From positions 9,241,001-9,305,000 of the forward strand of contig NZ_CP023688.1 of the NCBI RefSeq assembly GCF_008704655.1: a stretch of 64,000 nt of DNA. The letters run 5' to 3'. Under the pieces are notes generated by a model. It had not been told where the DNA came from. It ran no database searches and worked only from the letters and a program-made list of their open reading frames with translations. Positions 1 through 64,000 of this stretch are shown here, in pieces. Within the stretch, counting starts at the first letter, position 1. Every line of letters begins with the position of its first letter. The DNA comes from Streptomyces rimosus. GTDB taxonomy: Bacteria; Actinomycetota; Actinomycetes; Streptomycetales; Streptomycetaceae. Both the position numbers and the translations under genes were made by a program.

Positions 1-426
1 TACATTGCCGCCCCTTACCCCTCGTGGACCGCGGTCGGAGTGGAGCAGCTGGCTCTTCCCGAATTGCTGGTGGAGATACGTGCTGTTGCTGTGGTGGGTT
101 GCGGCGATCACGTCGATGGGAGTTAGTACGGGCGTTCACCGGCCGGCTGAGGAGTGGGTGGGCGGTCGTTGCGGAAGTCGTTGGCTTCGCCGCTGTTCCT
201 TCGGGCAAGGCCTCGGCAAGTGTTCGATGCCGCCCGCGCCGCGCCACCGCGTGGTGCGGGCGGCGCGGTGTGGGATATCTGCCGGGTGCCTGGGCCCCTG
301 TTCGGATCATAAACGAGACACGCTCTCCATGCTGCCGCCCAGGAACCGGAGTCACCCCATAAGATCAGCTGCGACCTTTCCATTCAGCGCCCCCGTCATA
401 CGGCGACCGGCCAGAAAGGCTCGTCC
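1..426. other. No recognisable gene
   Basis: No reading frame here resembles a known protein or shows a convincing ribosome binding site. The stretch leads into the DUF1345-type gene and probably holds its promoter; no clear -35/-10 pair was identified. Confidence 0.5.
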
Positions 427-1092
427 GTGCATCGCTGGCTTTCCGAAGGGCGCCGCTCGGCGGTAAGCCTGGCCATCGCGGCCTGCGCGGCAGTAATCCT
501 TCCCATGGACAGCGTGGTGCGGATTTCGACAGCGGATGTCGGCGTACTCGTATTCTTCGCCTACCTGCTTCCCTACCTCGCGCTCACCCTGACAGCCTTC
601 TTGGGTTCCACTCCGGAACAGGTCCGCTCGTGGGCACATCGTGAAGCTCGTGGCACGTTCATGCAGCGCTATGTCATCGGCACCGCACCCGGGCCCGGGG
701 CGTCCCTCTTCATCGCGGCTGCCGCGCTGGTGGTGGCGGTGCTGTGGCTTCCCGGCCACCTCAGCACCACCTTCTCCGCGCTCCCGCGCACGCTGGTGGC
801 TCTCGCTCTCGTGATCGTGGCCTGGGTCTGCGTGGTGGTGGCTTTCGCGGTCACCTTCCAGGCCGACAACCTCGTAGAGAACGAGCAGGCTCTCGACTTT
901 CCCGGCGAGGATTCGCCGGCCTGGGCCGACTACGTCTATTTCGCATTGGCGGCGATGACGACGTTCGGCACCACCGACGTCAATGTGACCTCTCGGGATA
1001 TGCGACGGACCGTGGCGGCGAACACGGTCATCGCCTTTGTCTTCAACACCGTTACGGTCGCGAGTCTGGTGTCCGCGCTGGGGCACCGCTGA
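427..1092 (+). CDS. DUF1345-family integral membrane protein
   Basis: The 221-residue protein is almost wholly hydrophobic, with about five predicted membrane helices (roughly residues 13-31, 38-59, 92-112, 122-145 and 196-216). The order of helices and the sequence around residues 160-190 ([18 protein letters not shown]) fit the DUF1345 family of small bacterial membrane proteins, whose function is unknown. The GTG start at 427 is preceded by GAAAGG at a usable distance. It stands alone, with a convergent oxidoreductase downstream, so context gives no functional hint. The family call is from recognition of the pattern; the role is unknown. Confidence 0.8.
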
Positions 1093-1309
1093 CCCGCCAG
1101 CATGCCTGTGCTTGATTTCTTGGCTCAGCAGACGTGCCCCTGCTGTTGTCGCAGTGCGGGTGGTCAATGGGCGGATGGTCTTGGATGGTGGCGGCGGTGA
1201 GCCGGGGCTCGCCGCCGCCTTGAACGCGCACCCGTCCGAGGCTTCACCGGGCTAACCCCATCGATCTGAGGCGCCGGATGCGGCATAAGGCCCGTCCCGC
1301 GAACGGTCC

Positions 1310-2644
1310 TCAGGCCCTACGCCGATGCAAGCGATCCGCGATGCGGTCGACCGTCCAGGCGGCGTGCAGCGTCGGCGCGCTGAGGACGGGCGGAGCGAAG
1401 CGTGGCCGCGCGCGCCATACGGCGGCGAGGTCATCGTGCATCCGGTCGCCGGCGAGCCGGTCGGCGAGCAGCGTTCCGAGGTAGGGGGACTGGGCGAGGC
1501 CGTGGCCGTTGCAACCGATGGCGTAGAAGACGTTCTTCGCCGCCTCTCCGGCGACCGGCAGCAGCGACGACGTCATCGCGATCCACCCGCCCCAGGCGCG
1601 TTGCGGCGCGATGTCGCTGAGCGACGGGAACCGCTCGTGGAAGCCGCGGACGAGGTCCGCCACGACCGCGTCGTCCGGCTCGCGGACGCCCAGCGCTCCC
1701 GGCGCGGTCCGCAGCCGGCGGGTTCCGAACATGACCGTGCCGCGTGGCGTGGGCCGGTAGTTCTCCAGGATCGTGTGCGGGGTGATGATGCCGACGCGCC
1801 TCGTCCAGCCGGTCGCGGCCAGGCGTTCGGGGTCGACCGGTTCGGTCTCGACCAGGCTGGTCCAGATAGGTGTAACCATCCGCTTCGGGGCGATCGCGAG
1901 GTCGCGGGAGTAGGCGTTGGTGGCCAGAATGACCCGCTCGGCGCGGACGCGGCCGCCGGGCACGCTGACGACGGCTCCCGTGGCATGGGGCTCGACGGCG
2001 CGTACGGTGGTCCGCTCGTACGTCCGTACGCCCGATGCGAGGAGCACCTCGCGCAGACCGAGCGCGAACTTCCCGGGGTTCAACAGCCCGCCGGCCCGTT
2101 CGAAGACGCCGCCGAGGAACGTCTGCGGCAGGCCGAAGTCACGCCCCTCGACGAACTCGACGTCCGCCCCCGCGCCCCGGAGGATCTCGGCGTTCCGCCG
2201 GGTGCGCCGGAGCTGGCCCGGGGAGACGGCGGCGATGACGTTGCCCGTCGGCTCGTAATCGCAGTCGATGGCGAGCCGTCCGATCAGCTCTTCGGTGAAT
2301 CGGGCCGCGCTGTCCGCGTAACGGATGAGATGCGGCAGGCGGCGGGCGTACAGCATGTTCAGCAGCTGCGGGTCGCCTGCCAGCGCGTTCGACAGGTATC
2401 CGGCGTTGCGCGAGCTGCCGCCCCATCCGCAGAACCCGGACTCCAGCAGTACGACATCGGCACCTCGCTCGGCCAGCCGCAGCGCCGCCGCTATGCCGGC
2501 GTAACCGCCCCCGACCACGGCGATGTCGCACGTGAGCTCCCCTTCCAGCATCGGCGCGAAGTCGCCGGGCCGGTCGGCCCAGCCGCTGAACGCCGAGTAC
2601 GTCACGCCGGCGAAGCCGGCCCCGCTCGCTGCAACGTCGTACAT
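1310..2644 (-). CDS. FAD-dependent amino acid/amine oxidoreductase (DAO family)
   Basis: This 444-residue protein has an N-terminal Rossmann motif VVGGGYAGIAAAL near residue 41, then GWGGSSRNAG and a C-terminal GCNGHGLAQSP segment. These are typical of the glycine oxidase / gamma-glutamylputrescine oxidase branch of the DAO superfamily. Such enzymes oxidise an amine or amino acid with FAD and release peroxide; the substrate cannot be read from sequence. The ATG at 2644 is preferred over upstream starts because it follows GGGA and the extra upstream residues are not conserved-looking. It is apparently monocistronic. Confidence 0.88.
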   Translation of the reverse strand: MYDVAASGAGFAGVTYSAFSGWADRPGDFAPMLEGELTCDIAVVGGGYAGIAAALRLAERGADVVLLESGFCGWGGSSRNAGYLSNALAGDPQLLNMLYARRLPHLIRYADSAARFTEELIGRLAIDCDYEPTGNVIAAVSPGQLRRTRRNAEILRGAGADVEFVEGRDFGLPQTFLGGVFERAGGLLNPGKFALGLREVLLASGVRTYERTTVRAVEPHATGAVVSVPGGRVRAERVILATNAYSRDLAIAPKRMVTPIWTSLVETEPVDPERLAATGWTRRVGIITPHTILENYRPTPRGTVMFGTRRLRTAPGALGVREPDDAVVADLVRGFHERFPSLSDIAPQRAWGGWIAMTSSLLPVAGEAAKNVFYAIGCNGHGLAQSPYLGTLLADRLAGDRMHDDLAAVWRARPRFAPPVLSAPTLHAAWTVDRIADRLHRRRA

Positions 2645-3059
2645 GTTGATCCCGGCTTCCCGTTCTGCGTACAGAAGATGGCGGCACCGTATCGAGCCGG
2701 ACGAATTTTCACAACATGCGTTACGGAAAATGGTGACCGCGGTCGACCGCGTCACGGTCACGGAACCGTGCTGCCTGTGGGCGTGCCCCGCCTGGGCAAG
2801 GCTGGTCCGGTCAGGGGCTGTAGCGGCAGATCGAATAGGCGACCATGGCGGCCGCCCTCGTGTGGCAGGTGTGAGTACTACGGAGCAGCCGCCTACCGGT
2901 TACGGGCGGTGCGCCCCGCCACCCCCGTAACCGCCGACGCCGTCCGGGCCGAGCAGGATCGTTTCTCCCGTCCTCCGTAGGAGTGATGCACGGATGCGCA
3001 CCGGCGGGGACGGGCAGAGGTGGACGCGGTATCTTTCCCACCCGCAGGAGGACCCGTTG
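2645..3059. other. Intergenic region between divergent genes
   Basis: It separates the minus-strand oxidoreductase from a plus-strand secreted protein and must hold both promoters. Near its right end AGGAGG (about 3046) is the ribosome binding site of the secreted protein. No other gene is supported. Confidence 0.5.
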
Positions 3060-3404
3060 ATGCGTCTTCGCTCCGCCTTCACCGCCGTATTCGGCGCCGC
3101 CCTGCTCCTGGCCGCCGTCCCCGGTTCCGCTTCGGCGGCATCCGGGCAGTTCCGCTACTCCTACGAGACCGTCGACGGGTTCGAAGCCAGCGGCTTCCTC
3201 GACAACCCGCCCAGCGACCGGTGCATCAACCTCCACGGTGTCGGCGAGGACAACCCCCAGCCCGGCCACACGCCACAGAACCGCACCGACGCCTGGGCGA
3301 CGGTCTTCACCGGCACCGACTGCGAAGGCGACTCCTTCCGCCTCCGGCCACGCACCGGCGGGGCCTCCGAGCGCCTGAAGCTGCGCTCGGTCATTTTCAG
3401 CTGA
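3060..3404 (+). CDS. Small secreted protein of unknown function
   Basis: The 114-residue product begins with a clear signal peptide (MRLRSAFTAVFGAALLLAAV) ending in an Ala-x-Ala site near residue 26. The mature part of about 88 residues has two cysteines (in RCINLHG and TDCEGDSF) that could form one disulphide, and reads like a compact extracellular beta domain. Such proteins are common in Streptomyces and mostly uncharacterised. The ATG at 3060 follows AGGAGG at about 9 nt. No neighbour suggests a role. Confidence 0.8.
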   Translation: MRLRSAFTAVFGAALLLAAVPGSASAASGQFRYSYETVDGFEASGFLDNPPSDRCINLHGVGEDNPQPGHTPQNRTDAWATVFTGTDCEGDSFRLRPRTGGASERLKLRSVIFS

Positions 3405-3594
3405 CGCGAGGGGACAGAGGCAACCCGCACCAGGTTGTACGCGGCGGTCATTGCCGTCGCGGGTGTCGCGTACCTGCGACCGGACGCGCTGGCCGTTCGG
3501 CAAGAAGCCGGGCGGCCAGTCCCTCAGTGGGACGTATCAAAACAACCGTCCCATCCAGAATCGCGGCACCACCATCCCCCACAAACGCCAGGCT

Positions 3595-4716
3595 CTAGGA
3601 GCGGGTGGCGGTCGCGCAGTCGTTGCTCGGGGCCGTCGTACCGTTGCCCGCGCCGATCGGCTTGCTGCGGTCGTACGGGTCGACCTGGTGGGCCTTGTCG
3701 GTGGGCTGCTTGGCGGCCGTACCGAAGGACGGCACGAAGTAGCCGGTCGGGGCGGAGCAGCCGCCGTTGGTCATGTCGAGGGCGTACGAGACGAGGGACA
3801 TCGTGCCCGGCTCGGTGATGACCTTGGCCGGGTTGTCCCAGCTCATCACCACCTTGCGCCGCGCGATCGTACGGACGACCTCGGCGTCCCGCCCGCCGTC
3901 GCCCGCCGGGGTGACCGGGTACACAAAGGTGACGTCCGCCGTCACCTCGACCGCTCCCCGCTTCCCTTCCTGGTACGTGAGCCGGCCGCGCGTCTTGACC
4001 ACGTCACCGACCAGCCGGGCCTGCTCCGGCCGGAAGCGGCTGAACAACAGCAGCGGGTCGGTCTCGGAAGTGGGCGCCGTCGATGACAGGGCAGTACGCA
4101 GATACTCCTGGACGTCCGCCTGGTGCGGGTTCAGCAGCGCGATCGCCTTCGTGGGCCGTTCGCCGCGCAGCACACGGGAGTCGAGCCCAGCGTCCACCAG
4201 AAAGTCCCGGCTCTGCCGCAGCGCCCGCTCGACCTGGGCGGCGTCCATCCAGCCGGTCGCCTTGGCCGGTGGCACCGTGATCCCCGCCGCCCCGTCGGCC
4301 CAGCGGGCGGCAGGCGAACCCCGGAACGGCTCGGCGAGGGTGGGACGCAGATCCGGCTCGGCGCCGGGTGCCTCCCGCGGGTTCTCCGACTCGGCGGCCA
4401 ACGGCGCCCCGTCCTGCCCGCCGTCGCCGCCGAACCAGCCGACGACCTGCTGCGGGAAGAGCCCCACGGCCAGCAGGGCCAGGGCCGTCACCAGCCCGAC
4501 CACGTACCAGCCTTTCTTGCGGTGGGGCCGGGCCGGTGAGTACGTACGCCAGCCCTCGGGCTGCCCGGCACGCTCCCGCAGCCGCCGCTCCACCTCACGG
4601 GCACGCGCCGACGGCTCCACCGGCGCCCCGGCCGCACCCGCCACCGATTCACGCAGGAACCGCTCCCACTCCTCCTCGGACACGGACGACCCGTCCTGCC
4701 CCCCAGCTCCGCTCAC
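3595..4716 (-). CDS. Membrane-anchored conserved actinobacterial protein
   Basis: The 373-residue protein has a short cytosolic N-terminus rich in Arg and Glu (about residues 10-70), one membrane helix (about residues 76-96, GWYVVGLVTALALLAVGLF), then a large extracytoplasmic domain of about 275 residues ending in a short polar tail. The domain contains alternating beta-like segments and a Cys-containing NGGCSAPTGYF stretch. No enzymatic motif is visible; it resembles Streptomyces proteins annotated only as hypothetical. I chose the GTG at 4716 because GGAAG lies about 6 nt upstream; a GTG at 4722 would leave no spacer. Confidence 0.75.
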   Translation of the reverse strand: MSGAGGQDGSSVSEEEWERFLRESVAGAAGAPVEPSARAREVERRLRERAGQPEGWRTYSPARPHRKKGWYVVGLVTALALLAVGLFPQQVVGWFGGDGGQDGAPLAAESENPREAPGAEPDLRPTLAEPFRGSPAARWADGAAGITVPPAKATGWMDAAQVERALRQSRDFLVDAGLDSRVLRGERPTKAIALLNPHQADVQEYLRTALSSTAPTSETDPLLLFSRFRPEQARLVGDVVKTRGRLTYQEGKRGAVEVTADVTFVYPVTPAGDGGRDAEVVRTIARRKVVMSWDNPAKVITEPGTMSLVSYALDMTNGGCSAPTGYFVPSFGTAAKQPTDKAHQVDPYDRSKPIGAGNGTTAPSNDCATATRS

Positions 4717-5700
4717 ACGCACTTCCGTTCTCGCTCGACTGCCCGACACCCGATGACTCGATCGCTCGCCCGCCTGATCGGTTGACTGCGCACTGGTCGA
4801 TCGAAATCCGCCCGTATGATCGCATGAGCAGGCCGCTGACCTGCCGGGCAGTGGGTGAAGCGGGTAGGTCGCCGCGCTGTTCGCCGGCACGGGCGGGGGC
4901 CTCCATCGGCGTACGTAAGGTCCGCCGCGTACACGCTCGAAGTAGGACGACCTGTTCGCGGCCCAGCGGGGGCCGATTACGGCCACAGCGACGGCGGTAG
5001 CGCTCGCCAACGCCACTCCGGCGGCTGTCGGCAGGGTTCCCCTCTACCGGGCCTTCGGCGCATCCCGCGTCAGTCGCCCCGGGGCACGCGCCAACCCCGT
5101 CACCGCGGCAGGAAGTGGAGCACTGAGCGCCAACCCGGCCAAGTTCCCGGTCCTCGGCCCGCTGAGTCAGTACGGCCGCGCTGATCTCTCATGCATGCAT
5201 GGGGTCTCGCCCAGTATCACAGCTTGTCCGGACGACGTCCGTACGGACGTTGAGGCCGGGCCTGCCACGGGGGCGCGCGGCCGGTGCGGCGATGCGACAG
5301 GCCGCCGCCGACCGCGATGCGGGTGCCGATGACCGACGTGTCCGCGCTGGGCGAGGCGGAGGGTGAGGACCGTATCCGGCTCTCGCCCGCTGTCCTGCCG
5401 GTGTCGCTGACGACCGAGAACGGCGCCTGGGTCGGCGAGGCGGCCCACATCCCAGCGCCGACTGGGCAGGACCCGCTACGACCCCACCTTCGCGGGGCTA
5501 TGGCGACATCGTGTGAGGGCAGCCCCCGACACGGCGACGGCCGTGCCGGAGGCGGTCCGGAACACGAACATTCCGGCCGGCCCGAGTGGGGAGCTGGGAG
5601 CGCGAGGTGTAGTGGAAGCCGGTGAGCGTCAAGGCCTCGTCGCGGTCGCCGGTAGTGAAACCGAATCGACATGATCAGGCCCTGGCGAGATCATGGACAG
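4717..5700. other. Long region without a supported gene
   Basis: Nearly 1 kb with several open frames but none that resembles a protein family or has consistent codon bias. The part from about 5280 to 5620 is open in more than one frame and may be remnants of an older gene, but I cannot identify it. ATGCATGCATGG at about 5191 is a short self-complementary run. Confidence 0.4.
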
Positions 5701-6210
5701 ATGCCGTCGACCGAATCAGCAGCCCGCCGGTTTCAGGACCGTGCGGTTCTCTGGAGCATGGGTGAGATCTCCGCAGCCGACGTCGTCACGGCTGCCTGTG
5801 ATGCACTCGTTGCCGGCCTGGACAGTCCTGCCCTACAGATCCTGGCGGCGTGCACACGCGCGGAGGCGGGTTACGACGTCCCCGATCTCCTTCCCCCGGC
5901 ACTCGACGAACTGGGCCTCACCTTCTACACAGTGGGCAGTGTTGCCGGGCAGGAAGCCGCCGCACGAGCGCTTGCCGCCCGGATGCTGGCCGACGAGCTG
6001 ACGCCACGTGAGCTGGCCTTCCGGATTCACCAGTGCTTCGGGCACGAGCTGCCTCTGGCCGAGCGACTCGCCGAGCTGGACGACGAGTACGACGTTCTCG
6101 AATACAGCGATAGAACACCGGCACAGGTCGACGCCGATGTCACGGCCGAAGCTCTGCGGCTTGCACGGCATCCTCGTGTTTCCGCCGAACTTGCGGATGG
6201 ACGGACCTGA
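5701..6210 (+). CDS. Conserved hypothetical protein
   Basis: The 169-residue acidic, Ala- and Leu-rich soluble protein has no signal peptide or membrane helix. It appears all-alpha (for example the segment around DVVTAACDALVAGLDSP). I do not recognise the family. Codon bias is typical of the surroundings, which supports a real gene. An ATG ten codons upstream (5671) is possible, but the one at 5701 begins the part that looks conserved. Neighbours are unrelated. Confidence 0.6.
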   Translation: MPSTESAARRFQDRAVLWSMGEISAADVVTAACDALVAGLDSPALQILAACTRAEAGYDVPDLLPPALDELGLTFYTVGSVAGQEAAARALAARMLADELTPRELAFRIHQCFGHELPLAERLAELDDEYDVLEYSDRTPAQVDADVTAEALRLARHPRVSAELADGRT

Positions 6211-6413
6211 AGCAGACCGGTGGACCCGTGGGTTCAGGCTGGTGGCGGGCGACGCGAAGTCTGCGTGGGCCTGCTCGACAGCTTCGGGGTACGCCTCGCG
6301 CTTGCGTACTCGGCGAGCGCCCGATAGATGCTGGCCACCGATTCCTTCTGCCTCTTGCGCTTGCTGGTGGGGGGGATCAGGTCGAGGCAAAGCACTCCTT
6401 GACACCAGCAGCC

Positions 6414-6908
6414 TCATGTACCGTCCTTGGCCAGCAGTTTCATCGTCCATTCTCGCTGTTCGGCGGTGTCCGGGACGGCGAGTCCGCGAGCCTTTTCGAT
6501 CTGGCTCCAGGCGGTATCGGGAGTGACGCCGTTGAGGATGAGGAGCGAGGCTGCGAGGAGGGACGAGCGTCCGATGCCGGCTCGGCAGTGGGTGACGATG
6601 TGGGCGCCGTCGTGCAGCGCTTCGGCGAGGCTGCGCAGAGCGGGAAGGATCGTGGTGCGGTCGGGGACGGTGCGATCGGGGATGGGTATCGCGACGAACT
6701 GCAGCCCGGCTGCTGTGGCTGTCCGGGGCTCGTCGGCGAGGCCGAGTTCGTCGCGTTCGGGCTCGGTGAGCGCGCAGACCAGGACGTCGACGCCGCAGTT
6801 CTTGAGCGCGGTCATCTCGTCTTCGAGCCAGTCATGACCGCGGGGTCTGGCCATGGTGCTCAGTCGTCCCGGGCCGGGAAGCCCGATGGTGAAGAGGGCA
6901 GGGCGCAT
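6414..6908 (-). CDS. Protein-tyrosine / dual-specificity phosphatase
   Basis: This 164-residue protein carries the phosphatase signature HCRAGIGRSS (Cys108 nucleophile, Arg114), matching HCx5R(S/T). Asp78 in IPIPDRT, ahead of the loop, is placed like the general acid. The length and architecture fit small bacterial cyclin-phosphatase-like or dual-specificity phosphatases, which remove phosphate from Tyr or Ser/Thr residues. No kinase lies nearby, so the target is unknown. Upstream on the opposite side lies decayed DNA. Confidence 0.85.
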   Translation of the reverse strand: MRPALFTIGLPGPGRLSTMARPRGHDWLEDEMTALKNCGVDVLVCALTEPERDELGLADEPRTATAAGLQFVAIPIPDRTVPDRTTILPALRSLAEALHDGAHIVTHCRAGIGRSSLLAASLLILNGVTPDTAWSQIEKARGLAVPDTAEQREWTMKLLAKDGT

Positions 6909-6934
6909 GTCAGCAACACTTTCGGCTTGGTGAT

Positions 6935-7650
6935 ATGGGAAAACCGTCGATGCCGAGAGGCATCGCGAGGCAAGGTGGCGCCCCTTCCGGGAGTTCGGGA
7001 GGGCACCGGGGCGTGCTGGATCAGGCGGCGCTGAACCAGCAGATTTCGACGAAGTCCAACGGGCCCTCGTACTGCTCCATTTCCGTGGCCCCCAGCCAGT
7101 GGGCCGAACGCCAGGACACGGTCAAGGGGCCGGCGCTGGACCGGCACACCACCCTGGGCATCATCCGCATGGTGCACAATGACGATCGAGGGGGCGCCTC
7201 GGACGTTGCCTCCGCCCTGGTCGAGACCGGGAATCCGGACGGGGTATCACCGTCTGCGCCCCGTACGGGGACATGAGCTTCACCGGACCCGCTCTGGTTG
7301 CCGCCGACACCGCCCACCCAGGGATCGAGTACGAGGCCGAATGGGGCGACGTCGCTGCTCTCGCCGGCCAGGCCCGGCCCTGGTGGCCCTATCTGCTGCG
7401 ACTGCCCCAACTGATCAACAAGTGAAGTGGGAGCCCGGCGCGCCGCGGACCGTCGCCGAAGTCCCGCCCAGCGTCGACGAGAAGACCCTGCGCGCGCCGC
7501 GCGCAACGATGTCTTCGATGCCGACTCGCGGACCGCCCTGCCGGACATGGCCAACGACATCCGCAACGGGCGCACCACGAGCGTCGTGCACGACAATGAG
7601 ATATTCGGCGAACGAGAATAGCGCGAGAAGCCGAACGCCGTCATCATCGG
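6935..7650 (+). other. Decayed coding DNA
   Basis: Short plus-strand stretches look protein-like but none forms a full gene: a segment ending in VASALVETG near 7230, a 50-codon frame at 7273-7425 ending in LLRLPQLINK, and RNDVFDADSRTALPDM near 7510. They lie in different frames and are interrupted. They may be pieces of the same ancestral gene as the pseudogene that follows. I cannot name the family. Confidence 0.4.
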
Positions 7651-8335
7651 CGCTGGCTCGACACCATTCACTACCCCTTGCTCCTCGTCGACGACTGCCA
7701 GGCTCTCCAGGCCGGCTGACGCAAGCTCGCCCTGAGCAGCCACCCCGACGCCGTCGCGGCGCTGGAGGTCGCCGTCGGCCGTGAGCCGGACCTGCTGCCG
7801 TACGGAGCGCTGACCGAAGTGCCCGACCGGCCCGGCACCGTCATCGAGCGTGGACCCGCCGTCTGGCGATGTGCGATCCGACCGCAGCTCACGCCGTGCT
7901 CGCCGACGACGACCGCGTGGACGCGTTCTTCCTCGACCCGCTCCCGACATGCCCGTCCTGCGCACTTCTCCGGACCGCGGCAAGCCCACTTGGCGGTTCT
8001 ACGCGCCGCTGCTCTTTCCGGCCAACGGCGCGGACTCGCCTCAGCCGTGCTGCATCACACCGTGTGGATCACCACCAGCGACGGGCACGTCCGCCCGCGC
8101 CCTGCACGCCGACCGAACACCTGTGGTGGGGCAACGGCTGGGCGACCAGCCCAGCGAAGCCGCGACGGTCATCGACACCCTCTTGGACGACCTCGGCGCC
8201 ACCGTCAACCTGCGCGAACACTTCAATGCCTCCAAGGGACTGGTCTCGCTGCTCAACGAGGAACGCGAACAGGGCACGAAGCTCACCCGCAGCACCCTGC
8301 TCCAGGCCCGCATGCGCCCGCCGCGCACGCACTGA
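7651..8335 (+). pseudogene. Multiply frameshifted gene of unknown family
   Basis: Protein-like sequence passes between all three plus frames: RWLDTIHYPLLLVDD from 7651 (in-frame TGA at 7717-7719), PDRPGTVIERGPAVW to about 7867, then CDPTAAHAVLADDDRVDAFF in another frame, then a segment containing GKPTWRFYAPLLFPA, then AVLHHTVWITTSDGHVR, and finally EAATVIDTLLDDLGATVNL through to a stop at 8335. At least four shifts and one stop are needed, so the gene cannot be functional as written. Family not recognised. Confidence 0.6.
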
Positions 8336-8585
8336 ACGCTCGGCCCGCCGTGCAGGAGGGGAGCGATCTTGCGCTGCTGCCGACCTGCCGTCTCGGCAGC
8401 GACCTGAAGCGGGCGGCTTTGTATCTGGCCGCGCCAGCCGAGGACCAGGCGCGGCTGGAGGTCCGCTCTGCCCGGCCTGGCGAGCCACGGTCGCACACCC
8501 GCTGCGCGCTGCCTGCCCAGAAGGGCGAGCTACAGGTGCACATGCGACCCGGGGCCATTGATGGGCGTCGCAGAATGGTGGAAAT

Positions 8586-8873
8586 CTACTGACGGGCCCG
8601 GCGATTCACCCACACTACGATGGCTGCCCACAAAACGGTGACACCGACGATGGCCAAGGCAGCCGTTGCCGTGCCCTGATAAACACTCCATGCCTTGTGC
8701 CGCAGGCTGGCGCCTATGGCTTCGCCAGGCGTGTTGTTATCGCCGTCGTGGTGCCCGCTTTGCATGTGGTCAGAGGCGAGCACCCAGCACACACCGCGCA
8801 CAAGGGAGGTAAGGAGCAGTAGAGCTAAGCCTGTTGTGAATACGGGCCATAGGCGCTTGGGGTGGTCTGTCAA
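8586..8873 (-). CDS. Small two-helix membrane protein
   Basis: The 95-residue product has two hydrophobic helices (about residues 10-30 and 68-90) separated by a polar His/Asp-rich loop (SDHMQSGHHDGDNN). The TTG start at 8873 is supported by GAAAGGATC about 8 nt upstream; an ATG nearby would stop after two codons. GC content is a little lower than in neighbours. Function unknown. It is isolated between decayed DNA and a region without genes. Confidence 0.55.
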   Translation of the reverse strand: MTDHPKRLWPVFTTGLALLLLTSLVRGVCWVLASDHMQSGHHDGDNNTPGEAIGASLRHKAWSVYQGTATAALAIVGVTVLWAAIVVWVNRRARQ

Positions 8874-9496
8874 CGCATGATCCTTTCAACACCACGCGGT
8901 GCGGTTAGAGGCTGACGAGCCACCCGGCCAGGGCACCAGCACACATGCAGAGCGTACCCGTCACCTTCCGCTCCTGACGGCACCGGTAAGACGGTGCCGG
9001 CCTGGACCGTTTAGGAGCTGTGTCGTATCTCCTTGAGCCGTGGCCCTCTGAAATGGCCGGAGGGTAAAGGGGCGTCGGATGCAGGCATGGCAGGGGTCGG
9101 ATGAGGAAGCGTGGGCTGGTCGGGGAGAACTGTCGGCTGTTCGATGACCATTACCCGCTCAGGCGTCAACGTGTCGGTCTCTCCTGGTACCGGCAGCGAT
9201 CGCGAGACGAGCTTCGACCTGGCAGGCCGGCCCCTCGCGCTGACGGGGCCGCTTCTGCACGGAATGCCGCCGACGGCGGCCGGTCGGCCGGGTTGTCTAC
9301 GCGGCTTGGGTGCGGTTCCTCGCTAAGGCTCGGAGTCGGTCGCGTTGCTGGGGCATGATCTGGGCGACGTTCACTCGGTTTTGATCACAGCCGCGTGTAC
9401 CGTCACTGTGGTGGACTGCATAGCCATTGCTGCCGAGAACCGAATCCCCTTTCCGGCCGCCATGAACCCCCTCAGCCCGGTTGAGGGCGGCTCCCG
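8874..9496. other. Region without a supported gene
   Basis: No protein-like frame, RNA gene or clear repeat was found. The right end presumably carries the promoter of the GerW-like gene. Confidence 0.45.
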
Positions 9497-9886
9497 ATGA
9501 CCGCCCCCGAGAACGCCTCGCTGGAAGCGAGGGCGGCAGACCACGTTTCTGCCGTTCTGCTGGAGCAACTGGCTGACAAGCTCGGCCGCCGGGCACCGGG
9601 CACCGTCGTGTTCGGTGAACCCATCGCGAGCCAGGACATCACTGTGATCCCCGTGGCACGGATCGGGTTCGGCTTCGGCGGTAACACCGGTCAGCAGGCC
9701 GGTGAGGACGGTGTGGTCGGCGGCGGGGTCGAAGCAAAGCCGCTCGGCTTCATCGAGATCAAAGAGGGCAAGGCCGGGTACAAGCCCATCCGCGATCCTT
9801 GGGTGAACGTACTCGTACCGCTAGCGGGCGGTGCCCTGGCCGGAGCGGCGATCCTGCGCTACTTGGCGCGCCGCGGGAGGCACTGA
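9497..9886 (+). CDS. GerW/YtfJ-family sporulation protein
   Basis: The 129-residue protein matches the spore protein YtfJ (GerW) family: an N-terminal helical part, then VFGEPIASQDITVIPVARIGFGFGGN and a Gly-rich segment, then a short C-terminal hydrophobic segment (VNVLVPLAGGALAGAAILRYL). In Bacillus GerW contributes to spore germination; Streptomyces homologues are widespread, with no role I can state. The ATG at 9497 begins MTAPENASLEARAADH. No linked sporulation genes are seen. Confidence 0.85.
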   Translation: MTAPENASLEARAADHVSAVLLEQLADKLGRRAPGTVVFGEPIASQDITVIPVARIGFGFGGNTGQQAGEDGVVGGGVEAKPLGFIEIKEGKAGYKPIRDPWVNVLVPLAGGALAGAAILRYLARRGRH

Positions 9887-9949
9887 AGCAGGGCCGCCCT
9901 GGCCCGGCGAAGTTGAATGTGGGCCTCCCTTGGGAAGGTCGCCATGCTC

Positions 9950-10637
9950 AGAAGCCTCCGTGTCGAGCGCAGCCCGGAGTGGAACGACATCGGGCTGGTC
10001 TGGCGGTAGTGAAGTACGGGGGCATGCCTTGGTGTGCCGAGGTCAGCGCCGGCTCCCTCGGCGAGGCCATGCCCCGGCAACGAAAACGGTTCCGATCACA
10101 GGCTCGACGGGATGCAGCCAAGCGGGGAGGCAGAGTGAGGCGGCTGACCATGACAGTGATGAAGGCCCAGGTGAGGTGGGCCTCGCTGTGGGAGATGAGT
10201 CGCTCGTAGTCCCGAACGATTCTGCGCGCTCTCATGACCAACGAAATCGCCCGCTCCACCCGCAGGCCGATGTGCCGGCGGACCGTGTGGCGCATGCCCC
10301 GCCTCGGGCGCCCGCCGGTCATCCAGGCCCCTACCGGGTCGTCGCCCGGGCTCTGCGACGTCTCGGGTACGGCCTGCGGATGCTTGCCCAGTCGCCGTAC
10401 GTACCGCGGCACGCCTTCGGCGGGGGAGACGGCCGGGCGCGCCCATACGGTGGGTGCTGGCGTACCCGCCGAGCGGGACTGCGGGCGGCATGGGCGTTCC
10501 CAGGAACGTGATGGTCGAGCTGGTGCTCGCGCACCAGCTCGGCCACCTTCCGCACGCGGGCGGGGGATACCGGTGGCGACGGTGAGGGTCTCGTGGTGTG
10601 CCCACGGCGGCTCCGTACACCGGGTCGTGCGGTCGCC
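9950..10637 (-). pseudogene. Remnant of an IS5-like DDE transposase
   Basis: On the minus strand the segment HIGLRVERAISLVMRARRIV followed by DYERLISHSEAHLTWAFITV has the form of the C-terminus of IS5-type transposases (the E of the DDE triad in a VER-like context, then RYE and an aliphatic tail). Further upstream VAELVREHQLDHH lies in another frame. The N-terminal two thirds are missing or scrambled, and no terminal repeats were found, so this is a relic. Confidence 0.6.
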
Positions 10638-11561
10638 TTAGGGCTTATACACAGCGTCGCTCCCGTACAACTCCCTGGTGAACGCGGAGACATCGGCGCT
10701 GCGGTCGGTGTTGTCGAGGTTGTACGTGAGATATACGCCGTACCCTTCGCGGACGGTGCGGCGGGCGAGGTCGGTGGTCGTGCTCTGCGGGGTCCGGCCG
10801 ATCTCGACAGCCGCCGGCGAGAGCTTCGACTTGGGGAGTGCGATGCCGGGGACCTGCCAGGTGCCGTAGTACGGGTTCCAGGCGTAGTCGAACTTGGAGG
10901 AGATGTTGACGCCGCCGTAGGAGAGGCGCGACGCGGACGGGCCGATGTTGTAGAGGCTGATGATCTTGTTCGGCATGTTGGCGCGCAGCGCCGTCACCAA
11001 GTGCACGAACGAGCTGTTGTTGGGCTGGCCGGTGCCGTTGGTGCCGTACTTGGCGTACTCGTCGTCGAAGTCGATGCCGTCCAGGCCGTACTTGGTCACG
11101 GTGTCCGACAGCTGTTTCGCGAACGCCGAAGCCGCTTGCTGCGACGGGAAGTTGGCGAAGCCCGCGCCCTGGTGGTTGCCGAGTACCGAGAGAGTGACCT
11201 TTATGCCTTTCCGCTGCAACGGCCGAACCTCGGTGGCAACGTTGTCAAGGACGCGCTGCACGTTCTCGTTGAAGTGCAGGTACGCCGCCTTCGTGTCCGT
11301 GTTGTAGTTGATGTTCGCTGCGAAGATCACGGCGACGTCGAAGACGTTGCCACCGCCGTTGGCGAGGGTGTATTTGCCCACGTTGAGCATGCTGTGGTTG
11401 TTCACCTCGACGTAGGCCACCGAGGTCGGTCCCTGCTTCCGGGGAGCGGGGGTGGTGGCGGCTGCCGCGCCGGTCGGGGCGGTGGCGCCGATGGCGAGGG
11501 CCGCGATGGCCGAGAGCGTGAGTGCGGCCGTCCGCACTCTGCGGCGTATCAGATGCAACAT
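10638..11561 (-). CDS. Secreted endo-beta-N-acetylglucosaminidase (Endo H type, GH18)
   Basis: This 307-residue protein has a signal peptide (about residues 1-35, with Ala-rich cleavage) followed by a mature domain nearly collinear with Streptomyces plicatus Endo H: GPTSVAYVEVNNHSMLNVGK, VFDVAVIFAANINY and ALRANMPNKIISLYNIGPSA. The GH18 catalytic motif is DGIDFDDEYA at residues 161-170, with Glu168 as the proton donor. The enzyme cleaves the chitobiose core of high-mannose N-glycans outside the cell. The ATG at 11561 follows GGGAG. The gene is divergent from the NRPS gene and probably marks the left boundary of that cluster. Confidence 0.95.
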   Translation of the reverse strand: MLHLIRRRVRTAALTLSAIAALAIGATAPTGAAAATTPAPRKQGPTSVAYVEVNNHSMLNVGKYTLANGGGNVFDVAVIFAANINYNTDTKAAYLHFNENVQRVLDNVATEVRPLQRKGIKVTLSVLGNHQGAGFANFPSQQAASAFAKQLSDTVTKYGLDGIDFDDEYAKYGTNGTGQPNNSSFVHLVTALRANMPNKIISLYNIGPSASRLSYGGVNISSKFDYAWNPYYGTWQVPGIALPKSKLSPAAVEIGRTPQSTTTDLARRTVREGYGVYLTYNLDNTDRSADVSAFTRELYGSDAVYKP

Positions 11562-11995
11562 GGGGGATCGGTCTCCCGTCGTAGGGGCCGGCGCCCGACC
11601 TGTTCGATGGCGCCGGGTGAGATCTGCGAGTTTTACACTCGATTCAGGTGTTCCGGAAGAGGCCCATTGGCTTTATAGGTGAGCTTCCAAAACTGGCCCA
11701 GGGTTGTCAGGGCTATGCCGGGGGGCGGCCGTAGCGGTGTGACGACCTCGCCGGTGAGTCGGTTTGCGTCCCCCAGTAACTCCTCGCTCCTGGCTCTGGG
11801 GTCTCCTGCCTGGCCCGTACGGACCCGCTCGACCTCGGTGCCCGACACCACCCACGGCGCGGTCCGGGCTTTCTTCGGCCCCCGGAGTTCTCCCGCGGAC
11901 CGGCCGGCCAGTGCCGGAACGAACGATGCCATTCCCGCCACGACAGGTGCGGTTTTCGCCACAGAATCAAGGGATTTGCCCAGTCGCGAGGCGGC
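11562..11995. promoter_or_regulatory. Divergent promoter region of Endo H and NRPS genes
   Basis: This 434-bp gap separates the Endo H gene (minus) from the NRPS gene (plus). A minus-strand open frame from 11633 to about 11932 has moderately biased codons, but no recognisable family and no ribosome binding site, so I do not call it. No dyad operator stood out. Confidence 0.4.
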
Positions 11996-14900
11996 ATGAT
12001 CCGCTGCATGAAAAGGACCGCGGTTGCCGGATCGACCCTCCCGGAGACGCAAGCGCAGGTGAAAGACCGTGCGCAGAACCCGCTGCATGGGCAGAGCCCG
12101 CTGACGGCGTACCAACGCGATATCTGGGCCGCCAGTTCTCAGGCTCCGCAATCGCCGCAGTTCAACTGCGTCATTCACGAACGATTACGGGGCGGGATCG
12201 ATCTCGATGCACTCGCCGAGTGCATCGTGCGTGCGCTGTCTCGCCACGAGGCGTTCCGGCTGCGGTTCGGTGAAAGGGCGGGGACGCCCTTTCAGTGGGT
12301 GGCGGGGGAGGGCGGCTTCGGGGTCCGCAGGGTGGACCTCGCGCAGGAGCCCGAACCGGACGTCGCGTGCGCCGAGTGGATCCGGCGCTCGTTGGCGATG
12401 CCGCTGTCGCTCACGGACAGCGGCCCCCTGGTCGAAGCCACGCTGCTGGTGGAGAGCCCGGACGTCACGCATCTGCATGTCAAGACGCACCACATCGTCG
12501 CCGACGGCTGGGCCCTCAACCGGCTGAGCCACGAGATCCTCGAGGACTACGCGCGGGCCACGGGTGGCGACGGGGAGCGCACGGGGTGTCACGAGCCTGC
12601 CTCCTACCTTGCGTTCGTCGAGGAGGAAGCCGCCTACCGTGCCGGTGCCGAAGGTGATCGCGACCGTGCCTTCCACCGGGAAACCCTCGCCGACGTGGCG
12701 CCCGCGCTCTTCACGGGCACGGCCGGCGGGAGCGGGCGCGGCCGTCATGGGTTCGTCGTCGAGGGCCGTATCGTCGACCGGGTCCGTGCCGCCGGCTGCT
12801 CGCCGTTCGCGTACGTCGCGGCCATGTTCGGTACCTGGCTGACGCGACTGCACCGTGGCCAGGAAGTGGTGCTGGGCGTCCCGTTACTCAACCGGCCCGA
12901 AGACCACCACAAGAAGATCATCGGTCAGTTCGCCAACACGCTGCCGCTGCGGGTCCCGGCACACGGCGGGCGCACGGTACGGGAACTGGTCGCCGAGACC
13001 CGGAAGGCGGCCCGTGCGCTGCAGCGCCATGAACGGCTCTCGCTGGGCGACGTCCTGAGGGAACTGCCCCCGTCGGCCGAGGGCCCCCGCCGGCTCTTCG
13101 ACGTGACGCTCTCCTACCTGCACTGGTCGTGTCCGGCGCTGGTACCGGGCGTCGAACGGCAGCTCACCCTGATGGCTCCCTCGCACGATCAGGACGCCCT
13201 GGGCGTCATGGTCTTCGCCTTCGACGGCACGGCCGACATGCGCATCGAGCTGGACTACGCCCTCGATGTCTTCGACGAGGACCTGCCCATCGCCTCGGTC
13301 GCCGGCCACCTCGCGACGCTCCTGGAGCGCGGCGTGGACCTGCTGGACGAGCCCGTGTCGGCCGTCCCGATGCTGGAACCCGCCGAACACGAGGACCTCA
13401 CCGCGGTGCGCAGCCACGGTCCGACAGTGCCGTACGCGGACCAGGCCACGCTGCACGGCCTGTTCGAGGAGCAGGCCGCCCGCATCCCGGGGCAGACTGC
13501 CGTCCTTGGTGCCACTGGCGAAGTGCTGACCTACGCCGAACTGGACGAGCGGGCCAACCGGGTCGCCCGGGCCCTGCGCGAGGAGGGCGTCGGCCCCGGC
13601 GACCGGGTCGCGGTGATGATGGAGCGGGGGCCCCAGCTGCTCGTGGCGCTCCTGGGCACGCTGAAGTCAGGGGGCGCCTACGTACCGGTGGATCCCGGCT
13701 ATCCGTCCGAACGCGTGCGGTTCCTGCTGGACGACAGCCGCGCCAAGGTGGTGATCGTGGACGGCCCCGGCCCCGGCCGTAACCCCGCCGCCGGTGGGGC
13801 CGACGGGGCGAAGGTGCGGCATGTCGATGAGCTGCTGCAGGCCGGCGGTGCCCCCCTTCCGCCGCTGGCCGGCGCCCGCGATCTGGCCTATGTCATCTAC
13901 ACCTCCGGCTCGACCGGCCGGCCCAAGGGTGTGATGGTCGAGCACCACAGTGTCGTCAACCGCCTCGCCTGGATGCAGCGCCGCTATCCGCTGGGCGACG
14001 GTGACGTCCTGTTGCAGAAGACGCCGGTGTCCTTCGACGTCTCGGTGTGGGAATTGTTCTGGTGGGCCGTCGAGGGCGCGACGGTGGCCCTGCTGCCGCC
14101 CGGCGGCCAGCAGGATCCGCGCGAGATCCTGCGGGCGGTCCGTGACCAGCGGGTCAGCGTCGTGCACTTCGTGCCCTCGATGCTCGGTCCGTTCCTCGAC
14201 CTGCTCCAGGAACAGCCAGACGCCCGCGCGGGCCTGGGCTCCTTGCGGTACGTCTTCTGCAGCGGCGAGGCCCTGCCGCCGGAGCGGGTCGAGCAGTTCA
14301 ACCGCGTCTTCGGCATACCCGGTGCGCAGGGCCGGGTACGGCTGGTCAACCTGTACGGGCCGACCGAGGCGACGGTCGATGTCTCGTATTACGAGTGTCC
14401 GGACGATCCGGCTCAAAGCGTCACACGGGTCCCCATCGGCCGGCCGATCGACAACACCCGGCTGTACGTCCTGGGCCCCGGTGATCTGCCCCAGCCGGTG
14501 GGTGTCGCCGGTGAGCTGTGTATCGGCGGCGTTCAGGTCGCCCGGGGCTACCTGAATCGTCCGGAGCTGACCGCCGAGAAATTCGTCGGCGACCCGTTCG
14601 TCCCGGGCGGGCGCCTGTACCGTACCGGCGACCTCGCACGGTGGCTGGCCGACGGCACCCTGGAGTACCTCGGGCGGATCGACGGCCAGGTCAAGGTCCG
14701 GGGCAACCGGGTGGAGCCGGGCGAGGTGGCCGGCGCCCTGCGCGGCCTGCCCGGTATCCGCGACGCCATCGTCGTGGACCGCACCACCGCCGCCCGCGGC
14801 ACCCACCTCGTGGGCTATTACGTCGCCGATGCCGCCCTGGACCCCGCTCACCTGCGCGAACTGCTCGGACAACAGCTGCCGGCGTTCATGGTCCCAGCCT

Positions 14901-17900
14901 TCTTCGTGCGGATCGACGCCGTTCCGCTGACCCCGAACGGCAAGGCCGACCGCCGCGCGCTGCCCCCGCCCCAGGAAGCCGCGGAGCCGGTCACCGGCCT
15001 GCCGCCGCGCGACCGTACCGAGGCCGCCCTGGCCGAGATCTGGGCCGGGGTGCTCGGCCACGACGCCGTCGGCGTCCACGACGACTACTTCACGCTCGGC
15101 GGCGACTCGATCCTCATGCTCAAGGTGCGCGCCCAGGCCGAGGCACGGGGCCTGCGCTTCTCCCTGACCGACCTGATCCGCAACCCGACGGTGGCGGCTC
15201 TGGCCCCGCGCGTCGAGAGCCTGGCAGCGCCCGGCGGCGATTCCGCTCCCGCCCCGTTCGCCCTCGTGTCCGGCGTGGACCGGGCCCGTCTGGAAGGCGC
15301 CGAGGACGCCTGGCCGCTCACCCGGCTCCAGCTCGGCCTGCTCTACCACAGCCGCAGGCGCGAGAGGTCCGCCACGTACAAGGACGTCTTCCAGTACACC
15401 CTCGAACTCCCCTGGGACGAGGCAGCGTTCCGCCGGTCGTTCGACAAGCTGGTGGCGCGTCATCCGGTGCTGCGTTCCGCCTTCGACCTGGCGGGTTTCT
15501 CCGAGCCGTTGCAGGTCGTCCGTCCGCAGGCGCCCGGCGGCCTGGACATCGTCGATCTGCGTCCGCTCGACGGTGCCGCGGCCGACGCCGAGATCCGCGC
15601 GCACATCGAACAGCGCCGTCACCATGCCTACGCCGTCGACCGGGCGCCGCTGTACCTCTTCCGGGCGCACGTGCGGCCGGGGGCCGTCGAGCTGGTCCTC
15701 AGTTTCCACCACGCGCTGCTCGACGGCGGCAGCGTGGCCAACCTCCTCCAGGAACTCCTCCAGGACTACGCGCACGGGCTGGGGCTGGGTATCGGCCCCG
15801 TCGACGGCACCGTCCCGCCCTCGGCGGCGTCCTACGTACGCGAGGAACTGGCCGCCCTGGAATCCGCGCAGGCGCGGCAGTACTGGAAGGAGAAGCTGGC
15901 CGGCTGCGAGCTGCTGCAGATCGAACCGTTCGGGACCCACCTGCCCGGCACCGGCCGGGGACCGGTCACGCACCGCGCCGACCTGCCCGACGAGCTTCTC
16001 GCCCAGGTGCGCACGTTCGCCGCCGAGCAGGGTCTGCCCGTCAAGTCCGTGCTCTTCGCGGCGCACTGCCTGACGCTGGCCATGTTCGCCGGTACCCACG
16101 ATGTCACCACCGGGCTGATCACCCACGGACGGCCCGAGCTCGCCCACGCCGAACGCACCGCCGGACTCTTCCTGAACACCGTGCCCCTGCGCCTGGACGT
16201 CGCGCAGCCCCGATGGCTGGACGTGGCGCGCGAGGCTTTCCGGCAGGAACAGGACGGCCACCCCCACCGGCGCTACCCGCTGAGCGCCGTCCAGGAGGAC
16301 CACGGCGGCCCGGTTCTGGACACCGCCTTCAACTACGTGCACTTCCACCAGCTGTCCGAGGTCCTCGCGCTGCCGGAGATACGGCTGCGCACCTTCCGTA
16401 CCTGGGAGGAGAGCGAATTCCGGTTCCTGGTCAACGCGTTCACCGAACCGGACAGCGGCAGCGTGTGGCTGCGGATCGACTGCGGCAGCGACGGGGCCAC
16501 CGCGGAGCAGGCCCGTCTGTTCGCCGACGGCTACCAGAAGATTCTGCGCCGGATGGTGGAGGAACCGCACACGGAGCCCGATGTCGCCTTCCTCGCCCCC
16601 CGGCCGGTCCGCGCCAGGGCCACACCCCGGCCCACCGTCGTCGACAGCTTCCTGCGCCAGGCGGCCCGCACCCCGGACGCGACCGCCCTGGCGATGGGGG
16701 AGGAGCGGTGGAGTTACGCGCGGCTGGCCGAGACGGCCGGCCGGGTGGCCCGGCGGCTGGGCGCGCTCGGCGCTTCGCCCCAGGCCCGGATCGGGATCGC
16801 CATGGACCGCTCACCGCAGACCATCGCCGTGGTCCTGGGCGTTCTGCGGGCCGGGTGCGCCGTGGTGCCGCTGGACGTCGGCTACCCCGCCCCGCGGCTG
16901 GCCATGATGCTGGAAGAGGCCCGGCCCTTCCGCGTCATCGCCCATGCCGCCCACGCCCACCTCGTCGACGATCCGTCGCTGCTGCTGCCCGCCGAGTCGA
17001 TCACCGAACCGACCGCAGGAGCCGCCACGGAGCCCGCAGCCGAGATCCCCGCCGACAGCACCGCCTACGTCCTGTTCACCTCCGGCTCCACCGGACGCCC
17101 CAAGGGCGTGGCCATGCCGCACCGCTCCCTGGCCGGCCTGGTCGCCTGGCAGACCCGGGCCGCCAGCGGTGCGGTGGGCGGCGCCACCCTCCAGTACGCG
17201 CCGCTGAGCTTCGACGTCTCCTTCCAAGAGATCTTCTCCACGCTGTGCTCCGGCGGCACGCTGCACCTGGTGGGCGACGCCGAGCGGCGCGACATGCCCC
17301 AGCTGCTGCGACTGATCGACCGCGAGGGCATCGAGCGGGTCTTCCTGCCCTACGTGGCCCTGCAGCACCTGGCCGAGACCGCCCAGGCACTCGACCTCAC
17401 CCCCCGTGCACTGCGGGTGCTGGTCTCCGCCGGCGAACAACTGCGCGTCACCCCGGAGATCCGCAGGCTGTGCTCCGCACTGCCGGGCGCCGTCCTGGAC
17501 AACCAGTACGGGCCGACCGAGACCCACGTCGCCACCGCCTTCACCATGACCGGCGACCCGGCCGCCTTCCCCGCACTGCCCCCGATCGGACACCCCATCG
17601 ACGGCGCCGAGGCGCACGTGCTGGACGAGCGGATGCGCCCGGTGCCCGTCGGCGTGCGCGGCACCATCCACCTCGGCGGCACCTGCCTGGCCGACGGCTA
17701 CGAAGGCCGCCCCGACCTCACCAAGGAACGCTTCGTCCGGCACCCCTTCGCAGACGAGGGCCACCTGCTCTACGACACCGGCGACCTCGGGATGGTGCTG
17801 CCCGACGGGACGCTGGTGTACGCCGGGCGGGCCGACACCCAGGTCAAGGTACGCGGCCACCGCGTCGAACCGGCCGAGGTGGAACTGGCCCTGACCGCTC

Positions 17901-19285
17901 TCGCCGGGCAGTACCCGAACCTGCGCGACGCCGCGGTCGTGGCCCGCCACCACGCGAACGGCGAGTGCCTCCTTACGGCCTTCCTCGTCGGCGAGGGCAC
18001 CAGCGCGGACCTGACCGGCATCCGCGAACGGCTGCGTACCACGCTGCCCGAGCACCTGGTGCCCTCCCACCTGCGATGGGTGACCCACCTGCCCCTGACC
18101 CCCAGCGGCAAGCGGGACGACGCCGCCCTGCGCTCCCTGCCGCTCACCCCCACCGCCGAAACCGACGGCGCAGCCCCGCAGGATCCTTACGAACGCGCGG
18201 TGGCCGAGATGCTGGCGGACCTGCTGCAACTGCCCGCCGTCGGCGTGCACGACAGCCTCTTCGACCTGGGCGGCACCTCGCTGACCGTGATGCGGTTGGT
18301 GGTGCAGATCGAGCAGCGTTACGCCGTGCATATCCCGTTGTCGCAGTTCATCGCGACCCCCACCGCGGCTGGGCTTGCGGCGCGGTTGCGTGCGGGTGGC
18401 GCGGTCGCGGCCTTCGACCCGTTGGTGCCGATCCGCCCGCAGGGCACCCGCCCGCCGCTGTTCATGGTGCACCCCATGGGCGGCAACGTGCTGTGCTATG
18501 TGCCCTTCGCCCGGCACCTTCCCGACGACCAGCCGCTGTACGCGCTCCAGGCGGCCGGTGCCGATCCCGGTACCACGCCGCTGCGTACCGTCGAGGAGAT
18601 CGCGGCCAGTTACATCGCCGCGCTGCGTACGGTGCAGCCGCACGGCCCGTACGCCATCGGCGGGTGGTCCTTCGGCGGTTTCGTCGCCTTCGAGATCGCA
18701 CGCCAGTTGCGGGCGGCCGGGGAGGACGTGGCCCGCCTGGTGCTCCTGGACACCACCGCGCTGACCCAGGGAGAGCGTCACCGGCACGACGACGACGCTC
18801 TGCTGGGGTGGTTCTTCTGGGAGCTGCTGTGGCTGGAGCGCGGTGGCGATTCCTCGATGCAGCGCTTTCCGGAGGAACTGGTCTCGCCGGAGGAGAAGTT
18901 CGACTTCATCGCCCGTGTCGCGGCCGAGGAGGGCGTTGTGCCGGCCGGCAGTTCGGGCGCCGTCATACGCCGGCTCTTCCGTCTCTATCAGGCGAACTGG
19001 CAGGCGACGCTCAACTACCGGCCCGAAGCCGGGGACCTGGGACTGACCCTGGTCCGTGCCGCCGAGCCGCTGCCAAAGGTCCTGGCCGCGATGCACAGCG
19101 CGGCCGGAAGCCGCCACGAGGACCCCACCAACGGCTGGAGCGATATGACCGACGGCCCCCTTGAGGTGGTCAGCGTTCCCGGCGACCACCTCACGATCAT
19201 GGAAGAACCGTACGTGCAACACGTGGCCAAGACGGTCGCGGACCTGATCGGGCCCGGACCGGCCGGATCTGACGGGGAGCGCTGA
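11996..19285 (+). CDS. Dimodular NRPS, C-A(Ser)-T-C-A(Pro-like)-T-TE
   Basis: This 2,429-residue synthetase has two complete modules. C1 spans about residues 33-470 with HHIVADG at 165-171; coming first, it is probably a starter C domain that acylates the first residue. A1 (about 482-990) has TSGSTG at 636 and specificity residues D-V-W-H-F-S-L-V-D-K, the serine code of EntF. T1 has GGDSI (Ser1038). C2 (about 1095-1525) has HHALLDG at 1238. A2 (about 1548-2045) reads approximately D-V-Q-F-V-A-Q-V-A-K, closest to proline codes. T2 has GGTSL (Ser2095). The TE has GWSFGG with Ser2225, Asp2252 and His2398. There are no epimerisation domains. TTA codons occur at residues 64 and 297. An ATG at 12008 is an alternative start. 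Its stop lies 76 nt before the preferred start of the FAD gene. Confidence 0.97.
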   Translation: MIRCMKRTAVAGSTLPETQAQVKDRAQNPLHGQSPLTAYQRDIWAASSQAPQSPQFNCVIHERLRGGIDLDALAECIVRALSRHEAFRLRFGERAGTPFQWVAGEGGFGVRRVDLAQEPEPDVACAEWIRRSLAMPLSLTDSGPLVEATLLVESPDVTHLHVKTHHIVADGWALNRLSHEILEDYARATGGDGERTGCHEPASYLAFVEEEAAYRAGAEGDRDRAFHRETLADVAPALFTGTAGGSGRGRHGFVVEGRIVDRVRAAGCSPFAYVAAMFGTWLTRLHRGQEVVLGVPLLNRPEDHHKKIIGQFANTLPLRVPAHGGRTVRELVAETRKAARALQRHERLSLGDVLRELPPSAEGPRRLFDVTLSYLHWSCPALVPGVERQLTLMAPSHDQDALGVMVFAFDGTADMRIELDYALDVFDEDLPIASVAGHLATLLERGVDLLDEPVSAVPMLEPAEHEDLTAVRSHGPTVPYADQATLHGLFEEQAARIPGQTAVLGATGEVLTYAELDERANRVARALREEGVGPGDRVAVMMERGPQLLVALLGTLKSGGAYVPVDPGYPSERVRFLLDDSRAKVVIVDGPGPGRNPAAGGADGAKVRHVDELLQAGGAPLPPLAGARDLAYVIYTSGSTGRPKGVMVEHHSVVNRLAWMQRRYPLGDGDVLLQKTPVSFDVSVWELFWWAVEGATVALLPPGGQQDPREILRAVRDQRVSVVHFVPSMLGPFLDLLQEQPDARAGLGSLRYVFCSGEALPPERVEQFNRVFGIPGAQGRVRLVNLYGPTEATVDVSYYECPDDPAQSVTRVPIGRPIDNTRLYVLGPGDLPQPVGVAGELCIGGVQVARGYLNRPELTAEKFVGDPFVPGGRLYRTGDLARWLADGTLEYLGRIDGQVKVRGNRVEPGEVAGALRGLPGIRDAIVVDRTTAARGTHLVGYYVADAALDPAHLRELLGQQLPAFMVPAFFVRIDAVPLTPNGKADRRALPPPQEAAEPVTGLPPRDRTEAALAEIWAGVLGHDAVGVHDDYFTLGGDSILMLKVRAQAEARGLRFSLTDLIRNPTVAALAPRVESLAAPGGDSAPAPFALVSGVDRARLEGAEDAWPLTRLQLGLLYHSRRRERSATYKDVFQYTLELPWDEAAFRRSFDKLVARHPVLRSAFDLAGFSEPLQVVRPQAPGGLDIVDLRPLDGAAADAEIRAHIEQRRHHAYAVDRAPLYLFRAHVRPGAVELVLSFHHALLDGGSVANLLQELLQDYAHGLGLGIGPVDGTVPPSAASYVREELAALESAQARQYWKEKLAGCELLQIEPFGTHLPGTGRGPVTHRADLPDELLAQVRTFAAEQGLPVKSVLFAAHCLTLAMFAGTHDVTTGLITHGRPELAHAERTAGLFLNTVPLRLDVAQPRWLDVAREAFRQEQDGHPHRRYPLSAVQEDHGGPVLDTAFNYVHFHQLSEVLALPEIRLRTFRTWEESEFRFLVNAFTEPDSGSVWLRIDCGSDGATAEQARLFADGYQKILRRMVEEPHTEPDVAFLAPRPVRARATPRPTVVDSFLRQAARTPDATALAMGEERWSYARLAETAGRVARRLGALGASPQARIGIAMDRSPQTIAVVLGVLRAGCAVVPLDVGYPAPRLAMMLEEARPFRVIAHAAHAHLVDDPSLLLPAESITEPTAGAATEPAAEIPADSTAYVLFTSGSTGRPKGVAMPHRSLAGLVAWQTRAASGAVGGATLQYAPLSFDVSFQEIFSTLCSGGTLHLVGDAERRDMPQLLRLIDREGIERVFLPYVALQHLAETAQALDLTPRALRVLVSAGEQLRVTPEIRRLCSALPGAVLDNQYGPTETHVATAFTMTGDPAAFPALPPIGHPIDGAEAHVLDERMRPVPVGVRGTIHLGGTCLADGYEGRPDLTKERFVRHPFADEGHLLYDTGDLGMVLPDGTLVYAGRADTQVKVRGHRVEPAEVELALTALAGQYPNLRDAAVVARHHANGECLLTAFLVGEGTSADLTGIRERLRTTLPEHLVPSHLRWVTHLPLTPSGKRDDAALRSLPLTPTAETDGAAPQDPYERAVAEMLADLLQLPAVGVHDSLFDLGGTSLTVMRLVVQIEQRYAVHIPLSQFIATPTAAGLAARLRAGGAVAAFDPLVPIRPQGTRPPLFMVHPMGGNVLCYVPFARHLPDDQPLYALQAAGADPGTTPLRTVEEIAASYIAALRTVQPHGPYAIGGWSFGGFVAFEIARQLRAAGEDVARLVLLDTTALTQGERHRHDDDALLGWFFWELLWLERGGDSSMQRFPEELVSPEEKFDFIARVAAEEGVVPAGSSGAVIRRLFRLYQANWQATLNYRPEAGDLGLTLVRAAEPLPKVLAAMHSAAGSRHEDPTNGWSDMTDGPLEVVSVPGDHLTIMEEPYVQHVAKTVADLIGPGPAGSDGER

Positions 19286-19361
19286 CCGCATGCCGACAGT
19301 CTCAGACCAACCACAGAGCCCCGAAAGCCGGGCAAACCCAGCGAACTCAAGGAGCCGACCG

Positions 19362-21905
19362 GTGAAAGCCCTCGTCATCGGAGCCGGAATCGGCGGACTG
19401 GCCTGCGCCGTCGCCCTGCGGCGCGTCGGGATCGAGGTGGCGGTGTACGAGCGCGCCACCCAGCTGCGTGCCGCCGGTTCCGGCCTGTCGGTCATGTCGA
19501 ATGCCGTCAACGCGCTCGCCACGCTGGACATCGACCTCGACCTGGAAAAGCGCGGCCAGGCCATAGCGTCCTTCACGGTCCTGGACCACCGCGGCCGCAC
19601 CATCAGGGACCTGCCGTTCAAGGAAATCTGCGACAAGGTCGGCGCGCCCAGTGTCTGCCTGGGCCGTCCGGCCCTCCAGGAGGCGCTGCTGGACGCGGCC
19701 GGCGACTGCCCCCTGCACCTGGGCGCCGCCGCGACCGCGTTCGAGACCGACGGGACGGGCGTCACCGTCCGCTTCGCGGACGGGCGCACGGCGCACGGCG
19801 ACCTCCTCATCGGCGCCGACGGATTCCACTCGGCCATCCGCGCCCAGCTCGTCGGTCCGGAGGCGTCCCACGACAGCGGCTACGTCTGCTGGCTCGGCAT
19901 CGTCCCCTTCCGCCACCCCGCCTTTCCCCGGGGCAGCGTGCGCCACTACTGGGGCAGCGGGCAGCGCTTCGGCCTCATCGACATCGGCCACGGCCACGCC
20001 TACTGGTGGGGCACCAAGACCATGCCCACCGCCCGCTCGCACGCCTGGGACGGCACCAAGGACGAGATCACCCGGGCCTACGAGGGCTGGGCCGACGAGG
20101 TACGGGCCGTCATCGAGGTCACCCCGCCGGGAGACATCCTCGCCGTACCCTCCCGCGACCGCACCTTCCTCGAACGCTGGGGGCAGGGCCCCGTCACCCT
20201 GCTCGGCGACGCCGCGCACCCCATGCTGACCACCCTCGGCCAAGGGGCCGGCATGGCCATCGAAGACGCCGTGGTCCTGGCCCACACCCTGGCCGAGCCC
20301 GGCGCGCGCGACGATCTGCCGCTCGCCCTGCGGACGTACGAGGACCGCCGCCGCGACCGTACCCGGTCCATGGCCGCCGCCTCCCGGTCGATGAGCGACC
20401 TCGAACAGGCCGACACGCCCGAACTGCGGCAGGCCCGGGACGACTATTTCCGCCTGACACCCCGCCAGGACCTCGCCCGGCAGAACGAGGAGTCCCTCAC
20501 TTTCCCCGCCATCCCGAATCCCGAACCACGCCTCAGGCGAGACCTCAGCCCCCTGGAACGCTGGTACTGGATCGCGGACCAGACCTCCCCGCTCAACAGC
20601 GTCGTCCGCAGCCGCATCCACGGCACCCTGAAGCTGTCCCTGCTGCGCCGCGCCCTGGACCTTCTCCAGTCCCGGCACCCGCTGCTGCGCGTCGCGGTTA
20701 CCAGCGACGAGGACGGCACGGCCCCCGCGTTCCGCCCCGTGGGCGGACGGCCCATCCCACTGCGCCACATACAGGTGCCGGCCGACGACCCCGAGTCCGA
20801 TACGCGCTGGCAACGCGAGATCGACGAGCACGAACTCGCCGAGGGCGCCGCCTGGCGCACGGGGCCGCTGCTGCGAGCCGTCGTCATCAGCCGGGAGGAC
20901 GTCGAACGCACCGAGGACGTCCACGACCTGCTGCTCACCTCGGCGCACTGCATAGCCGACGGCATGACCGGGCTGGCTCTGCTTAGGCAGTGGATCGAAC
21001 TCGCCGCCCAGCTGCATGCCGGCGAGGAACCGCCACGCACCTCGTACCGGGCCCTGCCCTCCGCGGAAGACCTGCTCCCGCCCCGTCACCGAGGCCAGGC
21101 AGGCGCCGCCGCCCTTACGGCCCTGACCGAGCGCGACGAGGAGGAAACCCGTCGGCTACAGCCACGGCGCGTCACTCCCAGCCACCCGGTCCCGTTCCAC
21201 CGGCGGCGCACCCGGATGGTGCACAGATCCCTCACCGCCGGCCAACTCGACCTGCTCGTGAGCGCCTGCAAGCAGCACGGCGCCACCGTGCACGGAGCCC
21301 TGGCCGCCGCCATGGTCACCGCCGTCGCCCTGGAGGCAGGTACTCGGGAGCCGGCCCACTTCTCGATCGGCTCCCCGCTCGACTTCCGCGCCGAACTGGA
21401 GCCCGCCGTCTCCTACGACGAGGCCGGCACCTACGCGGCCACCCTTCCCTCCCGCGTCCTCTACCGGCCCGGCGAGCCCTTGTGGCCCATGGCGCGCGCC
21501 ATCAGCCAGGACCTCGCGGACCGCCGCAAGCGCGAGGAACACCTTTCCATGATCAACCTGCTGGACCGGGCCGGACCCAAGGCCCCGGCCGACGCCGGTG
21601 CGTTCATGCGCTACCTGGACGAGCAGGGCCCCATCAACCTGTGCCTGTCCAACCTCGGCCGCTACGACTTCCCCGACCAGGCGGGCCCTTGGCGCGTCTC
21701 CGGCACCCAGATCATCGCAAGCATCTCGGTGACGGGCTCCATCGTGGCGACCGCCACCACCACCCACGGCCAACTCGCCTGGAACTTCAGCCACGTCGAG
21801 AACATCATTCCGGCACCGCGCGCCCACCACATCGCCGACACCTCCGTACGCACCTTGCTGTCCGCGCTGCCCACCGGCCTCGGTACGCCCGAGCCCCGCG
21901 ACTGA
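19362..21905 (+). CDS. FAD monooxygenase fused to a condensation-like domain
   Basis: The 847-residue protein joins two enzymes. Residues 1 to about 380 form a class A flavin monooxygenase: MKALVIGAGIGGL at the N-terminus and GDAAHPM around Asp283. Residues about 394-840 form a condensation/acyltransferase-like domain with SAHCIADG (His529, Asp533, Gly534), a variant of HHxxxDG, and a later NLCLSNLGRYDFP segment. I chose GTG 19362 because AAGGAG lies 7 nt upstream and the flavin motif then starts at once; an ATG at 19290, 4 nt after the NRPS stop, would add 24 residues. Serine/proline NRPSs of the legonmycin, pyrrolizixenamide and brabantamide pathways are likewise followed by an FAD monooxygenase that rearranges the ring. 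Acylation of the product by the extra domain is inference. Confidence 0.93.
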   Translation: MKALVIGAGIGGLACAVALRRVGIEVAVYERATQLRAAGSGLSVMSNAVNALATLDIDLDLEKRGQAIASFTVLDHRGRTIRDLPFKEICDKVGAPSVCLGRPALQEALLDAAGDCPLHLGAAATAFETDGTGVTVRFADGRTAHGDLLIGADGFHSAIRAQLVGPEASHDSGYVCWLGIVPFRHPAFPRGSVRHYWGSGQRFGLIDIGHGHAYWWGTKTMPTARSHAWDGTKDEITRAYEGWADEVRAVIEVTPPGDILAVPSRDRTFLERWGQGPVTLLGDAAHPMLTTLGQGAGMAIEDAVVLAHTLAEPGARDDLPLALRTYEDRRRDRTRSMAAASRSMSDLEQADTPELRQARDDYFRLTPRQDLARQNEESLTFPAIPNPEPRLRRDLSPLERWYWIADQTSPLNSVVRSRIHGTLKLSLLRRALDLLQSRHPLLRVAVTSDEDGTAPAFRPVGGRPIPLRHIQVPADDPESDTRWQREIDEHELAEGAAWRTGPLLRAVVISREDVERTEDVHDLLLTSAHCIADGMTGLALLRQWIELAAQLHAGEEPPRTSYRALPSAEDLLPPRHRGQAGAAALTALTERDEEETRRLQPRRVTPSHPVPFHRRRTRMVHRSLTAGQLDLLVSACKQHGATVHGALAAAMVTAVALEAGTREPAHFSIGSPLDFRAELEPAVSYDEAGTYAATLPSRVLYRPGEPLWPMARAISQDLADRRKREEHLSMINLLDRAGPKAPADAGAFMRYLDEQGPINLCLSNLGRYDFPDQAGPWRVSGTQIIASISVTGSIVATATTTHGQLAWNFSHVENIIPAPRAHHIADTSVRTLLSALPTGLGTPEPRD

Positions 21906-21939
21906 CCGGCCGCACACCCCACCACCCGAGGAGAAACTC

Positions 21940-22830
21940 TTGTTGAACCGCCGGCCCAAGCCCCTGCCCCCGGCCGGACGCGCCGTCGTCATCACCGGCG
22001 CCTCCACCGGACTCGGCAAGGAGTGCGCCCTGCGGCTGGAAGAACGCGGCTTCCGCGTCTTCGCCACGGTGCGCGAGAGGCAGGACGGTGAAAAACTGCG
22101 CGCCGAGGCATCCTCCGCACGGCTGCAGCCGGTACTCATGGACGTGACCGACGAGAAGTCGATCCAGGCGGCGGCGGCCGAAGTCGCCCGGTCCGTGGAC
22201 GAGCAGGGCGTATGGGCCGTGGTGAACAACGCCGGTTCCTGCGTCGCGGCCCCTCTGGAATGCGTGCCGCCCGAAGGGCTGCGGCGGCAGCTGGACATCA
22301 ACGTCGTCGGCTCGCTCGCCGTCACCCAGGCGTTCCTGCCCCAGCTGCGGCGCACCCGCGGACGCGTGGTCAACATCTCCTCCGGTGTGGGCAGTGTGGC
22401 CATTCCCTACCTCGGCGCCTACGCGACGGGACAGTTCGCCAAAGAGGCCATGAGCGACGCGCTCCGCCGCGAGCTGCGCCCCTTCGGCATCTCGGTCTCC
22501 GTCGTCAGGCCGGGCGCGATCGCGACCCCCATCTGGGACAAGGTCCGGGAAACCGGCGAAGACATCTTGAACCAGGCCCCCGACGCCATGGCCGACCTCT
22601 ACCGAGCCCCCTTCGAACAATTCCTGCAAATGAACGAACAACGCGCACAGTCAAGCGGCACACAGCCGCAGGACGTCGCCCGCACGGTCTTCCGCGTACT
22701 GACCACCCCGCGCCCCCGGACCCGCTACAGCGTCGGCCCCGACGCCCGGACAGCCGGCGTCCTGTCCCGGCTGCTGCCGGACACCGCCCTGGACCGTGGC
22801 CTCGGCACCGTCACCAAGAACCGCCGGTAG
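21940..22830 (+). CDS. Short-chain dehydrogenase/reductase lacking the catalytic Lys
   Basis: This 296-residue SDR has the cofactor motif GASTGLG near residue 20, NNAG, and an active-site region NISSG plus YATGQ. The classical YxxxK is YATGQ here: the lysine is replaced by glutamine, with a lysine only three residues later (QFAK). The protein may be weakly active, use another residue, or play a non-catalytic role. The TTG start at 21940 (or 21943) follows GAGGAG at 6 nt. It lies 34 nt after the FAD fusion gene and before a strong hairpin, so it ends the NRPS operon. Confidence 0.88.
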   Translation: MLNRRPKPLPPAGRAVVITGASTGLGKECALRLEERGFRVFATVRERQDGEKLRAEASSARLQPVLMDVTDEKSIQAAAAEVARSVDEQGVWAVVNNAGSCVAAPLECVPPEGLRRQLDINVVGSLAVTQAFLPQLRRTRGRVVNISSGVGSVAIPYLGAYATGQFAKEAMSDALRRELRPFGISVSVVRPGAIATPIWDKVRETGEDILNQAPDAMADLYRAPFEQFLQMNEQRAQSSGTQPQDVARTVFRVLTTPRPRTRYSVGPDARTAGVLSRLLPDTALDRGLGTVTKNRR

Positions 22831-22851
22831 CCCGCGCCGCGGGAGAAAAAG

Positions 22852-22884
22852 CCCGGCCGGGCCCAAGGTACGGGCCCGGCCGGG
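22852..22884 (+). terminator. Hairpin terminator after the NRPS operon
   Basis: A perfect 13-bp stem (22852-22864 with 22872-22884) encloses a 7-nt loop, 22 nt after the SDR stop. An A5 run precedes it. It is G/C only, as usual for actinomycete terminators, and probably ends the NRPS-FAD-SDR transcript. Confidence 0.75.
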
Positions 22885-23213
22885 AGGGGCGCTGGACTGC
22901 AATCGCCGGGCCACCGGGGCCCGTACGCGTAACGTATCTGCGCCCGCAGCGGAGAACGCCGGTGCCGGGCCTCGGACTCGCGGAGTACGAGCCGCTCCCG
23001 TCTTGATCGGGGCAGATGGCCAGGCGACGCACCCAAGTTCCGACAAGGCGGGCAACCTACTGGCCGCAGCCCCACCGCCAGGCCGCGCCGCCTTGGCAAC
23101 CGAGGTGAACGGCTGAACTCGCAGGGTGGTTGTGCGACACACCGGAGCGGCCTTCCGCTGCCCGGTGGTGTGGGTGCGCATGGTGGGCGGGTGTCGCTCT
23201 GTGGAGGTGCGTG

Positions 23214-24107
23214 GTGCGTCGAAGTGTTCTGGTGACGGGTGCGACGAGTGGTGTGGGTCTGGGGGTGGCGCTGCGGCTGGCCGGGGCCGGGTTCGACGTT
23301 TTCGCCACGGCGCGTGACGAGCCGAAGGCCGAGAAGCTTCGGGCTGTGGCGGCCGAGTGTGCTGTCGGGCTGCGGACGGTGCTGCTGGATGTGGCGGATG
23401 CCGATTCCTGCCGCAGAGCGTGTGCGGAGGTCGCGGAGGCCACCGGAGGCGGACCGTGGGCCTTGGTGAACAACGCCGGTGTCCCGCTGGTGGGGGCGGT
23501 GGAGGACCTTGAGGACGCGGCGGTGCGGCAGCTGCTGGAAGTCAATGTGGTGGGAGCCGCGCGCATGGCCCGGCTGGTGCTGCCGGGGATGCGTGAGCGC
23601 GGGGAGGGACGCATCGTGAACGTCTCGTCGCTCGCGGGCCGTATCGCGGCTCCCGGTATGGGCTGGTACTGCGCGGGCAAGGCGGCGTTGGGGGCCTTGA
23701 ACGATGCGCTGAGGATGGAGGCCGGGCCCGGCGGGGTGCGGGTCGCGATCGTCGAGGCGGGCGCGTACGCGAGTGCCATTCAGGGCCGGGCTGCCGATGG
23801 TCTGGCGGCGCTGGCGGGCCGGCCGACGTTGTTCGGTGACATGTACCGGGTGGCGGAGGCGGCGCTGCGGGAGTCCGGTACGCGGCTGCCGAGCGCGGAG
23901 CCGGTCGTATCGGCTGTCTGCCGGGCACTCATCGCGCGTCGGCCGCGCCACCGGTATGTGGTCGGCAGGCAGGCGAAGGCGGGGCTGCTCGCTGACGTGC
24001 TGGTCCCGGTCCGTGTGAAAGACCACTTCAAGCGGGCGGCGATGGGTGCTCCCGGTGCCCACCCGGCGGTCGAGTACGCGGCGCGGCGCTGGTGCACGCC
24101 GTGGTGA
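23214..24107 (+). CDS. Short-chain dehydrogenase/reductase
   Basis: This 297-residue SDR has TGATSGVG at the N-terminus, NNAG, NVSSLAG and a normal YCAGK catalytic pair. It is related in layout to the SDR upstream but keeps all catalytic residues, and could be the ketoreductase serving the discrete ketosynthase/ACP set or could act on the NRPS product. The GTG at 23214 is chosen over 23211 because GGAGG is 6 nt upstream. It is preceded by about 330 nt without a gene (after the hairpin at 22852) and ends only 3 nt from the convergent diiron oxygenase gene, so the two mRNAs must overlap at their 3' ends. Confidence 0.9.
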   Translation: MRRSVLVTGATSGVGLGVALRLAGAGFDVFATARDEPKAEKLRAVAAECAVGLRTVLLDVADADSCRRACAEVAEATGGGPWALVNNAGVPLVGAVEDLEDAAVRQLLEVNVVGAARMARLVLPGMRERGEGRIVNVSSLAGRIAAPGMGWYCAGKAALGALNDALRMEAGPGGVRVAIVEAGAYASAIQGRAADGLAALAGRPTLFGDMYRVAEAALRESGTRLPSAEPVVSAVCRALIARRPRHRYVVGRQAKAGLLADVLVPVRVKDHFKRAAMGAPGAHPAVEYAARRWCTPW

Positions 24108-24110
24108 CGG

Positions 24111-25013
24111 TCAGGCCAGTAGGCCGGAGCGGCGCCACAGGTGGTGCTGGGGGCGCCTGATCAGGTCCACTTCGGTGAGGAAGGCGATCAGCTTTTCCCC
24201 GCACCAGAGCATCGTGGCGCGGTGGTGGAGGTTGTGGCGTGCCTGGCGGCGGGCCTCGCCGGGGGTGAGCCCGAGGTCGCCGTACCGGTCGGGGCGCAGG
24301 AGCGGCGGGACGGTGTGGGAGGCGACCAGGGCGGTCAGGAGGCGGTGGCGGGCCAGCCGGCTCCGGGAGGCGTGCGTCACGGCTTCGCGCAGTTCGGCGC
24401 GGGCGAAGCTGACGTGGCGTGCTTCTTCGGCCACGTGCAGACGGCACACCGACCGCACCAGGGGCTGGACGCGGTCGTCCTGGGCGGCCTCCCGCTGGAG
24501 CCGGTCGAGCACTTCTTCGATGATCAGGGCGCTGGTGAAAGTGGTGATGTCCTGGAACGCGGCAGCGGCCGGCGGAAAGGGGAGCCGGACGTGCGCCGGG
24601 ACGCGATGGGCCGGGCAGCCGAGTGTGGCCAGCAGCCGCCCGAACATGGTGATGTGCCGGGTCTCGTCGCCCATTTCCGTCAGCGCGTAGAAGGCGCGCG
24701 CGTCCAGGATGTCACGGTTCATCAGGTGGCGGGTGAACATGCGGATGATGGCCAGCTCGAACCAGTGCCCCATCTGGGCCATGTGGGCTGCTTCGTGGCG
24801 GGAGAGTTCGAGGCGCTGCCGGTGGTCCATGCGCTCCCACAGGGGGGTGCCGTAGAGCGCGAGCCGCTCGGGCGGCCAGAACCAGGCACCGTCCAGCAGG
24901 GGGGTGTCCCAGTCGATGTCCGTCGCGGGATCGTGGGAGCGGGCCGCGGAGGCGTCCAGCAGACGCTGAGCGGTGGTGTGGGGGCTGTGGGGCCGCAGAG
25001 CCTGGTCGGTCAT
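24111..25013 (-). CDS. AurF-type diiron N-oxygenase family protein
   Basis: This 300-residue all-helical protein carries all seven ligand positions of the AurF/CmlI diiron oxygenase family: Glu74 (RHEAAH), Glu117 and His120 (DETRH), Glu166 or Glu167 (IIEEVLD), and His193-Glu197-His200 (HVAEEARH), with the same H-x3-E-x2-H spacing as AurF. Known members oxidise amino groups to N-hydroxy, nitroso or nitro groups. No aminoaryl supply genes are nearby, so its substrate here is unclear and it may act on the peptide product. Its ATG overlaps the stop of the upstream MMPL gene (TGATG), indicating translational coupling. Confidence 0.85.
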   Translation of the reverse strand: MTDQALRPHSPHTTAQRLLDASAARSHDPATDIDWDTPLLDGAWFWPPERLALYGTPLWERMDHRQRLELSRHEAAHMAQMGHWFELAIIRMFTRHLMNRDILDARAFYALTEMGDETRHITMFGRLLATLGCPAHRVPAHVRLPFPPAAAAFQDITTFTSALIIEEVLDRLQREAAQDDRVQPLVRSVCRLHVAEEARHVSFARAELREAVTHASRSRLARHRLLTALVASHTVPPLLRPDRYGDLGLTPGEARRQARHNLHHRATMLWCGEKLIAFLTEVDLIRRPQHHLWRRSGLLA

Positions 25014-27265
25014 CAGGGGTCACTCCTGGGGTGTTTCGTACCGGCCGGCCCGGCGAGGGGCCGACGGTGCGGCAGGGGCTGCGGGACGGGGGTCGACGGG
25101 CGGGGCCAGGGGCTCCACCAGGCGGCGCGTCCGGCCAGGGCCAGGACGGCGGGGGCGAGCAGCCCGCGGACGACGGTGGCGTCGAGCAGGACCGCGAGGG
25201 CGAGGCCGACACCGATGATCTTCAGCATCACCAGGTCCGACGTGGCCAGCGCGGCCATGACGACGGCCAGGGTGAGCGCGGCCCAGGTGAACAGGCGCGC
25301 GGTGCGGTCCAGGCCCCGGACCACGGCGGTGGCGGCGTCGGGGGCCCGTTCGTACTCCTCGCAGACGCGGGCGAGCAGAAAGATCTCGTAGTCCATGGAC
25401 AGGCCGAAGGCGATGCCGAAGATGAGCGCCGGCATGAGCACGTCCGTGGTGCCGGTGACGGGAAAGCCGCCCAGGAGGCCGGCCAGATGGCCTTCCTGAA
25501 AGACGAAGACCAGGGCGCCGAAACTGGCTGCCAGGCTCAGGGCGTTGAGCAGCAGCGCCGTGAGAGCCATGACCGGCCGTCGGGTCAGTAGCAGGGTCAG
25601 GCACAGGAGCGTCGCCCCTGCCAGCAACAGGCACCAGGGCAGGCGGGAGAGGAGCGCTCGCTGGACATCGTCGAGGACGGCGCCGGGCCCGCCGACGAGG
25701 ACGGGCGCGGGAGCGGGCAGCTCGCGCAAGGTCCGGGCGAGGTCGCGGTTGGCGGGGGAGTAGGGCTCGCCGGAGGTGGCGACCGCCAGCCAGACGCCGC
25801 GGGGCGAGGCGAAGGCGGATGCCGCGGTGCCCGCCGGAGGCGTGTGGACGCCGCGGGCATAGGAGCCGGTGGCCGTTTCCACCCGGTCCACGCTTTTTTG
25901 GAGGGAGACGCGCCGGGCGTAGGCGTCGACCTCGGCGGCGTGCTGCCGGGGGTCGAAGTGCGGCAGGACCACGGTCGCCGGAGTGATCACGGCGCCGAGT
26001 CGGTAGTCGTGGCGCAGCACCGTACCGGCTTTGGCGACGGTGGAGGAGGCAGGCTGGACGCGATCGTCGAAGAGACCGATCTGCACGCGGGTGAAAGGGG
26101 TGGCGAACACCAGCAGCACCGCGGTGACGCTGACAGCCACCAGTCCGGGCCGTCGTTGGACGGCCCGGGCCATGCGCCCCCACCTTCCCAGCCCGGCGGC
26201 CCGGCTCCCGGAGTGAGGGCCGGTACGGATACGGCGGCGCCCTCGCGTGAGGACGCCCGGCCGGTGGACGCGGGGCCCCAGGACCGTCAGGAGAGCCGGG
26301 AGCACGACCAGGCCGGCCAGGGCCGCGAAGGCGGTGACCGCGATGCCGCCGTAGGCGATGGAGCGCAGGATGGTGTGCGGGAAGACGAGCAGCGAGGCCA
26401 GCGACAGGATGACCGTGCCCGCGGAGAACAGCACGGCCCGGCCCGCGGTCCGCAGTGCCGTGCGCAGGGCGGTGCCGGGTTCGGCGCCGGCCGCGGCCTC
26501 TTCCTGGTAGCGGGCGAGCAGAAAGAGGCTGTAGTCGACGGCGAGGGCGAACCCGAGCGCCGAGGAGATGTTGGTCGCGCTCACCGCCACCTCGGTGCAG
26601 AAGGTGAGCAGCCGCAGGACGGCCTGGGCTCCCAGTACGGCCAGCACACCGACGGCAACGGGCAGGAGGGCGGCCAACGCCGAGCCGAACACCACGAGCA
26701 GCAGCAGCGCGGTCAGCGGCAAGGCCAGCAGTTCCGCGCGGATCTGGTCCCGCCCGGCCAGCCGCAGTGCCTCGGCGCGGGAGGCCGCCTCGCCGGTGAC
26801 CTCGACCTGCAACGGGCCATGGCGGCCGGCCATCCGCGGCATCAGCCGTCCGGCCGCCGCCGTCGCCTCCTGCTCGCGTCCGTGCAGCCGCACCAGTACC
26901 AGGGCGCTGCGCCGGTCCGCCGAGCGCAGCGACGGCGCCTTGGCCTGCCAGTAGGAGACCACCTGGGCGACGGACCGGTCGGCGCTCAGCCGCCGTACCA
27001 GCCGGTCACCCTCGGCCGCCGCGGCGCGGTCTTCGACCGACCGGGCGGCGCCGGACACGCGGGTGACGAGTACGAGGTGGGGCGGGGCGGAGGCGAAACC
27101 TTCGCGCAGCAGCCGGTCGGCACGGGCTGCCTCGGTCGCCGCCGGCACGATCCCTCCCGGCGACAGCCGCCCGTCCACCGCTGCCCCGAACCAGGCGCAG
27201 GTCGCCGCCAGTCCTGCGGCCAGCACCAGAATGACCCACGGAACGCGGCACCGGGGGCTGCGCAT
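25013..27265 (-). CDS. MMPL/RND-family exporter
   Basis: The 750-residue protein has the twofold RND layout: one N-terminal helix, a large extracytoplasmic loop, about five helices, then the same again. The diagnostic FALAVDYSLFLLARYQEE (helix 4 region) and GLSMDYEIFLLARVCEEYE (helix 10 region) carry the Asp-Tyr pairs of MMPL proteins. Actinobacterial MMPL proteins export lipids and natural products; ActII-3 of the actinorhodin cluster is one. It probably exports the cluster product. It is coupled to the diiron oxygenase gene by a TGATG overlap and is divergent from the KAS III gene. Confidence 0.93.
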   Translation of the reverse strand: MRSPRCRVPWVILVLAAGLAATCAWFGAAVDGRLSPGGIVPAATEAARADRLLREGFASAPPHLVLVTRVSGAARSVEDRAAAAEGDRLVRRLSADRSVAQVVSYWQAKAPSLRSADRRSALVLVRLHGREQEATAAAGRLMPRMAGRHGPLQVEVTGEAASRAEALRLAGRDQIRAELLALPLTALLLLVVFGSALAALLPVAVGVLAVLGAQAVLRLLTFCTEVAVSATNISSALGFALAVDYSLFLLARYQEEAAAGAEPGTALRTALRTAGRAVLFSAGTVILSLASLLVFPHTILRSIAYGGIAVTAFAALAGLVVLPALLTVLGPRVHRPGVLTRGRRRIRTGPHSGSRAAGLGRWGRMARAVQRRPGLVAVSVTAVLLVFATPFTRVQIGLFDDRVQPASSTVAKAGTVLRHDYRLGAVITPATVVLPHFDPRQHAAEVDAYARRVSLQKSVDRVETATGSYARGVHTPPAGTAASAFASPRGVWLAVATSGEPYSPANRDLARTLRELPAPAPVLVGGPGAVLDDVQRALLSRLPWCLLLAGATLLCLTLLLTRRPVMALTALLLNALSLAASFGALVFVFQEGHLAGLLGGFPVTGTTDVLMPALIFGIAFGLSMDYEIFLLARVCEEYERAPDAATAVVRGLDRTARLFTWAALTLAVVMAALATSDLVMLKIIGVGLALAVLLDATVVRGLLAPAVLALAGRAAWWSPWPRPSTPVPQPLPHRRPLAGPAGTKHPRSDP

Positions 27266-27457
27266 CGTCGTGACTCACCCCTTCGCGGTACGGGCTTCCG
27301 CACTCCCTTGTCGCCACCATGTGTAGACAGGGAGCGGGCCCGGCAACACATCGCCACCTCTTCAGGCGAACGCCCGGTAGCGCCAAACGCGGGCACTTAA
27401 ACACATCAACGGCGTGGGAAGCCGTGGCGCCCGGCGGCGCCGCCCTAGCGTGAGGCC
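27266..27457. promoter_or_regulatory. Divergent promoter region
   Basis: This 192-bp gap separates the MMPL operon (minus) from the KAS III-ACP-KAS II operon (plus) and must contain both promoters. GTGAGG lies just before the KAS III ATG. No clear operator dyad was recognised. Confidence 0.55.
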
Positions 27458-28501
27458 ATGAGCGACCTTCGGGCCTGCCTGGCGGGCGCCACCACGTACC
27501 TGCCCGAGCGCTGGGTCAGCATGGGCGAACGGGAGGCCCAGATCGCGGCCGCCAGCGGCGGCTTCACCCCGCCTCCCGGGCTGATCACCCAGCTGACCGG
27601 GGTGACGGGCGTCCATCTGATCGACGACGACCAGCAGGCGTCCGATCTGGCGGCGGGCGCCGCCCGCAAGCTCCTGGCCGACCAGGGCGTCCGGCCCGCC
27701 GACATCGACCTGATGATTTTCGCGGCGGCCAGCCAGGACATGATCGAGCCGGCGACGTCCCACGTCGTGGCCGCCAAACTCGCCCTGACCTGCCCGGTCT
27801 TCGACGTGAAGAACGCCTGCAACAGTGTGCTCAACGCCATGGAGATCACGCAGGCTCTGATCGCGTCCGGGCGGTACCGCACCATTCTGATCACCTGCGG
27901 CGAGGCGCCCTCCGTCGCCGCCCAGTTGCGCATCCCCGACGCGGCGGCGTTCGCGCGCGCACTGCCTGCCTACGGTTTCTCCGACGCCGGCGCCGCCCTC
28001 CTGTGGAGAGCCCAGGAGACTCCTCGCCCACTGCCGCCCCGGGGCATCCTCGGCTGCCGCTTCGCCGCCGACTCCGCGGCTTGGCCCTCGGCGACCGTGC
28101 TGCACGGCGGCATCGCCTCCCTGCGCCACCGCTCGGGCCCGGAAGCAGCCGCTTGTTTCCGCATGGACAGCGTCCGGATGCGCGACAGCCTGCGAGCCCT
28201 CGGCCGCGCCCACCTGAACCGCGCACTGGACGAACTCGGCCTGACCTTCGACGACTTCGCCTTCATCGGCGCCCACCAGGTCGCCTTGGCCGACCTCGAC
28301 GAACTGTGCGGGCCGGAGATCGGGGTCCCCCGCGACAAACTGATCATCACCCTCCCCGAGCACGGCAACGTCGCCTCCGCCTCCCTTCCCCTGCAACTCA
28401 CCCGCGCCCTCGAAACCGGCCGGGCCGGCCCCGGCGACCTCGTCGCCCTCATCGGTCTGGCCGCCGGCAGCAGTGCCGGCCTGATGACGCTGCGGCTGTG
28501 A
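27458..28501 (+). CDS. Beta-ketoacyl-ACP synthase III-like protein
   Basis: This 347-residue thiolase-fold protein has the FabH-type triad Cys121 (VKNACNS), His273 (GAHQVA) and Asn304 (EHGNVAS). The usual HQAN is HQVA, so it is a divergent FabH relative of the kind found in secondary metabolism, where members start chains or transfer acyl groups. With the ACP 40 nt downstream and a KAS II it could build the acyl chain that the NRPS starter C domain attaches to serine. The ATG at 27458 follows GTGAGG. Confidence 0.9.
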   Translation: MSDLRACLAGATTYLPERWVSMGEREAQIAAASGGFTPPPGLITQLTGVTGVHLIDDDQQASDLAAGAARKLLADQGVRPADIDLMIFAAASQDMIEPATSHVVAAKLALTCPVFDVKNACNSVLNAMEITQALIASGRYRTILITCGEAPSVAAQLRIPDAAAFARALPAYGFSDAGAALLWRAQETPRPLPPRGILGCRFAADSAAWPSATVLHGGIASLRHRSGPEAAACFRMDSVRMRDSLRALGRAHLNRALDELGLTFDDFAFIGAHQVALADLDELCGPEIGVPRDKLIITLPEHGNVASASLPLQLTRALETGRAGPGDLVALIGLAAGSSAGLMTLRL

Positions 28502-28541
28502 AGCCGCCCTCCGCCCCGTCTCGACGACCGAGGAATGCCCG

Positions 28542-28808
28542 ATGACGCCTGTCTACGAAGCAGTCAAGTCCGTACTGATCAGCCACTTCAACATCCCCGA
28601 GGACACCATCCGGCCCGAGGCCACCCTGGAGGACATCGGCCTGGACTCCCTCGCCGTCGTCGAACTGCTCTGCGTCCTCCAGGACGAACTGGGCCTGCGC
28701 GTCCCCACGGGCGACGACGCGCTGAAGTCCCTTCAGGTCACCCTGGCCCAGGCGGCGACCGTGCTCGACCAGGCCCAGCCCGCCCCGGTGTCGGAGACGC
28801 TCGCATGA
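28542..28808 (+). CDS. Discrete acyl carrier protein
   Basis: This 88-residue acidic helical protein has the phosphopantetheine site GLDSLAV (Ser36) in the normal ACP context. It lies between two ketosynthase genes and overlaps the next start by four bases (ATGA), so it is translationally coupled to KAS II. It probably carries the growing acyl chain made by the flanking enzymes and may hand it to the NRPS. Confidence 0.92.
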   Translation: MTPVYEAVKSVLISHFNIPEDTIRPEATLEDIGLDSLAVVELLCVLQDELGLRVPTGDDALKSLQVTLAQAATVLDQAQPAPVSETLA

Positions 28809-30028
28809 GGCGCGACGACATCGCCGTCACCGGCATCGGCCTGGTCACCCCCGCCGGAGTCGGTACCGAAGCCACCTGGAGCACGGTCTGCTCCGGGGCC
28901 CCCACCGCCGCGGTCGACCCGTCCCTGGGCGAGGTGCCGGTGCCCATCAGCTGCCGTGTACCGCCGTTCGACGTCCAAGCCGTGCTCGGGCCGCAGGTAT
29001 GGCGCATGGACCGCTTCACGCACCTGGCCCTGACCGCCGCCCGGCAGGCCGTCGACGACGCCGGCCTGGACCCGGCCACCTGGGACGGCGCCCGGATCGG
29101 CGTGGTCGTCGGAGTCGGCTACGACAGCAAGGACCTCGTCATCCCCGCCGTACGCAAACTCATCGACGGCGCCTACGAGAAGCTCTCCCCGCTGTTGATC
29201 CCCCGCACCACCGCCAACGCCGCCGCGGCGGAGATCTGCATCGCCCTCGGCGCCCACGGCCCCAGCATGGCCGTCACCACCGCCTGCGCCTCCGGCGCGA
29301 CCGCCCTTGGCACCGCACGCGACCTGCTCCTGGCCGGCCGCTGCGACATCGCCCTCGCCGGCGGCGCCGAAGCCCCCTGCCACCCGCTGCCCTCCGCGTG
29401 CTTCGCGCAGATGGGAGCCCTGTCCACCCGCCTGCACGACCCCGAGGGCGCCAGCCGCCCGTTCGACGTGGACCGCGACGGCTTCGTCCTCGCCGAAGGC
29501 GCCGGCCTGATGGTCCTGGAACGCGCGGCCGACGCCCGGTCCCGCGGCGCCCGGCCCTACGCGTACTTCAGCGGATACGGCACCTCCACCGACGGCTACC
29601 ACTACGCGGCCCCCCACCCCGACGGCGTGGGCATCGAGCAGGCCTTCACGGCCGCCCTCGCCGACGCCGGGCTGACCACCTCCGACATCGGGCACGTCAA
29701 CGCCCACGGCACCGGTACGCCGCTGAACGACCGCATCGAAGGTGCCGCCCTCACCCGCGTCTTCGACGGCCACCCGCCCCCCGTCACCTCCACCAAGGGA
29801 GTCACCGGCCACCCCCTCGGCGCGGCAGGCGCCATCGAAGCAGCGCTGGCCGCCCTGACCCTCGACCACCAGACCATCCCGCCCACGGCCAACCTCCAAC
29901 ACCTCGACCCCGACATCGCCCTCGACGTCGTCGCCAAAGCCCCGCGTTCGCACCGCATGGACGCGGTCGCCAGCAACTCCTGCGGATTCGGGGGGCACAA
30001 CACGGTGCTGATCTTGCAGCGGGCTTGA
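28805..30028 (+). CDS. Beta-ketoacyl-ACP synthase II-like protein
   Basis: This 407-residue FabF-type enzyme has an intact Cys-His-His triad: Cys161 (TTACASG), His301 (NAHGTGTP) and His336 (GVTGHPLG), plus Lys331 (STKG). It condenses malonyl-ACP with an acyl starter. The start ATG overlaps the ACP stop. No chain-length factor, acyltransferase or dehydratase is present, so reductases from the cluster (the SDRs) or from primary metabolism would be needed. It is the last gene of the operon before a bidirectional terminator. Confidence 0.93.
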   Translation: MRRDDIAVTGIGLVTPAGVGTEATWSTVCSGAPTAAVDPSLGEVPVPISCRVPPFDVQAVLGPQVWRMDRFTHLALTAARQAVDDAGLDPATWDGARIGVVVGVGYDSKDLVIPAVRKLIDGAYEKLSPLLIPRTTANAAAAEICIALGAHGPSMAVTTACASGATALGTARDLLLAGRCDIALAGGAEAPCHPLPSACFAQMGALSTRLHDPEGASRPFDVDRDGFVLAEGAGLMVLERAADARSRGARPYAYFSGYGTSTDGYHYAAPHPDGVGIEQAFTAALADAGLTTSDIGHVNAHGTGTPLNDRIEGAALTRVFDGHPPPVTSTKGVTGHPLGAAGAIEAALAALTLDHQTIPPTANLQHLDPDIALDVVAKAPRSHRMDAVASNSCGFGGHNTVLILQRA

Positions 30029-30138
30029 GCTTTCGTGCCGGCGTATTCGTGGAATTCGGGTGTCTTCACCCGAGGCGGGATGGGGCGAAGGTGGCCTGCG
30101 TTCTTGCCTCATAGGGCGATTCCATTTGATCAATTTTC

Positions 30139-30177
30139 CGAATGCCCTGCCTCTCCAGGGTGGAGGCAGGGCATTCG
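30139..30177. terminator. Bidirectional hairpin terminator
   Basis: A perfect 15-bp inverted repeat (30139-30153 with 30163-30177) with a 9-nt loop lies between the convergent KAS II gene and a small secreted-protein gene. It marks the right end of the biosynthetic cluster. Confidence 0.85.
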
Positions 30178-30187
30178 CATTCGAGGA

Positions 30188-30568
30188 TCAGGCGCGTCCA
30201 TAATGCCAAGCCGAGCAATCCGTGCGGCCAGGCTTCCATACACACATCCGGATCGCTACTGCCCTGCCCTCAGGGATACGGGCACGTTTCGTCTTCAGCG
30301 TGCCGGCCCCTTTTGCGTAAACGCTGAAACCTTCTGTACCCGGCTTGCCTCCGAGGTTCCACATGATTTCCGCCTCGATCCAGCGCCCGTCGGGCTTCTT
30401 GTCCCATGCGACCACCTTGTCGCTTCGATGATCAAACTTGGCCATGCCGCGGGAATTTTGAACTATTACATCCTTTCCTTTCGCTTCCGCCGGGCCGGCG
30501 CCGACTGTGCCTGCCAGTAGTGTCGCGCCAGCGGCTGCCACTACAGTCCTGTGCATTGCTGTGCGCAA
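30188..30568 (-). CDS. Small secreted protein
   Basis: The product of about 122-126 residues has a signal peptide ending in an Ala-x-Ala site (GPAEAKG) and a mature domain of about 95 residues with two cysteines (RMCVWKP and TDCSAW), likely a disulphide near the C-terminus. The TTG at 30568 has AGGAGG 5 nt upstream; the ATG at 30556 would be 17 nt away, so I prefer TTG. It resembles small Streptomyces exported proteins of unknown role, and third-position GC is lower than in neighbours. Confidence 0.75.
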   Translation of the reverse strand: MRTAMHRTVVAAAGATLLAGTVGAGPAEAKGKDVIVQNSRGMAKFDHRSDKVVAWDKKPDGRWIEAEIMWNLGGKPGTEGFSVYAKGAGTLKTKRARIPEGRAVAIRMCVWKPGRTDCSAWHYGRA

Positions 30569-30982
30569 AATCTCCTCCTGTTTCGAGGGTGTCTCTGTGG
30601 CGGCGCGGAGATTCCAGTAGAAACATTGGCCAGAAGGCACCTCAAGGGGGGTTTGGGTTATCGTTGCAAGGTCTTCACCAACGCTCCTCGGGAGCGACTG
30701 TCGACTCGCGCGAAAGCGTGTTGCGGATTGGTGTGGCCACCGCCGGTCCGGCTCGATGTGCACGGACGCGAGGACAGCCGTCGGGAGAGCGATGGACACC
30801 TCCAGCCGCCGGGGCATCGCGCGGCCGCCGACACCGGCCGGCGCCATGGGCGAGTCTGCCCGGTCTCTGGAGCGGGTCAATGAGCCGTTAAATCGGTGCC
30901 TGCTGAACACAACTTGCGATGTTCATCTGCCTACGTTGGCCGGGCGCACTGATCACGACATGGCACGGCCAGGGGGACCGCG
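30569..30982. other. Intergenic region between divergent genes
   Basis: It holds the promoters of the small secreted protein (minus) and the WXG100-type trio (plus). No gene is supported. Confidence 0.45.
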
Positions 30983-31297
30983 ATGGCACACGAGCATTTT
31001 TCGATACATCCCGCGCCGGTTACGGCGCTGGCCAGGGACTTCACGGCCTCTTCCGAACGTCTGGACGACCGCATCAGTACCTTCGCCACCCGTGCGGAGA
31101 ACGTGAACGACGCCTTCGGGGTGATGTCCGAGTCCACCGAGGTCCTGTCCCAGTACGTGGAGATGACCCGCCAGACGGTGACGTCCCTGCGGCAGCTCAG
31201 TGCCGGGCTGAGGCACTACGCCGCGGGCCTGCAGTACACCGTTGCGTCCTATCAGGGGGCCGATTCCACTCAGGCGCAGCAGTTCGGGGGGAAGTGA
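30983..31297 (+). CDS. WXG100/ESX-type small secreted-partner protein
   Basis: The 104-residue all-helical protein has the size and heptad-like pattern of type VII secretion substrates, with a predicted helical hairpin and no signal peptide. A WxG turn is not visible, so this is a divergent member. It is followed one base later by a larger WXG-domain protein, the usual arrangement of heterodimer partners. Its own secretion is inferred from the family. Confidence 0.65.
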   Translation: MAHEHFSIHPAPVTALARDFTASSERLDDRISTFATRAENVNDAFGVMSESTEVLSQYVEMTRQTVTSLRQLSAGLRHYAAGLQYTVASYQGADSTQAQQFGGK

Positions 31298-31298
31298 C

Positions 31299-32390
31299 AT
31301 GCCCGGTCAGGAGCAGGAGCAGCAGCCGAAGATCGAAAAAAGCTTCGATCTGTTCAATCCTGGTGGGGACCCGTCTGTCCTGCGGGCGTGTGCCGAGGCG
31401 TGGCGGCACATGGCGCACGATGTGAAGAGCACGGTCGAGGCCCAGGACCACGAGGTCACCCGGCTCGGCGACAACTGGACCGGCGCCGCGGCTGATGCCT
31501 TCCACGCCCACTGGGAGCACACCAGAAGCCAGGTCGACAAGGCGCTGCCACAGTTCGAAACCGTGGCTCATCAGCTCGACACCACCGCTGATGCGATCGA
31601 GAAGGCCAATGACGAGGTGCACCGTGTGGTCGAGGAGATCGCCGCGACGGTGGCGATCGGCATCGGCCTGACGGTGCTGACCGCGGGTTTCTCCGACGCC
31701 ATCGCCGCGGGCGCGGCCTCGGCGGAGATCGCCGAGGCGACGGCGGAGGTCACCCGGCTCGGTCAGCTCTTGATCAGGGCCGCCAAGGCGATCGAGACGG
31801 TGAAGAAGGCGATGGAGGACAGCAAGCTGCTCAAGTTCGCCGTCGAGTTCGGCAAGAACACCGGCGCGAATTTCATCGGCAACGTCGGCGGACAGGCGCT
31901 CACGGGACAGAAGATCACTTGGGGGCAGGACTTCCAGGACGCCGCTGTCGCCGGTGTGGTGAGCACGGGGATCGTCGAAGGCGCGGGGAAGCTCGGGGGC
32001 AAAGTCGAGGGCTGGGCGCGCAGTTCCGGGGGACACGGAGCCGACTGGGCTCCGGGCAAGGCTTTAGGAGAGGGACTGGGCGGCAAGAACCTGCCCGGCA
32101 GAATGGCCGTGGAGGGGGTGGGCAGCGCGGGCGGGCAGACCGCGGCGGACGGAGCAGAGATCATCATCGAAGGAGAGGACAAGGACATCCTCCGGGACGC
32201 GGCGTTCAGCGGTGCTGCCGGAGCCGCCGGCGGTGGCGTGAACCACGCAGGCGAAAAGATCAACGACGGTGGCGGCCAGCACCGCGCGACCGGTCGTGAG
32301 GGGCTCCCCGGATGGCAGCAGATACCCGCCGACGGTCTCATCTACGGCGCCGGCAACGCAGCCAACACCGAACTGGGCAGCTCTGACTGA
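31299..32390 (+). CDS. WXG-domain protein with long C-terminal extension
   Basis: The 363-residue protein begins with a WXG100-like domain: helix, the turn DNWTGAAADAF (Trp60-Gly62), second helix to about residue 115. Then comes a hydrophobic, Ala/Gly-rich segment (about 116-150) and a Gly-rich C-terminal part. This is the layout of type VII-secreted polymorphic effectors, but no recognised toxin domain or catalytic motif is visible at the C-terminus. The ATG at 31299 lies one base after the upstream stop. The next gene could encode its partner. Confidence 0.75.
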   Translation: MPGQEQEQQPKIEKSFDLFNPGGDPSVLRACAEAWRHMAHDVKSTVEAQDHEVTRLGDNWTGAAADAFHAHWEHTRSQVDKALPQFETVAHQLDTTADAIEKANDEVHRVVEEIAATVAIGIGLTVLTAGFSDAIAAGAASAEIAEATAEVTRLGQLLIRAAKAIETVKKAMEDSKLLKFAVEFGKNTGANFIGNVGGQALTGQKITWGQDFQDAAVAGVVSTGIVEGAGKLGGKVEGWARSSGGHGADWAPGKALGEGLGGKNLPGRMAVEGVGSAGGQTAADGAEIIIEGEDKDILRDAAFSGAAGAAGGGVNHAGEKINDGGGQHRATGREGLPGWQQIPADGLIYGAGNAANTELGSSD

Positions 32391-32392
32391 CC

Positions 32393-32998
32393 GTGTTCGA
32401 AGTCCGCAAAAGCATCAAGCGCTTCCGGGACGACCCGGCCTGGACGTACCGCAAGCGCGCCCGGGACTACCTCGACACGTTCGACCGTCGCGGCTATCCG
32501 TTCAGCTTCGGCCCCGATGGAATCGCCCTTCGCGATCTGCTCCAGGGCAGCTTCCGAGGTCAGGAGGTGAGCCTGTTCCACCTCCTCGCATGGCAGCGCA
32601 CCGGAAAGGCCAATGTTGCATGGACCTATTCCGTGGCCGTTTTTCCCCTGCCCCGTGCCCTCCCGGCCACCGCCTTGACGAGCCGCCGACTGGCGTCATC
32701 GCGGATGGAAAGAATCCGCGCGCTCAACCGTGCCACGGGCCGCGCCAAGGACCTGCCCCACCTCGGCACCCACCTGGTCCGCTACTGCGCCGACGATCCC
32801 GACTTCGCGGAGCTCATCAGTACGTACGCCATGGAACGGCTCATGCACAGCGCCCGACTGGGCTGGCGCATCGAGGGAAACCGCATGATCGGGTGGACGC
32901 ATGGGCGCAAGACCTACGAGGACCTTCTGTCCCTCGCCGAAACCCTCGCAACCATCATCGACAGCTTTCCCGAACAGGCGTGGTACTGGCCCAAGTAA
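32393..32998 (+). CDS. Conserved actinobacterial protein, possible partner of the WXG protein
   Basis: This 201-residue soluble protein starts with GTG two bases after the WXG gene. Its pattern (LLQGSFRGQEVSLFHLLAWQ, SVAVFPLPRALPATAL, then MHSARLGWRIEGNRMIGWTHG) matches a common actinobacterial family of unknown function. The tight coupling suggests an immunity or folding partner, but this is inference only. No membrane helix or signal peptide. Confidence 0.65.
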   Translation: MFEVRKSIKRFRDDPAWTYRKRARDYLDTFDRRGYPFSFGPDGIALRDLLQGSFRGQEVSLFHLLAWQRTGKANVAWTYSVAVFPLPRALPATALTSRRLASSRMERIRALNRATGRAKDLPHLGTHLVRYCADDPDFAELISTYAMERLMHSARLGWRIEGNRMIGWTHGRKTYEDLLSLAETLATIIDSFPEQAWYWPK

Positions 32999-33439
32999 GC
33001 TGCGGCACACCCAAGACTGGACTCGCCCGCAGGCAAGCGGCTCGGCCCCGCAGCTTCATCCGGCGATGCGGGTCCAAGACCACCGTAAGCCGCCCTCCGC
33101 TGTCCCTAACGATCAGGCAGCAGCGTGCCGAGCAACAGCTCTCACCGCATCAACAACGGCCCCTGTTAATCCGTACGGCGCTGGGCACGCCAGCGTGTAC
33201 GCCGACACGCCGACTGCACCGGCGGCAGCGGTGGCGCCGTCGGAGGCAAGAACCGCGGGGCCGACAAGAAAGCCGCCCCCACACCGGCCCGCACGCCCGC
33301 CACCGGGAACGGAAGCAGCAGTAGGAGCGCCGCCGCTGATCGTTTAAGGTCCCGGCCCGCACCCCCGCTACACAGTGCAGGCCTCCCGTTCCCGGTACGT
33401 GCCCCTGCCGCACCGTCCAAGGCCGCGGCCGCTGCAGGA
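32999..33439. other. Region without a supported gene
   Basis: Several frames are open but none is convincing. The part from about 33150 may be the decayed 5' end of the pseudogene that follows. Confidence 0.4.
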
Positions 33440-33690
33440 TGCCTCGTGCAGCGGCCGGGCGCGCTGAACCCCGACGTGAGCCCGGCGACGCTGAAGGCCT
33501 CGGGTGCCGCCCCAGCGGATACACCTCGGCCATCCGCCCGCCGCGGTGTCCGTCACCAGCCCGGAAAAGACGGCCAACGCCCGCTCCTACCACTACACCG
33601 CGAGTCTGACACGACGCCGAAGTACGACCACCTCGTCTCCCATCGCCCTGGCCACCCTCCACCTCGCGTGAGCGGCACCCCGGACCAGCC
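33440..33690 (+). pseudogene. Frameshifted remnant of a small secreted actinobacterial protein
   Basis: Pieces of one protein lie in three frames: ALNPDVSPATLKASG, then GYTSAIRPP (about 33518), then VSVTSPEKTANARSYHYTASL, then YDHLVS (about 33630). Together they match a family of small secreted actinobacterial proteins with RPPxSVT...YDHLVSLELGG. At least two single-base shifts separate them, so the gene is broken. Confidence 0.6.
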
Positions 33691-33697
33691 GGTCGTA

Positions 33698-34786
33698 TCA
33701 GCGAGCCGACGGGATGAGGGCGGTGCGGTCGAACGGGCCGCCATGTGAGGCGGCGTACGTGACGGCGTCGTTGACGGCGTTGAGGCCGAACGACCGGACC
33801 TTTTCGGGGGCGAGGTCCAGGGTGCCCGAGGCGAGTAGCCGGATGATGCCGACGTTGGCCGACCGCGGGTACATCCACTGGCCGCGCACGGTGATCGAGT
33901 TGCGCATGATCCACGGGTACGGGAGTGCGAGGTCATGGCCACCGAGCATGCCGACGCCGCCCATGAGAACGACGCGGCCGTATTCGCGTACGGTCATGGC
34001 CGCCGTGCGCGCTGCCGAGCTGGGTGCGCTCGGCGGGAGCAAGTCGATCACCATGTCGATCGGGCCGTCGGCCGCCGTGGACATCGCCGTGCGGTCGGTG
34101 GCCTCGTCCCCGGTCAGCGGGACCGGGCGCAGACGCGGTCCGAACCGGTCGGCGAGGAGGTCGAGCGCGGCCTTGTTGCGGCCGGGGGCGACCACGCGGC
34201 CCGCGCCCATCGCCAGCGCGACCGCGACCGCGCTGCTGCCGAGGTTGCCGGTGGCCCCGCTGACGAGCAGCGTCTCGCCCGCTGCGAGCCCGCCGGCCAG
34301 CAGCCCGCCGTAAGGGATGACGTGCACGGTCAGGGCGGCCCAGCGGGCCGGGTCGTCACCCGCCGCTGCGGGCAGCGGGAAGACGTTCTCCGTCGGAACC
34401 CGCATGAGCTCGGCGAACGATCCGTCGTGCAGGTACCGGGCGAGGCGCGCGCCGCCCTCGCCGCGGGAACTCCAGCCCTGGAGCGTGATGTCGGGCGTCA
34501 GTGCGTCGTCCCGCGAGCGCACCGTCGAGTCGCACCACACCAGGTCGCCGACGCGCAGCCGGGTGGCGTCCGGGCCGACGTGGACGATCCGTCCCACGCC
34601 GCCGATCCCGGGCACGACGGGCGGGACCAGGGGGTAGTTCCGCTCGCCGCTGAAGACCTCGGCCGCGTAGGGCGCCACTCCGGCGGCGAGGACCTCGACC
34701 ACCACCTCGCCGCCGCCGGCCTCGGGATCGGGCACCTCCCGCACCGTGAGCGGGGCGCCGAACTGCGTCAGAACTGCTGCTCGCAC
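33698..34786 (-). CDS. Medium-chain dehydrogenase/quinone-reductase-like oxidoreductase
   Basis: This 362-residue protein has the GroES-like N-terminal half and a Rossmann half with SGATGNLGSSAV (about residues 176-187). The catalytic-zinc and structural-zinc cysteines of alcohol dehydrogenases are missing, so it is closer to quinone reductases. The GTG at 34786 follows GGAGG at 7 nt; upstream in-frame codons are not conserved. It is divergent from a LysR-type gene across 102 bp, the classic arrangement for a LysR-controlled target. Confidence 0.87.
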   Translation of the reverse strand: MRAAVLTQFGAPLTVREVPDPEAGGGEVVVEVLAAGVAPYAAEVFSGERNYPLVPPVVPGIGGVGRIVHVGPDATRLRVGDLVWCDSTVRSRDDALTPDITLQGWSSRGEGGARLARYLHDGSFAELMRVPTENVFPLPAAAGDDPARWAALTVHVIPYGGLLAGGLAAGETLLVSGATGNLGSSAVAVALAMGAGRVVAPGRNKAALDLLADRFGPRLRPVPLTGDEATDRTAMSTAADGPIDMVIDLLPPSAPSSAARTAAMTVREYGRVVLMGGVGMLGGHDLALPYPWIMRNSITVRGQWMYPRSANVGIIRLLASGTLDLAPEKVRSFGLNAVNDAVTYAASHGGPFDRTALIPSAR

Positions 34787-34888
34787 GTGATGACCTCCGT
34801 GTTCGTCCGTGCTCGTCGCGATCGACACTAGGAACCCGGCAGGCATGCGGGAAGCGACGATCACGCATCCGTGGTATGCGTATGCCGC
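34787..34888. promoter_or_regulatory. LysR/dehydrogenase intergenic operator
   Basis: Within this gap ACGCAT (34863-34868) and ATGCGT (34876-34881) form a dyad with a 7-nt spacer, and ATGCG (34876-34880) with CGCAT (34886-34890) forms a second, overlapping dyad that reaches into the LysR start codon. These are likely sites for the LysR-type protein, controlling both genes. Confidence 0.5.
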
Positions 34889-35782
34889 ATGGACATCTCC
34901 AGCACAGGTCTGCGGGTCCTGCGGCAGATCGCCGAGTCCGGCAGCTTCACCGCAGCAGCCACCCGGCTCGGCTACACCCAGTCGGCGGTCTCACGCCAGG
35001 CCGCCTCCCTCGAACGCAGCGCGGGCGCCGCCCTGTTCGAACGCCGCCCCGACGGAGTGCGGCTCACCCCCGCGGGCCTGACCCTGCTGCGTCACGCCCG
35101 CACGATCCTGGACTGCCTGACGGCGGCCGAGCGCGACCTCGTCGGCACCGCCCCGCGGACCGAACCGGTGCGGCTCGGACTGTTCCTGAGCGCGGGCGCG
35201 GCCCTCCTGCCTCCCGCGCTCGCCCGCCTGGCGGTGACCGACCCGCACATCACGCTCAGGACTACCGAGGGCACCACACCCTCCCTGATCCGGGCACTGC
35301 GCGCGGGCTCGATCGACCTCGCCGTACTGACCTCCCGCCCGCCCCACCGGCCCTTGGACGGCGAGTCGCCACGCCTGCACGTCGAGACCGTTGCGGACAC
35401 CGAACTGGTCGTGGCGGTGCCTTCGACCGGAGAGTTCGCCGGCCGCACCGTGGTGCACATCGACGAACTGGTCGACGCCCCGTGGATCGCCACCCCGGCG
35501 ACGAACGCCGAGCCGCTGCTCGGCGTCTGGCCCGGCCTGCCCGGACGACCGGACATCGTCCACCGTGCGCGCGACTGGCTGACGAAGCTTCAGCTGGTCG
35601 CCGGTGGTTTCGGGGTGACAACGGTGCCCTCGCGGCTCTCACCGGTGCTGCCACCCGGGGTGAGCCTGCTGCATGTCGAAGGCGCACCTCCCGAGATCCG
35701 CCGGGTTCTCGTGGCGCGCCTCCCCGGCCGCCCCACCCCGGCGATCACATCCGTCACCCGGGCAATTACCTCGACCACCTGA
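34889..35782 (+). CDS. LysR-family transcriptional regulator
   Basis: The 297-residue protein has the LysR winged-helix N-terminus (LRVLRQIAESGSFTAAATRL, then TQSAVSRQAASLE) and an effector-binding C-terminal domain (VRLGLFLSAGAALLPPALA onward). It probably controls the divergent dehydrogenase and itself. I chose the ATG at 34889, which starts at the HTH; an earlier GTG adds six residues. Its stop codon lies inside a 28-bp inverted repeat. Confidence 0.9.
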   Translation: MDISSTGLRVLRQIAESGSFTAAATRLGYTQSAVSRQAASLERSAGAALFERRPDGVRLTPAGLTLLRHARTILDCLTAAERDLVGTAPRTEPVRLGLFLSAGAALLPPALARLAVTDPHITLRTTEGTTPSLIRALRAGSIDLAVLTSRPPHRPLDGESPRLHVETVADTELVVAVPSTGEFAGRTVVHIDELVDAPWIATPATNAEPLLGVWPGLPGRPDIVHRARDWLTKLQLVAGGFGVTTVPSRLSPVLPPGVSLLHVEGAPPEIRRVLVARLPGRPTPAITSVTRAITSTT

Positions 35783-35847
35783 TACGTGCCGCCAGGGCCG
35801 TCGGCTCCTACCTTCCCGTACGGCCCTGGCGGCACGTATCAGGTGGT
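35774..35847. repeat. 28-bp perfect inverted repeat at the LysR stop codon
   Basis: The arms 35774-35801 and 35820-35847 are perfect complements separated by 18 nt. The left arm contains the last codons and stop of the LysR gene. It could be a very strong terminator, or the product of a local inverted duplication. Nothing on the right looks like a gene running in. Confidence 0.85.
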
Positions 35848-36089
35848 GGAGACCGAAGCCGACCAGGCCGCGCCCATAGGACTACTGACACCGGCGCTGC
35901 GCCGGTGCCCGAGTCTCAGGGTGGTCGGGCTGGTGGTGTGCGAGGTATCCACGGCCGTTCTCCTGATGCTCGTGGTCCGTTCCTTTCAGTTTGCCCACCG
36001 CGGCTCTGCCTGCGGGGCCGAAGTCGGCTTGTTGGCTCTGTTGTGGTCTGGGTTTGGGCACCTGTCTCTTTGCGCGTGCTCATCGCCGG

Positions 36090-36520
36090 TCAGGGCGCGC
36101 GCCGCGCGGACAGTCCGGTGATCTCGACCTCGTACGTGCGGTAGTCCGCCTCGGATCGAGACTGCTCGACCGGAAACCAGCGCCGCGCGCGGGCGGTGGC
36201 CCGCGGCCTCGCCGTCGAGGTCGCAGCGCACCACGTCGCCGACGCGCACCCCGCACAGCCCTGCTCCGGCCCGGGGCACACCGCCAGCTGTCGCTCGTAG
36301 CGCGGATGGGCACGATGCCGGTGGGTACGTCCGGCCGACACCCCGCCGCTGGACCTCGATCAGCTCCTGGTCCTGGAGGCGGCGTACGGCACGGCGTACC
36401 GCAGCGCGCTGGGCGTCGCTCGGCGCGGCGCCCCGCAGACGACGCGGGGAAGCTGGGTGGTGGAGACCAGCAGCGGAGCCCCGTCCAACACCCGGTCCAA
36501 AAGCGCAGCTCATGAGCGAG
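36090..36520 (-). pseudogene. GntR-family regulator remnant
   Basis: On the minus strand RRAVRRLQDQELIEVQRRGVG matches the DNA-binding end of GntR regulators. GVRVGDVVRCDLDGEAAGHR follows in the same frame, while the C-terminal RWFPVEQSRSEADYRTYEVE is in another. A frameshift near 36200 breaks the gene and the N-terminus is not intact. Confidence 0.55.
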
Positions 36521-36679
36521 CCACCGTGTTCCTGAAGGGCAGGCCGTAAGACCGTACGCACCCGCCCAGCGGGCCGGTTCCACGGCAGCCGAGGGCGAGG
36601 CTGGGCTCGTGCTGACTCCGCCGATCGAGCCGACACCGGCGCAGGCCCGCGAGACGCAGGTGCCTCACCTCACGAGGCG

Positions 36680-37459
36680 TCAGGGCACAGCACGCGTCAT
36701 CGGCGAACGGGCTATCAGCAGATCAACAACGTAGGTCTCTTCCACAACTTCCTCGGGGAACGCCGCACGCAGTCGTTCGCGCTCCTCGGTGAGGAAGGCG
36801 CGGTTTGCGTTCTGGTCGAGGATGAGGAAGGCGGAGCGGCTGCTGATGTTGGCGAGGTGGGTGTCGAGGGAGACGGTGCGCTGCCAGCGGATGTGCCGGC
36901 GCGTGACCTGTAGCCCGGTCAGACCGGCGAGCCGGACGGCTTCGTGGTCATCAGGACGCGCCGCAGAGCGCGGGGGCACCCCGCAGTGCTGCGCGATGCG
37001 CTGGTGCTGGGCATGGATCCACGGTACGTCGAAGGCTGTGGTGTTCCACCAGATGGCGAGCACACCGCTTGGCCGCAGGACTCGCAATGCCTCTGGGACC
37101 GAGCGGCTGGTGTCGGTCCACTGCCAGGACTGCGCGTAGGTGATGAGGTCGTGCGAGGAACCCGCCAGGGGCAGGCGGTCGCCGTCACCGCGGACGATCG
37201 GTACGTCCGGCAGGACCCGGCGGAACTCGGCAGCCATCGCCTCCCCGGGCTCCACGCCGATCACCTCGGCGCCCCGCTCGCGCAGGAGCGCGGTCGCAAT
37301 ACCCGTGCCCGCGCCGACATCGGCGGCACGCACCTCGGCCCAAGGGCACTGCAGGAACTCCTCGACGGCGTCGAAGAGCGCCGGAGGATACGAAGGGCGG
37401 CTCGCCTCGTACTGGGCGGCAGCGGAATTGAACGCATGAGCACGTGAGCTGACAGCCAT
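36680..37459 (-). CDS. Class I SAM-dependent methyltransferase
   Basis: This 259-residue protein has motif I DVGAGTGIA (residues 47-55), an acidic residue after strand 2 (GVEPG) and GDGDRLPLAG, typical of UbiE/Methyltransf_11 enzymes. The substrate is unknown. The ATG at 37459 begins MAVSSRAHAFNSAAAQYEASRP, a common start for this family. A broken MerR gene lies upstream on the other strand; no biosynthetic genes adjoin. Confidence 0.88.
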   Translation of the reverse strand: MAVSSRAHAFNSAAAQYEASRPSYPPALFDAVEEFLQCPWAEVRAADVGAGTGIATALLRERGAEVIGVEPGEAMAAEFRRVLPDVPIVRGDGDRLPLAGSSHDLITYAQSWQWTDTSRSVPEALRVLRPSGVLAIWWNTTAFDVPWIHAQHQRIAQHCGVPPRSAARPDDHEAVRLAGLTGLQVTRRHIRWQRTVSLDTHLANISSRSAFLILDQNANRAFLTEERERLRAAFPEEVVEETYVVDLLIARSPMTRAVP

Positions 37460-37570
37460 CTGCCCATCATCGCCCCCGGACCCCGGTTCCGGTGATCGTT
37501 TTTGGCCGTGACCATTTGCACCCGCCCGGTGCCGCACACCGGGCCCGGCCGTGAAGAACGCGGAGGGACC

Positions 37571-37890
37571 ATGCAGATCGGGGAGCTGGCGCAGCGTACG
37601 GGGGCGAGCCGGCGCTCAATTCGCTAATACGAGCAGCAGGGGCTGCTGGCGGCGCAGCGCACGGGCAGGGGATGGCGGACCTACGACGCGCGCGGTGCAC
37701 CGGGTGGTGAACGTACGTGAACTGCTCGGAGCCGGGGTGCGGGTGGAGGACATCCGCCAGGTGGCACCCTGCCTGGAGAAGACAGCGGACTTCCTGGGCT
37801 GCCAGGACAGCTCCGCCGAGGTCCTGACGATGCACGAGAAGCGCCTGGGCGCGGTGGAGGCGAAGGCCGCGGGCCCCGCCCAGCGAACCG
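37571..37890 (+). pseudogene. MerR-family regulator, broken
   Basis: A good ribosome binding site (GGAGGG) and ATG at 37571 begin MQIGELAQRTGASRRSIR, the MerR recognition helix, but the next codon, normally Tyr of the RYYE motif, is TAA (37625-37627). After YEQQGLLAAQRTGRGWRTYD a frameshift (about 37690) moves to HRVVNVRELLGAGVRVEDIR. One nonsense and one frameshift change inactivate it. Confidence 0.8.
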
Positions 37891-38133
37891 TGCGCAATCC
37901 GGCGCAGGACCTCGGTGGGATTGAGGGGACAGATGTCCTCGTGTGTCCGATCTTTGGCGAGCCGGAACAGCGCACCCTTCGGAGAGCGGCCCACCGCGGT
38001 GCGCTGGGAGACCACCCGCGTCATGCAGAACGGATAGATCAGCGCGGGTGCAGGGAAAGACGGGCCGAGGCCCAGAAGCCACGGATGTCACGTGCACTCC
38101 GCGCACACGCCCGAGGCGGCGGCCCCGCCGTCC

Positions 38134-39297
38134 TCAGCCCGCCGACTGAGCAGTCTCAGCCGCCTCGCCGGCCGGTCCGGTCACCTCACCGCAGAACACT
38201 TCCTGCACGAGCCTGTCCTGCGCCTTCAGGAACGCTCCGGCCAGGGACAACGCGGCGTCGTCCACATAATTCAGGGAGGCGGTCAGGGTCTTGCTGCCGT
38301 CGGACGTGCTGTACATCAGCGCGGCGTGGCCGGCGGCGCCGCCATTGTGGAAGAGCAGCGTGTCGCCGCCGGGGCCCGTTTCCTGCACGCGCAGCCCCAG
38401 GCCGAAACCGCTCTTGGGGTGCGGCTTTGCCATCTCGGCCAGCAGCGGGGCGGGCAGGAGCCGGCCGCCTGCCAGGGCGGAGATGAACGTGTGGAGGTCC
38501 TGGGGGGTGGAGATCATGTCGCCGCCGGCGGAGATCCAGGAGGGATTGTGGCGGGTGACGTCGACCGTCTCCTGGCGGCCGGCGACCTCGTACCGGTAGT
38601 ACGCGTGGGCGTACGGGCTGGGGATCTCCGGCGAGGTGCCCGGCACGACGGTGCCCGACAGACCGAGCGGCCGCACGATTCGTTCCTGTGTCACTTCGGC
38701 GCACGAGCGGCCGGTGACCTTCTCGACCAGCAGTCTGGCCAGTACGTAGTTCGTGTTGGAGTAGCTCCAGTCCGTCCCCGGCTCGAACCGCGCGGGCCGG
38801 GACAGCGCCAGCCGTGCCAGTTCCTCGGGCCGGTAGGTGTGGAACCGGTTGTCCACCCACTCCTTGCCCGAGATGGTGGAGGGGATCCCCGGCGCCACCG
38901 TCCCGTCCTCGTAGTACTCGCCGGTGAAGTTGAACACCCCGCTGGTGTGCTGCAACAGCATCCGCACCGTGATGCGCTCGTCCAGCCCGTACCCGGGCAG
39001 GTAAACGGCTGCCGGGACGTCCAGTTCGACCTTTCCCTCGGCCACCAACTGCAGCACCAGGGTCGCGGTGAAGGTCTTGGTGTTGCTGCCGATCCGCACG
39101 TGCCCGTCGGCCGGCGGCTCGGCGTTGGCGCCCAGCTCGGCCACCCCGGCGCTGGCGGTCCACACGCCCCGCTCGTCGTGCACGCGCAGGTGCACTCCGG
39201 TGATACCGGAATCGACGATCTCCTGGAGGGCCTTGCGCAGCTTCGGGCGGTCCGGCCCGGCGGTGGAGTTCTCGGCGGTGTACAGGGACTCGCTCAT
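38134..39297 (-). CDS. Serine hydrolase of the beta-lactamase/DD-peptidase family
   Basis: This 387-residue protein has the SxxK motif SNTK (Ser71, Lys74), the YxN motif YSN (Tyr179, Asn181) and HNGG in place of KTG, the signature of class C beta-lactamase-like esterases and peptidases. No signal peptide is present, suggesting a cytoplasmic esterase or amidase rather than a cell-wall enzyme. The ATG at 39297 is preferred over 39303 because AAGGA is 6 nt upstream. It is divergent from a MerR regulator, with repeated AGGTCA motifs between them. Confidence 0.88.
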   Translation of the reverse strand: MSESLYTAENSTAGPDRPKLRKALQEIVDSGITGVHLRVHDERGVWTASAGVAELGANAEPPADGHVRIGSNTKTFTATLVLQLVAEGKVELDVPAAVYLPGYGLDERITVRMLLQHTSGVFNFTGEYYEDGTVAPGIPSTISGKEWVDNRFHTYRPEELARLALSRPARFEPGTDWSYSNTNYVLARLLVEKVTGRSCAEVTQERIVRPLGLSGTVVPGTSPEIPSPYAHAYYRYEVAGRQETVDVTRHNPSWISAGGDMISTPQDLHTFISALAGGRLLPAPLLAEMAKPHPKSGFGLGLRVQETGPGGDTLLFHNGGAAGHAALMYSTSDGSKTLTASLNYVDDAALSLAGAFLKAQDRLVQEVFCGEVTGPAGEAAETAQSAG

Positions 39298-39404
39298 GGT
39301 CATTCCTTGTCTCGGGTCAGCAGGTACGCGGCACCGCTCGGGCCGCGCGACGGTGGCACCGGAAGGTGGCCACCGGCCCCTTCGAGGCGGCGATGAGACG
39401 AGCG

Positions 39405-39447
39405 TTCACCCTGACCCAAGGTCAAGGTCAACTCGTGCCGTGACCTT
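39405..39447. promoter_or_regulatory. MerR-type operator/promoter
   Basis: On the minus strand two tandem TTGACC hexamers (plus 39420-39425 and 39426-39431) lie next to the dyad TGACC-N3-GGTCA (39412-39424), with a further AAGGTCA...TGACCTT inverted pair out to about 39447. This fits a MerR-activated promoter for the serine hydrolase gene, controlled by the divergent MerR protein. Confidence 0.6.
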
Positions 39448-39510
39448 GCGCTGCCGGGGTCCCCGAGGGGGGGTGCCGCACTGGCGCGGAGGCGCGCTAC
39501 CCTCACCGCT

Positions 39511-40302
39511 GTGATCACCCGTAACCCGGCGAACGGGCTCACGATCGGCCAGGCGGCGGCGTTCGTGGGCGTCACGGTCAAGACCGTGCGGCATTATCAC
39601 CGGCTCGGCCTGGTCGCCGAGCCGGACCGGGACAGTTCCGGCTACCGGCGCTACGGGTCGGCCGACCTGCACCGGCTGATCCAGGTCCGGACCCTGGCCG
39701 GGGCCGGCGTGCCGCTGGTCGGGATCGCCGACCTGCTGGACGCCGGACCCGAGCGGTTCGCCGCCGCCCTGGACGACGTCCGTCGCCGGCTCACCGAACA
39801 GATCGAGGACCTGACCGCGCGCCGCGACACGCTGCACCGGCTCACCCACGGCGACCGGGCCCTGCTGCCCGACCGGGCCTGCGCGGTGCTGGACCGGCTT
39901 GCCGGTGCCGACTTCGGCCCGGACTACGTGGCCGTCCAACGGGAGGCTCTGGTGCTGGTCCGGGCGCTGATGCCGGAGATCCTCGACAGTTTCCTGACCC
40001 GGCTGGAACGTCTCCTGGACGACCCCGAGCACGTCGAGCTGACCCGGCGCGGCTGGGAGGCGAGGGCCTGGGACCCGGACGACCCGCGCATCGAGGAGCT
40101 GGCGGCCGGGCTGGCCGGCAAGGTGCTGGCCGATCGCGCGCTGCCGTCGATGCCGTCCGGGTTCCGGAAGCGGTCCGACGCCGCCTCCCGGTACGCGGTG
40201 ATCAACGGCCACCGGGCGGACGAGGCACCGTCCATCGCCCGGCTGAACGCGCTGGTCGAGGCGAATCTGCGCGCGGCCGGCATCGACGTCCCGCAGTCAT
40301 GA
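39511..40302 (+). CDS. MerR-family transcriptional regulator
   Basis: The 263-residue protein has the MerR HTH (LTIGQAAAFVGVTVKTVRHY followed by HRLGLVAEPDRDSSGYRRYG), a coiled dimerisation segment and a C-terminal helical domain of about 150 residues that could sense a ligand. It begins with GTG. The divergent serine hydrolase and shared operator suggest it regulates that gene. Confidence 0.9.
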   Translation: MITRNPANGLTIGQAAAFVGVTVKTVRHYHRLGLVAEPDRDSSGYRRYGSADLHRLIQVRTLAGAGVPLVGIADLLDAGPERFAAALDDVRRRLTEQIEDLTARRDTLHRLTHGDRALLPDRACAVLDRLAGADFGPDYVAVQREALVLVRALMPEILDSFLTRLERLLDDPEHVELTRRGWEARAWDPDDPRIEELAAGLAGKVLADRALPSMPSGFRKRSDAASRYAVINGHRADEAPSIARLNALVEANLRAAGIDVPQS

Positions 40303-40638
40303 CGGCCACCCGTCTCCCAGGTCATCCGGCCTCGGGACTGGTGGGTGCGCATGTTGAGGTGTCGCGTATGGCTCGGTGAGGCGGTGCAAGGCATCTTCGC
40401 CGCTCGCCGCAACACCTATCTCAACCACGCCTTGAACGCCGTACGCCATCACGCCCGCAGCCACGGGCAGCTGCTGACCGGCGTAGCCCGCGAGGAGGCT
40501 GGGGCCGGTCCTACGGGCGTCGCAGACACGGCTGGTCATCAGGCGGTCGCCCGCGGGGGCAGGCCAACGGTGCGCAGGCCCTGGCATTCCGGCTTCCGGC
40601 AGCGGGTCTCAGCGACCCCAAGAGGGCCGACGGTGGCG
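40303..40638. other. Region without a supported gene
   Basis: Open frames here do not resemble proteins. It lies between the convergent MerR gene and the ATPase-domain gene; no clear terminator hairpin was seen. Confidence 0.4.
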
Positions 40639-41028
40639 CTACCGGGGGAGGAGCGCGCTGACCCTCTTGCCGCCGGACGGCCCGGGGGTGATCGCGGTGG
40701 TGCGGGCGAGGCGGGTGACCAGGGGCCAGCCGAATCCTCCGGTGCGGCCGTTCAGGTCGGGGGTGCGCGGGCGCGGTGCCTGCGGGCTGGGGTCGTGCAC
40801 GGCTACCTCGATGCCGTCCGGGTGCGCGGTCAGCTCCAGGGACCAGGTGCCGCCCGCGTGGCGCAGGGCGTTCGTGACGAGTTCGGAGACGACCAGGAGC
40901 ACGGTGCCCGCGGCCTCGGACGTGACCGGAGGCAAGAGGCCGTCCAGGAAGGCCCGGGCGCGCTCGCGGGCGTCGGCGGCGGAGTTCCCGGAGCGGGCGG
41001 GGGCGGCGCTGAGGTTCACCGTGTCCAC
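40639..41028 (-). CDS. RsbW/SpoIIAB-like ATP-binding regulator
   Basis: The protein of about 129 residues is a stand-alone HATPase_c domain: the N box ELVTNALRHA and the sequence VHDPSPQAPR...GGFGWPLV, a relaxed form of the Bergerat-fold glycine motif. Streptomyces has many such proteins; they act as anti-sigma or partner-switch kinases. The GTG at 41028 is the most likely start, but 41019 is possible. The substrate-binding DxGxG is not standard, so activity is uncertain. Confidence 0.75.
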   Translation of the reverse strand: MDTVNLSAAPARSGNSAADARERARAFLDGLLPPVTSEAAGTVLLVVSELVTNALRHAGGTWSLELTAHPDGIEVAVHDPSPQAPRPRTPDLNGRTGGFGWPLVTRLARTTAITPGPSGGKRVSALLPR

Positions 41029-41765
41029 CAGGTCACCTGGTCTCTGACTCGTCCATGCCCGGTCCCGCCTGTCCGCTGCGTGTGCCCCGGCCTGCCGCCC
41101 GCTACTCCGGCGGTGCGGGCTGCGCCTCGGCCCCGTCACCGTTCGAAGCCGATTATCTCTCGGTCGAACACGCAAAAATCTATGTCGGCCGGAGTAGACA
41201 TCGGGCGGTGGCGTGGTTACGATTTCTCTCGTAACCCAGAAGGACCGCAGGGCCCGGCAGGGACGAACTGCCGGGCAGCAGGACCCGCATATGCAGCATG
41301 CAGGACGGTGCGGCGGTGGAGTTCCGAAGCCACGGTTGCAGGATGGCGACGGGGCTGACGGCCGCACCGGGTGGCCCGCAGTGATCAGGGGCCGCCGTGA
41401 GCAGGACCCCGGTGAAGGCGTCGGCTGCAGGCGCGCGCACCGGACGTAAGGCAGCGACCCGCGTGCCGCAGGACAGGCAACGGGGCCGACTGCCGGAAAG
41501 CGGCGCTGCCACAGGCCGCTGAGCAGTTCGCATCACCAGTAGTACGCAGTAGAGCAGTTGATCACGAGGGAAGGACGGAGGAGCGAGCGCCATCAGGATC
41601 GCCCGGGCGTACGTGTGAGGTCCGGGTACCGCAGGACATCGATAGTGAGGTGGTCTCCGGTCAAGCAACCGCGATCCCCGCAGTCCCGGCAGCTTTTCGG
41701 CCGGGTCGGCGGATACAGAAGGCCGACGCAGTATCACGGTCGGCAGATGGTGTAGCAGTTCCTTC
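41029..41765. promoter_or_regulatory. Long structured leader/promoter region
   Basis: About 740 nt with no supported gene. It contains the dyad GGTTACGA-N6-TCGTAACC (41215-41236) and a 9-bp stem (41252-41260 with 41268-41276). These lie upstream of the MerR-type gene at 41825. The density of short inverted repeats suggests either a long 5' leader or a promoter with several operators. Confidence 0.45.
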
Positions 41766-41798
41766 GGGGCCCGGGTGCCTGTATGGCATCCGGGCCCC
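41766..41798 (+). promoter_or_regulatory. Hairpin in the 5' leader of the MerR-type gene
   Basis: A 14-bp stem (41766-41779 with 41785-41798, one G-U pair) with a 5-nt loop ends 26 nt before the start codon at 41825. It could be an attenuator or a temperature- or protein-sensitive element for this cold-shock locus, or the terminator of a short leader RNA. Confidence 0.6.
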
Positions 41799-41824
41799 TC
41801 GACGCGTTCCATGAGAGAGGTTCG

Positions 41825-42163
41825 ATGACAGCAGACGACTCGTACGGCCGGATCGACGACGAGGACTACCCCGCGTACACCATAGGGCGGGCTGCCGAGA
41901 TGCTCGGCACCACTCAGGGCTTCCTGCGCGCCATCGGCGAAGCGCGCCTGGTCACCCCGCTGCGCTCCGCCGGCGGCCACCGCCGCTACTCCCGCTACCA
42001 GCTGCGTATCGCCGCCCGTGCCCGCGAGCTCGTCGACCAGGGCACCCCCATCGAGGCCGCCTGCCGCATCATCATCCTCGAAGACCAGCTCGAAGAAGCC
42101 CAGCGGATCAACGCCGAATACCGCCGCGCCGCCGAACGGCCGAACCCGCCGACCGAGCCCTGA
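41825..42163 (+). CDS. Small MerR/HspR-like DNA-binding protein
   Basis: The 112-residue protein is mostly a MerR HTH (YTIGRAAEMLGTTQGFLRAI, then GGHRRYSRYQLRIAARAREL) with a short C-terminal helix and no ligand-binding domain. It resembles HspR and similar small regulators. The ATG at 41825 follows GAGAGAGG. It faces the cold-shock genes convergently. Confidence 0.82.
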   Translation: MTADDSYGRIDDEDYPAYTIGRAAEMLGTTQGFLRAIGEARLVTPLRSAGGHRRYSRYQLRIAARARELVDQGTPIEAACRIIILEDQLEEAQRINAEYRRAAERPNPPTEP

Positions 42164-42347
42164 GACGGGCGGGGCCAGGCGACCTTCAGAAGCTTCGTGA
42201 CTGCCGCCCGCGCAGGCTGCCTGCAGCGCCGTGCGTTTCAAGGGCTTTCGCCCGGGCCGGGAGCTGCCTCATGCCACGGATGTCACGCCCCGTCGTTCTC
42301 CCGAGGGTTCGTCCACGTTCCGCGAGCGCCGGGAACCCGTTGCAAGC

Positions 42348-42387
42348 CGTGTGGGCCCGGCCGACACGTTCCGGCCGGGCCCACACG
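42348..42387. terminator. Bidirectional hairpin terminator
   Basis: A perfect 16-bp stem (42348-42363 with 42372-42387) with an 8-nt loop lies between the convergent MerR-type gene and the SCO5918-like gene. Confidence 0.85.
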
Positions 42388-42421
42388 CTGTCCAGGTATC
42401 GGCTCGTACCTGTTTCCTCGG

Positions 42422-42730
42422 TCAGGCAGGCAGGGTGGTGCCGAGCATCGCGGAAGCGTGCTGGAGCGGGCTGAGGGCGCTTACGGGTGCGGCCTCGGGG
42501 AGGGTGTGGCAGGTGAAGCCGAGCCGCGTCATGGCCCGGACGACTTCGCCGGCGGTGAAATCGCGGCGGTCCTGGCCGGCGATGACCTGGCCGACTTGCT
42601 TGACGGGATAGCGGCGGCGGCCGATGGCCACGAATTCACCGGTGCCGGCTTCGGGCGTGATGCCCTTCATCGACTCCAGCACGCCGCTCTTGGTGAGCTC
42701 GAAGGGGAAGCGGGCGATGACACAGCGCAT
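42422..42730 (-). CDS. SCO5918-family protein
   Basis: The 102-residue protein begins MRCVIARFPFELTKSGVLES and contains GRRRYPVKQVGQVIAGQDRR, the pattern of the SCO5918 family found beside cold-shock helicases in Streptomyces. Its function is unknown. It starts 6 nt after the stop of the broken CBS gene, with GTGAGG upstream, so the two are in one operon with the helicase. Confidence 0.85.
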   Translation of the reverse strand: MRCVIARFPFELTKSGVLESMKGITPEAGTGEFVAIGRRRYPVKQVGQVIAGQDRRDFTAGEVVRAMTRLGFTCHTLPEAAPVSALSPLQHASAMLGTTLPA

Positions 42731-42736
42731 GAGACC

Positions 42737-43182
42737 TCACAAGGAGAGGGGAAGAACGGCCCGGCCGGGGCGAAACCGTTCAGCGGGAGGGGCGAGGAAG
42801 CCCGGAGCTTCGCCTTGCTCATCGACCACCGGCAGGCCACCGAGCCGACCGGTGCACATCGCGTGCTCGGCTTCGGCCATCGTGGTCACGGTGCGGCGAA
42901 CGGCGCGTGGACACCGAGGACGTCGCGCAGGCGGACGCGGTCCGTGTATGCGGAGCTGTTGCGGATGGCGGTGAGTTCCCTCTGGGTGACCAGAGCGGTG
43001 CACTGGCTGTCCTGATCGCAGACGACCAGCCGGCCCGTGCGGGCCGCGGCCATGACGGACAACGCCACCTCGACGCTCATGTCATCCCAGACCTGCGGTC
43101 CGGCCGAGTCCATGGCCTCAACCGCCTTCCTGTGCGTGGGGCCGGCGCCCGCCGGGCGGGTCTGCATCTGAACCAGCGTCAA
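42737..43182 (-). pseudogene. CBS-domain protein with a single-base frameshift
   Basis: The gene starts with TTG at 43182, 6 nt after AGGAGG. The first part reads through DDMSVEVALSVMAAARTGRL and VRLRDVLGVHAPFAAP, then hits TGA at 42886-42888. One extra base at about 42889 would continue as VTTMAEAEHAMCTGRLGGLP and VVDEQGEAPGF, the second half of the CBS pair. Either the gene lost one base or the assembly did. It lies between the helicase and the SCO5918-like gene. Confidence 0.8.
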
Positions 43183-43228
43183 AAGGTGCCTCCTACGGAG
43201 ATGGGTCAGCTTCCTGGTCGTGAAGGTT

Positions 43229-44713
43229 CTAGGCCGCCGCATCGACGACAGACTTGCGTACGGGTGCACGCCGGGTCGCCGAAGCGGAGCGGCGCCGGCC
43301 CCGGGAGGAAGCGCTGCGCTGCGGGCGTTCGGCCACCGGCGCGGTGATGACGACCGGGATACCGGACGGGGCCTGGGCGCCGGTGATCCGGCTCAACGCC
43401 TCTTCGCCCGAGCGGACCTGGGTGGTCTGCGGCCGGATCCCGGCGTCCGACATCAGACGGACCATGCCGCGGCGCTGGCTCGGTGTGACGAGGGTGACGA
43501 CCCTGCCGGACTCACCGGCGCGGGCGGTCCGGCCACCGCGGTGGAGGTAGTCCTTGTGATCGGTCGGCGGGTCGACATTGACGACGAGGTCGAGGTCGTC
43601 GACGTGGATGCCGCGCGCCGCGACATTGGTCGCCACCAGCACGCTGACATGCCCCGTCTTGAACTGCGCCAGCGTGCGGGTGCGCTGCGGCTGCGACTTG
43701 CCACCGTGCAGCGCGGCCGCCCGTACCCCGCTGTTGAGCAGGTCCCGGGTGAGCCGGTCGACGGCGTGCTTGGTGTCCAGGAACATGATCACGCGGCCAT
43801 CGCGGGCGGCGATCTCCGTGGTGGCGGCATGCTTGTCGGCGCCGTGGACGTGCAGGACGTGATGCTCCATCGTCGTTACCGCGCCGGCCGACGGGTCGAC
43901 CGAATGCACGACCGGGTCGGTGAGATAGCGGCGCACCAGTAGGTCGACGTTACGGTCCAACGTGGCGGAGAAGAGCATCCGCTGCCCCTCCGGACGCACC
44001 TGGTCGAGCAGCGCGGTGACCTGCGGCATGAACCCCATGTCGGCCATCTGGTCGGCCTCATCCAGCACCGTGATGCCCACGTGGTTCAGCCGGCAGTTGC
44101 CACGGTCGATGAGGTCCTTGAGCCGGCCCGGGGTCGCGACGACGATCTCGGCCCCGCCCCGCAACACGCCGGCCTGCCTGCCGATCGACATGCCGCCCAT
44201 CACCGTGGCCATCCGCAGATGGACGGAGCGGGCGTACGGAGTGAGCGCATCCGTCACCTGCTGCGCCAGCTCGCGTGTCGGTACGAGGATCAGCCCCAGC
44301 GGCTGTCGAGGCTCGGCACGCTGACCGGCGGTGCGGGCGAGCAGAGCGAGGCCGAAGGCGAGGGTCTTGCCGGAACCGGTACGCCCGCGGCCCAGGACGT
44401 CACGGCCCGCCAGGGAGTTCGGCAGCGTCGCGCCCTGGATCGGAAACGGGGTGCTCACGCCCTGCCTGCCGAGTTCGGCCAGGAGTTGCTCGGGCATGCC
44501 GAGATCGGCGAAGCTGTCAACGGCGGGCAGCCCGGCGGTGATCGTCCTGGGGAGCGCGAACTCGCCCTGCACCGCGGCGGGGCGGCGGCCATGACCGCCG
44601 GAACGGTTCGGCCCGCCGGAACGGCGCGGCGTCGAGCCGGAGCGGCCGGCGCCCTTTCCAGCGGCGGCACTGTGGGTGCGGTCAAAACGGTCGTTCGTGC
44701 GTGTGCGGTTCAT
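43229..44713 (-). CDS. DEAD-box RNA helicase, cold-shock associated
   Basis: This 494-residue helicase has the Q motif (FPIQ, about residues 90-93), Walker A RTGSGKT (111-117), PTRELA, TPGRL, DEAD (218-221), SAT (249-251), ARGIHVDD and HRGGRTARAG. Both ends are basic and low-complexity (Arg/Ser/Gly), as in cold-induced RhlE/CsdA-type helicases. The ATG at 44713 is preceded by GAGGAAGG. Two nine-codon frames lie immediately upstream. It probably unwinds structured mRNA in the cold. Confidence 0.95.
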   Translation of the reverse strand: MNRTRTNDRFDRTHSAAAGKGAGRSGSTPRRSGGPNRSGGHGRRPAAVQGEFALPRTITAGLPAVDSFADLGMPEQLLAELGRQGVSTPFPIQGATLPNSLAGRDVLGRGRTGSGKTLAFGLALLARTAGQRAEPRQPLGLILVPTRELAQQVTDALTPYARSVHLRMATVMGGMSIGRQAGVLRGGAEIVVATPGRLKDLIDRGNCRLNHVGITVLDEADQMADMGFMPQVTALLDQVRPEGQRMLFSATLDRNVDLLVRRYLTDPVVHSVDPSAGAVTTMEHHVLHVHGADKHAATTEIAARDGRVIMFLDTKHAVDRLTRDLLNSGVRAAALHGGKSQPQRTRTLAQFKTGHVSVLVATNVAARGIHVDDLDLVVNVDPPTDHKDYLHRGGRTARAGESGRVVTLVTPSQRRGMVRLMSDAGIRPQTTQVRSGEEALSRITGAQAPSGIPVVITAPVAERPQRSASSRGRRRSASATRRAPVRKSVVDAAA

Positions 44714-44770
44714 GCGGAACCTTCCTCGATACGGCGCATATCAAGGAATCCCCGCAGCGATGAGCGGCAT
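44710..44770 (-). other. Two tandem nine-codon leader frames before the helicase
   Basis: MPLIAAGIP (44741-44770) is followed one base later by MRRIEEGSA (44710-44739), whose TGA overlaps the helicase ATG (ATGA). The helicase ribosome binding site lies inside the second frame. They could couple helicase translation to ribosome passage, but neither has a strong binding site of its own. Confidence 0.35.
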
Positions 44771-45004
44771 GGAGAATTTCAAGTATGGACCGATAGTAAA
44801 AATACACCTGTCCGATGGAGAGACGCGTGGGCGCAGGTGCTGAAACAGGTGACGCGTCGGGATGCGTAAAGCCCGGGCGTCGACTTCGGTATCGTCCTTC
44901 ACGATGCCTATGCACCGCTGAACGGGGATCCGCGCGTGGCGGGGCTACGGATTCCTCTGCGTCGCCAGTCGCCCCGCCGATGATGCCGCTGCGGAAATCG
45001 CGTA

Positions 45005-45044
45005 CAGCTGGGGCCCGCACCCCAAAGGATGCGGGCCCCAGCTG
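45005..45044 (-). terminator. Terminator of the cold-shock protein gene
   Basis: A perfect 15-bp stem (45005-45019 with 45030-45044) with a 10-nt loop begins 17 nt beyond the cold-shock protein stop. It separates that gene from the helicase gene. Confidence 0.85.
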
Positions 45045-45061
45045 CGAAGTGTGCGTCAGTG

Positions 45062-45265
45062 TCAGGCCGGAACGATGTTCTCGGCCGTCGGGCCCTTCTG
45101 GCCCTGCGCGATGTCGAAGTTCACCTTCTGGCCTTCGAGCAGCTCACGGAAGCCCTGGGCGGCGATGTTCGAGTAGTGGGCGAACACGTCGGGGCCGCCA
45201 CCGTCCTGCTCGATGAAGCCGAATCCCTTTTCCGAGTTGAACCACTTCACGGTGCCAGCAGCCAT
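45062..45265 (-). CDS. Cold-shock protein (CspA family)
   Basis: The 67-residue protein is a full cold-shock domain: [20 protein letters not shown] holds RNP1 (KGFGFI) and DVFAHYSNI is RNP2. It binds single-stranded RNA and DNA. The ATG at 45265 follows AAAGGAG. It lies upstream of the helicase operon on the same strand but is separated by a terminator. Confidence 0.96.
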
Positions 45266-46129
45266 GTCATATCTCCTTTGGGGCAGTACATCGGGATCCG
45301 CACTGCGCGGACGCCGTGTCGCCGTAATGATTACCCCGCCCGGAAAATGACCGGAAATACAAAAACGCTCCCACCGGCTGGAGCCGAGTGAGGGCACTTG
45401 AAGTTCGGGAACCACAACTGCAACTGGGAACGACAGTAGCACGCCGCAACGGCCCTGTCGTTTGAATATTTCCACTCCGCTCACTGTGGCAGGAACTCTT
45501 ACTAGGTGGCTCGTCAAACCCTAACTACGCGGCCCGTCAAACTCTCACTTCGCGGGTACAGATATTGGTCGACCTGGAGTGCAGCCTCCAGAAAAAAGCG
45601 AAGACTTCAGCCGCAAGCGGGGCTTGAAGGCTGTGCTGTCGATCGGCCCTCCGCTGGACCTCCACCACGCTGCGCTGCGCAAGCTCGCCACCAGCTGTCC
45701 GGGAACGAACGCTGCCTTCGAGGGTGCCTGCGTCCTCGAGGACCGCCTCCTGCGAGAGAGGTTGCCCTGTTTGAACCGCCGCGCCGGTCGCTGACCATAT
45801 CTCTCCCTGAAAGAGATGAATGACCCGCTACCACCTCGTGCACGATGCCGAAGCCACCATGCTCCACGACAGCCACGACAGCCACGACAGCATCGTCAAA
45901 GACCGCAAGGTGTCCGCGACCGGCCTCGGCGTCCGCGCCCGGTTCGTGTACGCCCCCCAGGATGCACATCCGCCGCGACCTGGACACGCTACCTGTGGTG
46001 CGACTACAGCTACGCCCCTGCCCGCACATCCGGCGGGGGCGTTCGCACGACTCTCCCGTCCTCCTTGTTCCGTCCGGGGTTGTCAGTGCCCGCCGCTACG
46101 CTGGCTAATCCGTTCACTTGGGGGTGGCC
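45266..46129. other. Cold-shock leader and region without a supported gene
   Basis: The first 150-200 nt upstream of the cold-shock gene are probably its long 5' leader and promoter. Beyond that, a plus frame from 45820 encodes HDSHDSHDS from short direct repeats of CACGACAGC, but it has no family or proper end and I do not call it. Confidence 0.4.
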
Positions 46130-47974
46130 ATGGGAAAGCGGCAGCGTCGGCGCAAGCGCCGGCAGACCGGGAACAGCAAGCCGAACCAGCAGGTGCCCGG
46201 GCGGCGTCCGACCGCGGTGCCGGAACCGGTGGTGGCGCACTTCCCCGCGGACGGACCACCGCTGCTGGAGGTGACCGTTGCCGCCGGCACGCCCGAGGAC
46301 GTACGCGCCCTGTGTCTCGCCTACTGGGAGTTCACCGAACCTGGCACCTGGGTACGGAACGTGTCCGCCATCGGTCCCACCAGCGTCGTCTACGGGACGG
46401 TGAAGCAGGCGTGCACGGCCTACCTCCTGACCGTCCAGTGCCCCGCCTGCGCCGGCCCAGTGACCGTCACCAGCCGCTCCGAGGTGGCCGCCACCGGGTT
46501 CTGGAAGGCCGGCACCATGCCGGAGGAACCGATGACTGCTCCCGGGCCGTGCGTCGACTGTGAGCGGGCGCAGCGAGTCGTACGCGCCCAGCAAGCCGCG
46601 GCAGAGAAGGCGAAGCTCGAAGAACGGCGTGAGCGGCGCCGCGCCAACGTCGGCGCTTGGCTCGCCGGGCATCGCGACCACGCGTGCTGGCAGGAGATGC
46701 CGAGCCTGACGGGCACGCTCGTGCTCCTGGCGATGGCGGACATCATGGATAAAGGATGCGCCGATTCGGTCGGTCCCCTGGACGAGATCTCTTACACGTT
46801 CACCGGGTCCCGAGACCGCGACATCGACGTGCTGCGGGAACTGTACGCCGGCCACTGGATCGCTCCCACGCCACCGGTCACCATCGACGACTTCGCCTAC
46901 AACGACGACGACACCGTAAGCGGTGTCTACCTGGAACCTGTGCCGTGGCGACTGGCCCACTGGGAAGGAGACAACACCGCTGATGCCTCCCGCGACATCC
47001 GCACCATCCTGCGTCACAAACTCCATGCGTCGGAGGACACCGACGCCATCCAGGAGATGGTGTACGACATCGAGGCCGGCATGGTGGTCCAGTACCTGGC
47101 CGGCCTTCTGAAGCACAAGTACGGCGAGGCCCCCATCCCCGAGTCACGGCTGCCTGAAGCCCACGACACGGCCCGCGCCGCCCTCAAGGACGGCTTCACC
47201 CTCAGGCAGATGCTGGCCGTAGCCTGGAGCGCCACCTCCCGGTCCGTGGCCTGGGGAGCACGCACCCAGTGGGTCAAGCCCGGCACGGTGGCCTCCGCCA
47301 CGGTCACCAACCTCGGCAAGGGAGTCGGCTACGCCAAAGACCGCGGAGTGCCCGAGTACGACCTCCCGCACTGGCTGAAGAAGCCGGCCATCCTCGCCCC
47401 CGCACGGCGGATCCTGGCGGAACGAGCTGGGGCGAGCCAGGCCCTGGCCGCGTTTCGCAACATCCACCAGCGGGTCACTGCCCTGGCTGAAGGCCCCGTG
47501 GAATTCCATGACGAGCTCGATGACGGCGGAGGCTTCAAGGAGGTCGGGCCCCAGGTCCTGGAGTGGCTCACGAATCTCCGCGAGGGGCGCGCCGAGGAGG
47601 ACGACTCACCCGTGCTGACGTACGCGCTGGTCACCCCGGACGGGGAGATGCAGATGAAGACGGCGACCACCGCACGGATGAGGAACGAAGCCAGCTCGGC
47701 CGGTGCAGGGGTCGTGGACCGCATCGTGCTCGACAGCACCACGACTGTCAACGCGTACATCGGAGAGCTCGTACCAGCCACGGCAGAGCACGAGAACCGC
47801 GTTGCCCACGCCATGCTCAGGCTCCTCGGCGACCAGGGAGACAAGCTGTACGGACCTGTCGCGTTCTTCCAGGTAAGCCCCCGTTCTCACCGCCCTGGGA
47901 GCTTGGACGGCGACCACCAGGAGCTGATCCGGGCGGCCCACCGCGCTGTCGCCACGCGGATAACCGCTTCGTAG
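46130..47974 (+). CDS. Large protein of unknown function with a zinc ribbon
   Basis: The 614-residue protein opens with a strongly basic tail (MGKRQRRRKRRQ), then a small domain containing C104-x2-C107 and C141-x2-C144, likely one zinc ribbon, and a charged coiled-coil segment (about 145-178). The rest is a mixed alpha/beta region with several Trp-rich stretches (for example WSATSRSVAWGARTQW near 360). I recognise no enzyme motif. It is flanked by decayed genes, which suggests an accessory gene, perhaps nucleic-acid binding. The start ATG at 46130 follows GGGGGTGG; a TTG four codons upstream is possible. Confidence 0.75.
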   Translation: MGKRQRRRKRRQTGNSKPNQQVPGRRPTAVPEPVVAHFPADGPPLLEVTVAAGTPEDVRALCLAYWEFTEPGTWVRNVSAIGPTSVVYGTVKQACTAYLLTVQCPACAGPVTVTSRSEVAATGFWKAGTMPEEPMTAPGPCVDCERAQRVVRAQQAAAEKAKLEERRERRRANVGAWLAGHRDHACWQEMPSLTGTLVLLAMADIMDKGCADSVGPLDEISYTFTGSRDRDIDVLRELYAGHWIAPTPPVTIDDFAYNDDDTVSGVYLEPVPWRLAHWEGDNTADASRDIRTILRHKLHASEDTDAIQEMVYDIEAGMVVQYLAGLLKHKYGEAPIPESRLPEAHDTARAALKDGFTLRQMLAVAWSATSRSVAWGARTQWVKPGTVASATVTNLGKGVGYAKDRGVPEYDLPHWLKKPAILAPARRILAERAGASQALAAFRNIHQRVTALAEGPVEFHDELDDGGGFKEVGPQVLEWLTNLREGRAEEDDSPVLTYALVTPDGEMQMKTATTARMRNEASSAGAGVVDRIVLDSTTTVNAYIGELVPATAEHENRVAHAMLRLLGDQGDKLYGPVAFFQVSPRSHRPGSLDGDHQELIRAAHRAVATRITAS

Positions 47975-48038
47975 CGCTGCCTTATACGGGCGGTGCGGGC
48001 GGTGGCGCTTCCGGTCGGCACGTAGGTACGCGAGCTTC

Positions 48039-48481
48039 TCAGTCCGCAATTGGCGGGCCCTGCTTTCGGCGGCTCGCCACGATGTGGAGCAGGGCCACCA
48101 GCGTGCCGGAACCCATCAGGTCACCACGGGCCATCAACGCGGGGATGTCCGACAGCGGAACCCACTCAACACGGCCGGCCTCTTCGAGGCCCGTGGATGA
48201 GCCGAGCTGCTCGGCCCCTGCGCGACGAAGATGTCGTGCGGTGAGTCGACCATGCCCACCATGGGCTGGTAGTTGACGACGTGCTCCACCGACTTCGGAC
48301 GCCGGCCGGTCTCTTCCTCGACTTCCCGGACCGCCGTATCGGCCGGGCTTGCCCCCTCGTCCGCGATCCCGCCGGGGAACTCCCACTCGAACCGCTTGGG
48401 TACGAAGCGGTACCGCCACATCATGAGCACCCGGTCCTGATCGTCCCGCACAGCGACGACGGCCACATGGTGCAGCCTCAT
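48039..48481 (-). pseudogene. NUDIX hydrolase with a single-base frameshift
   Basis: From the ATG at 48481 the protein reads into the NUDIX box GGIADEGASPADTAVREVEE (with the expected G-x5-E-x7-REVEEETG spacing) and on to SPHDIFVAQG. The next segment, EEAGRVEWVPLSDIPALMAR, is in another frame ending at 48039. One base missing in the G run at about 48214-48218 explains it. Without it this would be an ordinary ADP-ribose-pyrophosphatase-like enzyme. Confidence 0.8.
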
Positions 48482-48486
48482 GGTCG

Positions 48487-49480
48487 AGCTCGTACCCCTA
48501 CGCCCGCCGCGACGAAGGCACCCTGATGCTCACCGGCGCCGCCTGCGAGCGGTGCGCCGAACTGCGCGCCGACCGCCGTCGGCGCCGCGCCCGCGTCGCA
48601 GGCCAGGGACGGGCCGAGCTGCCCGACGCCGATTCTCTGGCATGTCGGCAGGCGGTGGAGCGTCGGCTGCGCGAGGCGGTGACCGCTGACCTGACCGGGG
48701 ACGAACGGGGCCGTCGAGGCCGAAGCCGCCCGCACGGCGGCCGGGCAGTGTGCCCGGGCGGAGACAGAGGTTGCCGAGCAGGCCGCTGAGCCCGGCCGTG
48801 CCAGTGGTGCGGGGCGCCCGAGGCGGGCGGGCTGTGCGCGGTGTGCCTGGTCCGGGACGAGACCAAGGGGCTGCGCGGCAGGCGGTCGCCGCGGTCGTGG
48901 CCGGCTGCGGCCATCCGGTGGACTCCGGTGCGGCGCTGGCCTCCGACGCCGAGGCCGCGATGCGCACCTGCCTCCAGTGCGCCGGCGACCGGATCCGTAC
49001 GGACGGCAGAAACGAGGTGTTCGCCGTGGTCGTGGGCCGGCTGGCCGCCGGATCCCTCCTGCGCGGACGTCGCCGGTCGGCGCTGCGAGCGCTCGGCCGT
49101 TCCCCGGAGGACGGGGCGGAGGCAGGTCTGGGCCGCGCAGTGGCGCCGCGGTCACTTGCGCCCATGGCCGGCGCTGTCGAGCTGGCTGCTGACGCCGCCG
49201 CGCGGGAGGCGCGTGAGGCGTACCGCCGAGCATCTGCTCGCCGCGCGCAGCAGGGCCTGGCTCGTTGCAGGGAGCCTGGCCCCGGTGGGGGAGCCGGGTC
49301 CGCAGGGACGGTCCGCCGCGTACGCGACAGGAGCGGCGAAGGCCCGGGACGCCGTGGTGGCCAGTGCGCCGGTCGGCACCACATGGCGCGCGGTGGGTGC
49401 CGGGGCTGGTCGTCCGCGTCACCTGGCGTTCCGCCGGTGGCTGGTCGAGGGCCTTTCTCAGAGCAGTTACGAACCGGCGC
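48487..49480 (+). pseudogene. Truncated, frameshifted Cys-rich gene
   Basis: Coding-like pieces lie in different frames: LMLTGAACERCAELRADRRR, then AVEAEAARTAAGQCARAETE, then PCQWCGAPEAGGLCAVCL (a C-x2-C...C-x2-C zinc ribbon), then AAMRTCLQCAGDRIRTDGRN and AAGSLLRGRRRSALRALGR. The 5' end is missing where it abuts the NUDIX gene. The long Ala/Arg/Glu-rich helices with zinc ribbons resemble C-terminal parts of DNA-binding proteins on Streptomyces mobile elements, but I cannot name it. Confidence 0.55.
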
Positions 49481-49482
49481 GG

Positions 49483-50907
49483 TCATCTCCCCGCGGAGTA
49501 CCGGGAGCAGGCTCCGGACGGCACGTGCCGGGCCGGCAGATTCAGCGGAGGCCCGGTCAGGGGCGGCCGTGCGGGGCCCAGCAGAACTCTGGCCGCCACG
49601 TTCGGGCGCATCAGGTGTTGCACCGGCGCGGACAGTGTCATCACGTCGAGCAGGGCCCGGGTGACGACCGGGTCGCCGGTGGCGGTCCTGAGCAGCCGGT
49701 CGGTGTAGCCGCGCAGGAGCCGGGTGGCCGCGGGAGGCCGTGGGCCCACGGCACCGGGGTAGAGGATGTCCTGGCCGGTGGCCATAGCCCAAGGAGCCTG
49801 GGTGAGGCGCCCCACAGTGCGCTGCAAGAGCCGGGCCAGGACCGGATCGTCGAGACCGTACCGGTCCAGCGCATCGCGCAAGGCGGCGGCTTCCTGGGCG
49901 GCGACCGACATGCCCTGGCCGTAGAGGGGGTTGTAGGTGGCGACGGCGTCACCGAGCACGGCGAAACCGCGGGGCCAGGCCCGCAACAGGTCGAAGCGGC
50001 GGCGCCGGTTGACGGTGCTGCGGGAGAGGTGGACGTCGGTCAGCGGTTCGGCGCCGGCGATGAGTTCCGCCACGATGGGATGGCGTACGTTGCGGGCGAA
50101 CGGCAGGAACTCGTCGGCTTCCCTGGTCGGCTGGCCGCCGCGGGTGCCGGACAGGGTGACCAGCCACCGCGCCTCTTCGAGGGGAACGAGCGTCGCCGTC
50201 TGGCCGGGAACCGGGGCCGAGGCGTCGGACTGCACGTTGACGATGGGCCAGTGCTCCGTCCCGGCCGGGGCGCGGAAGATCCGGGTGGCGTAGGCCAGGC
50301 CGGAGTCCACGTGCTCCTCCGTTACGGGCGGCAGGCCGAGCGCGGCCAGCCAGGTGGTCGCCGCGGAGCCGCGCCCGGTGGCATCGATCACGAGGTCGGC
50401 GTCGAGCCGCTGGACGTCCCCGGTGGCCGTGTCGCGCACCTCGACACCGGTGACGTGGCCGGCGGTTCCGGACAGCCCGACGGGCTCGGTACGGGTATGA
50501 ACGCGGATGCCGGGGTGGTCCAGGACCTGCTGGCGTACACCCCAGTCGAGCAGATCGCGTGAGCAGGCGATGAGGTACTGCATCTCGGGCCACCGGCGCA
50601 GCCAGCCCTGGGCGGTGAGGGACACCAGCCCGGTGGGCAGCGGGATGCGGCGGGCGCCCGCCGACAGCCACCGCTGCGTGACGCCGGGCAGCAGACTTTC
50701 GATGGTCCGGGCACCGCCGGACCACAGTAAGTGGGCGTGCTGGGCCTGAGGCAGGCCTTTGCGCGGGGCGGGGGACGCCGGCAGAACGTCGCGTTCGACG
50801 ATGTGGACCTCGGCGTGAGCGGCCAGTACGGCGGCGGCCAGCATGCCGGTGAGGCCGCCACCGAGCACCACGGCGGTGGGGGAGTACGGGATGCGGCGGG
50901 TGGTCAC
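49483..50907 (-). CDS. FAD-dependent monooxygenase/halogenase-like flavoprotein
   Basis: This 474-residue flavoprotein has AVVLGGGLTGMLAAAVLAAH at the N-terminus, then VIDATGRGS near residue 185 and FAVLGDAVATYNPLYGQGMS near 310. This is the layout of geranylgeranyl-reductase-like and squalene-epoxidase-like monooxygenases. No tryptophan-halogenase WxWxIP is evident. The GTG at 50907 has GGGGAG 8 nt upstream and is preferred over the ATG at 50931. It is isolated from other biosynthetic genes. Confidence 0.87.
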   Translation of the reverse strand: MTTRRIPYSPTAVVLGGGLTGMLAAAVLAAHAEVHIVERDVLPASPAPRKGLPQAQHAHLLWSGGARTIESLLPGVTQRWLSAGARRIPLPTGLVSLTAQGWLRRWPEMQYLIACSRDLLDWGVRQQVLDHPGIRVHTRTEPVGLSGTAGHVTGVEVRDTATGDVQRLDADLVIDATGRGSAATTWLAALGLPPVTEEHVDSGLAYATRIFRAPAGTEHWPIVNVQSDASAPVPGQTATLVPLEEARWLVTLSGTRGGQPTREADEFLPFARNVRHPIVAELIAGAEPLTDVHLSRSTVNRRRRFDLLRAWPRGFAVLGDAVATYNPLYGQGMSVAAQEAAALRDALDRYGLDDPVLARLLQRTVGRLTQAPWAMATGQDILYPGAVGPRPPAATRLLRGYTDRLLRTATGDPVVTRALLDVMTLSAPVQHLMRPNVAARVLLGPARPPLTGPPLNLPARHVPSGACSRYSAGR

Positions 50908-51037
50908 AGGTAGCGCTCCCCTGAGTGGCATGTAGCCAGGCTGCGTGACAGTTGTCGGAGTGCCCCGGGCCGGTGACCAGCACGAGTGTCCTGGCGTGCA
51001 ACGAGCCAATCCACCTTAGCAACCCTGTACTGCCGCT

Positions 51038-51373
51038 ATGGCGACGACGATTCAGGTTCTGCGGGAGACGCGTGATCACCTGGCCGAGCTGGCCAAGGAG
51101 CGCGGTGTGAGCATCGGCCAGCTGGTCGAAGCGCTTGCCGCGGAGCAGCTGACAGCGGCGCAGCGGGCCGAGCGACTGGCCGCCGACCGGGAGACCGTAC
51201 GCCGCATGATGGGCGTGGACCTCCGCGACGAGGAGTTCGAGCGGGCCCCCGACGTGCTCGGCAACATCTACAAGATCGCTGCCGAGAAGGTCCGGGCCGC
51301 CAAGGGAACCGCAACGCGATCATCCTGGACACCAGCGCCGTCACGGCGCTCGCCGGCGGCCACAAAACGCTGA
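51038..51373 (+). CDS. Antitoxin-like protein
   Basis: This 111-residue protein starts with a short beta strand and a helix-loop-helix (MATTIQVLRETRDHLAELAK followed by ERGVSIGQLVEALAAEQL), like ribbon-helix-helix antitoxins, followed by a long charged helix. The last dozen residues overlap the start of the PIN-domain frame and are probably not native if one base was lost here. It is the usual partner of the downstream toxin. Confidence 0.7.
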   Translation: MATTIQVLRETRDHLAELAKERGVSIGQLVEALAAEQLTAAQRAERLAADRETVRRMMGVDLRDEEFERAPDVLGNIYKIAAEKVRAAKGTATRSSWTPAPSRRSPAATKR

Positions 51374-51714
51374 ACCTGCTGGTCGGCAACATGGCGAAGA
51401 CACCCGGCGAACGCCTGAAAATCCCCGCCCTGTGCCTGACCCAGGCCGAAGCCGGTGAAGAAAACCTCGCGCAGCGCGTCCTCGCCTTCTCCTCCGTCGT
51501 CGTCGACAGCCTCGACATGATGGCCGCCGTCAGCGTCGGCACCCTCATCCGCGACGGCTGCGGCGACCCGGACACCTGCCACGCGCTGTACTGCGCACTG
51601 CCACGCCCCGAGTTCACCGGCATGTCGATCCTGCTGACCGGCAAAGAGGAGGCCTACCCGCCCGGCGTGGTCACCGTCGACATCGACTCGTCCGGAATGC
51701 TCGGCCACCACTGA
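51313..51714 (+). CDS. PIN-domain toxin (VapC-like), start unclear
   Basis: In this frame the sequence reads NAIILDTSAVTALAGGH from 51313, a PIN-domain first strand with its catalytic Asp, and continues through KIPALCLTQAEAGEE (second acidic site) to a stop at 51714. No ATG, GTG or TTG opens the frame before 51391 (MAKTPGERLKIPA), which would cut off the catalytic strand. Either an unusual start (ATC 51319 with AAGGGA upstream) is used or a base is missing. Such proteins cut RNA and pair with the upstream antitoxin. Confidence 0.65.
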   Translation, partial: NAIILDTSAVTALAGGHKTLNLLVGNMAKTPGERLKIPALCLTQAEAGEENLAQRVLAFSSVVVDSLDMMAAVSVGTLIRDGCGDPDTCHALYCALPRPEFTGMSILLTGKEEAYPPGVVTVDIDSSGMLGHH

Positions 51715-51883
51715 CGAGCAGACACCCCGGACCGAAGCGGCGGTGGGGTTGACCGCCCGCATCGAAGGGTTGTGTCCACGGTGAGGTTCATGGTGCGGGC
51801 CTTCCGCTGTCGGCGGCTCCAGCGCTAGCTTGCCGGGCTCATCGCGGGCCCGTGGTGTGCGCAGAGCCGAGGGTCGGGATCCA

Positions 51884-52120
51884 CGGCTCACCTCCGCTCG
51901 CGCGAAGAGCGCTGGGCCAGGGGTTAAGTAATCCCAGAGCGCCGGTTCACCTCTGCTCGCGCGGTACCGCCTGGCAACAGCCCCGCGCAGGTGGGGCCCA
52001 GTAGACGGTCTCCCCGAGGCCACCGTGAGCCGGGGATCAACCCTGCGCGGGCGGGGACCACTCCCGGGAGTCTCCCAGTGCTGGCAGACGGCGGGTCCAA
52101 TCCCGCGCGCGGAGAGCGCC
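51884..52120. CRISPR. Degenerate CRISPR-type repeat cluster
   Basis: Four 29-nt elements are recognisable at 51884-51912, 51943-51971, 52033-52061 and 52092-52120. They share the form of actinobacterial type I-E repeats: a short lead, an imperfect G/C palindrome and a GRAGAGC or GGGGACC end. Start spacing is 59, 90 and 59 nt, so about 30-nt spacers in two steps, and a further repeat-like palindrome sits near 51973. The copies differ at many positions and no cas gene is in the window, so this is a decayed or relic array. Confidence 0.5.
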
Positions 52121-52387
52121 CTTCGCGAACCGCGACGTTAGAAGGGCTTGCCGTTACGTGATGTGCGAACTCCTGTTGCATGAGGGTCATTTGCCGGGCG
52201 AGGGATGATGCGCCGGAGCGCAGTGTGCTGTGTGACGGCGCTGGTCGAGCCCGGGCTGTCCCGGTACGGCGTTGCGTCGTGACGTGATGATCTTCCGTCG
52301 GCGGGTGGGGCGTGGCAGCCTCTGGCTGTTCCCGCTCTTCGCGTGGTGTCGGCGTGGAAGGGTGGGTGTGCGTTAGGGGAGGGGATA

Positions 52388-52945
52388 GTGAAGCCGGAGG
52401 TGTGGGTCGCCGGTTTTTCGGCGGCTGTGGCGTTGGGGGCGGCTGCCCTGTCGGCCTGGGCCACTCGTGGGGCCAGCAGTAAGGAGAGTTTCGTTCTGGC
52501 GCGGTCGTTGTACTGCGATCTGACGTCGGAGGGCACGTCGGCGGCCAGGAGTGCTCTGGAGTTCTACTGGCGTGGTGAGCGGCGCAGCGTGGAGCAGACC
52601 CGGCAGGTACTTGATCACTACTTTGCTCTGCTGTGGTGCTTCGAAAGGATCCGTGCGGGACGGGAGAGTCTGGTGCGGCAGCGGCGCCTGAATGGCACCG
52701 GTCCTGCTCTGAGGTATCTGGACGACATGATCCGGTGGCATGTCGAGGAATGGGCCAGACGATGGGCACGGCTGCGATGTCTCATCCAGCAGCACATCGG
52801 GGAACTGGACGACCACCACTCCATCCGCTCGTTCTGCCACCTCGCGCAAGGCGTGGTCACAGAGCCCGACGCCCGCCAGGCCGTGACAGACCTCCTCAAC
52901 GACATCGAGGCAGAAGCCACCCGCCAGCACCGCATCAACCCATGA
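52388..52945 (+). CDS. Hypothetical membrane-anchored protein
   Basis: The 185-residue protein has one N-terminal hydrophobic helix (VWVAGFSAAVALGAAALSAW, about residues 5-24) followed by a long helical cytosolic part rich in Arg and Leu. No family is recognised. The GTG at 52388 follows GGAGGGG. The stop is directly followed by a CRISPR-type repeat, and a degenerate array lies upstream, so the gene sits inside the repeat-rich zone. Confidence 0.6.
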   Translation: MKPEVWVAGFSAAVALGAAALSAWATRGASSKESFVLARSLYCDLTSEGTSAARSALEFYWRGERRSVEQTRQVLDHYFALLWCFERIRAGRESLVRQRRLNGTGPALRYLDDMIRWHVEEWARRWARLRCLIQQHIGELDDHHSIRSFCHLAQGVVTEPDARQAVTDLLNDIEAEATRQHRINP

Positions 52946-52947
52946 CC

Positions 52948-52976
52948 GGGTACACCCCCGTCTGCGCGGAGAGCAC
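52948..52976. repeat. Solitary CRISPR-type repeat
   Basis: A 29-nt element ending in GCGCGGAGAGCAC matches the repeats at 53090 and 59511 at its right end. Another palindromic, less similar element is at about 53037-53065. Confidence 0.5.
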
Positions 52977-53089
52977 CCGACCTCGACCAGGTGCCGGCCA
53001 ATGCTTCCCGGGGCGCGGTCGGCGGGGCGGGTTCGTATCGTGTTCCCCGCACATGCGGGGGCGCGACGGCGTGCATCACTCTTCCGTGT

Positions 53090-53118
53090 CGGCTCACCTC
53101 CGCCTGCACGGAGAGCAC
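53090..53118. repeat. CRISPR-type repeat left of the nucleotide operon
   Basis: The 29-nt element shares GGCTCACCTCCGC and GGAGAGCAC with the copy at 59511-59539 (25 of 29 positions identical). It lies 451 nt before the radical SAM start. Confidence 0.6.
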
Positions 53119-53569
53119 ATCTCTCTGTGGTGAGCGCGGTGCACGGTATAGCCGATGAGCGCGGGAAGCACCGGCTCCAGGGCGGGTAGAAAGTCTGGTT
53201 GCACGGGGGCCTTGTTCGCCGATTCGAGGGTTCACTTGGCTCAGCCCTGATTCGGGCGTCCTTGGCTCGGTCCTCACGCGTTGCCGGCTTTCGGTCCTGC
53301 TGGATTCCGAGGTGAGGGGGAATGCAGTGCCCTGTGTCGACGAGTGTTCCCGCTTGCGCGAAAGCTCGGCTGTAGCGATGAGGTCAAGGCGCTGCTACAA
53401 GGCGTGCAGCTGCCTCAGCACCTGGTGCTGGGACAAGTGCCAGGGTCCGGTCCGCCGCATGGTGCGTTCTTCCGAGGAGGCTTGGGCGCTGGGTGCGGCC
53501 GGCAGCGGATGGCTTGGCGGAGTCCCGGTTGAGTCTCTGTTCGTCTGTGGTGAAGGGGTGGGTTCAGGC
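53119..53569. promoter_or_regulatory. Leader of the seven-gene operon
   Basis: No supported gene. An open frame runs in phase into the radical SAM gene from 53312 and is Cys-rich, but its composition is unlike the gene and no start signal supports it. The operon promoter must lie here. Confidence 0.45.
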
Positions 53570-55093
53570 ATGGCGGACGTTTGTGTGCTGCTGGACTGTT
53601 ACACCGTGGAGCCGAGCGGTCTGGGTGTGCCGCCTTATGTGTCGACGTATGTGCGGGCGGCCTGGTCGGCTCTGCGGCGGGCCCGTCCGGGTGCGGAGGT
53701 GCGTTATCTGACGATCGATGATGTGCGCTGGTGTCTGGCGGGCGGGAAGCCGGAGGTGGCGCCGCCGGTGAGCGATCCGCGTACCTATTCGGCGACCGTG
53801 AACCGCGAGCGGGCCATTGCGCTGCTGCACGACGCTGAGGCGGTGGTGGTCGTCGCCGGGGACAAGGTGCCGTCGGTGCACCTGCACGCCGTCAACGGGA
53901 GCCTGGAGGAGATCTGCCGGGCGCTGGCCTGTGTGCGTGGGCGCCGGTATCTGCTGGGGCCGCTGGCGACCTACGCGCGCATCAGTCCGTACGAGTTCGC
54001 GGGCCTGTTCGATGCGGTGCATACGCACAGCGTGACCTCGGGTGACCTGGTGGTCGGCAGCCGGGTGCCGACCGACTACGGCCGGCTGCGCGCCGAGCGG
54101 GGTTCCTTCGCCGGGCTGGTCGAGCAGATGTGCTGGCGGCCGATTGCTGAGCTGGAGCTCTACCGGGGCTGTACCCGTCGGGTGTTCTGCGATTTCTGCA
54201 ACGAGCCGGGCAAAGCCCCGGTGGTCGCCTTCCGCAGCGTCGAGGACGTCCTGGAGGAGGCGCAGCAGCTGTATGCCGCCGGGGTGCGGCACTTCCGTCT
54301 GGGGCAGCAGACCTGTTTTTTCTCCTACCGCAACCGTGACGAGGAGGCGATCAGGGCGTTGCTTTCGGGGTTCTGGGAGCGGTGCCCGCAGTCGGTGGTG
54401 CTGCACATCGACAACGCCGATCCGCTGGCGGTGGCTTCGCCCGTCGGTGCTCGCATCGCCCGTCTGGTCGCGGAGTGGTGCACGGAGGGCAACTGTGCGC
54501 CGATGGGTATTGAGTCCTTTGACCGGCATGTGATCGAGCAGAACCATCTCACCTGTACGCCCGAGGTCCTGCTGCGGGCGGTCGCGCATGTCAACGAGGC
54601 GGGGGCCGGGCGGGGCCCGGGCGGTCTGCCGAAACTGCTGCCGGGCCTGAATCTGGTCTACGGGTTGCCCGGTGAGAGTCATGGCACGCACATTGCCAAC
54701 CTCACCTGGCTCGGCCGGATCCTGGAGGCGGGGTATCTGTGCCACCGCACCAATGTGCGCCAGGTGCGGGCCTACCCGGGTACCCCACTGGCCGCCCTGC
54801 CCAGGCGCGAGCAGGTGCCCTCGGCGGAGCACTTCACCTCCTGGAAGGCCGATATCGACCACGGCTGGGACCGGCCGATGAAGGAGCGGGTCTACCCGCT
54901 CGGGCTGAAGATTCCGGGTCTGCAGTCCTACTTCGTCGGCCGCAACGGCACGTGGTGGCGGCGCCTGGGCTCGTACTCGATCCAGGTTGTCGAAGAGCAT
55001 GTGGTCACGCCGGTCGGTACGGCCGGGGACCTGACCGTCACCGGCCATGCCCCCCGCATGCTCTACGGGCGGCGTCGTGCGGCCGCGCGCTGA
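53570..55093 (+). CDS. Radical SAM enzyme with unusual cluster motif
   Basis: This 507-residue protein has an N-terminal alpha/beta region (about 1-165; MADVCVLLDCYTVEPSGLGV onward) that could be a cobalamin-binding-like or degenerate Rossmann domain, then a radical SAM domain whose cluster motif is RGCTRRVFCDFC (Cys201, Cys207, Cys210). That is C-x5-C-x2-C rather than C-x3-C-x2-C, with the aromatic residue before the last Cys kept. NLVYGLPGES (about 450 codons into the gene's radical SAM barrel) is typical of the family. The ATG at 53570 follows AAGGGG. As first gene of the operon it may carry out the radical chemistry that defines the pathway. Confidence 0.85.
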   Translation: MADVCVLLDCYTVEPSGLGVPPYVSTYVRAAWSALRRARPGAEVRYLTIDDVRWCLAGGKPEVAPPVSDPRTYSATVNRERAIALLHDAEAVVVVAGDKVPSVHLHAVNGSLEEICRALACVRGRRYLLGPLATYARISPYEFAGLFDAVHTHSVTSGDLVVGSRVPTDYGRLRAERGSFAGLVEQMCWRPIAELELYRGCTRRVFCDFCNEPGKAPVVAFRSVEDVLEEAQQLYAAGVRHFRLGQQTCFFSYRNRDEEAIRALLSGFWERCPQSVVLHIDNADPLAVASPVGARIARLVAEWCTEGNCAPMGIESFDRHVIEQNHLTCTPEVLLRAVAHVNEAGAGRGPGGLPKLLPGLNLVYGLPGESHGTHIANLTWLGRILEAGYLCHRTNVRQVRAYPGTPLAALPRREQVPSAEHFTSWKADIDHGWDRPMKERVYPLGLKIPGLQSYFVGRNGTWWRRLGSYSIQVVEEHVVTPVGTAGDLTVTGHAPRMLYGRRRAAAR

Positions 55094-55811
55094 CGATGTG
55101 CTCGGACTGCTCGCCTCGTGGGACGGGCAGGCCGAGCGCACCGTGCGGATCGGGATGCTGCTGCCGTGGGCGAACGTGGCGGTGGAAGACGAACTGCCGC
55201 GCCTGGGCCTGTCGCACACCGTCTTTCACTACACGCGTCTGGTGCCGGCCTCGCGCACCACCGCGGTCGACGCCGCGTTCTGGCACGGGCTGCGGTCGGC
55301 GGCCGCCGGCGGGCTCGATGCGCTGTCCCCGGTGCCGCTGGACGCCGTGTTCCTGGCGTGCACCTCGGCCGGCTTCCCGACCGGCCCCGCGCCGCCTGTC
55401 CTGCCGCCGGGTGTTCGGACCGCCTTCGACGCCCTGACCGGTGTGCTCACCCACCTCGGCGTCCGGCGCATCGTGCTGGCCACGCCGTATCCGCAGGAGG
55501 TCACCGCTGCCGAGGCGGCCGCCCTGGCCGCCTACGGCATCGAGACCACCGCCCACGCGAGCCTGGACCTGGCCGACGGCTACCCCACGGTGACAGCGGA
55601 CCAGATCCGCACGCTCGTGCGACATCTCCCCTCTGTGGCATTGCGCACCGCCGATGCCGTGGTGCTCTCGTGCACCGGCTGGCACACTCTGCCCGTCCTG
55701 GCCGAACTGCAGCAGGCCCTCGGGGTGCCGGTCTTCTCCTCCACCCTCGCCATGGCCCTGTATGCCGCCCGCCTCGCGATGGGAGCCCCCTGTGAGCACC
55801 AGCCCAAGTGA
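55077..55811 (+). CDS. Asp/Glu racemase-superfamily protein (maleate isomerase-like)
   Basis: This protein of about 244 residues has the two-cysteine layout of the Asp/Glu racemase, maleate isomerase and arylmalonate decarboxylase superfamily: Cys95 in FLACTSAGF and Cys199 in VLSCTGWHTLP, plus RIGMLLPWANVAVEDEL at the N-terminus, as in maleate isomerases. It would act on a small carboxylate. The GTG at 55077 overlaps the radical SAM gene by 17 nt; an ATG at 55047 is an alternative. Overlap indicates one transcript. Confidence 0.8.
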   Translation: MRPRADDVLGLLASWDGQAERTVRIGMLLPWANVAVEDELPRLGLSHTVFHYTRLVPASRTTAVDAAFWHGLRSAAAGGLDALSPVPLDAVFLACTSAGFPTGPAPPVLPPGVRTAFDALTGVLTHLGVRRIVLATPYPQEVTAAEAAALAAYGIETTAHASLDLADGYPTVTADQIRTLVRHLPSVALRTADAVVLSCTGWHTLPVLAELQQALGVPVFSSTLAMALYAARLAMGAPCEHQPK

Positions 55812-56583
55812 CAGAGTCCTGGCGCTCGTGGCACGCGCCGCGGTCCTCGCCGACGTGCGCCGGGAGGTCGAGGCCAACCATGACGACAACCGGTGGTGGC
55901 CGACCGCCGTCACCGACTTCCGGGTGCGGATGCTCGCGGCCGGCTGGTCCAGCCGCGTCTCCTACCGCATGATCGACACCTACGCGCGCGTCATCCGCGA
56001 CGCCGCGGCTCTCGGCTTCGACGCGCTGGCCGACAGCACCGACGCCGAAGTCGCCTCGCTGGTCGCCCCGCTCGGCCTGCCCCGCGCCCGCATCGCCTAC
56101 CTGCGCTCCCTGAGCGAAGTGACCCAAGGGTGGGCCAAGGACGGCATCGACCCGGCCACCGGCCCCCTCGACGCCGATGCGATGATCCGTTCCTTTGCCG
56201 AGCAGGTCCACGGCGCCTCGTACAAGGTCGCCCAGTGCGCGCTGCTGTACGCTCGCGGCTACCACTGCGGCATCATCCCCGTCGACTCCGGCATGGTCAG
56301 CAAACTGGCCCCCGCCCTCGGCCTGGCCCTGCCGCCCGGCCCTGCGGCCCACGAACAAATGCGCCACCACCTCGAAGCCGCCGTCCGTTCCCGGCCATCG
56401 GCTTACCGCGCCCTGGCCGCCCGCCACGCCCTCACCCTCCCCGCCGACGCCGCCCCGACCTGGTGGACCCACCTCGTGCTCATCTACTTCAAACGCCTCT
56501 ACCTCAACAGACCCTCACCCCGCCTGTGCCCCCAACGCCCCCTGTGCCCCTCAGTTCTCGACTGCACCCACCTGCGTCCCTGA
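55792..56583 (+). CDS. HhH-GPD (DNA glycosylase-fold) protein
   Basis: The 263-residue all-helical protein resembles endonuclease III-type glycosylases: GLPRARIAYLRSL, then VHGASYKVAQCALLYARGYH and IIPVDSGMVSKLAPALGL. Lys145 and Asp165 align with the catalytic Lys and Asp of endonuclease III. The C-terminal Cys246-x5-Cys252-x5-Cys258 only partly matches its 4Fe-4S site. It could be a base-removing enzyme or, as with the glycosylase-fold pyrophosphorylases described for phages with hypermodified bases, a base-modifying enzyme. The GTG at 55792 follows GGGAG and overlaps the racemase gene. Confidence 0.7.
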   Translation: MSTSPSDRVLALVARAAVLADVRREVEANHDDNRWWPTAVTDFRVRMLAAGWSSRVSYRMIDTYARVIRDAAALGFDALADSTDAEVASLVAPLGLPRARIAYLRSLSEVTQGWAKDGIDPATGPLDADAMIRSFAEQVHGASYKVAQCALLYARGYHCGIIPVDSGMVSKLAPALGLALPPGPAAHEQMRHHLEAAVRSRPSAYRALAARHALTLPADAAPTWWTHLVLIYFKRLYLNRPSPRLCPQRPLCPSVLDCTHLRP

Positions 56584-56605
56584 CCTCTGCCTGCCGGGAG
56601 CGGCC

Positions 56606-57424
56606 ATGCAGCGCATATCGGTCATCGGCAACATCTCCCGCGACCACATCCGCTATGCCGACGGACACAGCGGCCATTACCTCGGCGGAGCTGCCCTGCA
56701 CATCGCGCTTGCCGCCGCCCGTGCCGGCGCCCACGCCGCACCCGTCGCCGTGATCGGCGACGACTTGGCCCTCCTCACCCGCGAACCGGATCTCGCCTGC
56801 CTGGACTGGTCCGCCCTGCGCCACGCCACGGGCAACTCCGCGGCCTTCGCGATGGTCTACGACACCCAGGGCGCGGTGCGCTGCACCAGCGCGACCTACG
56901 GCGTCTCTCACCAGCTCACCGCACACGCCCTGGGCCACCTTGCCCGGCATCCCGGCGACTTCTGCCACCTGTGCTGCCGCCGCCCCCTGCACGTGCCGGC
57001 CGTCCTCAGCCGCCTGGCCACCGTCGGTGCCCGCTTCAGCGCCGACTTCTTCCTGCCCAGCGCCCACTCCTTGCTCGCCGCGGCCGCGTCCTGGCTCCCC
57101 GCCGCCGACTGGATTTTCGTCAACGCCGCCGAATACCGGCTCCTGGCCCGCACCGTCGACCCGGCCACGCTGAACGCGGTGATCGTCACCGACGGGCCCC
57201 GCCCGGCGCGCCTGCTGCACCACGCCCGGCCCGTCGCGGAAGCCTGCCCACCCACGACGAAGGCCGTCGAACTGACCGGCGCGGGCGACACCCTCGCCGG
57301 CACCTTCCTGGCCCGTCGCTTGGCGGGCGCCACCCCCGCAGCCGCCCTCGAAGCCGCGGTCACCGCGGCCGCGCACCACACCACCACCCGCCCGCGGCCC
57401 CTGCCCGCCCCGCACAGCCCCTGA
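56606..57424 (+). CDS. PfkB-family carbohydrate/nucleoside kinase
   Basis: The 272-residue protein has the PfkB N-terminal motif (GNISRDHIRYADG...GGAALHIALAAARAG) and the C-terminal GAGDTLAGTF (Asp228 catalytic). The family phosphorylates sugars and nucleosides such as ribose and adenosine. A short kinase of this type beside a deoxyribosyltransferase suggests a nucleoside or (deoxy)ribose substrate. It starts 22 nt after the HhH-GPD gene, with GGGAG before the ATG. Confidence 0.85.
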   Translation: MQRISVIGNISRDHIRYADGHSGHYLGGAALHIALAAARAGAHAAPVAVIGDDLALLTREPDLACLDWSALRHATGNSAAFAMVYDTQGAVRCTSATYGVSHQLTAHALGHLARHPGDFCHLCCRRPLHVPAVLSRLATVGARFSADFFLPSAHSLLAAAASWLPAADWIFVNAAEYRLLARTVDPATLNAVIVTDGPRPARLLHHARPVAEACPPTTKAVELTGAGDTLAGTFLARRLAGATPAAALEAAVTAAAHHTTTRPRPLPAPHSP

Positions 57425-57449
57425 CGTCTCACCCGAAGGGAGCCGCCCG

Positions 57450-58394
57450 GTGTTCTACATCGCCCACCGTCTCTTCGCCGCCCACGACCGCGCCCTGGCC
57501 GCACATCTCGCCCACCATCTGGCGGCCAAGACCGGCGCCGACGCCGTCTTCCTGCCCTTCTGCGACACCGACGAAGAAACCTTGCAAGCACCCGTCAAAG
57601 GCCTTCGCCTGTTCGAACTCGACCGTCGGCGCCTGCGCACCCTCACCGGCATGATCGCCATCCTGCACGGGCCCAGCCTGGATGACGGCGTTTGCATGGA
57701 AATCGGCTATGCCGCTGCCCTCGGCGTACCCGTCATCGTCATGACCACCGACTTCCAGACCTACTCGCATCACCCGAACAGCCCCCGATGGGAGTTCACC
57801 GACCCGCTGATCGAAACGATCACGCGCCGCGTCGTGCGCGTCCCTCGCCTCGGTCCCCTTCCGCCGGCCGACCACTCCGCAGACCGGTTCGCCACCTTTG
57901 CCTCCCGCAATCACCGCCAGGCGGACGAAGTCGTCGCGCGCAGCGTCGACGCGCTTCTCGACGCGGCCACCGGGGATCGGGCAGTTCCTCATACGGCACC
58001 TGCCCGTGCGGGCAGCGTCTTCTTCGAGCCCTCCCCGTACACACCCGTGCCGGAGCAGGTGGCCGAAGCTGTACGAACCGCTGGATACGACCTGAGGGCG
58101 GCTCGGCGCTTCGCGGCCGCTGGTACCGCTGTGGCAGCCCGCACCGACTGGGAGGAAGCCCGGCACGCCGAGACACTGATCGCTGACGTTTCCGGGCCCG
58201 AGGCACCGCCCGGCGCCGCCGCCCTCATCGGCGCAGCCGCCGCCCAGGGCCGCCGCATCGGCGTCTACCTGCCACACCCCGTCTTCACCCACGCTCCCGG
58301 CCGGGAACCGAACTGGCGCAACCTGATGATCCAGTACGCGGCCGGGCACCACCTCAGCACTCCCGACGACCTCACGTCGTGGCTGCACCGGTGA
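57450..58394 (+). CDS. Double nucleoside 2-deoxyribosyltransferase-like protein
   Basis: This 314-residue protein carries a deoxyribosyltransferase domain in residues 1 to about 150: FYIAHRLFAAHDR and IAILHGPSLDDGVCMEIGYA, with the nucleophile Glu84 in place. Residues about 190-314 look like a second, degenerate copy (VFFEPSPYTPVPEQVAEAV, TLIADVSGPEAPPGAAALI). These enzymes swap bases on deoxyribose or hydrolyse the bond. The GTG at 57450 follows GGGAG. Its stop overlaps the next start (GTGA). Confidence 0.82.
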   Translation: MFYIAHRLFAAHDRALAAHLAHHLAAKTGADAVFLPFCDTDEETLQAPVKGLRLFELDRRRLRTLTGMIAILHGPSLDDGVCMEIGYAAALGVPVIVMTTDFQTYSHHPNSPRWEFTDPLIETITRRVVRVPRLGPLPPADHSADRFATFASRNHRQADEVVARSVDALLDAATGDRAVPHTAPARAGSVFFEPSPYTPVPEQVAEAVRTAGYDLRAARRFAAAGTAVAARTDWEEARHAETLIADVSGPEAPPGAAALIGAAAAQGRRIGVYLPHPVFTHAPGREPNWRNLMIQYAAGHHLSTPDDLTSWLHR

Positions 58395-58891
58395 ACGCCG
58401 AACAGGACCTCGCCTCCTATCGCACCCTCGCCATAGAAGGATGCGACGGAGCCGGCAAGAGCACCCTGGCCCGACGCCTGGCCACCCAGCACGGATTCAC
58501 GCTCGTCCACTGCCCGCCGACCCCGGACCACCTGGAACTGACCCACCACTACCGCACGCTGCTGGACCGGCCCGGACGCCTGATCCTGGACCGCTGCTTC
58601 CTCAGCGAACTTGTTTACGGCCCGCTTTTCCGCGGCCGCTCACGGCTGACCTGGCAGCAAATCCTCGTACTCGCCGCCCACGTCACCCAGCGCGACGGGC
58701 TCTTCGTCCACATCACCGCCACCCCGCCGACCATACGCGCGCGACTCATGGCCCGAGACGGCCACGCCCCCTCCACGGCCCAGATCACCGCCCTGACCTG
58801 CGGCTACCACCGCACCTTCGCGATGCTCGCCGCCTACGCGCCCGTCCTGACCATCGACACCACTACCAGGCCCTCCGGCCCGGCCGGATGA
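58391..58891 (+). CDS. Thymidylate-kinase-like P-loop kinase
   Basis: The 166-residue protein has Walker A GCDGAGKST (residues 17-25), a DRCFLSELVYG segment and the RxxxRDGH lid region of dTMP-kinase-like enzymes. It is shorter than standard thymidylate kinases (about 210 residues), like phage-type nucleotide kinases. It is coupled to the deoxyribosyltransferase by a GTGA overlap, so it probably phosphorylates the nucleotide made by the operon. Confidence 0.82.
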   Translation: MNAEQDLASYRTLAIEGCDGAGKSTLARRLATQHGFTLVHCPPTPDHLELTHHYRTLLDRPGRLILDRCFLSELVYGPLFRGRSRLTWQQILVLAAHVTQRDGLFVHITATPPTIRARLMARDGHAPSTAQITALTCGYHRTFAMLAAYAPVLTIDTTTRPSGPAG

Positions 58892-58974
58892 CAGAGGCCC
58901 GACTTCCAGCGCCCGCACCGTGGCCATCGCTAGGCTCCGGCGGCACCAGCACCCCACCGTGCCCCGGAGGAACC

Positions 58975-59511
58975 GTGGACATCCGATCCGCACAGAAACA
59001 CACCTGGGAAAACAAGATCGAGAAGGGGTTCAACACCACCGACGTACCGCTGGAGGTCGCCCTGCTCATCAGTGAAGTCGGCGAAGCCTTCACCGCCTGG
59101 CGCAAGAACCTCCCCGACTTCGGGGAAGAACTGGCCGACATCACCCTCTACACCACCGCCCTCGCCCAGATGAACGGCATCGACCTGCAGGCCGAGATCG
59201 AACGAAAAGACTCTGGCGGGCATAGCGCTCCCGAGGCGGCCACCAGCGTTCCTCTGGAGTTCGGCCTCCTCACCAAAAAGATCGGCGACGCCCTCACCGC
59301 CTGGCGCGAAAACCGGGCCGTTCTCGGCGGGGAACTGGCCGACATCGCCCTCCGCACCTCGGCCCTCGCCCAGATGAACGGCCGCGACCTGTACGCCGAA
59401 CTCCAGCACAAAGTCACCAAGAACCGCGGGCGCGTCTACACCCGAAACGAACACGGAGTCCCCATCCGAGTTCGCGAACACACACCACCGCCTCAGAGCA
59501 CTGAGGGGTAA
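58975..59511 (+). CDS. Tandem MazG-like NTP pyrophosphohydrolase
   Basis: The 178-residue protein has a MazG-type repeat in residues 1-78 (EVGE at 34-37, EELAD at 51-55) and a second copy in 92-147 (LTAWRENRAVLGGELADIAL) in which the first acidic pair is replaced (KKIGD). One active and one scaffold unit is likely. MazG enzymes remove non-canonical NTPs. The GTG at 58975 follows GGAGG; an ATG at 58888 would overlap the kinase and add a Pro-rich tail. The stop codon's last base is the first base of a CRISPR-type repeat. Confidence 0.8.
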   Translation: MDIRSAQKHTWENKIEKGFNTTDVPLEVALLISEVGEAFTAWRKNLPDFGEELADITLYTTALAQMNGIDLQAEIERKDSGGHSAPEAATSVPLEFGLLTKKIGDALTAWRENRAVLGGELADIALRTSALAQMNGRDLYAELQHKVTKNRGRVYTRNEHGVPIRVREHTPPPQSTEG

Positions 59512-59539
59512 GGCTCACCTCCGCACGCGCGGAGAGCAC
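59511..59539. repeat. CRISPR-type repeat right of the nucleotide operon
   Basis: This 29-nt element starts at the last base of the MazG stop codon and matches the copy at 53090-53118 at 25 of 29 positions. The two bracket the seven-gene operon. Confidence 0.65.
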
Positions 59540-59597
59540 CTGAGGTCGGCCCCGGACTCCTGTCTGTCCCCAGGGGCAAAGTAGCCATCTGTGATGC

Positions 59598-59807
59598 TCA
59601 GGCCGTGGGGTCGGTGACGTCGTCCTTGGCGAGGACGTGGTAGACGGTGGCGACCAAGGGATGTTCGCCCTTGTCCATGCCCGAGTTGATGACGAGCTTG
59701 CTCGCGATCTGTAGTACGGGCACGCCGTTGGCCCGCAGGCTGTGCGCGTAGGCGGCCATGTCGTCGTCGATGACCTTCTCCAAGCCCGAATCGCCCCAAC
59801 GGATCAT
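59598..59807 (-). pseudogene. Serine-recombinase C-terminal remnant
   Basis: MIRWGDSGLEKVIDDDMAAY followed by ANGVPVLQIASKLVI and HPLVATVYHVLA resembles the C-terminal helix-turn-helix of resolvase/integrase proteins in actinobacteria. The catalytic domain is absent. It may mark the old insertion of a mobile element beside the operon. Confidence 0.5.
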
Positions 59808-59863
59808 CGGTTGGTGCACGCGGACGGCAATGCTGTCAGGCCCGGTGGGGCCCAATCCCGGCC

Positions 59864-61267
59864 TCACGGCTCCGTGGGCCGGAGCCCGGCCCTGGGGAGT
59901 GTCGCTGCCGCACCCGCCGTCAGGAGGAGCCCGGCCACGGCGAGCAGCATGCTCCACCGCATGCCCGACAGGAACGTGTCCGCTCCGGCAAGTAGCGCGC
60001 CGAAGATGGCCACCGCGATGGCTCCGCCGACCTGGCGGGCGGTGTTGAGGACGGCGGAGGCGGTGCCCGCCCGGTCCGCGGGCACGGCGTCGAGGAGCAG
60101 GGCGGTCAGGGCGGGGACGGCCAGCGCTCCGCCGAGGCCGACCGGCACCATGAGCGCCGCCACCGTGCCCACATGGGTGTGCGGGCTGACCGTGAGCAGT
60201 GCCAGCGAGCCTGCCGCGCCGACCAGTTGCCCCGCCACCATCGGCACCCGGGGGCCGAACCGCGCGGCAAGCTTCGCCGAGGCCAGGTTCACCACGGCGA
60301 CAAGGGCCGTCATCGGAATGAACAGCATGCCCGCGTGCAGAGCCGACTGTCCGCGCTGCTGCTGGAGGTAGAGACTGAAGACGAACACTCCGCCGTAGTA
60401 GGTGGCGTTGAGCATGAAGCCGACTACCAGGGAGACCGCCACCACGCGGGAGCGGAACAATGGCAGCGGAAGCATCGGATGCGCGCCCCTGGCCTGCGTG
60501 GCAAGGAAGAGGCCCGCCGCGACTACGGCCACCAGCAGTGATACCACCACGAGCGGCCGACCGACGCCCTTCTCACCGCCCTCGATCACTCCGTACGTCA
60601 ATGCTCCCATCGCGGCGACGGCCGTGATCTGCCCAGCCGTGTCCAGTCGCGCGGGCAGCCGGGGGGACGTGGGCACCCGGGTGAGCAGGGCGAGCGCCAG
60701 CAGGCCCGCGGGCAGGTTGACGAAGAAGATCCACCGCCAGCCCACGGAGGCGGTGAGCGCCCCGCCCAGGACCGGCCCGGCCGCCACCGCGACCGCCCCG
60801 CCCACGGTCCATACGGCGATCGCCCGAGCCCGCTTGGCCTGGTCGGGAAAGCCCTGCCGGACCAGGGCCAGCGATGCCGGCATCATCAGCGCGGCCGCAC
60901 CGCCCTGCACGAGGCGGGCGGCCACCAGCGCGCCGAGGCCGGGTGCCAGCCCGCAGGCGGCCGAGGCCAGCGCGAAGAGGACCAGCCCGCCGCCGTATGC
61001 CCGCCGGGCGCCGATGCGGTCGGACACCGCGCCGGCAGAGAGCATCAGGGCGGCGAAGACGAGGGTGTAGCCGTCCACCACCCACTGCAGCCCGGACATG
61101 CCGCCGCCAAGGCTGCGGCCGATGTCGGGCAGGGCGACGGTGACGATCAGTGCGTCCAGCGAGATGAGGAAGAAGCCCAGCAGGGCGGCGCCAAGCACCA
61201 CGGGGACCCCGCCCCGGGCCGGGCCTGCAGTGCGGGAGGCGATGGAGGACGCTTGCAGCGATCTCAT
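59864..61267 (-). CDS. MFS drug/metabolite exporter (EmrB/QacA type)
   Basis: This 467-residue transporter has about 12-14 membrane helices and the family motifs LDALIVTVALPDIG at helix 1, GYTLVFAALMLSAGAVSDRIG (motif A) and GPVLGGAL (motif C of exporters). It would export small hydrophobic molecules by proton antiport. It is followed (transcript order after the SDR gene, 174 nt gap) by recombinase scars. The divergent LysR gene probably controls the pair. Confidence 0.92.
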   Translation of the reverse strand: MRSLQASSIASRTAGPARGGVPVVLGAALLGFFLISLDALIVTVALPDIGRSLGGGMSGLQWVVDGYTLVFAALMLSAGAVSDRIGARRAYGGGLVLFALASAACGLAPGLGALVAARLVQGGAAALMMPASLALVRQGFPDQAKRARAIAVWTVGGAVAVAAGPVLGGALTASVGWRWIFFVNLPAGLLALALLTRVPTSPRLPARLDTAGQITAVAAMGALTYGVIEGGEKGVGRPLVVVSLLVAVVAAGLFLATQARGAHPMLPLPLFRSRVVAVSLVVGFMLNATYYGGVFVFSLYLQQQRGQSALHAGMLFIPMTALVAVVNLASAKLAARFGPRVPMVAGQLVGAAGSLALLTVSPHTHVGTVAALMVPVGLGGALAVPALTALLLDAVPADRAGTASAVLNTARQVGGAIAVAIFGALLAGADTFLSGMRWSMLLAVAGLLLTAGAAATLPRAGLRPTEP

Positions 61268-61441
61268 GAGGGCATTCCTGAGACGTTCGGGGAGGTGCGC
61301 GACCGGTACGGGAGGCGATGGCGGCCACCACGGACAGGCCGGCCCTGCAACAGGAAGCCGCGCCTCGCGCGCGGCAGGTCCCCGCCGCCGCGTCCGCGCG
61401 GGGACGGCGGCGGGACGAGGGGCGGGGCGGCCGGAGGGCCG

Positions 61442-62275
61442 TCAGTTGTCGAAGTCGGTGGAGCGGGTGAGCTTTTCCCAGGAGTGGAGTTCGGTGCGGG
61501 CACGGTCGAGGTGGTCGATGATCGCGTCGGTGGCGTCGTTGCCCAGTGGCAGACGCAGCGGCGGTTCGTCGGCGTCCAGCGCGGTGAGGATGGCGGCCGC
61601 GGCCTTGGCCGGGTCCCCGGGCTCCTGGCCGGCTCCGCCCGGCAGGCCGGAACGGACGGGGCCTACGGTGTCCTCGTAGGCGTTCAGGGCCGCGGACTGC
61701 TGCAAGGTTCCGGTGCCGGCGAAGCCGGTGCGGAACGCGCCAGGCTCGACGATCAGCACCCGGATGCCGTGCGGGGCGACCTCGGCGGCCAGCGCCTCGG
61801 AGAGACCCTCCAGGGCGAACTTGGTGGCGCAGTAGGCACCGACCCCGGCGAAGGCGAACCGCCCTCCCATGCTCGTCAGTTGCACGATGGCGCCTGAAGA
61901 CCGGCGGCGCATGTGCGGCAGTACGGCCCGGGTGAGCGCGGCCGGGCCGAAGAAGTGCAGGTCCATCAGGTCCCGCAGTTCGGCGTCGGTGGTCTCCTCG
62001 ACGGCCCCCACCATGCCCCGTCCGGCGTTGTTGACCAGGACGTCGATGCGGCCGTGCCGGGCCACCACGCCGTCGACCGCGTCTTGCATGCCGGCGACGT
62101 CGGTGACGTCCAGCGGCAGCGCCTCGACCTGGTCCGGGTGCGTGGCGACCAGGTCGTCGAGCGGCGCGGTGCGGCGGGCGGCGGCTACCACGATGTCGCC
62201 CGCCGCCACCGCCGCTTCGGTGATCGCCCGACCGAACCCGCTGCTCGCCCCGGTGACCAGCCATACCTTGTTCAT
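61442..62275 (-). CDS. Short-chain dehydrogenase/reductase
   Basis: The 277-residue classical SDR has TGASSGFG, NNAG, an active site with TSMGG and YCATK, and the C-terminal LIVEPGAFRTGF of the oxidoreductase subgroup. The ATG at 62275 follows AAGGAG. It lies upstream of the MFS exporter on the same strand, and 101 nt from the divergent LysR start. Confidence 0.92.
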   Translation of the reverse strand: MNKVWLVTGASSGFGRAITEAAVAAGDIVVAAARRTAPLDDLVATHPDQVEALPLDVTDVAGMQDAVDGVVARHGRIDVLVNNAGRGMVGAVEETTDAELRDLMDLHFFGPAALTRAVLPHMRRRSSGAIVQLTSMGGRFAFAGVGAYCATKFALEGLSEALAAEVAPHGIRVLIVEPGAFRTGFAGTGTLQQSAALNAYEDTVGPVRSGLPGGAGQEPGDPAKAAAAILTALDADEPPLRLPLGNDATDAIIDHLDRARTELHSWEKLTRSTDFDN

Positions 62276-62369
62276 GATCTTCTCCTTGTGCCGGGTGATC
62301 CGCCGCTCTCAGCGGCTCATGTGAACCACCCTGCAAGGCGCACCAGTTGCCCGTCCAAGATTCACTGTG

Positions 62370-62384
62370 ATAACCGATGGTTAT
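62370..62384. promoter_or_regulatory. LysR box spanning the LysR start
   Basis: ATAACC-GAT-GGTTAT is a perfect dyad and contains a T-N11-A box (T71...A83). It overlaps the ATG at 62377, so bound protein would block its own transcription or initiation and could control the divergent SDR-MFS operon. Confidence 0.65.
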
Positions 62385-63291
62385 GGACGTTCACGGACGG
62401 GACCTGCGGTACTTCGCCGCAGTGGCCGAGGAGCTGCACTTCACGCGCGCGGCCGAGCGGCTGTACGTCTCGCAGCCCGCGCTGAGCAAGCAGATCAGGA
62501 TGCTGGAGAAACGGTTGGGGGCGGCATTGTTCGAGCGTGACCGGCGCGAGGTACGCCTGAGCACGGTCGGCGCTGCGCTGCTGCCCCACGCTCAGCGCAT
62601 ACTCGCCGAGTGGGAGGCGGCCCAGGAAGCGGTCGCCCGGGCCGTGGCCGACCAGGCTGCCGTCCTCGTCGTGGGGATGAGCACCAGTCCGGGCCGCGGG
62701 GGTGTGCTGCCGGCGATCCGCTCCCGCTTCACCGCCGCGCGCCCCGACGCCCGCCTCAGACTTCGCCAGGTCCCCTGGCACGACTCGACCGCCGGGCTCG
62801 CCGACGGCACGTGCGACGCGGCGTTCGTCTGGCTGCCGCTGCCCGATCCCGAGCGTTACCGGTGGGTGGTGGTCGCCGAGGAACCGCGCCTGTTCGCCAT
62901 GCCCGATACTCACCCGCTCGCCGACAGAGAGATCATCGACTTCACCGACCTGCTGGATGAGCCGTTCCTCGCCCTGCCCGGCAGCGCCGGGCCGCTGCGC
63001 GACTACTGGCTCGCCACCGACGCCCGCGGCGGGAGGCCGGTGCGCATCGGCGCGGAGGTGGCAAGTACCGAGGAGACGTACGAGGCACTCGTCGCGGGTC
63101 TCGGCGTGGTCCTGCTGGCAGCCGGGAACACGCCGCTGATCACCCTCGGCGGAGTCGTCGCCCGTGCGGTGAGCGGCATCGCGCCCAGCCGCTTCGCCCT
63201 GGCCTGGCGCGCCGACGACCGCCGCCCGCTGGTGCAGGAGTACGCGCGCGCGTGCGCGCTGGCGACCGGGACGACACGTACCGCCCTCTGA
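62377..63291 (+). CDS. LysR-family transcriptional regulator
   Basis: The 304-residue protein has the LysR HTH (LRYFAAVAEELHFTRAAERL, then VSQPALSKQIRMLEKRLGAA) and a substrate-binding-type effector domain. It is divergent from the SDR-MFS pair, the usual relation to a target. The ATG at 62383 is an equally possible start; neither has a clear ribosome binding site, so the mRNA may be leaderless. Confidence 0.9.
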   Translation: MVMDVHGRDLRYFAAVAEELHFTRAAERLYVSQPALSKQIRMLEKRLGAALFERDRREVRLSTVGAALLPHAQRILAEWEAAQEAVARAVADQAAVLVVGMSTSPGRGGVLPAIRSRFTAARPDARLRLRQVPWHDSTAGLADGTCDAAFVWLPLPDPERYRWVVVAEEPRLFAMPDTHPLADREIIDFTDLLDEPFLALPGSAGPLRDYWLATDARGGRPVRIGAEVASTEETYEALVAGLGVVLLAAGNTPLITLGGVVARAVSGIAPSRFALAWRADDRRPLVQEYARACALATGTTRTAL

Positions 63292-63341
63292 GATGGTCGT
63301 TCAGCTCGTCCTCGACGAGCTCGCGTGGCTCGCCCAAGCCG

Positions 63342-63662
63342 TCATGAGGCCGGGCCCGTCCTACGGGCTGCGTCACCGGCCGCGCGGCGAGGACCGGGCA
63401 CAGAGGCGGGCAGAGGGAGTTCGAGGCGCTTGTCCATGTCGAGGCGGAAGGTACCGTACGGGTTGATGTTCGACCAGAACAGCGCGGTCAGGCCGCGCCG
63501 GTCCTCGGGCGTGAGCTTCTTCGCCCACTTCGACCAGGACCTGCTGGGGCAGCAGTGTGTCGACGTGCACGAGCGCGGACTGGAGCAGGTGCAGCGCGAG
63601 CATGGATGTCTCGGTGTGCTCCTTGTCCGAAAGGTGGCCGGGCGCCGGCCCAGCCGTCGCAC
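63342..63662 (-). pseudogene. Tn3-family transposase C-terminal remnant
   Basis: Two frames give MLALHLLQSALVHVDTLLPQ (about 63603-63540) and RRGLTALFWSNINPYGTFRL (about 63510-63450), the C-terminus of Tn3-type transposases. A frameshift joins them. The catalytic core and terminal repeats are not seen. Confidence 0.65.
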
Positions 63663-63725
63663 TCCGCGGTCGGGTGGGCCGACGCCGGTCAGGGGCGCGG
63701 CGGGCCGCGCCCCCGCCGGGCGGCG

Positions 63726-64000
63726 TCAGGCGCCGTAGAGGGCGAGGAGGGGGGTGAGGCCGGGACCGTTGCGGTTGTCCTGCACAGTGCCGTACTGGAT
63801 TTCCTGGAGGTTCGCGTAGCGGCGTCCGTTGATCAGGGCGTGCTGTGCGCGGGGAACGGTCTCGTTGCGCATACCCTGGTGCACGATGTGCGACAGGCGC
63901 GACCAGTTGTTCTCCAGATCCACGCCGAACCCACCGATGTTGGCGTAGTAGCCCTGCCCGCCGTTGTCGCTGCCCGCGCCGATGCTCCGGGCGATGCGGT
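63726..64000 (-). CDS. C-terminal part of an unknown gene, cut by the window edge
   Basis: About 90 codons to a TGA at 63726 read SIGAGSDNGGQGYYANIGGF and VDLENNWSRLSHIVHQGMRN, then NETVPRAQHALINGRRYANL, in a single open frame with good codon bias. No family is recognised. The start lies beyond 64000. Confidence 0.6.
   Translation of the reverse strand, partial: RIARSIGAGSDNGGQGYYANIGGFGVDLENNWSRLSHIVHQGMRNETVPRAQHALINGRRYANLQEIQYGTVQDNRNGPGLTPLLALYGA

Follow-up and report, generated by a model that had tools for sequence, protein, structure and literature searches.

Introduction

Phage thymidine hypermodification uses a transferase of the HhH-GPD fold and, in phage M6, a radical SAM enzyme. 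Beyond their SAM cluster, the methylthiotransferases MiaB and RimO carry three N-terminal cluster cysteines, and the iron-sulphur motif of the EndoIII type, absent from some members of the superfamily, is CX6CX2CX5C. A kinase step on bases in DNA (5hmdU DNA kinase) is documented for phages (PMC6449724, PMC7653180). The window analysed here is a 64,000-nucleotide stretch of Streptomyces rimosus DNA with seven co-travelling genes at 53570–59511 (+), which seem to constitute an undescribed pathway that alters a DNA building block or a nucleotide. No description of this seven-gene operon was found in the open-access full texts searched.

Seven genes form one mobile unit

All seven ORFs are present on the plus strand without internal stops. 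Neighbouring genes overlap by 47, 20, 16 and 4 bp or are separated by gaps of 22 and 25 bp, confirming the original prediction of closely spaced or overlapping genes on one strand. Of 27 related loci, 23 contain the complete set side by side, and this persistence takes the grouping beyond chance; among the other four, three run into contig ends and the fourth is a remnant. Of 394 Streptomycetaceae genomes, 14 have the HhH gene, with the radical SAM gene no more than 0.8 kb away every time, and a broken copy is the only other radical SAM match in the 394 genomes. Six of the operon proteins co-diverge (r = 0.84–0.95). The linkage expected from the original prediction, as opposed to genes scattered among relatives, holds almost without exception for the genes tested, and the seven genes are one inherited unit. 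Gene content is constant from Streptomyces to a Solirubrobacterales MAG, with no tailoring variation seen. Operon copies are found on Streptomyces plasmids, one carrier being Streptomyces sp. NBC_01304, and an integrase gene lies within 2.6 kb of the operon in 6 of the 27 loci. The operon is a patchy, mobile accessory unit.

One match (G062) was dropped as spurious (E = 8e-4, three stops, other operon genes absent from its 3.4-kb locus). A phage origin was rejected because relatives of the HhH protein and the radical SAM enzyme are absent from the phage data searched. Short peptide patterns detected neither protein in IMG/VR contigs, phage records held no HhH relatives, the HhH protein had no PHROG match, and the BFVD structure library returned only weak matches to the HhH model.

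The radical SAM enzyme resembles MiaB and RimO

The first gene (53570–55093, +) encodes a 507-residue radical SAM enzyme (PF04055, E = 2e-8). Its CX5CX2C cluster motif (C201, C207, C210) is invariant in 23 of 23 sequences, as are five additional cysteines (249, 304, 309, 329 and 391). Structure comparison of the model showed a MiaB/RimO-like fold along the whole length and a weak match to spore photoproduct lyase. Unlike MiaB and RimO, the enzyme does not consistently conserve three N-terminal cluster cysteines. C10, C55 and C121 are kept in 22, 22 and 20 of the 23 sequences, and C55 and C121, aligned by eye, are not at positions equivalent to the MiaB/RimO cluster cysteines.

An archaeal radical SAM protein with a C-terminal HhH motif (Natronorubrum P0121) aligns with about 93% of the operon enzyme at 31% identity. 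It differs in having CX3CX2C in place of CX5CX2C and in lacking the five extra invariant cysteines, and none of the other six operon genes was found in its 25-kb region. These archaeal proteins presumably belong to COG1031, a family not known to have an assigned function, and a search of the open-access literature found no paper on COG1031 or aGPT-PPase. The operon provides a first functional setting for relatives of this family.

The HhH-GPD-fold protein has relatives fused to kinases

The third gene (55792–56583, +; GTG start) encodes a 263-residue protein whose HhH-GPD sequence match (0.0018) is weak and under the Pfam cut-off. Structure comparison bore out the predicted fold, that of a DNA glycosylase. 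Asp165 is invariant (24 of 24 sequences) and Lys145 nearly so (22 of 24); the two residues presumably correspond to the EndoIII catalytic pair. The protein has the features of an HhH-GPD DNA glycosylase, namely the fold with its HhH motif and a catalytic-type Asp (with Lys in bifunctional enzymes). The EndoIII motif CX6CX2CX5C is missing, and the tail instead carries a variant, metal-cluster-like CX5CX5CX[H/C] in 24 of 24 sequences, a pattern that perhaps still binds metal.

Distant HhH relatives in other bacteria are fused to the same kinase family as the operon P-loop kinase. The class of G745 (40 genomes) gave G745 itself as the only match. Another distant HhH relative is located 24 bp behind a DruA gene. 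The HhH-kinase fusions and the MiaB/RimO fold of the radical SAM enzyme suggest that the kinase, HhH protein and radical SAM enzyme carry out base chemistry on nucleic acid, probably DNA.

The remaining enzymes are predicted to handle small molecules and nucleotides

Family matches agree with the original assignments of the radical SAM (PF04055), Asp/Glu-racemase-like (PF17645) and PfkB proteins. The second of these (55047–55811, +; 254 aa) resembles AMDase/maleate isomerase (E = 4e-15), and its two cysteines, in ACTS and SCTG motifs, are invariant in 23 of 23 sequences. The PfkB-family kinase (56606–57424, +; 272 aa; E = 8e-20) has an invariant catalytic GAGD motif.

The protein predicted to be a double deoxyribosyltransferase (57450–58394, +; 314 aa) does have two halves, but only the first reaches PF05014 (E = 3e-18) and carries the catalytic-type E84, which is invariant in 21 of 21 sequences. 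This domain and residue predict nucleoside 2-deoxyribosyltransferase activity. Conservation extends to the second half (...PPGAALLIGAA...GREPNWRNLMIQY), which by eye looks like a degenerate second copy with no Glu at the position of E84. PF15891 occurs additionally in 2 of the 120 relatives listed.

The P-loop (deoxy)nucleoside/nucleotide kinase (58379–58891, +; 170 aa), originally called dTMP-kinase-like, is of the YorR/phage thymidylate-kinase type; among proteins of solved structure, YorR from a Bacillus prophage comes closest to it. The last gene (58888–59511, +; alternative GTG start at 58975) encodes a MazG-like pyrophosphohydrolase (PF12643, E = 6e-8). The tandem arrangement described for it holds in this operon, where two copies are 76% identical over 174 bp, but not in the relatives read, which have a single domain. 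Acidic residues have disappeared from the second copy (EVGE to KIGD, GEELAD to GGELAD). No transporter is present among the seven proteins by family assignment.

Flanking sequence

CRISPR-like repeats lie upstream of the operon at 51885–53118 (-), with copies at 51886–51912 and 53092–53118 and weaker ones near 51943 and 52949. Another, GTGCTCTCCGCGCGTGCGGAGGTGAGC, at 59513–59539 (-), begins two bases past the mazG stop. The genome has no Cas1 match. In 13 of the 27 loci an HTH/TPR regulator gene stands next to the operon in divergent orientation, and a conserved SDR gene is nearby in 12. An SDR gene in the window (61442–62275) falls in the same cluster but was left out of this count because it is at most 34% identical to the SDR proteins of the loci, versus 65–89% for the L005 copy to the others. 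In 4 of the 27 loci the operon has a ThyA-like/carbamoyltransferase/glycosyltransferase cluster no more than 10 kb away; this was judged an independent neighbour, because the ThyA-like gene is in only 2 of the 14 operon carriers yet in 28 of the 394 family genomes.

The flanks do not clearly form a defence island. PADLOC matches were scattered among the 119 of 221 flanking ORFs scanned; in the 25 listed of 48 families, mad2 was matched in three members and every other family, such as a cytosine methylase, type IIG enzyme and PbeA, in a single one (counts made without a background set). Pfam families in the same 119 ORFs look ordinary (25 listed of 115). None of the seven operon proteins matched a known anti-phage defence protein strongly in PADLOC; the kinase alone gave any match, and this was weak (at best E = 3e-8, spanning 30 residues of the P-loop).

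Proposed role of the operon

Our tentative explanation, which is reasonably possible, is that this mobile accessory operon is built around a core of enzymes for base chemistry, with nucleic acid, most likely DNA, as the substrate. The radical SAM enzyme, which like MiaB has a TRAM-like end, would functionalise the base, and the P-loop kinase would phosphorylate the new group on the base or the modified nucleotide. The HhH-GPD enzyme may use its Lys/Asp pair to hold the flipped base, and would itself exchange the activated group or cleave the base. A small dicarboxylate-type donor would come from the maleate-isomerase-like enzyme. The deoxyribosyltransferase, PfkB kinase and MazG would act in the free pool to make, recycle or destroy the modified (deoxy)nucleotide. 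The fuller proposal is somewhat unlikely: an undescribed mobile DNA-modification pathway in which radical SAM enzyme, base-directed kinase and glycosylase-fold enzyme put a hypermodified base in host DNA with private nucleotide recycling, a separately arisen chromosomal counterpart of phage thymidine hypermodification with a widespread HhH-kinase fusion core.

The original prediction offered a modified nucleoside, a hypermodified DNA base or a nucleotide-based defence system. The modified base gains most, from the HhH-kinase fusions and from a radical SAM enzyme like nucleic-acid-acting MiaB as well as RimO; defence has one hint, the DruA-HhH pair; and a secreted nucleoside antibiotic is weakened because the seven proteins include no transporter. 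An ordinary nucleoside antibiotic biosynthetic cluster is very improbable. The Streptomyces host, the divergent regulator and the nearby SDR gene would suit one, but the seven genes lack an exporter, gene content is fixed across distant hosts, and, as originally anticipated, the open-access full texts searched describe no such cluster. The same lack of a transporter suggests a product that stays in the cell, such as a modified nucleotide serving as signal, cofactor or antiviral analogue, with MazG clearing its triphosphate from the pool and the HhH protein removing base that enters DNA as self-protection. Enzymes for nucleoside assembly and phosphorylation, the patchy and mobile distribution and the DruA pairing agree with this idea, which is rather unlikely yet a serious alternative. 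Against it, self-protection alone would not readily explain an HhH-kinase fusion, the flanks are not clearly defence genes, and the only PADLOC matches of the operon proteins are weak ones, by the kinase, at the P-loop.

Salvage or clearance of an unusual nucleoside is rather unlikely, though also a serious alternative. Here the kinase would make the 5'-monophosphate, a QNG1-like HhH protein and the deoxyribosyltransferase would split base from sugar, MazG would convert triphosphate to monophosphate, PfkB would phosphorylate the sugar, and the radical SAM enzyme and isomerase would process the freed base. The queuosine salvage enzyme QNG1/DUF2419 has the HhH fold in common and would give such a kinase-then-glycosylase logic; its domain, PF10343, is absent from the HhH protein and from the genome. 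Dedicated repair of a DNA lesion or modified phage base is improbable. The radical SAM enzyme would reverse the damage, as spore photoproduct lyase does, the HhH protein with its EndoIII-type Lys/Asp pair would excise it, and the others would clean the nucleotide pool, MazG being a house-cleaning enzyme. Unlike housekeeping repair, however, the operon is restricted to 14 of 394 family genomes, and it is not obvious what PfkB, deoxyribosyltransferase and isomerase would do.

Should the core act on DNA as we propose, Streptomyces-type bacteria would carry a transferable hypermodified base, and the HhH-kinase fusions elsewhere would be signs of the same chemistry. Should free nucleotides be the substrate, the operon is a new intracellular nucleotide pathway. 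The seven-gene set, natural presence and absence, plasmid copies and clean fusion partner make the question directly testable.

Comparison with known systems

In phage deoxynucleotide-pool modules, a related YorR/thymidylate-kinase-like kinase adjoins a gene for a MazG-like or other nucleotide pyrophosphohydrolase; the ORFs of two such regions include no radical SAM, HhH, deoxyribosyltransferase or PfkB relatives. A search of ORFs from 34 of the 59.4 kb of the unannotated phage M6 record revealed no clear sequence homology to the operon: the kinase profile gave at best 12.8 bits (E = 8e-4, a 187-residue P-loop protein) and the HhH profile no match, and for the HhH-GPD transferase the fold is common only at the level of DNA glycosylases. 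The seven genes include no 5-hydroxymethyl pyrimidine synthase or hydroxymethylase. The operon nevertheless has the same fold trio as the thymidine hypermodification systems of M6, ViI and phi W-14, a P-loop kinase, an HhH-GPD protein and, in M6, a radical SAM enzyme, and to this trio it adds the deoxyribosyltransferase, PfkB kinase, MazG and isomerase.

Operon structure in the window

The seven genes lie exactly at the coordinates of the original prediction (53570-59511, + strand), and their end is ~61 kb from the contig end because the window covers 9,241,001-9,305,000 of the single 9.36-Mb contig of this genome. All seven frames are open and start with ATG or GTG; the gene junctions are overlaps of 47, 20, 16, and 4 bp and gaps of 22 and 25 bp. 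Pfam assigns the products to the radical SAM, arylmalonate decarboxylase (maleate-isomerase-like), PfkB, nucleoside deoxyribosyltransferase, P-loop kinase, and MazG-like families, and the HhH-GPD match of the remaining protein (HhH) is below threshold. Proteins labeled Streptomyces rimosus are 96% identical to HhH and 92% identical to the deoxyribosyltransferase. The MazG domain is duplicated inside the window's mazG gene (59036-59209 and 59240-59413) with loss of acidic residues from the second repeat, a duplication seen in none of the other operon loci read.

The operon is a patchy, mobile, and tightly inherited set

When genome contigs were scanned for the radical SAM protein, 27 related loci were recovered, in Streptomyces, Actinacidiphila, Kitasatospora, Thermoactinospora, Nonomuraea, Sinosporangium, and several MAGs, one of them titled Solirubrobacterales. 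Gene content was determined by tblastn using all seven operon proteins as queries. The radical SAM, isomerase-like, HhH, PfkB, deoxyribosyltransferase, and P-loop kinase genes have the same order in 23/27 loci. In 18 of these the next gene is a co-oriented mazG, whereas in the other five (L022-L026) mazG is encoded on the opposite strand. The contig end cuts the operon in L016, L017, and L027, where the genes ahead of the cut keep their order. Only a broken radical SAM gene remains in L031, and the PfkB match in L030 is shortened.

Among 394 Streptomycetaceae genomes, the radical SAM protein was detected in 15 (E <= 1e-50) and HhH in 14 (E <= 1e-20), all within the 15, and the two genes were <0.8 kb apart in 14/14 carriers. 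The radical SAM gene of one carrier, G163, is in two pieces beside the HhH gene; the other 13 each have one copy of the deoxyribosyltransferase family. The fifteenth genome (G443) has radical SAM fragments only, and the deoxyribosyltransferase family was not found in it. Among the 100 nearest relatives, three genomes have a credible HhH gene; these three, and no others, also have a full-length deoxyribosyltransferase, and a fourth genome has a 62-residue fragment of this enzyme. An HhH match in G062 was dropped as spurious. HhH was present in 2/396 genomes of a phylum-wide sample, one being the window's own. Pairwise distances of six operon proteins correlate at 0.84-0.95 (19 sequence sets having all six), and for no protein pair was the observed correlation matched in 2000 permutations.

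A full-length radical SAM relative is present on four Streptomyces plasmid records; the three plasmids examined are linear, and each has the complete seven-gene set. In 6/27 loci the operon has an integrase gene no more than 2.6 kb away, and in a seventh the distance is 8.3 kb. The seven genes thus form a mobile set that is patchily distributed but tightly inherited.

Genomic surroundings

A divergent HTH/TPR regulator immediately precedes the radical SAM gene in 13/27 loci and a conserved SDR gene is nearby in 12/27; neither was found at the window's copy, where the SDR at 61442-62275 was rejected as a different one. CRISPR-like repeats flank the window's operon at 51886-51912 (-), 53092-53118 (-), and 59513-59539 (-), the last starting two bases past the mazG stop. 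No other site in the 9.36-Mb genome matches with 3 or fewer mismatches; weaker copies occur near 51943 and 52949. The repeats are possibly the remnant of an array, and the operon may have inserted into such a decayed CRISPR-like array. Cas1 had no match in the genome. No defense system stands out in the 119 of 221 flanking ORFs of related loci scanned, a scan made without background comparison.

A second conserved cluster (L006, L009, L015, and L023, with L045-L048; also L049 and L050) is found no more than 10 kb from the operon in four loci and elsewhere in other genomes. It encodes ThyA-like, NodU/CmcH-type carbamoyltransferase, glycosyltransferase, methyltransferase, phosphotransferase, histidine phosphatase, and epimerase proteins, a small P-loop protein (by eye), and in some loci a CMP-KDO-synthetase-like protein. 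Window positions 11996-28501 hold a 2429-aa ORF, by eye nonribosomal peptide synthetase-like, then oxidoreductase-like and other enzyme-like ORFs. This is probably a natural-product cluster, with no relation to the operon as far as ORF translations indicate.

HhH-kinase fusions and distant relatives

Another actinobacterial genome, G745, encodes a distant HhH relative (39% identical over 233 residues). As a query it returned 45 proteins, of which 13 were read, including all five of at least 380 aa. Four of these (P0128, P0131, P0153, and P0155; 438-452 aa) have a P-loop kinase at the C terminus, and the extension of the fifth (P0165) has no family assignment. Profile comparison places the fusion halves in the operon's HhH (40% identical, E 3e-75) and kinase (E 3e-31, probability 99.9%) families, and the signature DR.F.SE.VYG...RG.SR is common to both kinases. 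Because the two genes adjoin in one lineage and are fused in another, HhH and the kinase are expected to work together. At L051:352-2198 in G745, a DruA (DUF4338) gene (PADLOC E 7e-131) is followed ~24 bp on by the distant HhH gene, possibly a two-gene system.

A nucleotide pyrophosphohydrolase gene adjoins phage relatives of the operon kinase in both regions read; in one region this gene is MazG-like, and in the other it has thymidylate synthase and dCMP deaminase genes nearby. In many Microbacterium phages among the matches listed, a dUTPase adjoins the kinase relative. An archaeal radical SAM relative on an 828-kb Natronorubrum plasmid (L041:11977-13704) has a weak C-terminal HhH-motif match and is followed by a TRAM-domain gene.

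Proposed function

No description of this gene combination was found in the full text of open-access PMC papers, a collection that includes few subscription journals, and no PADLOC system matched the set. The set could not be placed in any known kind of pathway, and the functions proposed below are candidates. Base modification of nucleic acid is tentatively ranked first because the kinase/HhH unit with a MiaB-like radical SAM enzyme resembles phage thymidine hypermodification. Qng1-like salvage or clearance is a less probable role, and its plain uptake-and-salvage form is disfavored by the lack of an importer among the seven proteins. Next in likelihood, the enzymes would make a nucleotide that stays inside the cell, and HhH and MazG would serve self-protection. 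Lesion repair is improbable, and a classical secreted antibiotic, for which the seven proteins include no exporter, is very improbable.

For base modification, the comparison is with thymidine hypermodification, which that unit recalls. The phage route includes an HhH-GPD-fold transferase step, and in phage M6 there is a radical SAM step. In the accounts of PMC6449724 and PMC7653180, a dedicated DNA kinase phosphorylates 5hmdU in DNA before further conversion. The 34 of 59.4 kb of M6 searched showed no homology to the operon and, unlike in the phage route, a hydroxymethylase is not part of the set; the operon would therefore work like phage hypermodification rather than be an instance of it.
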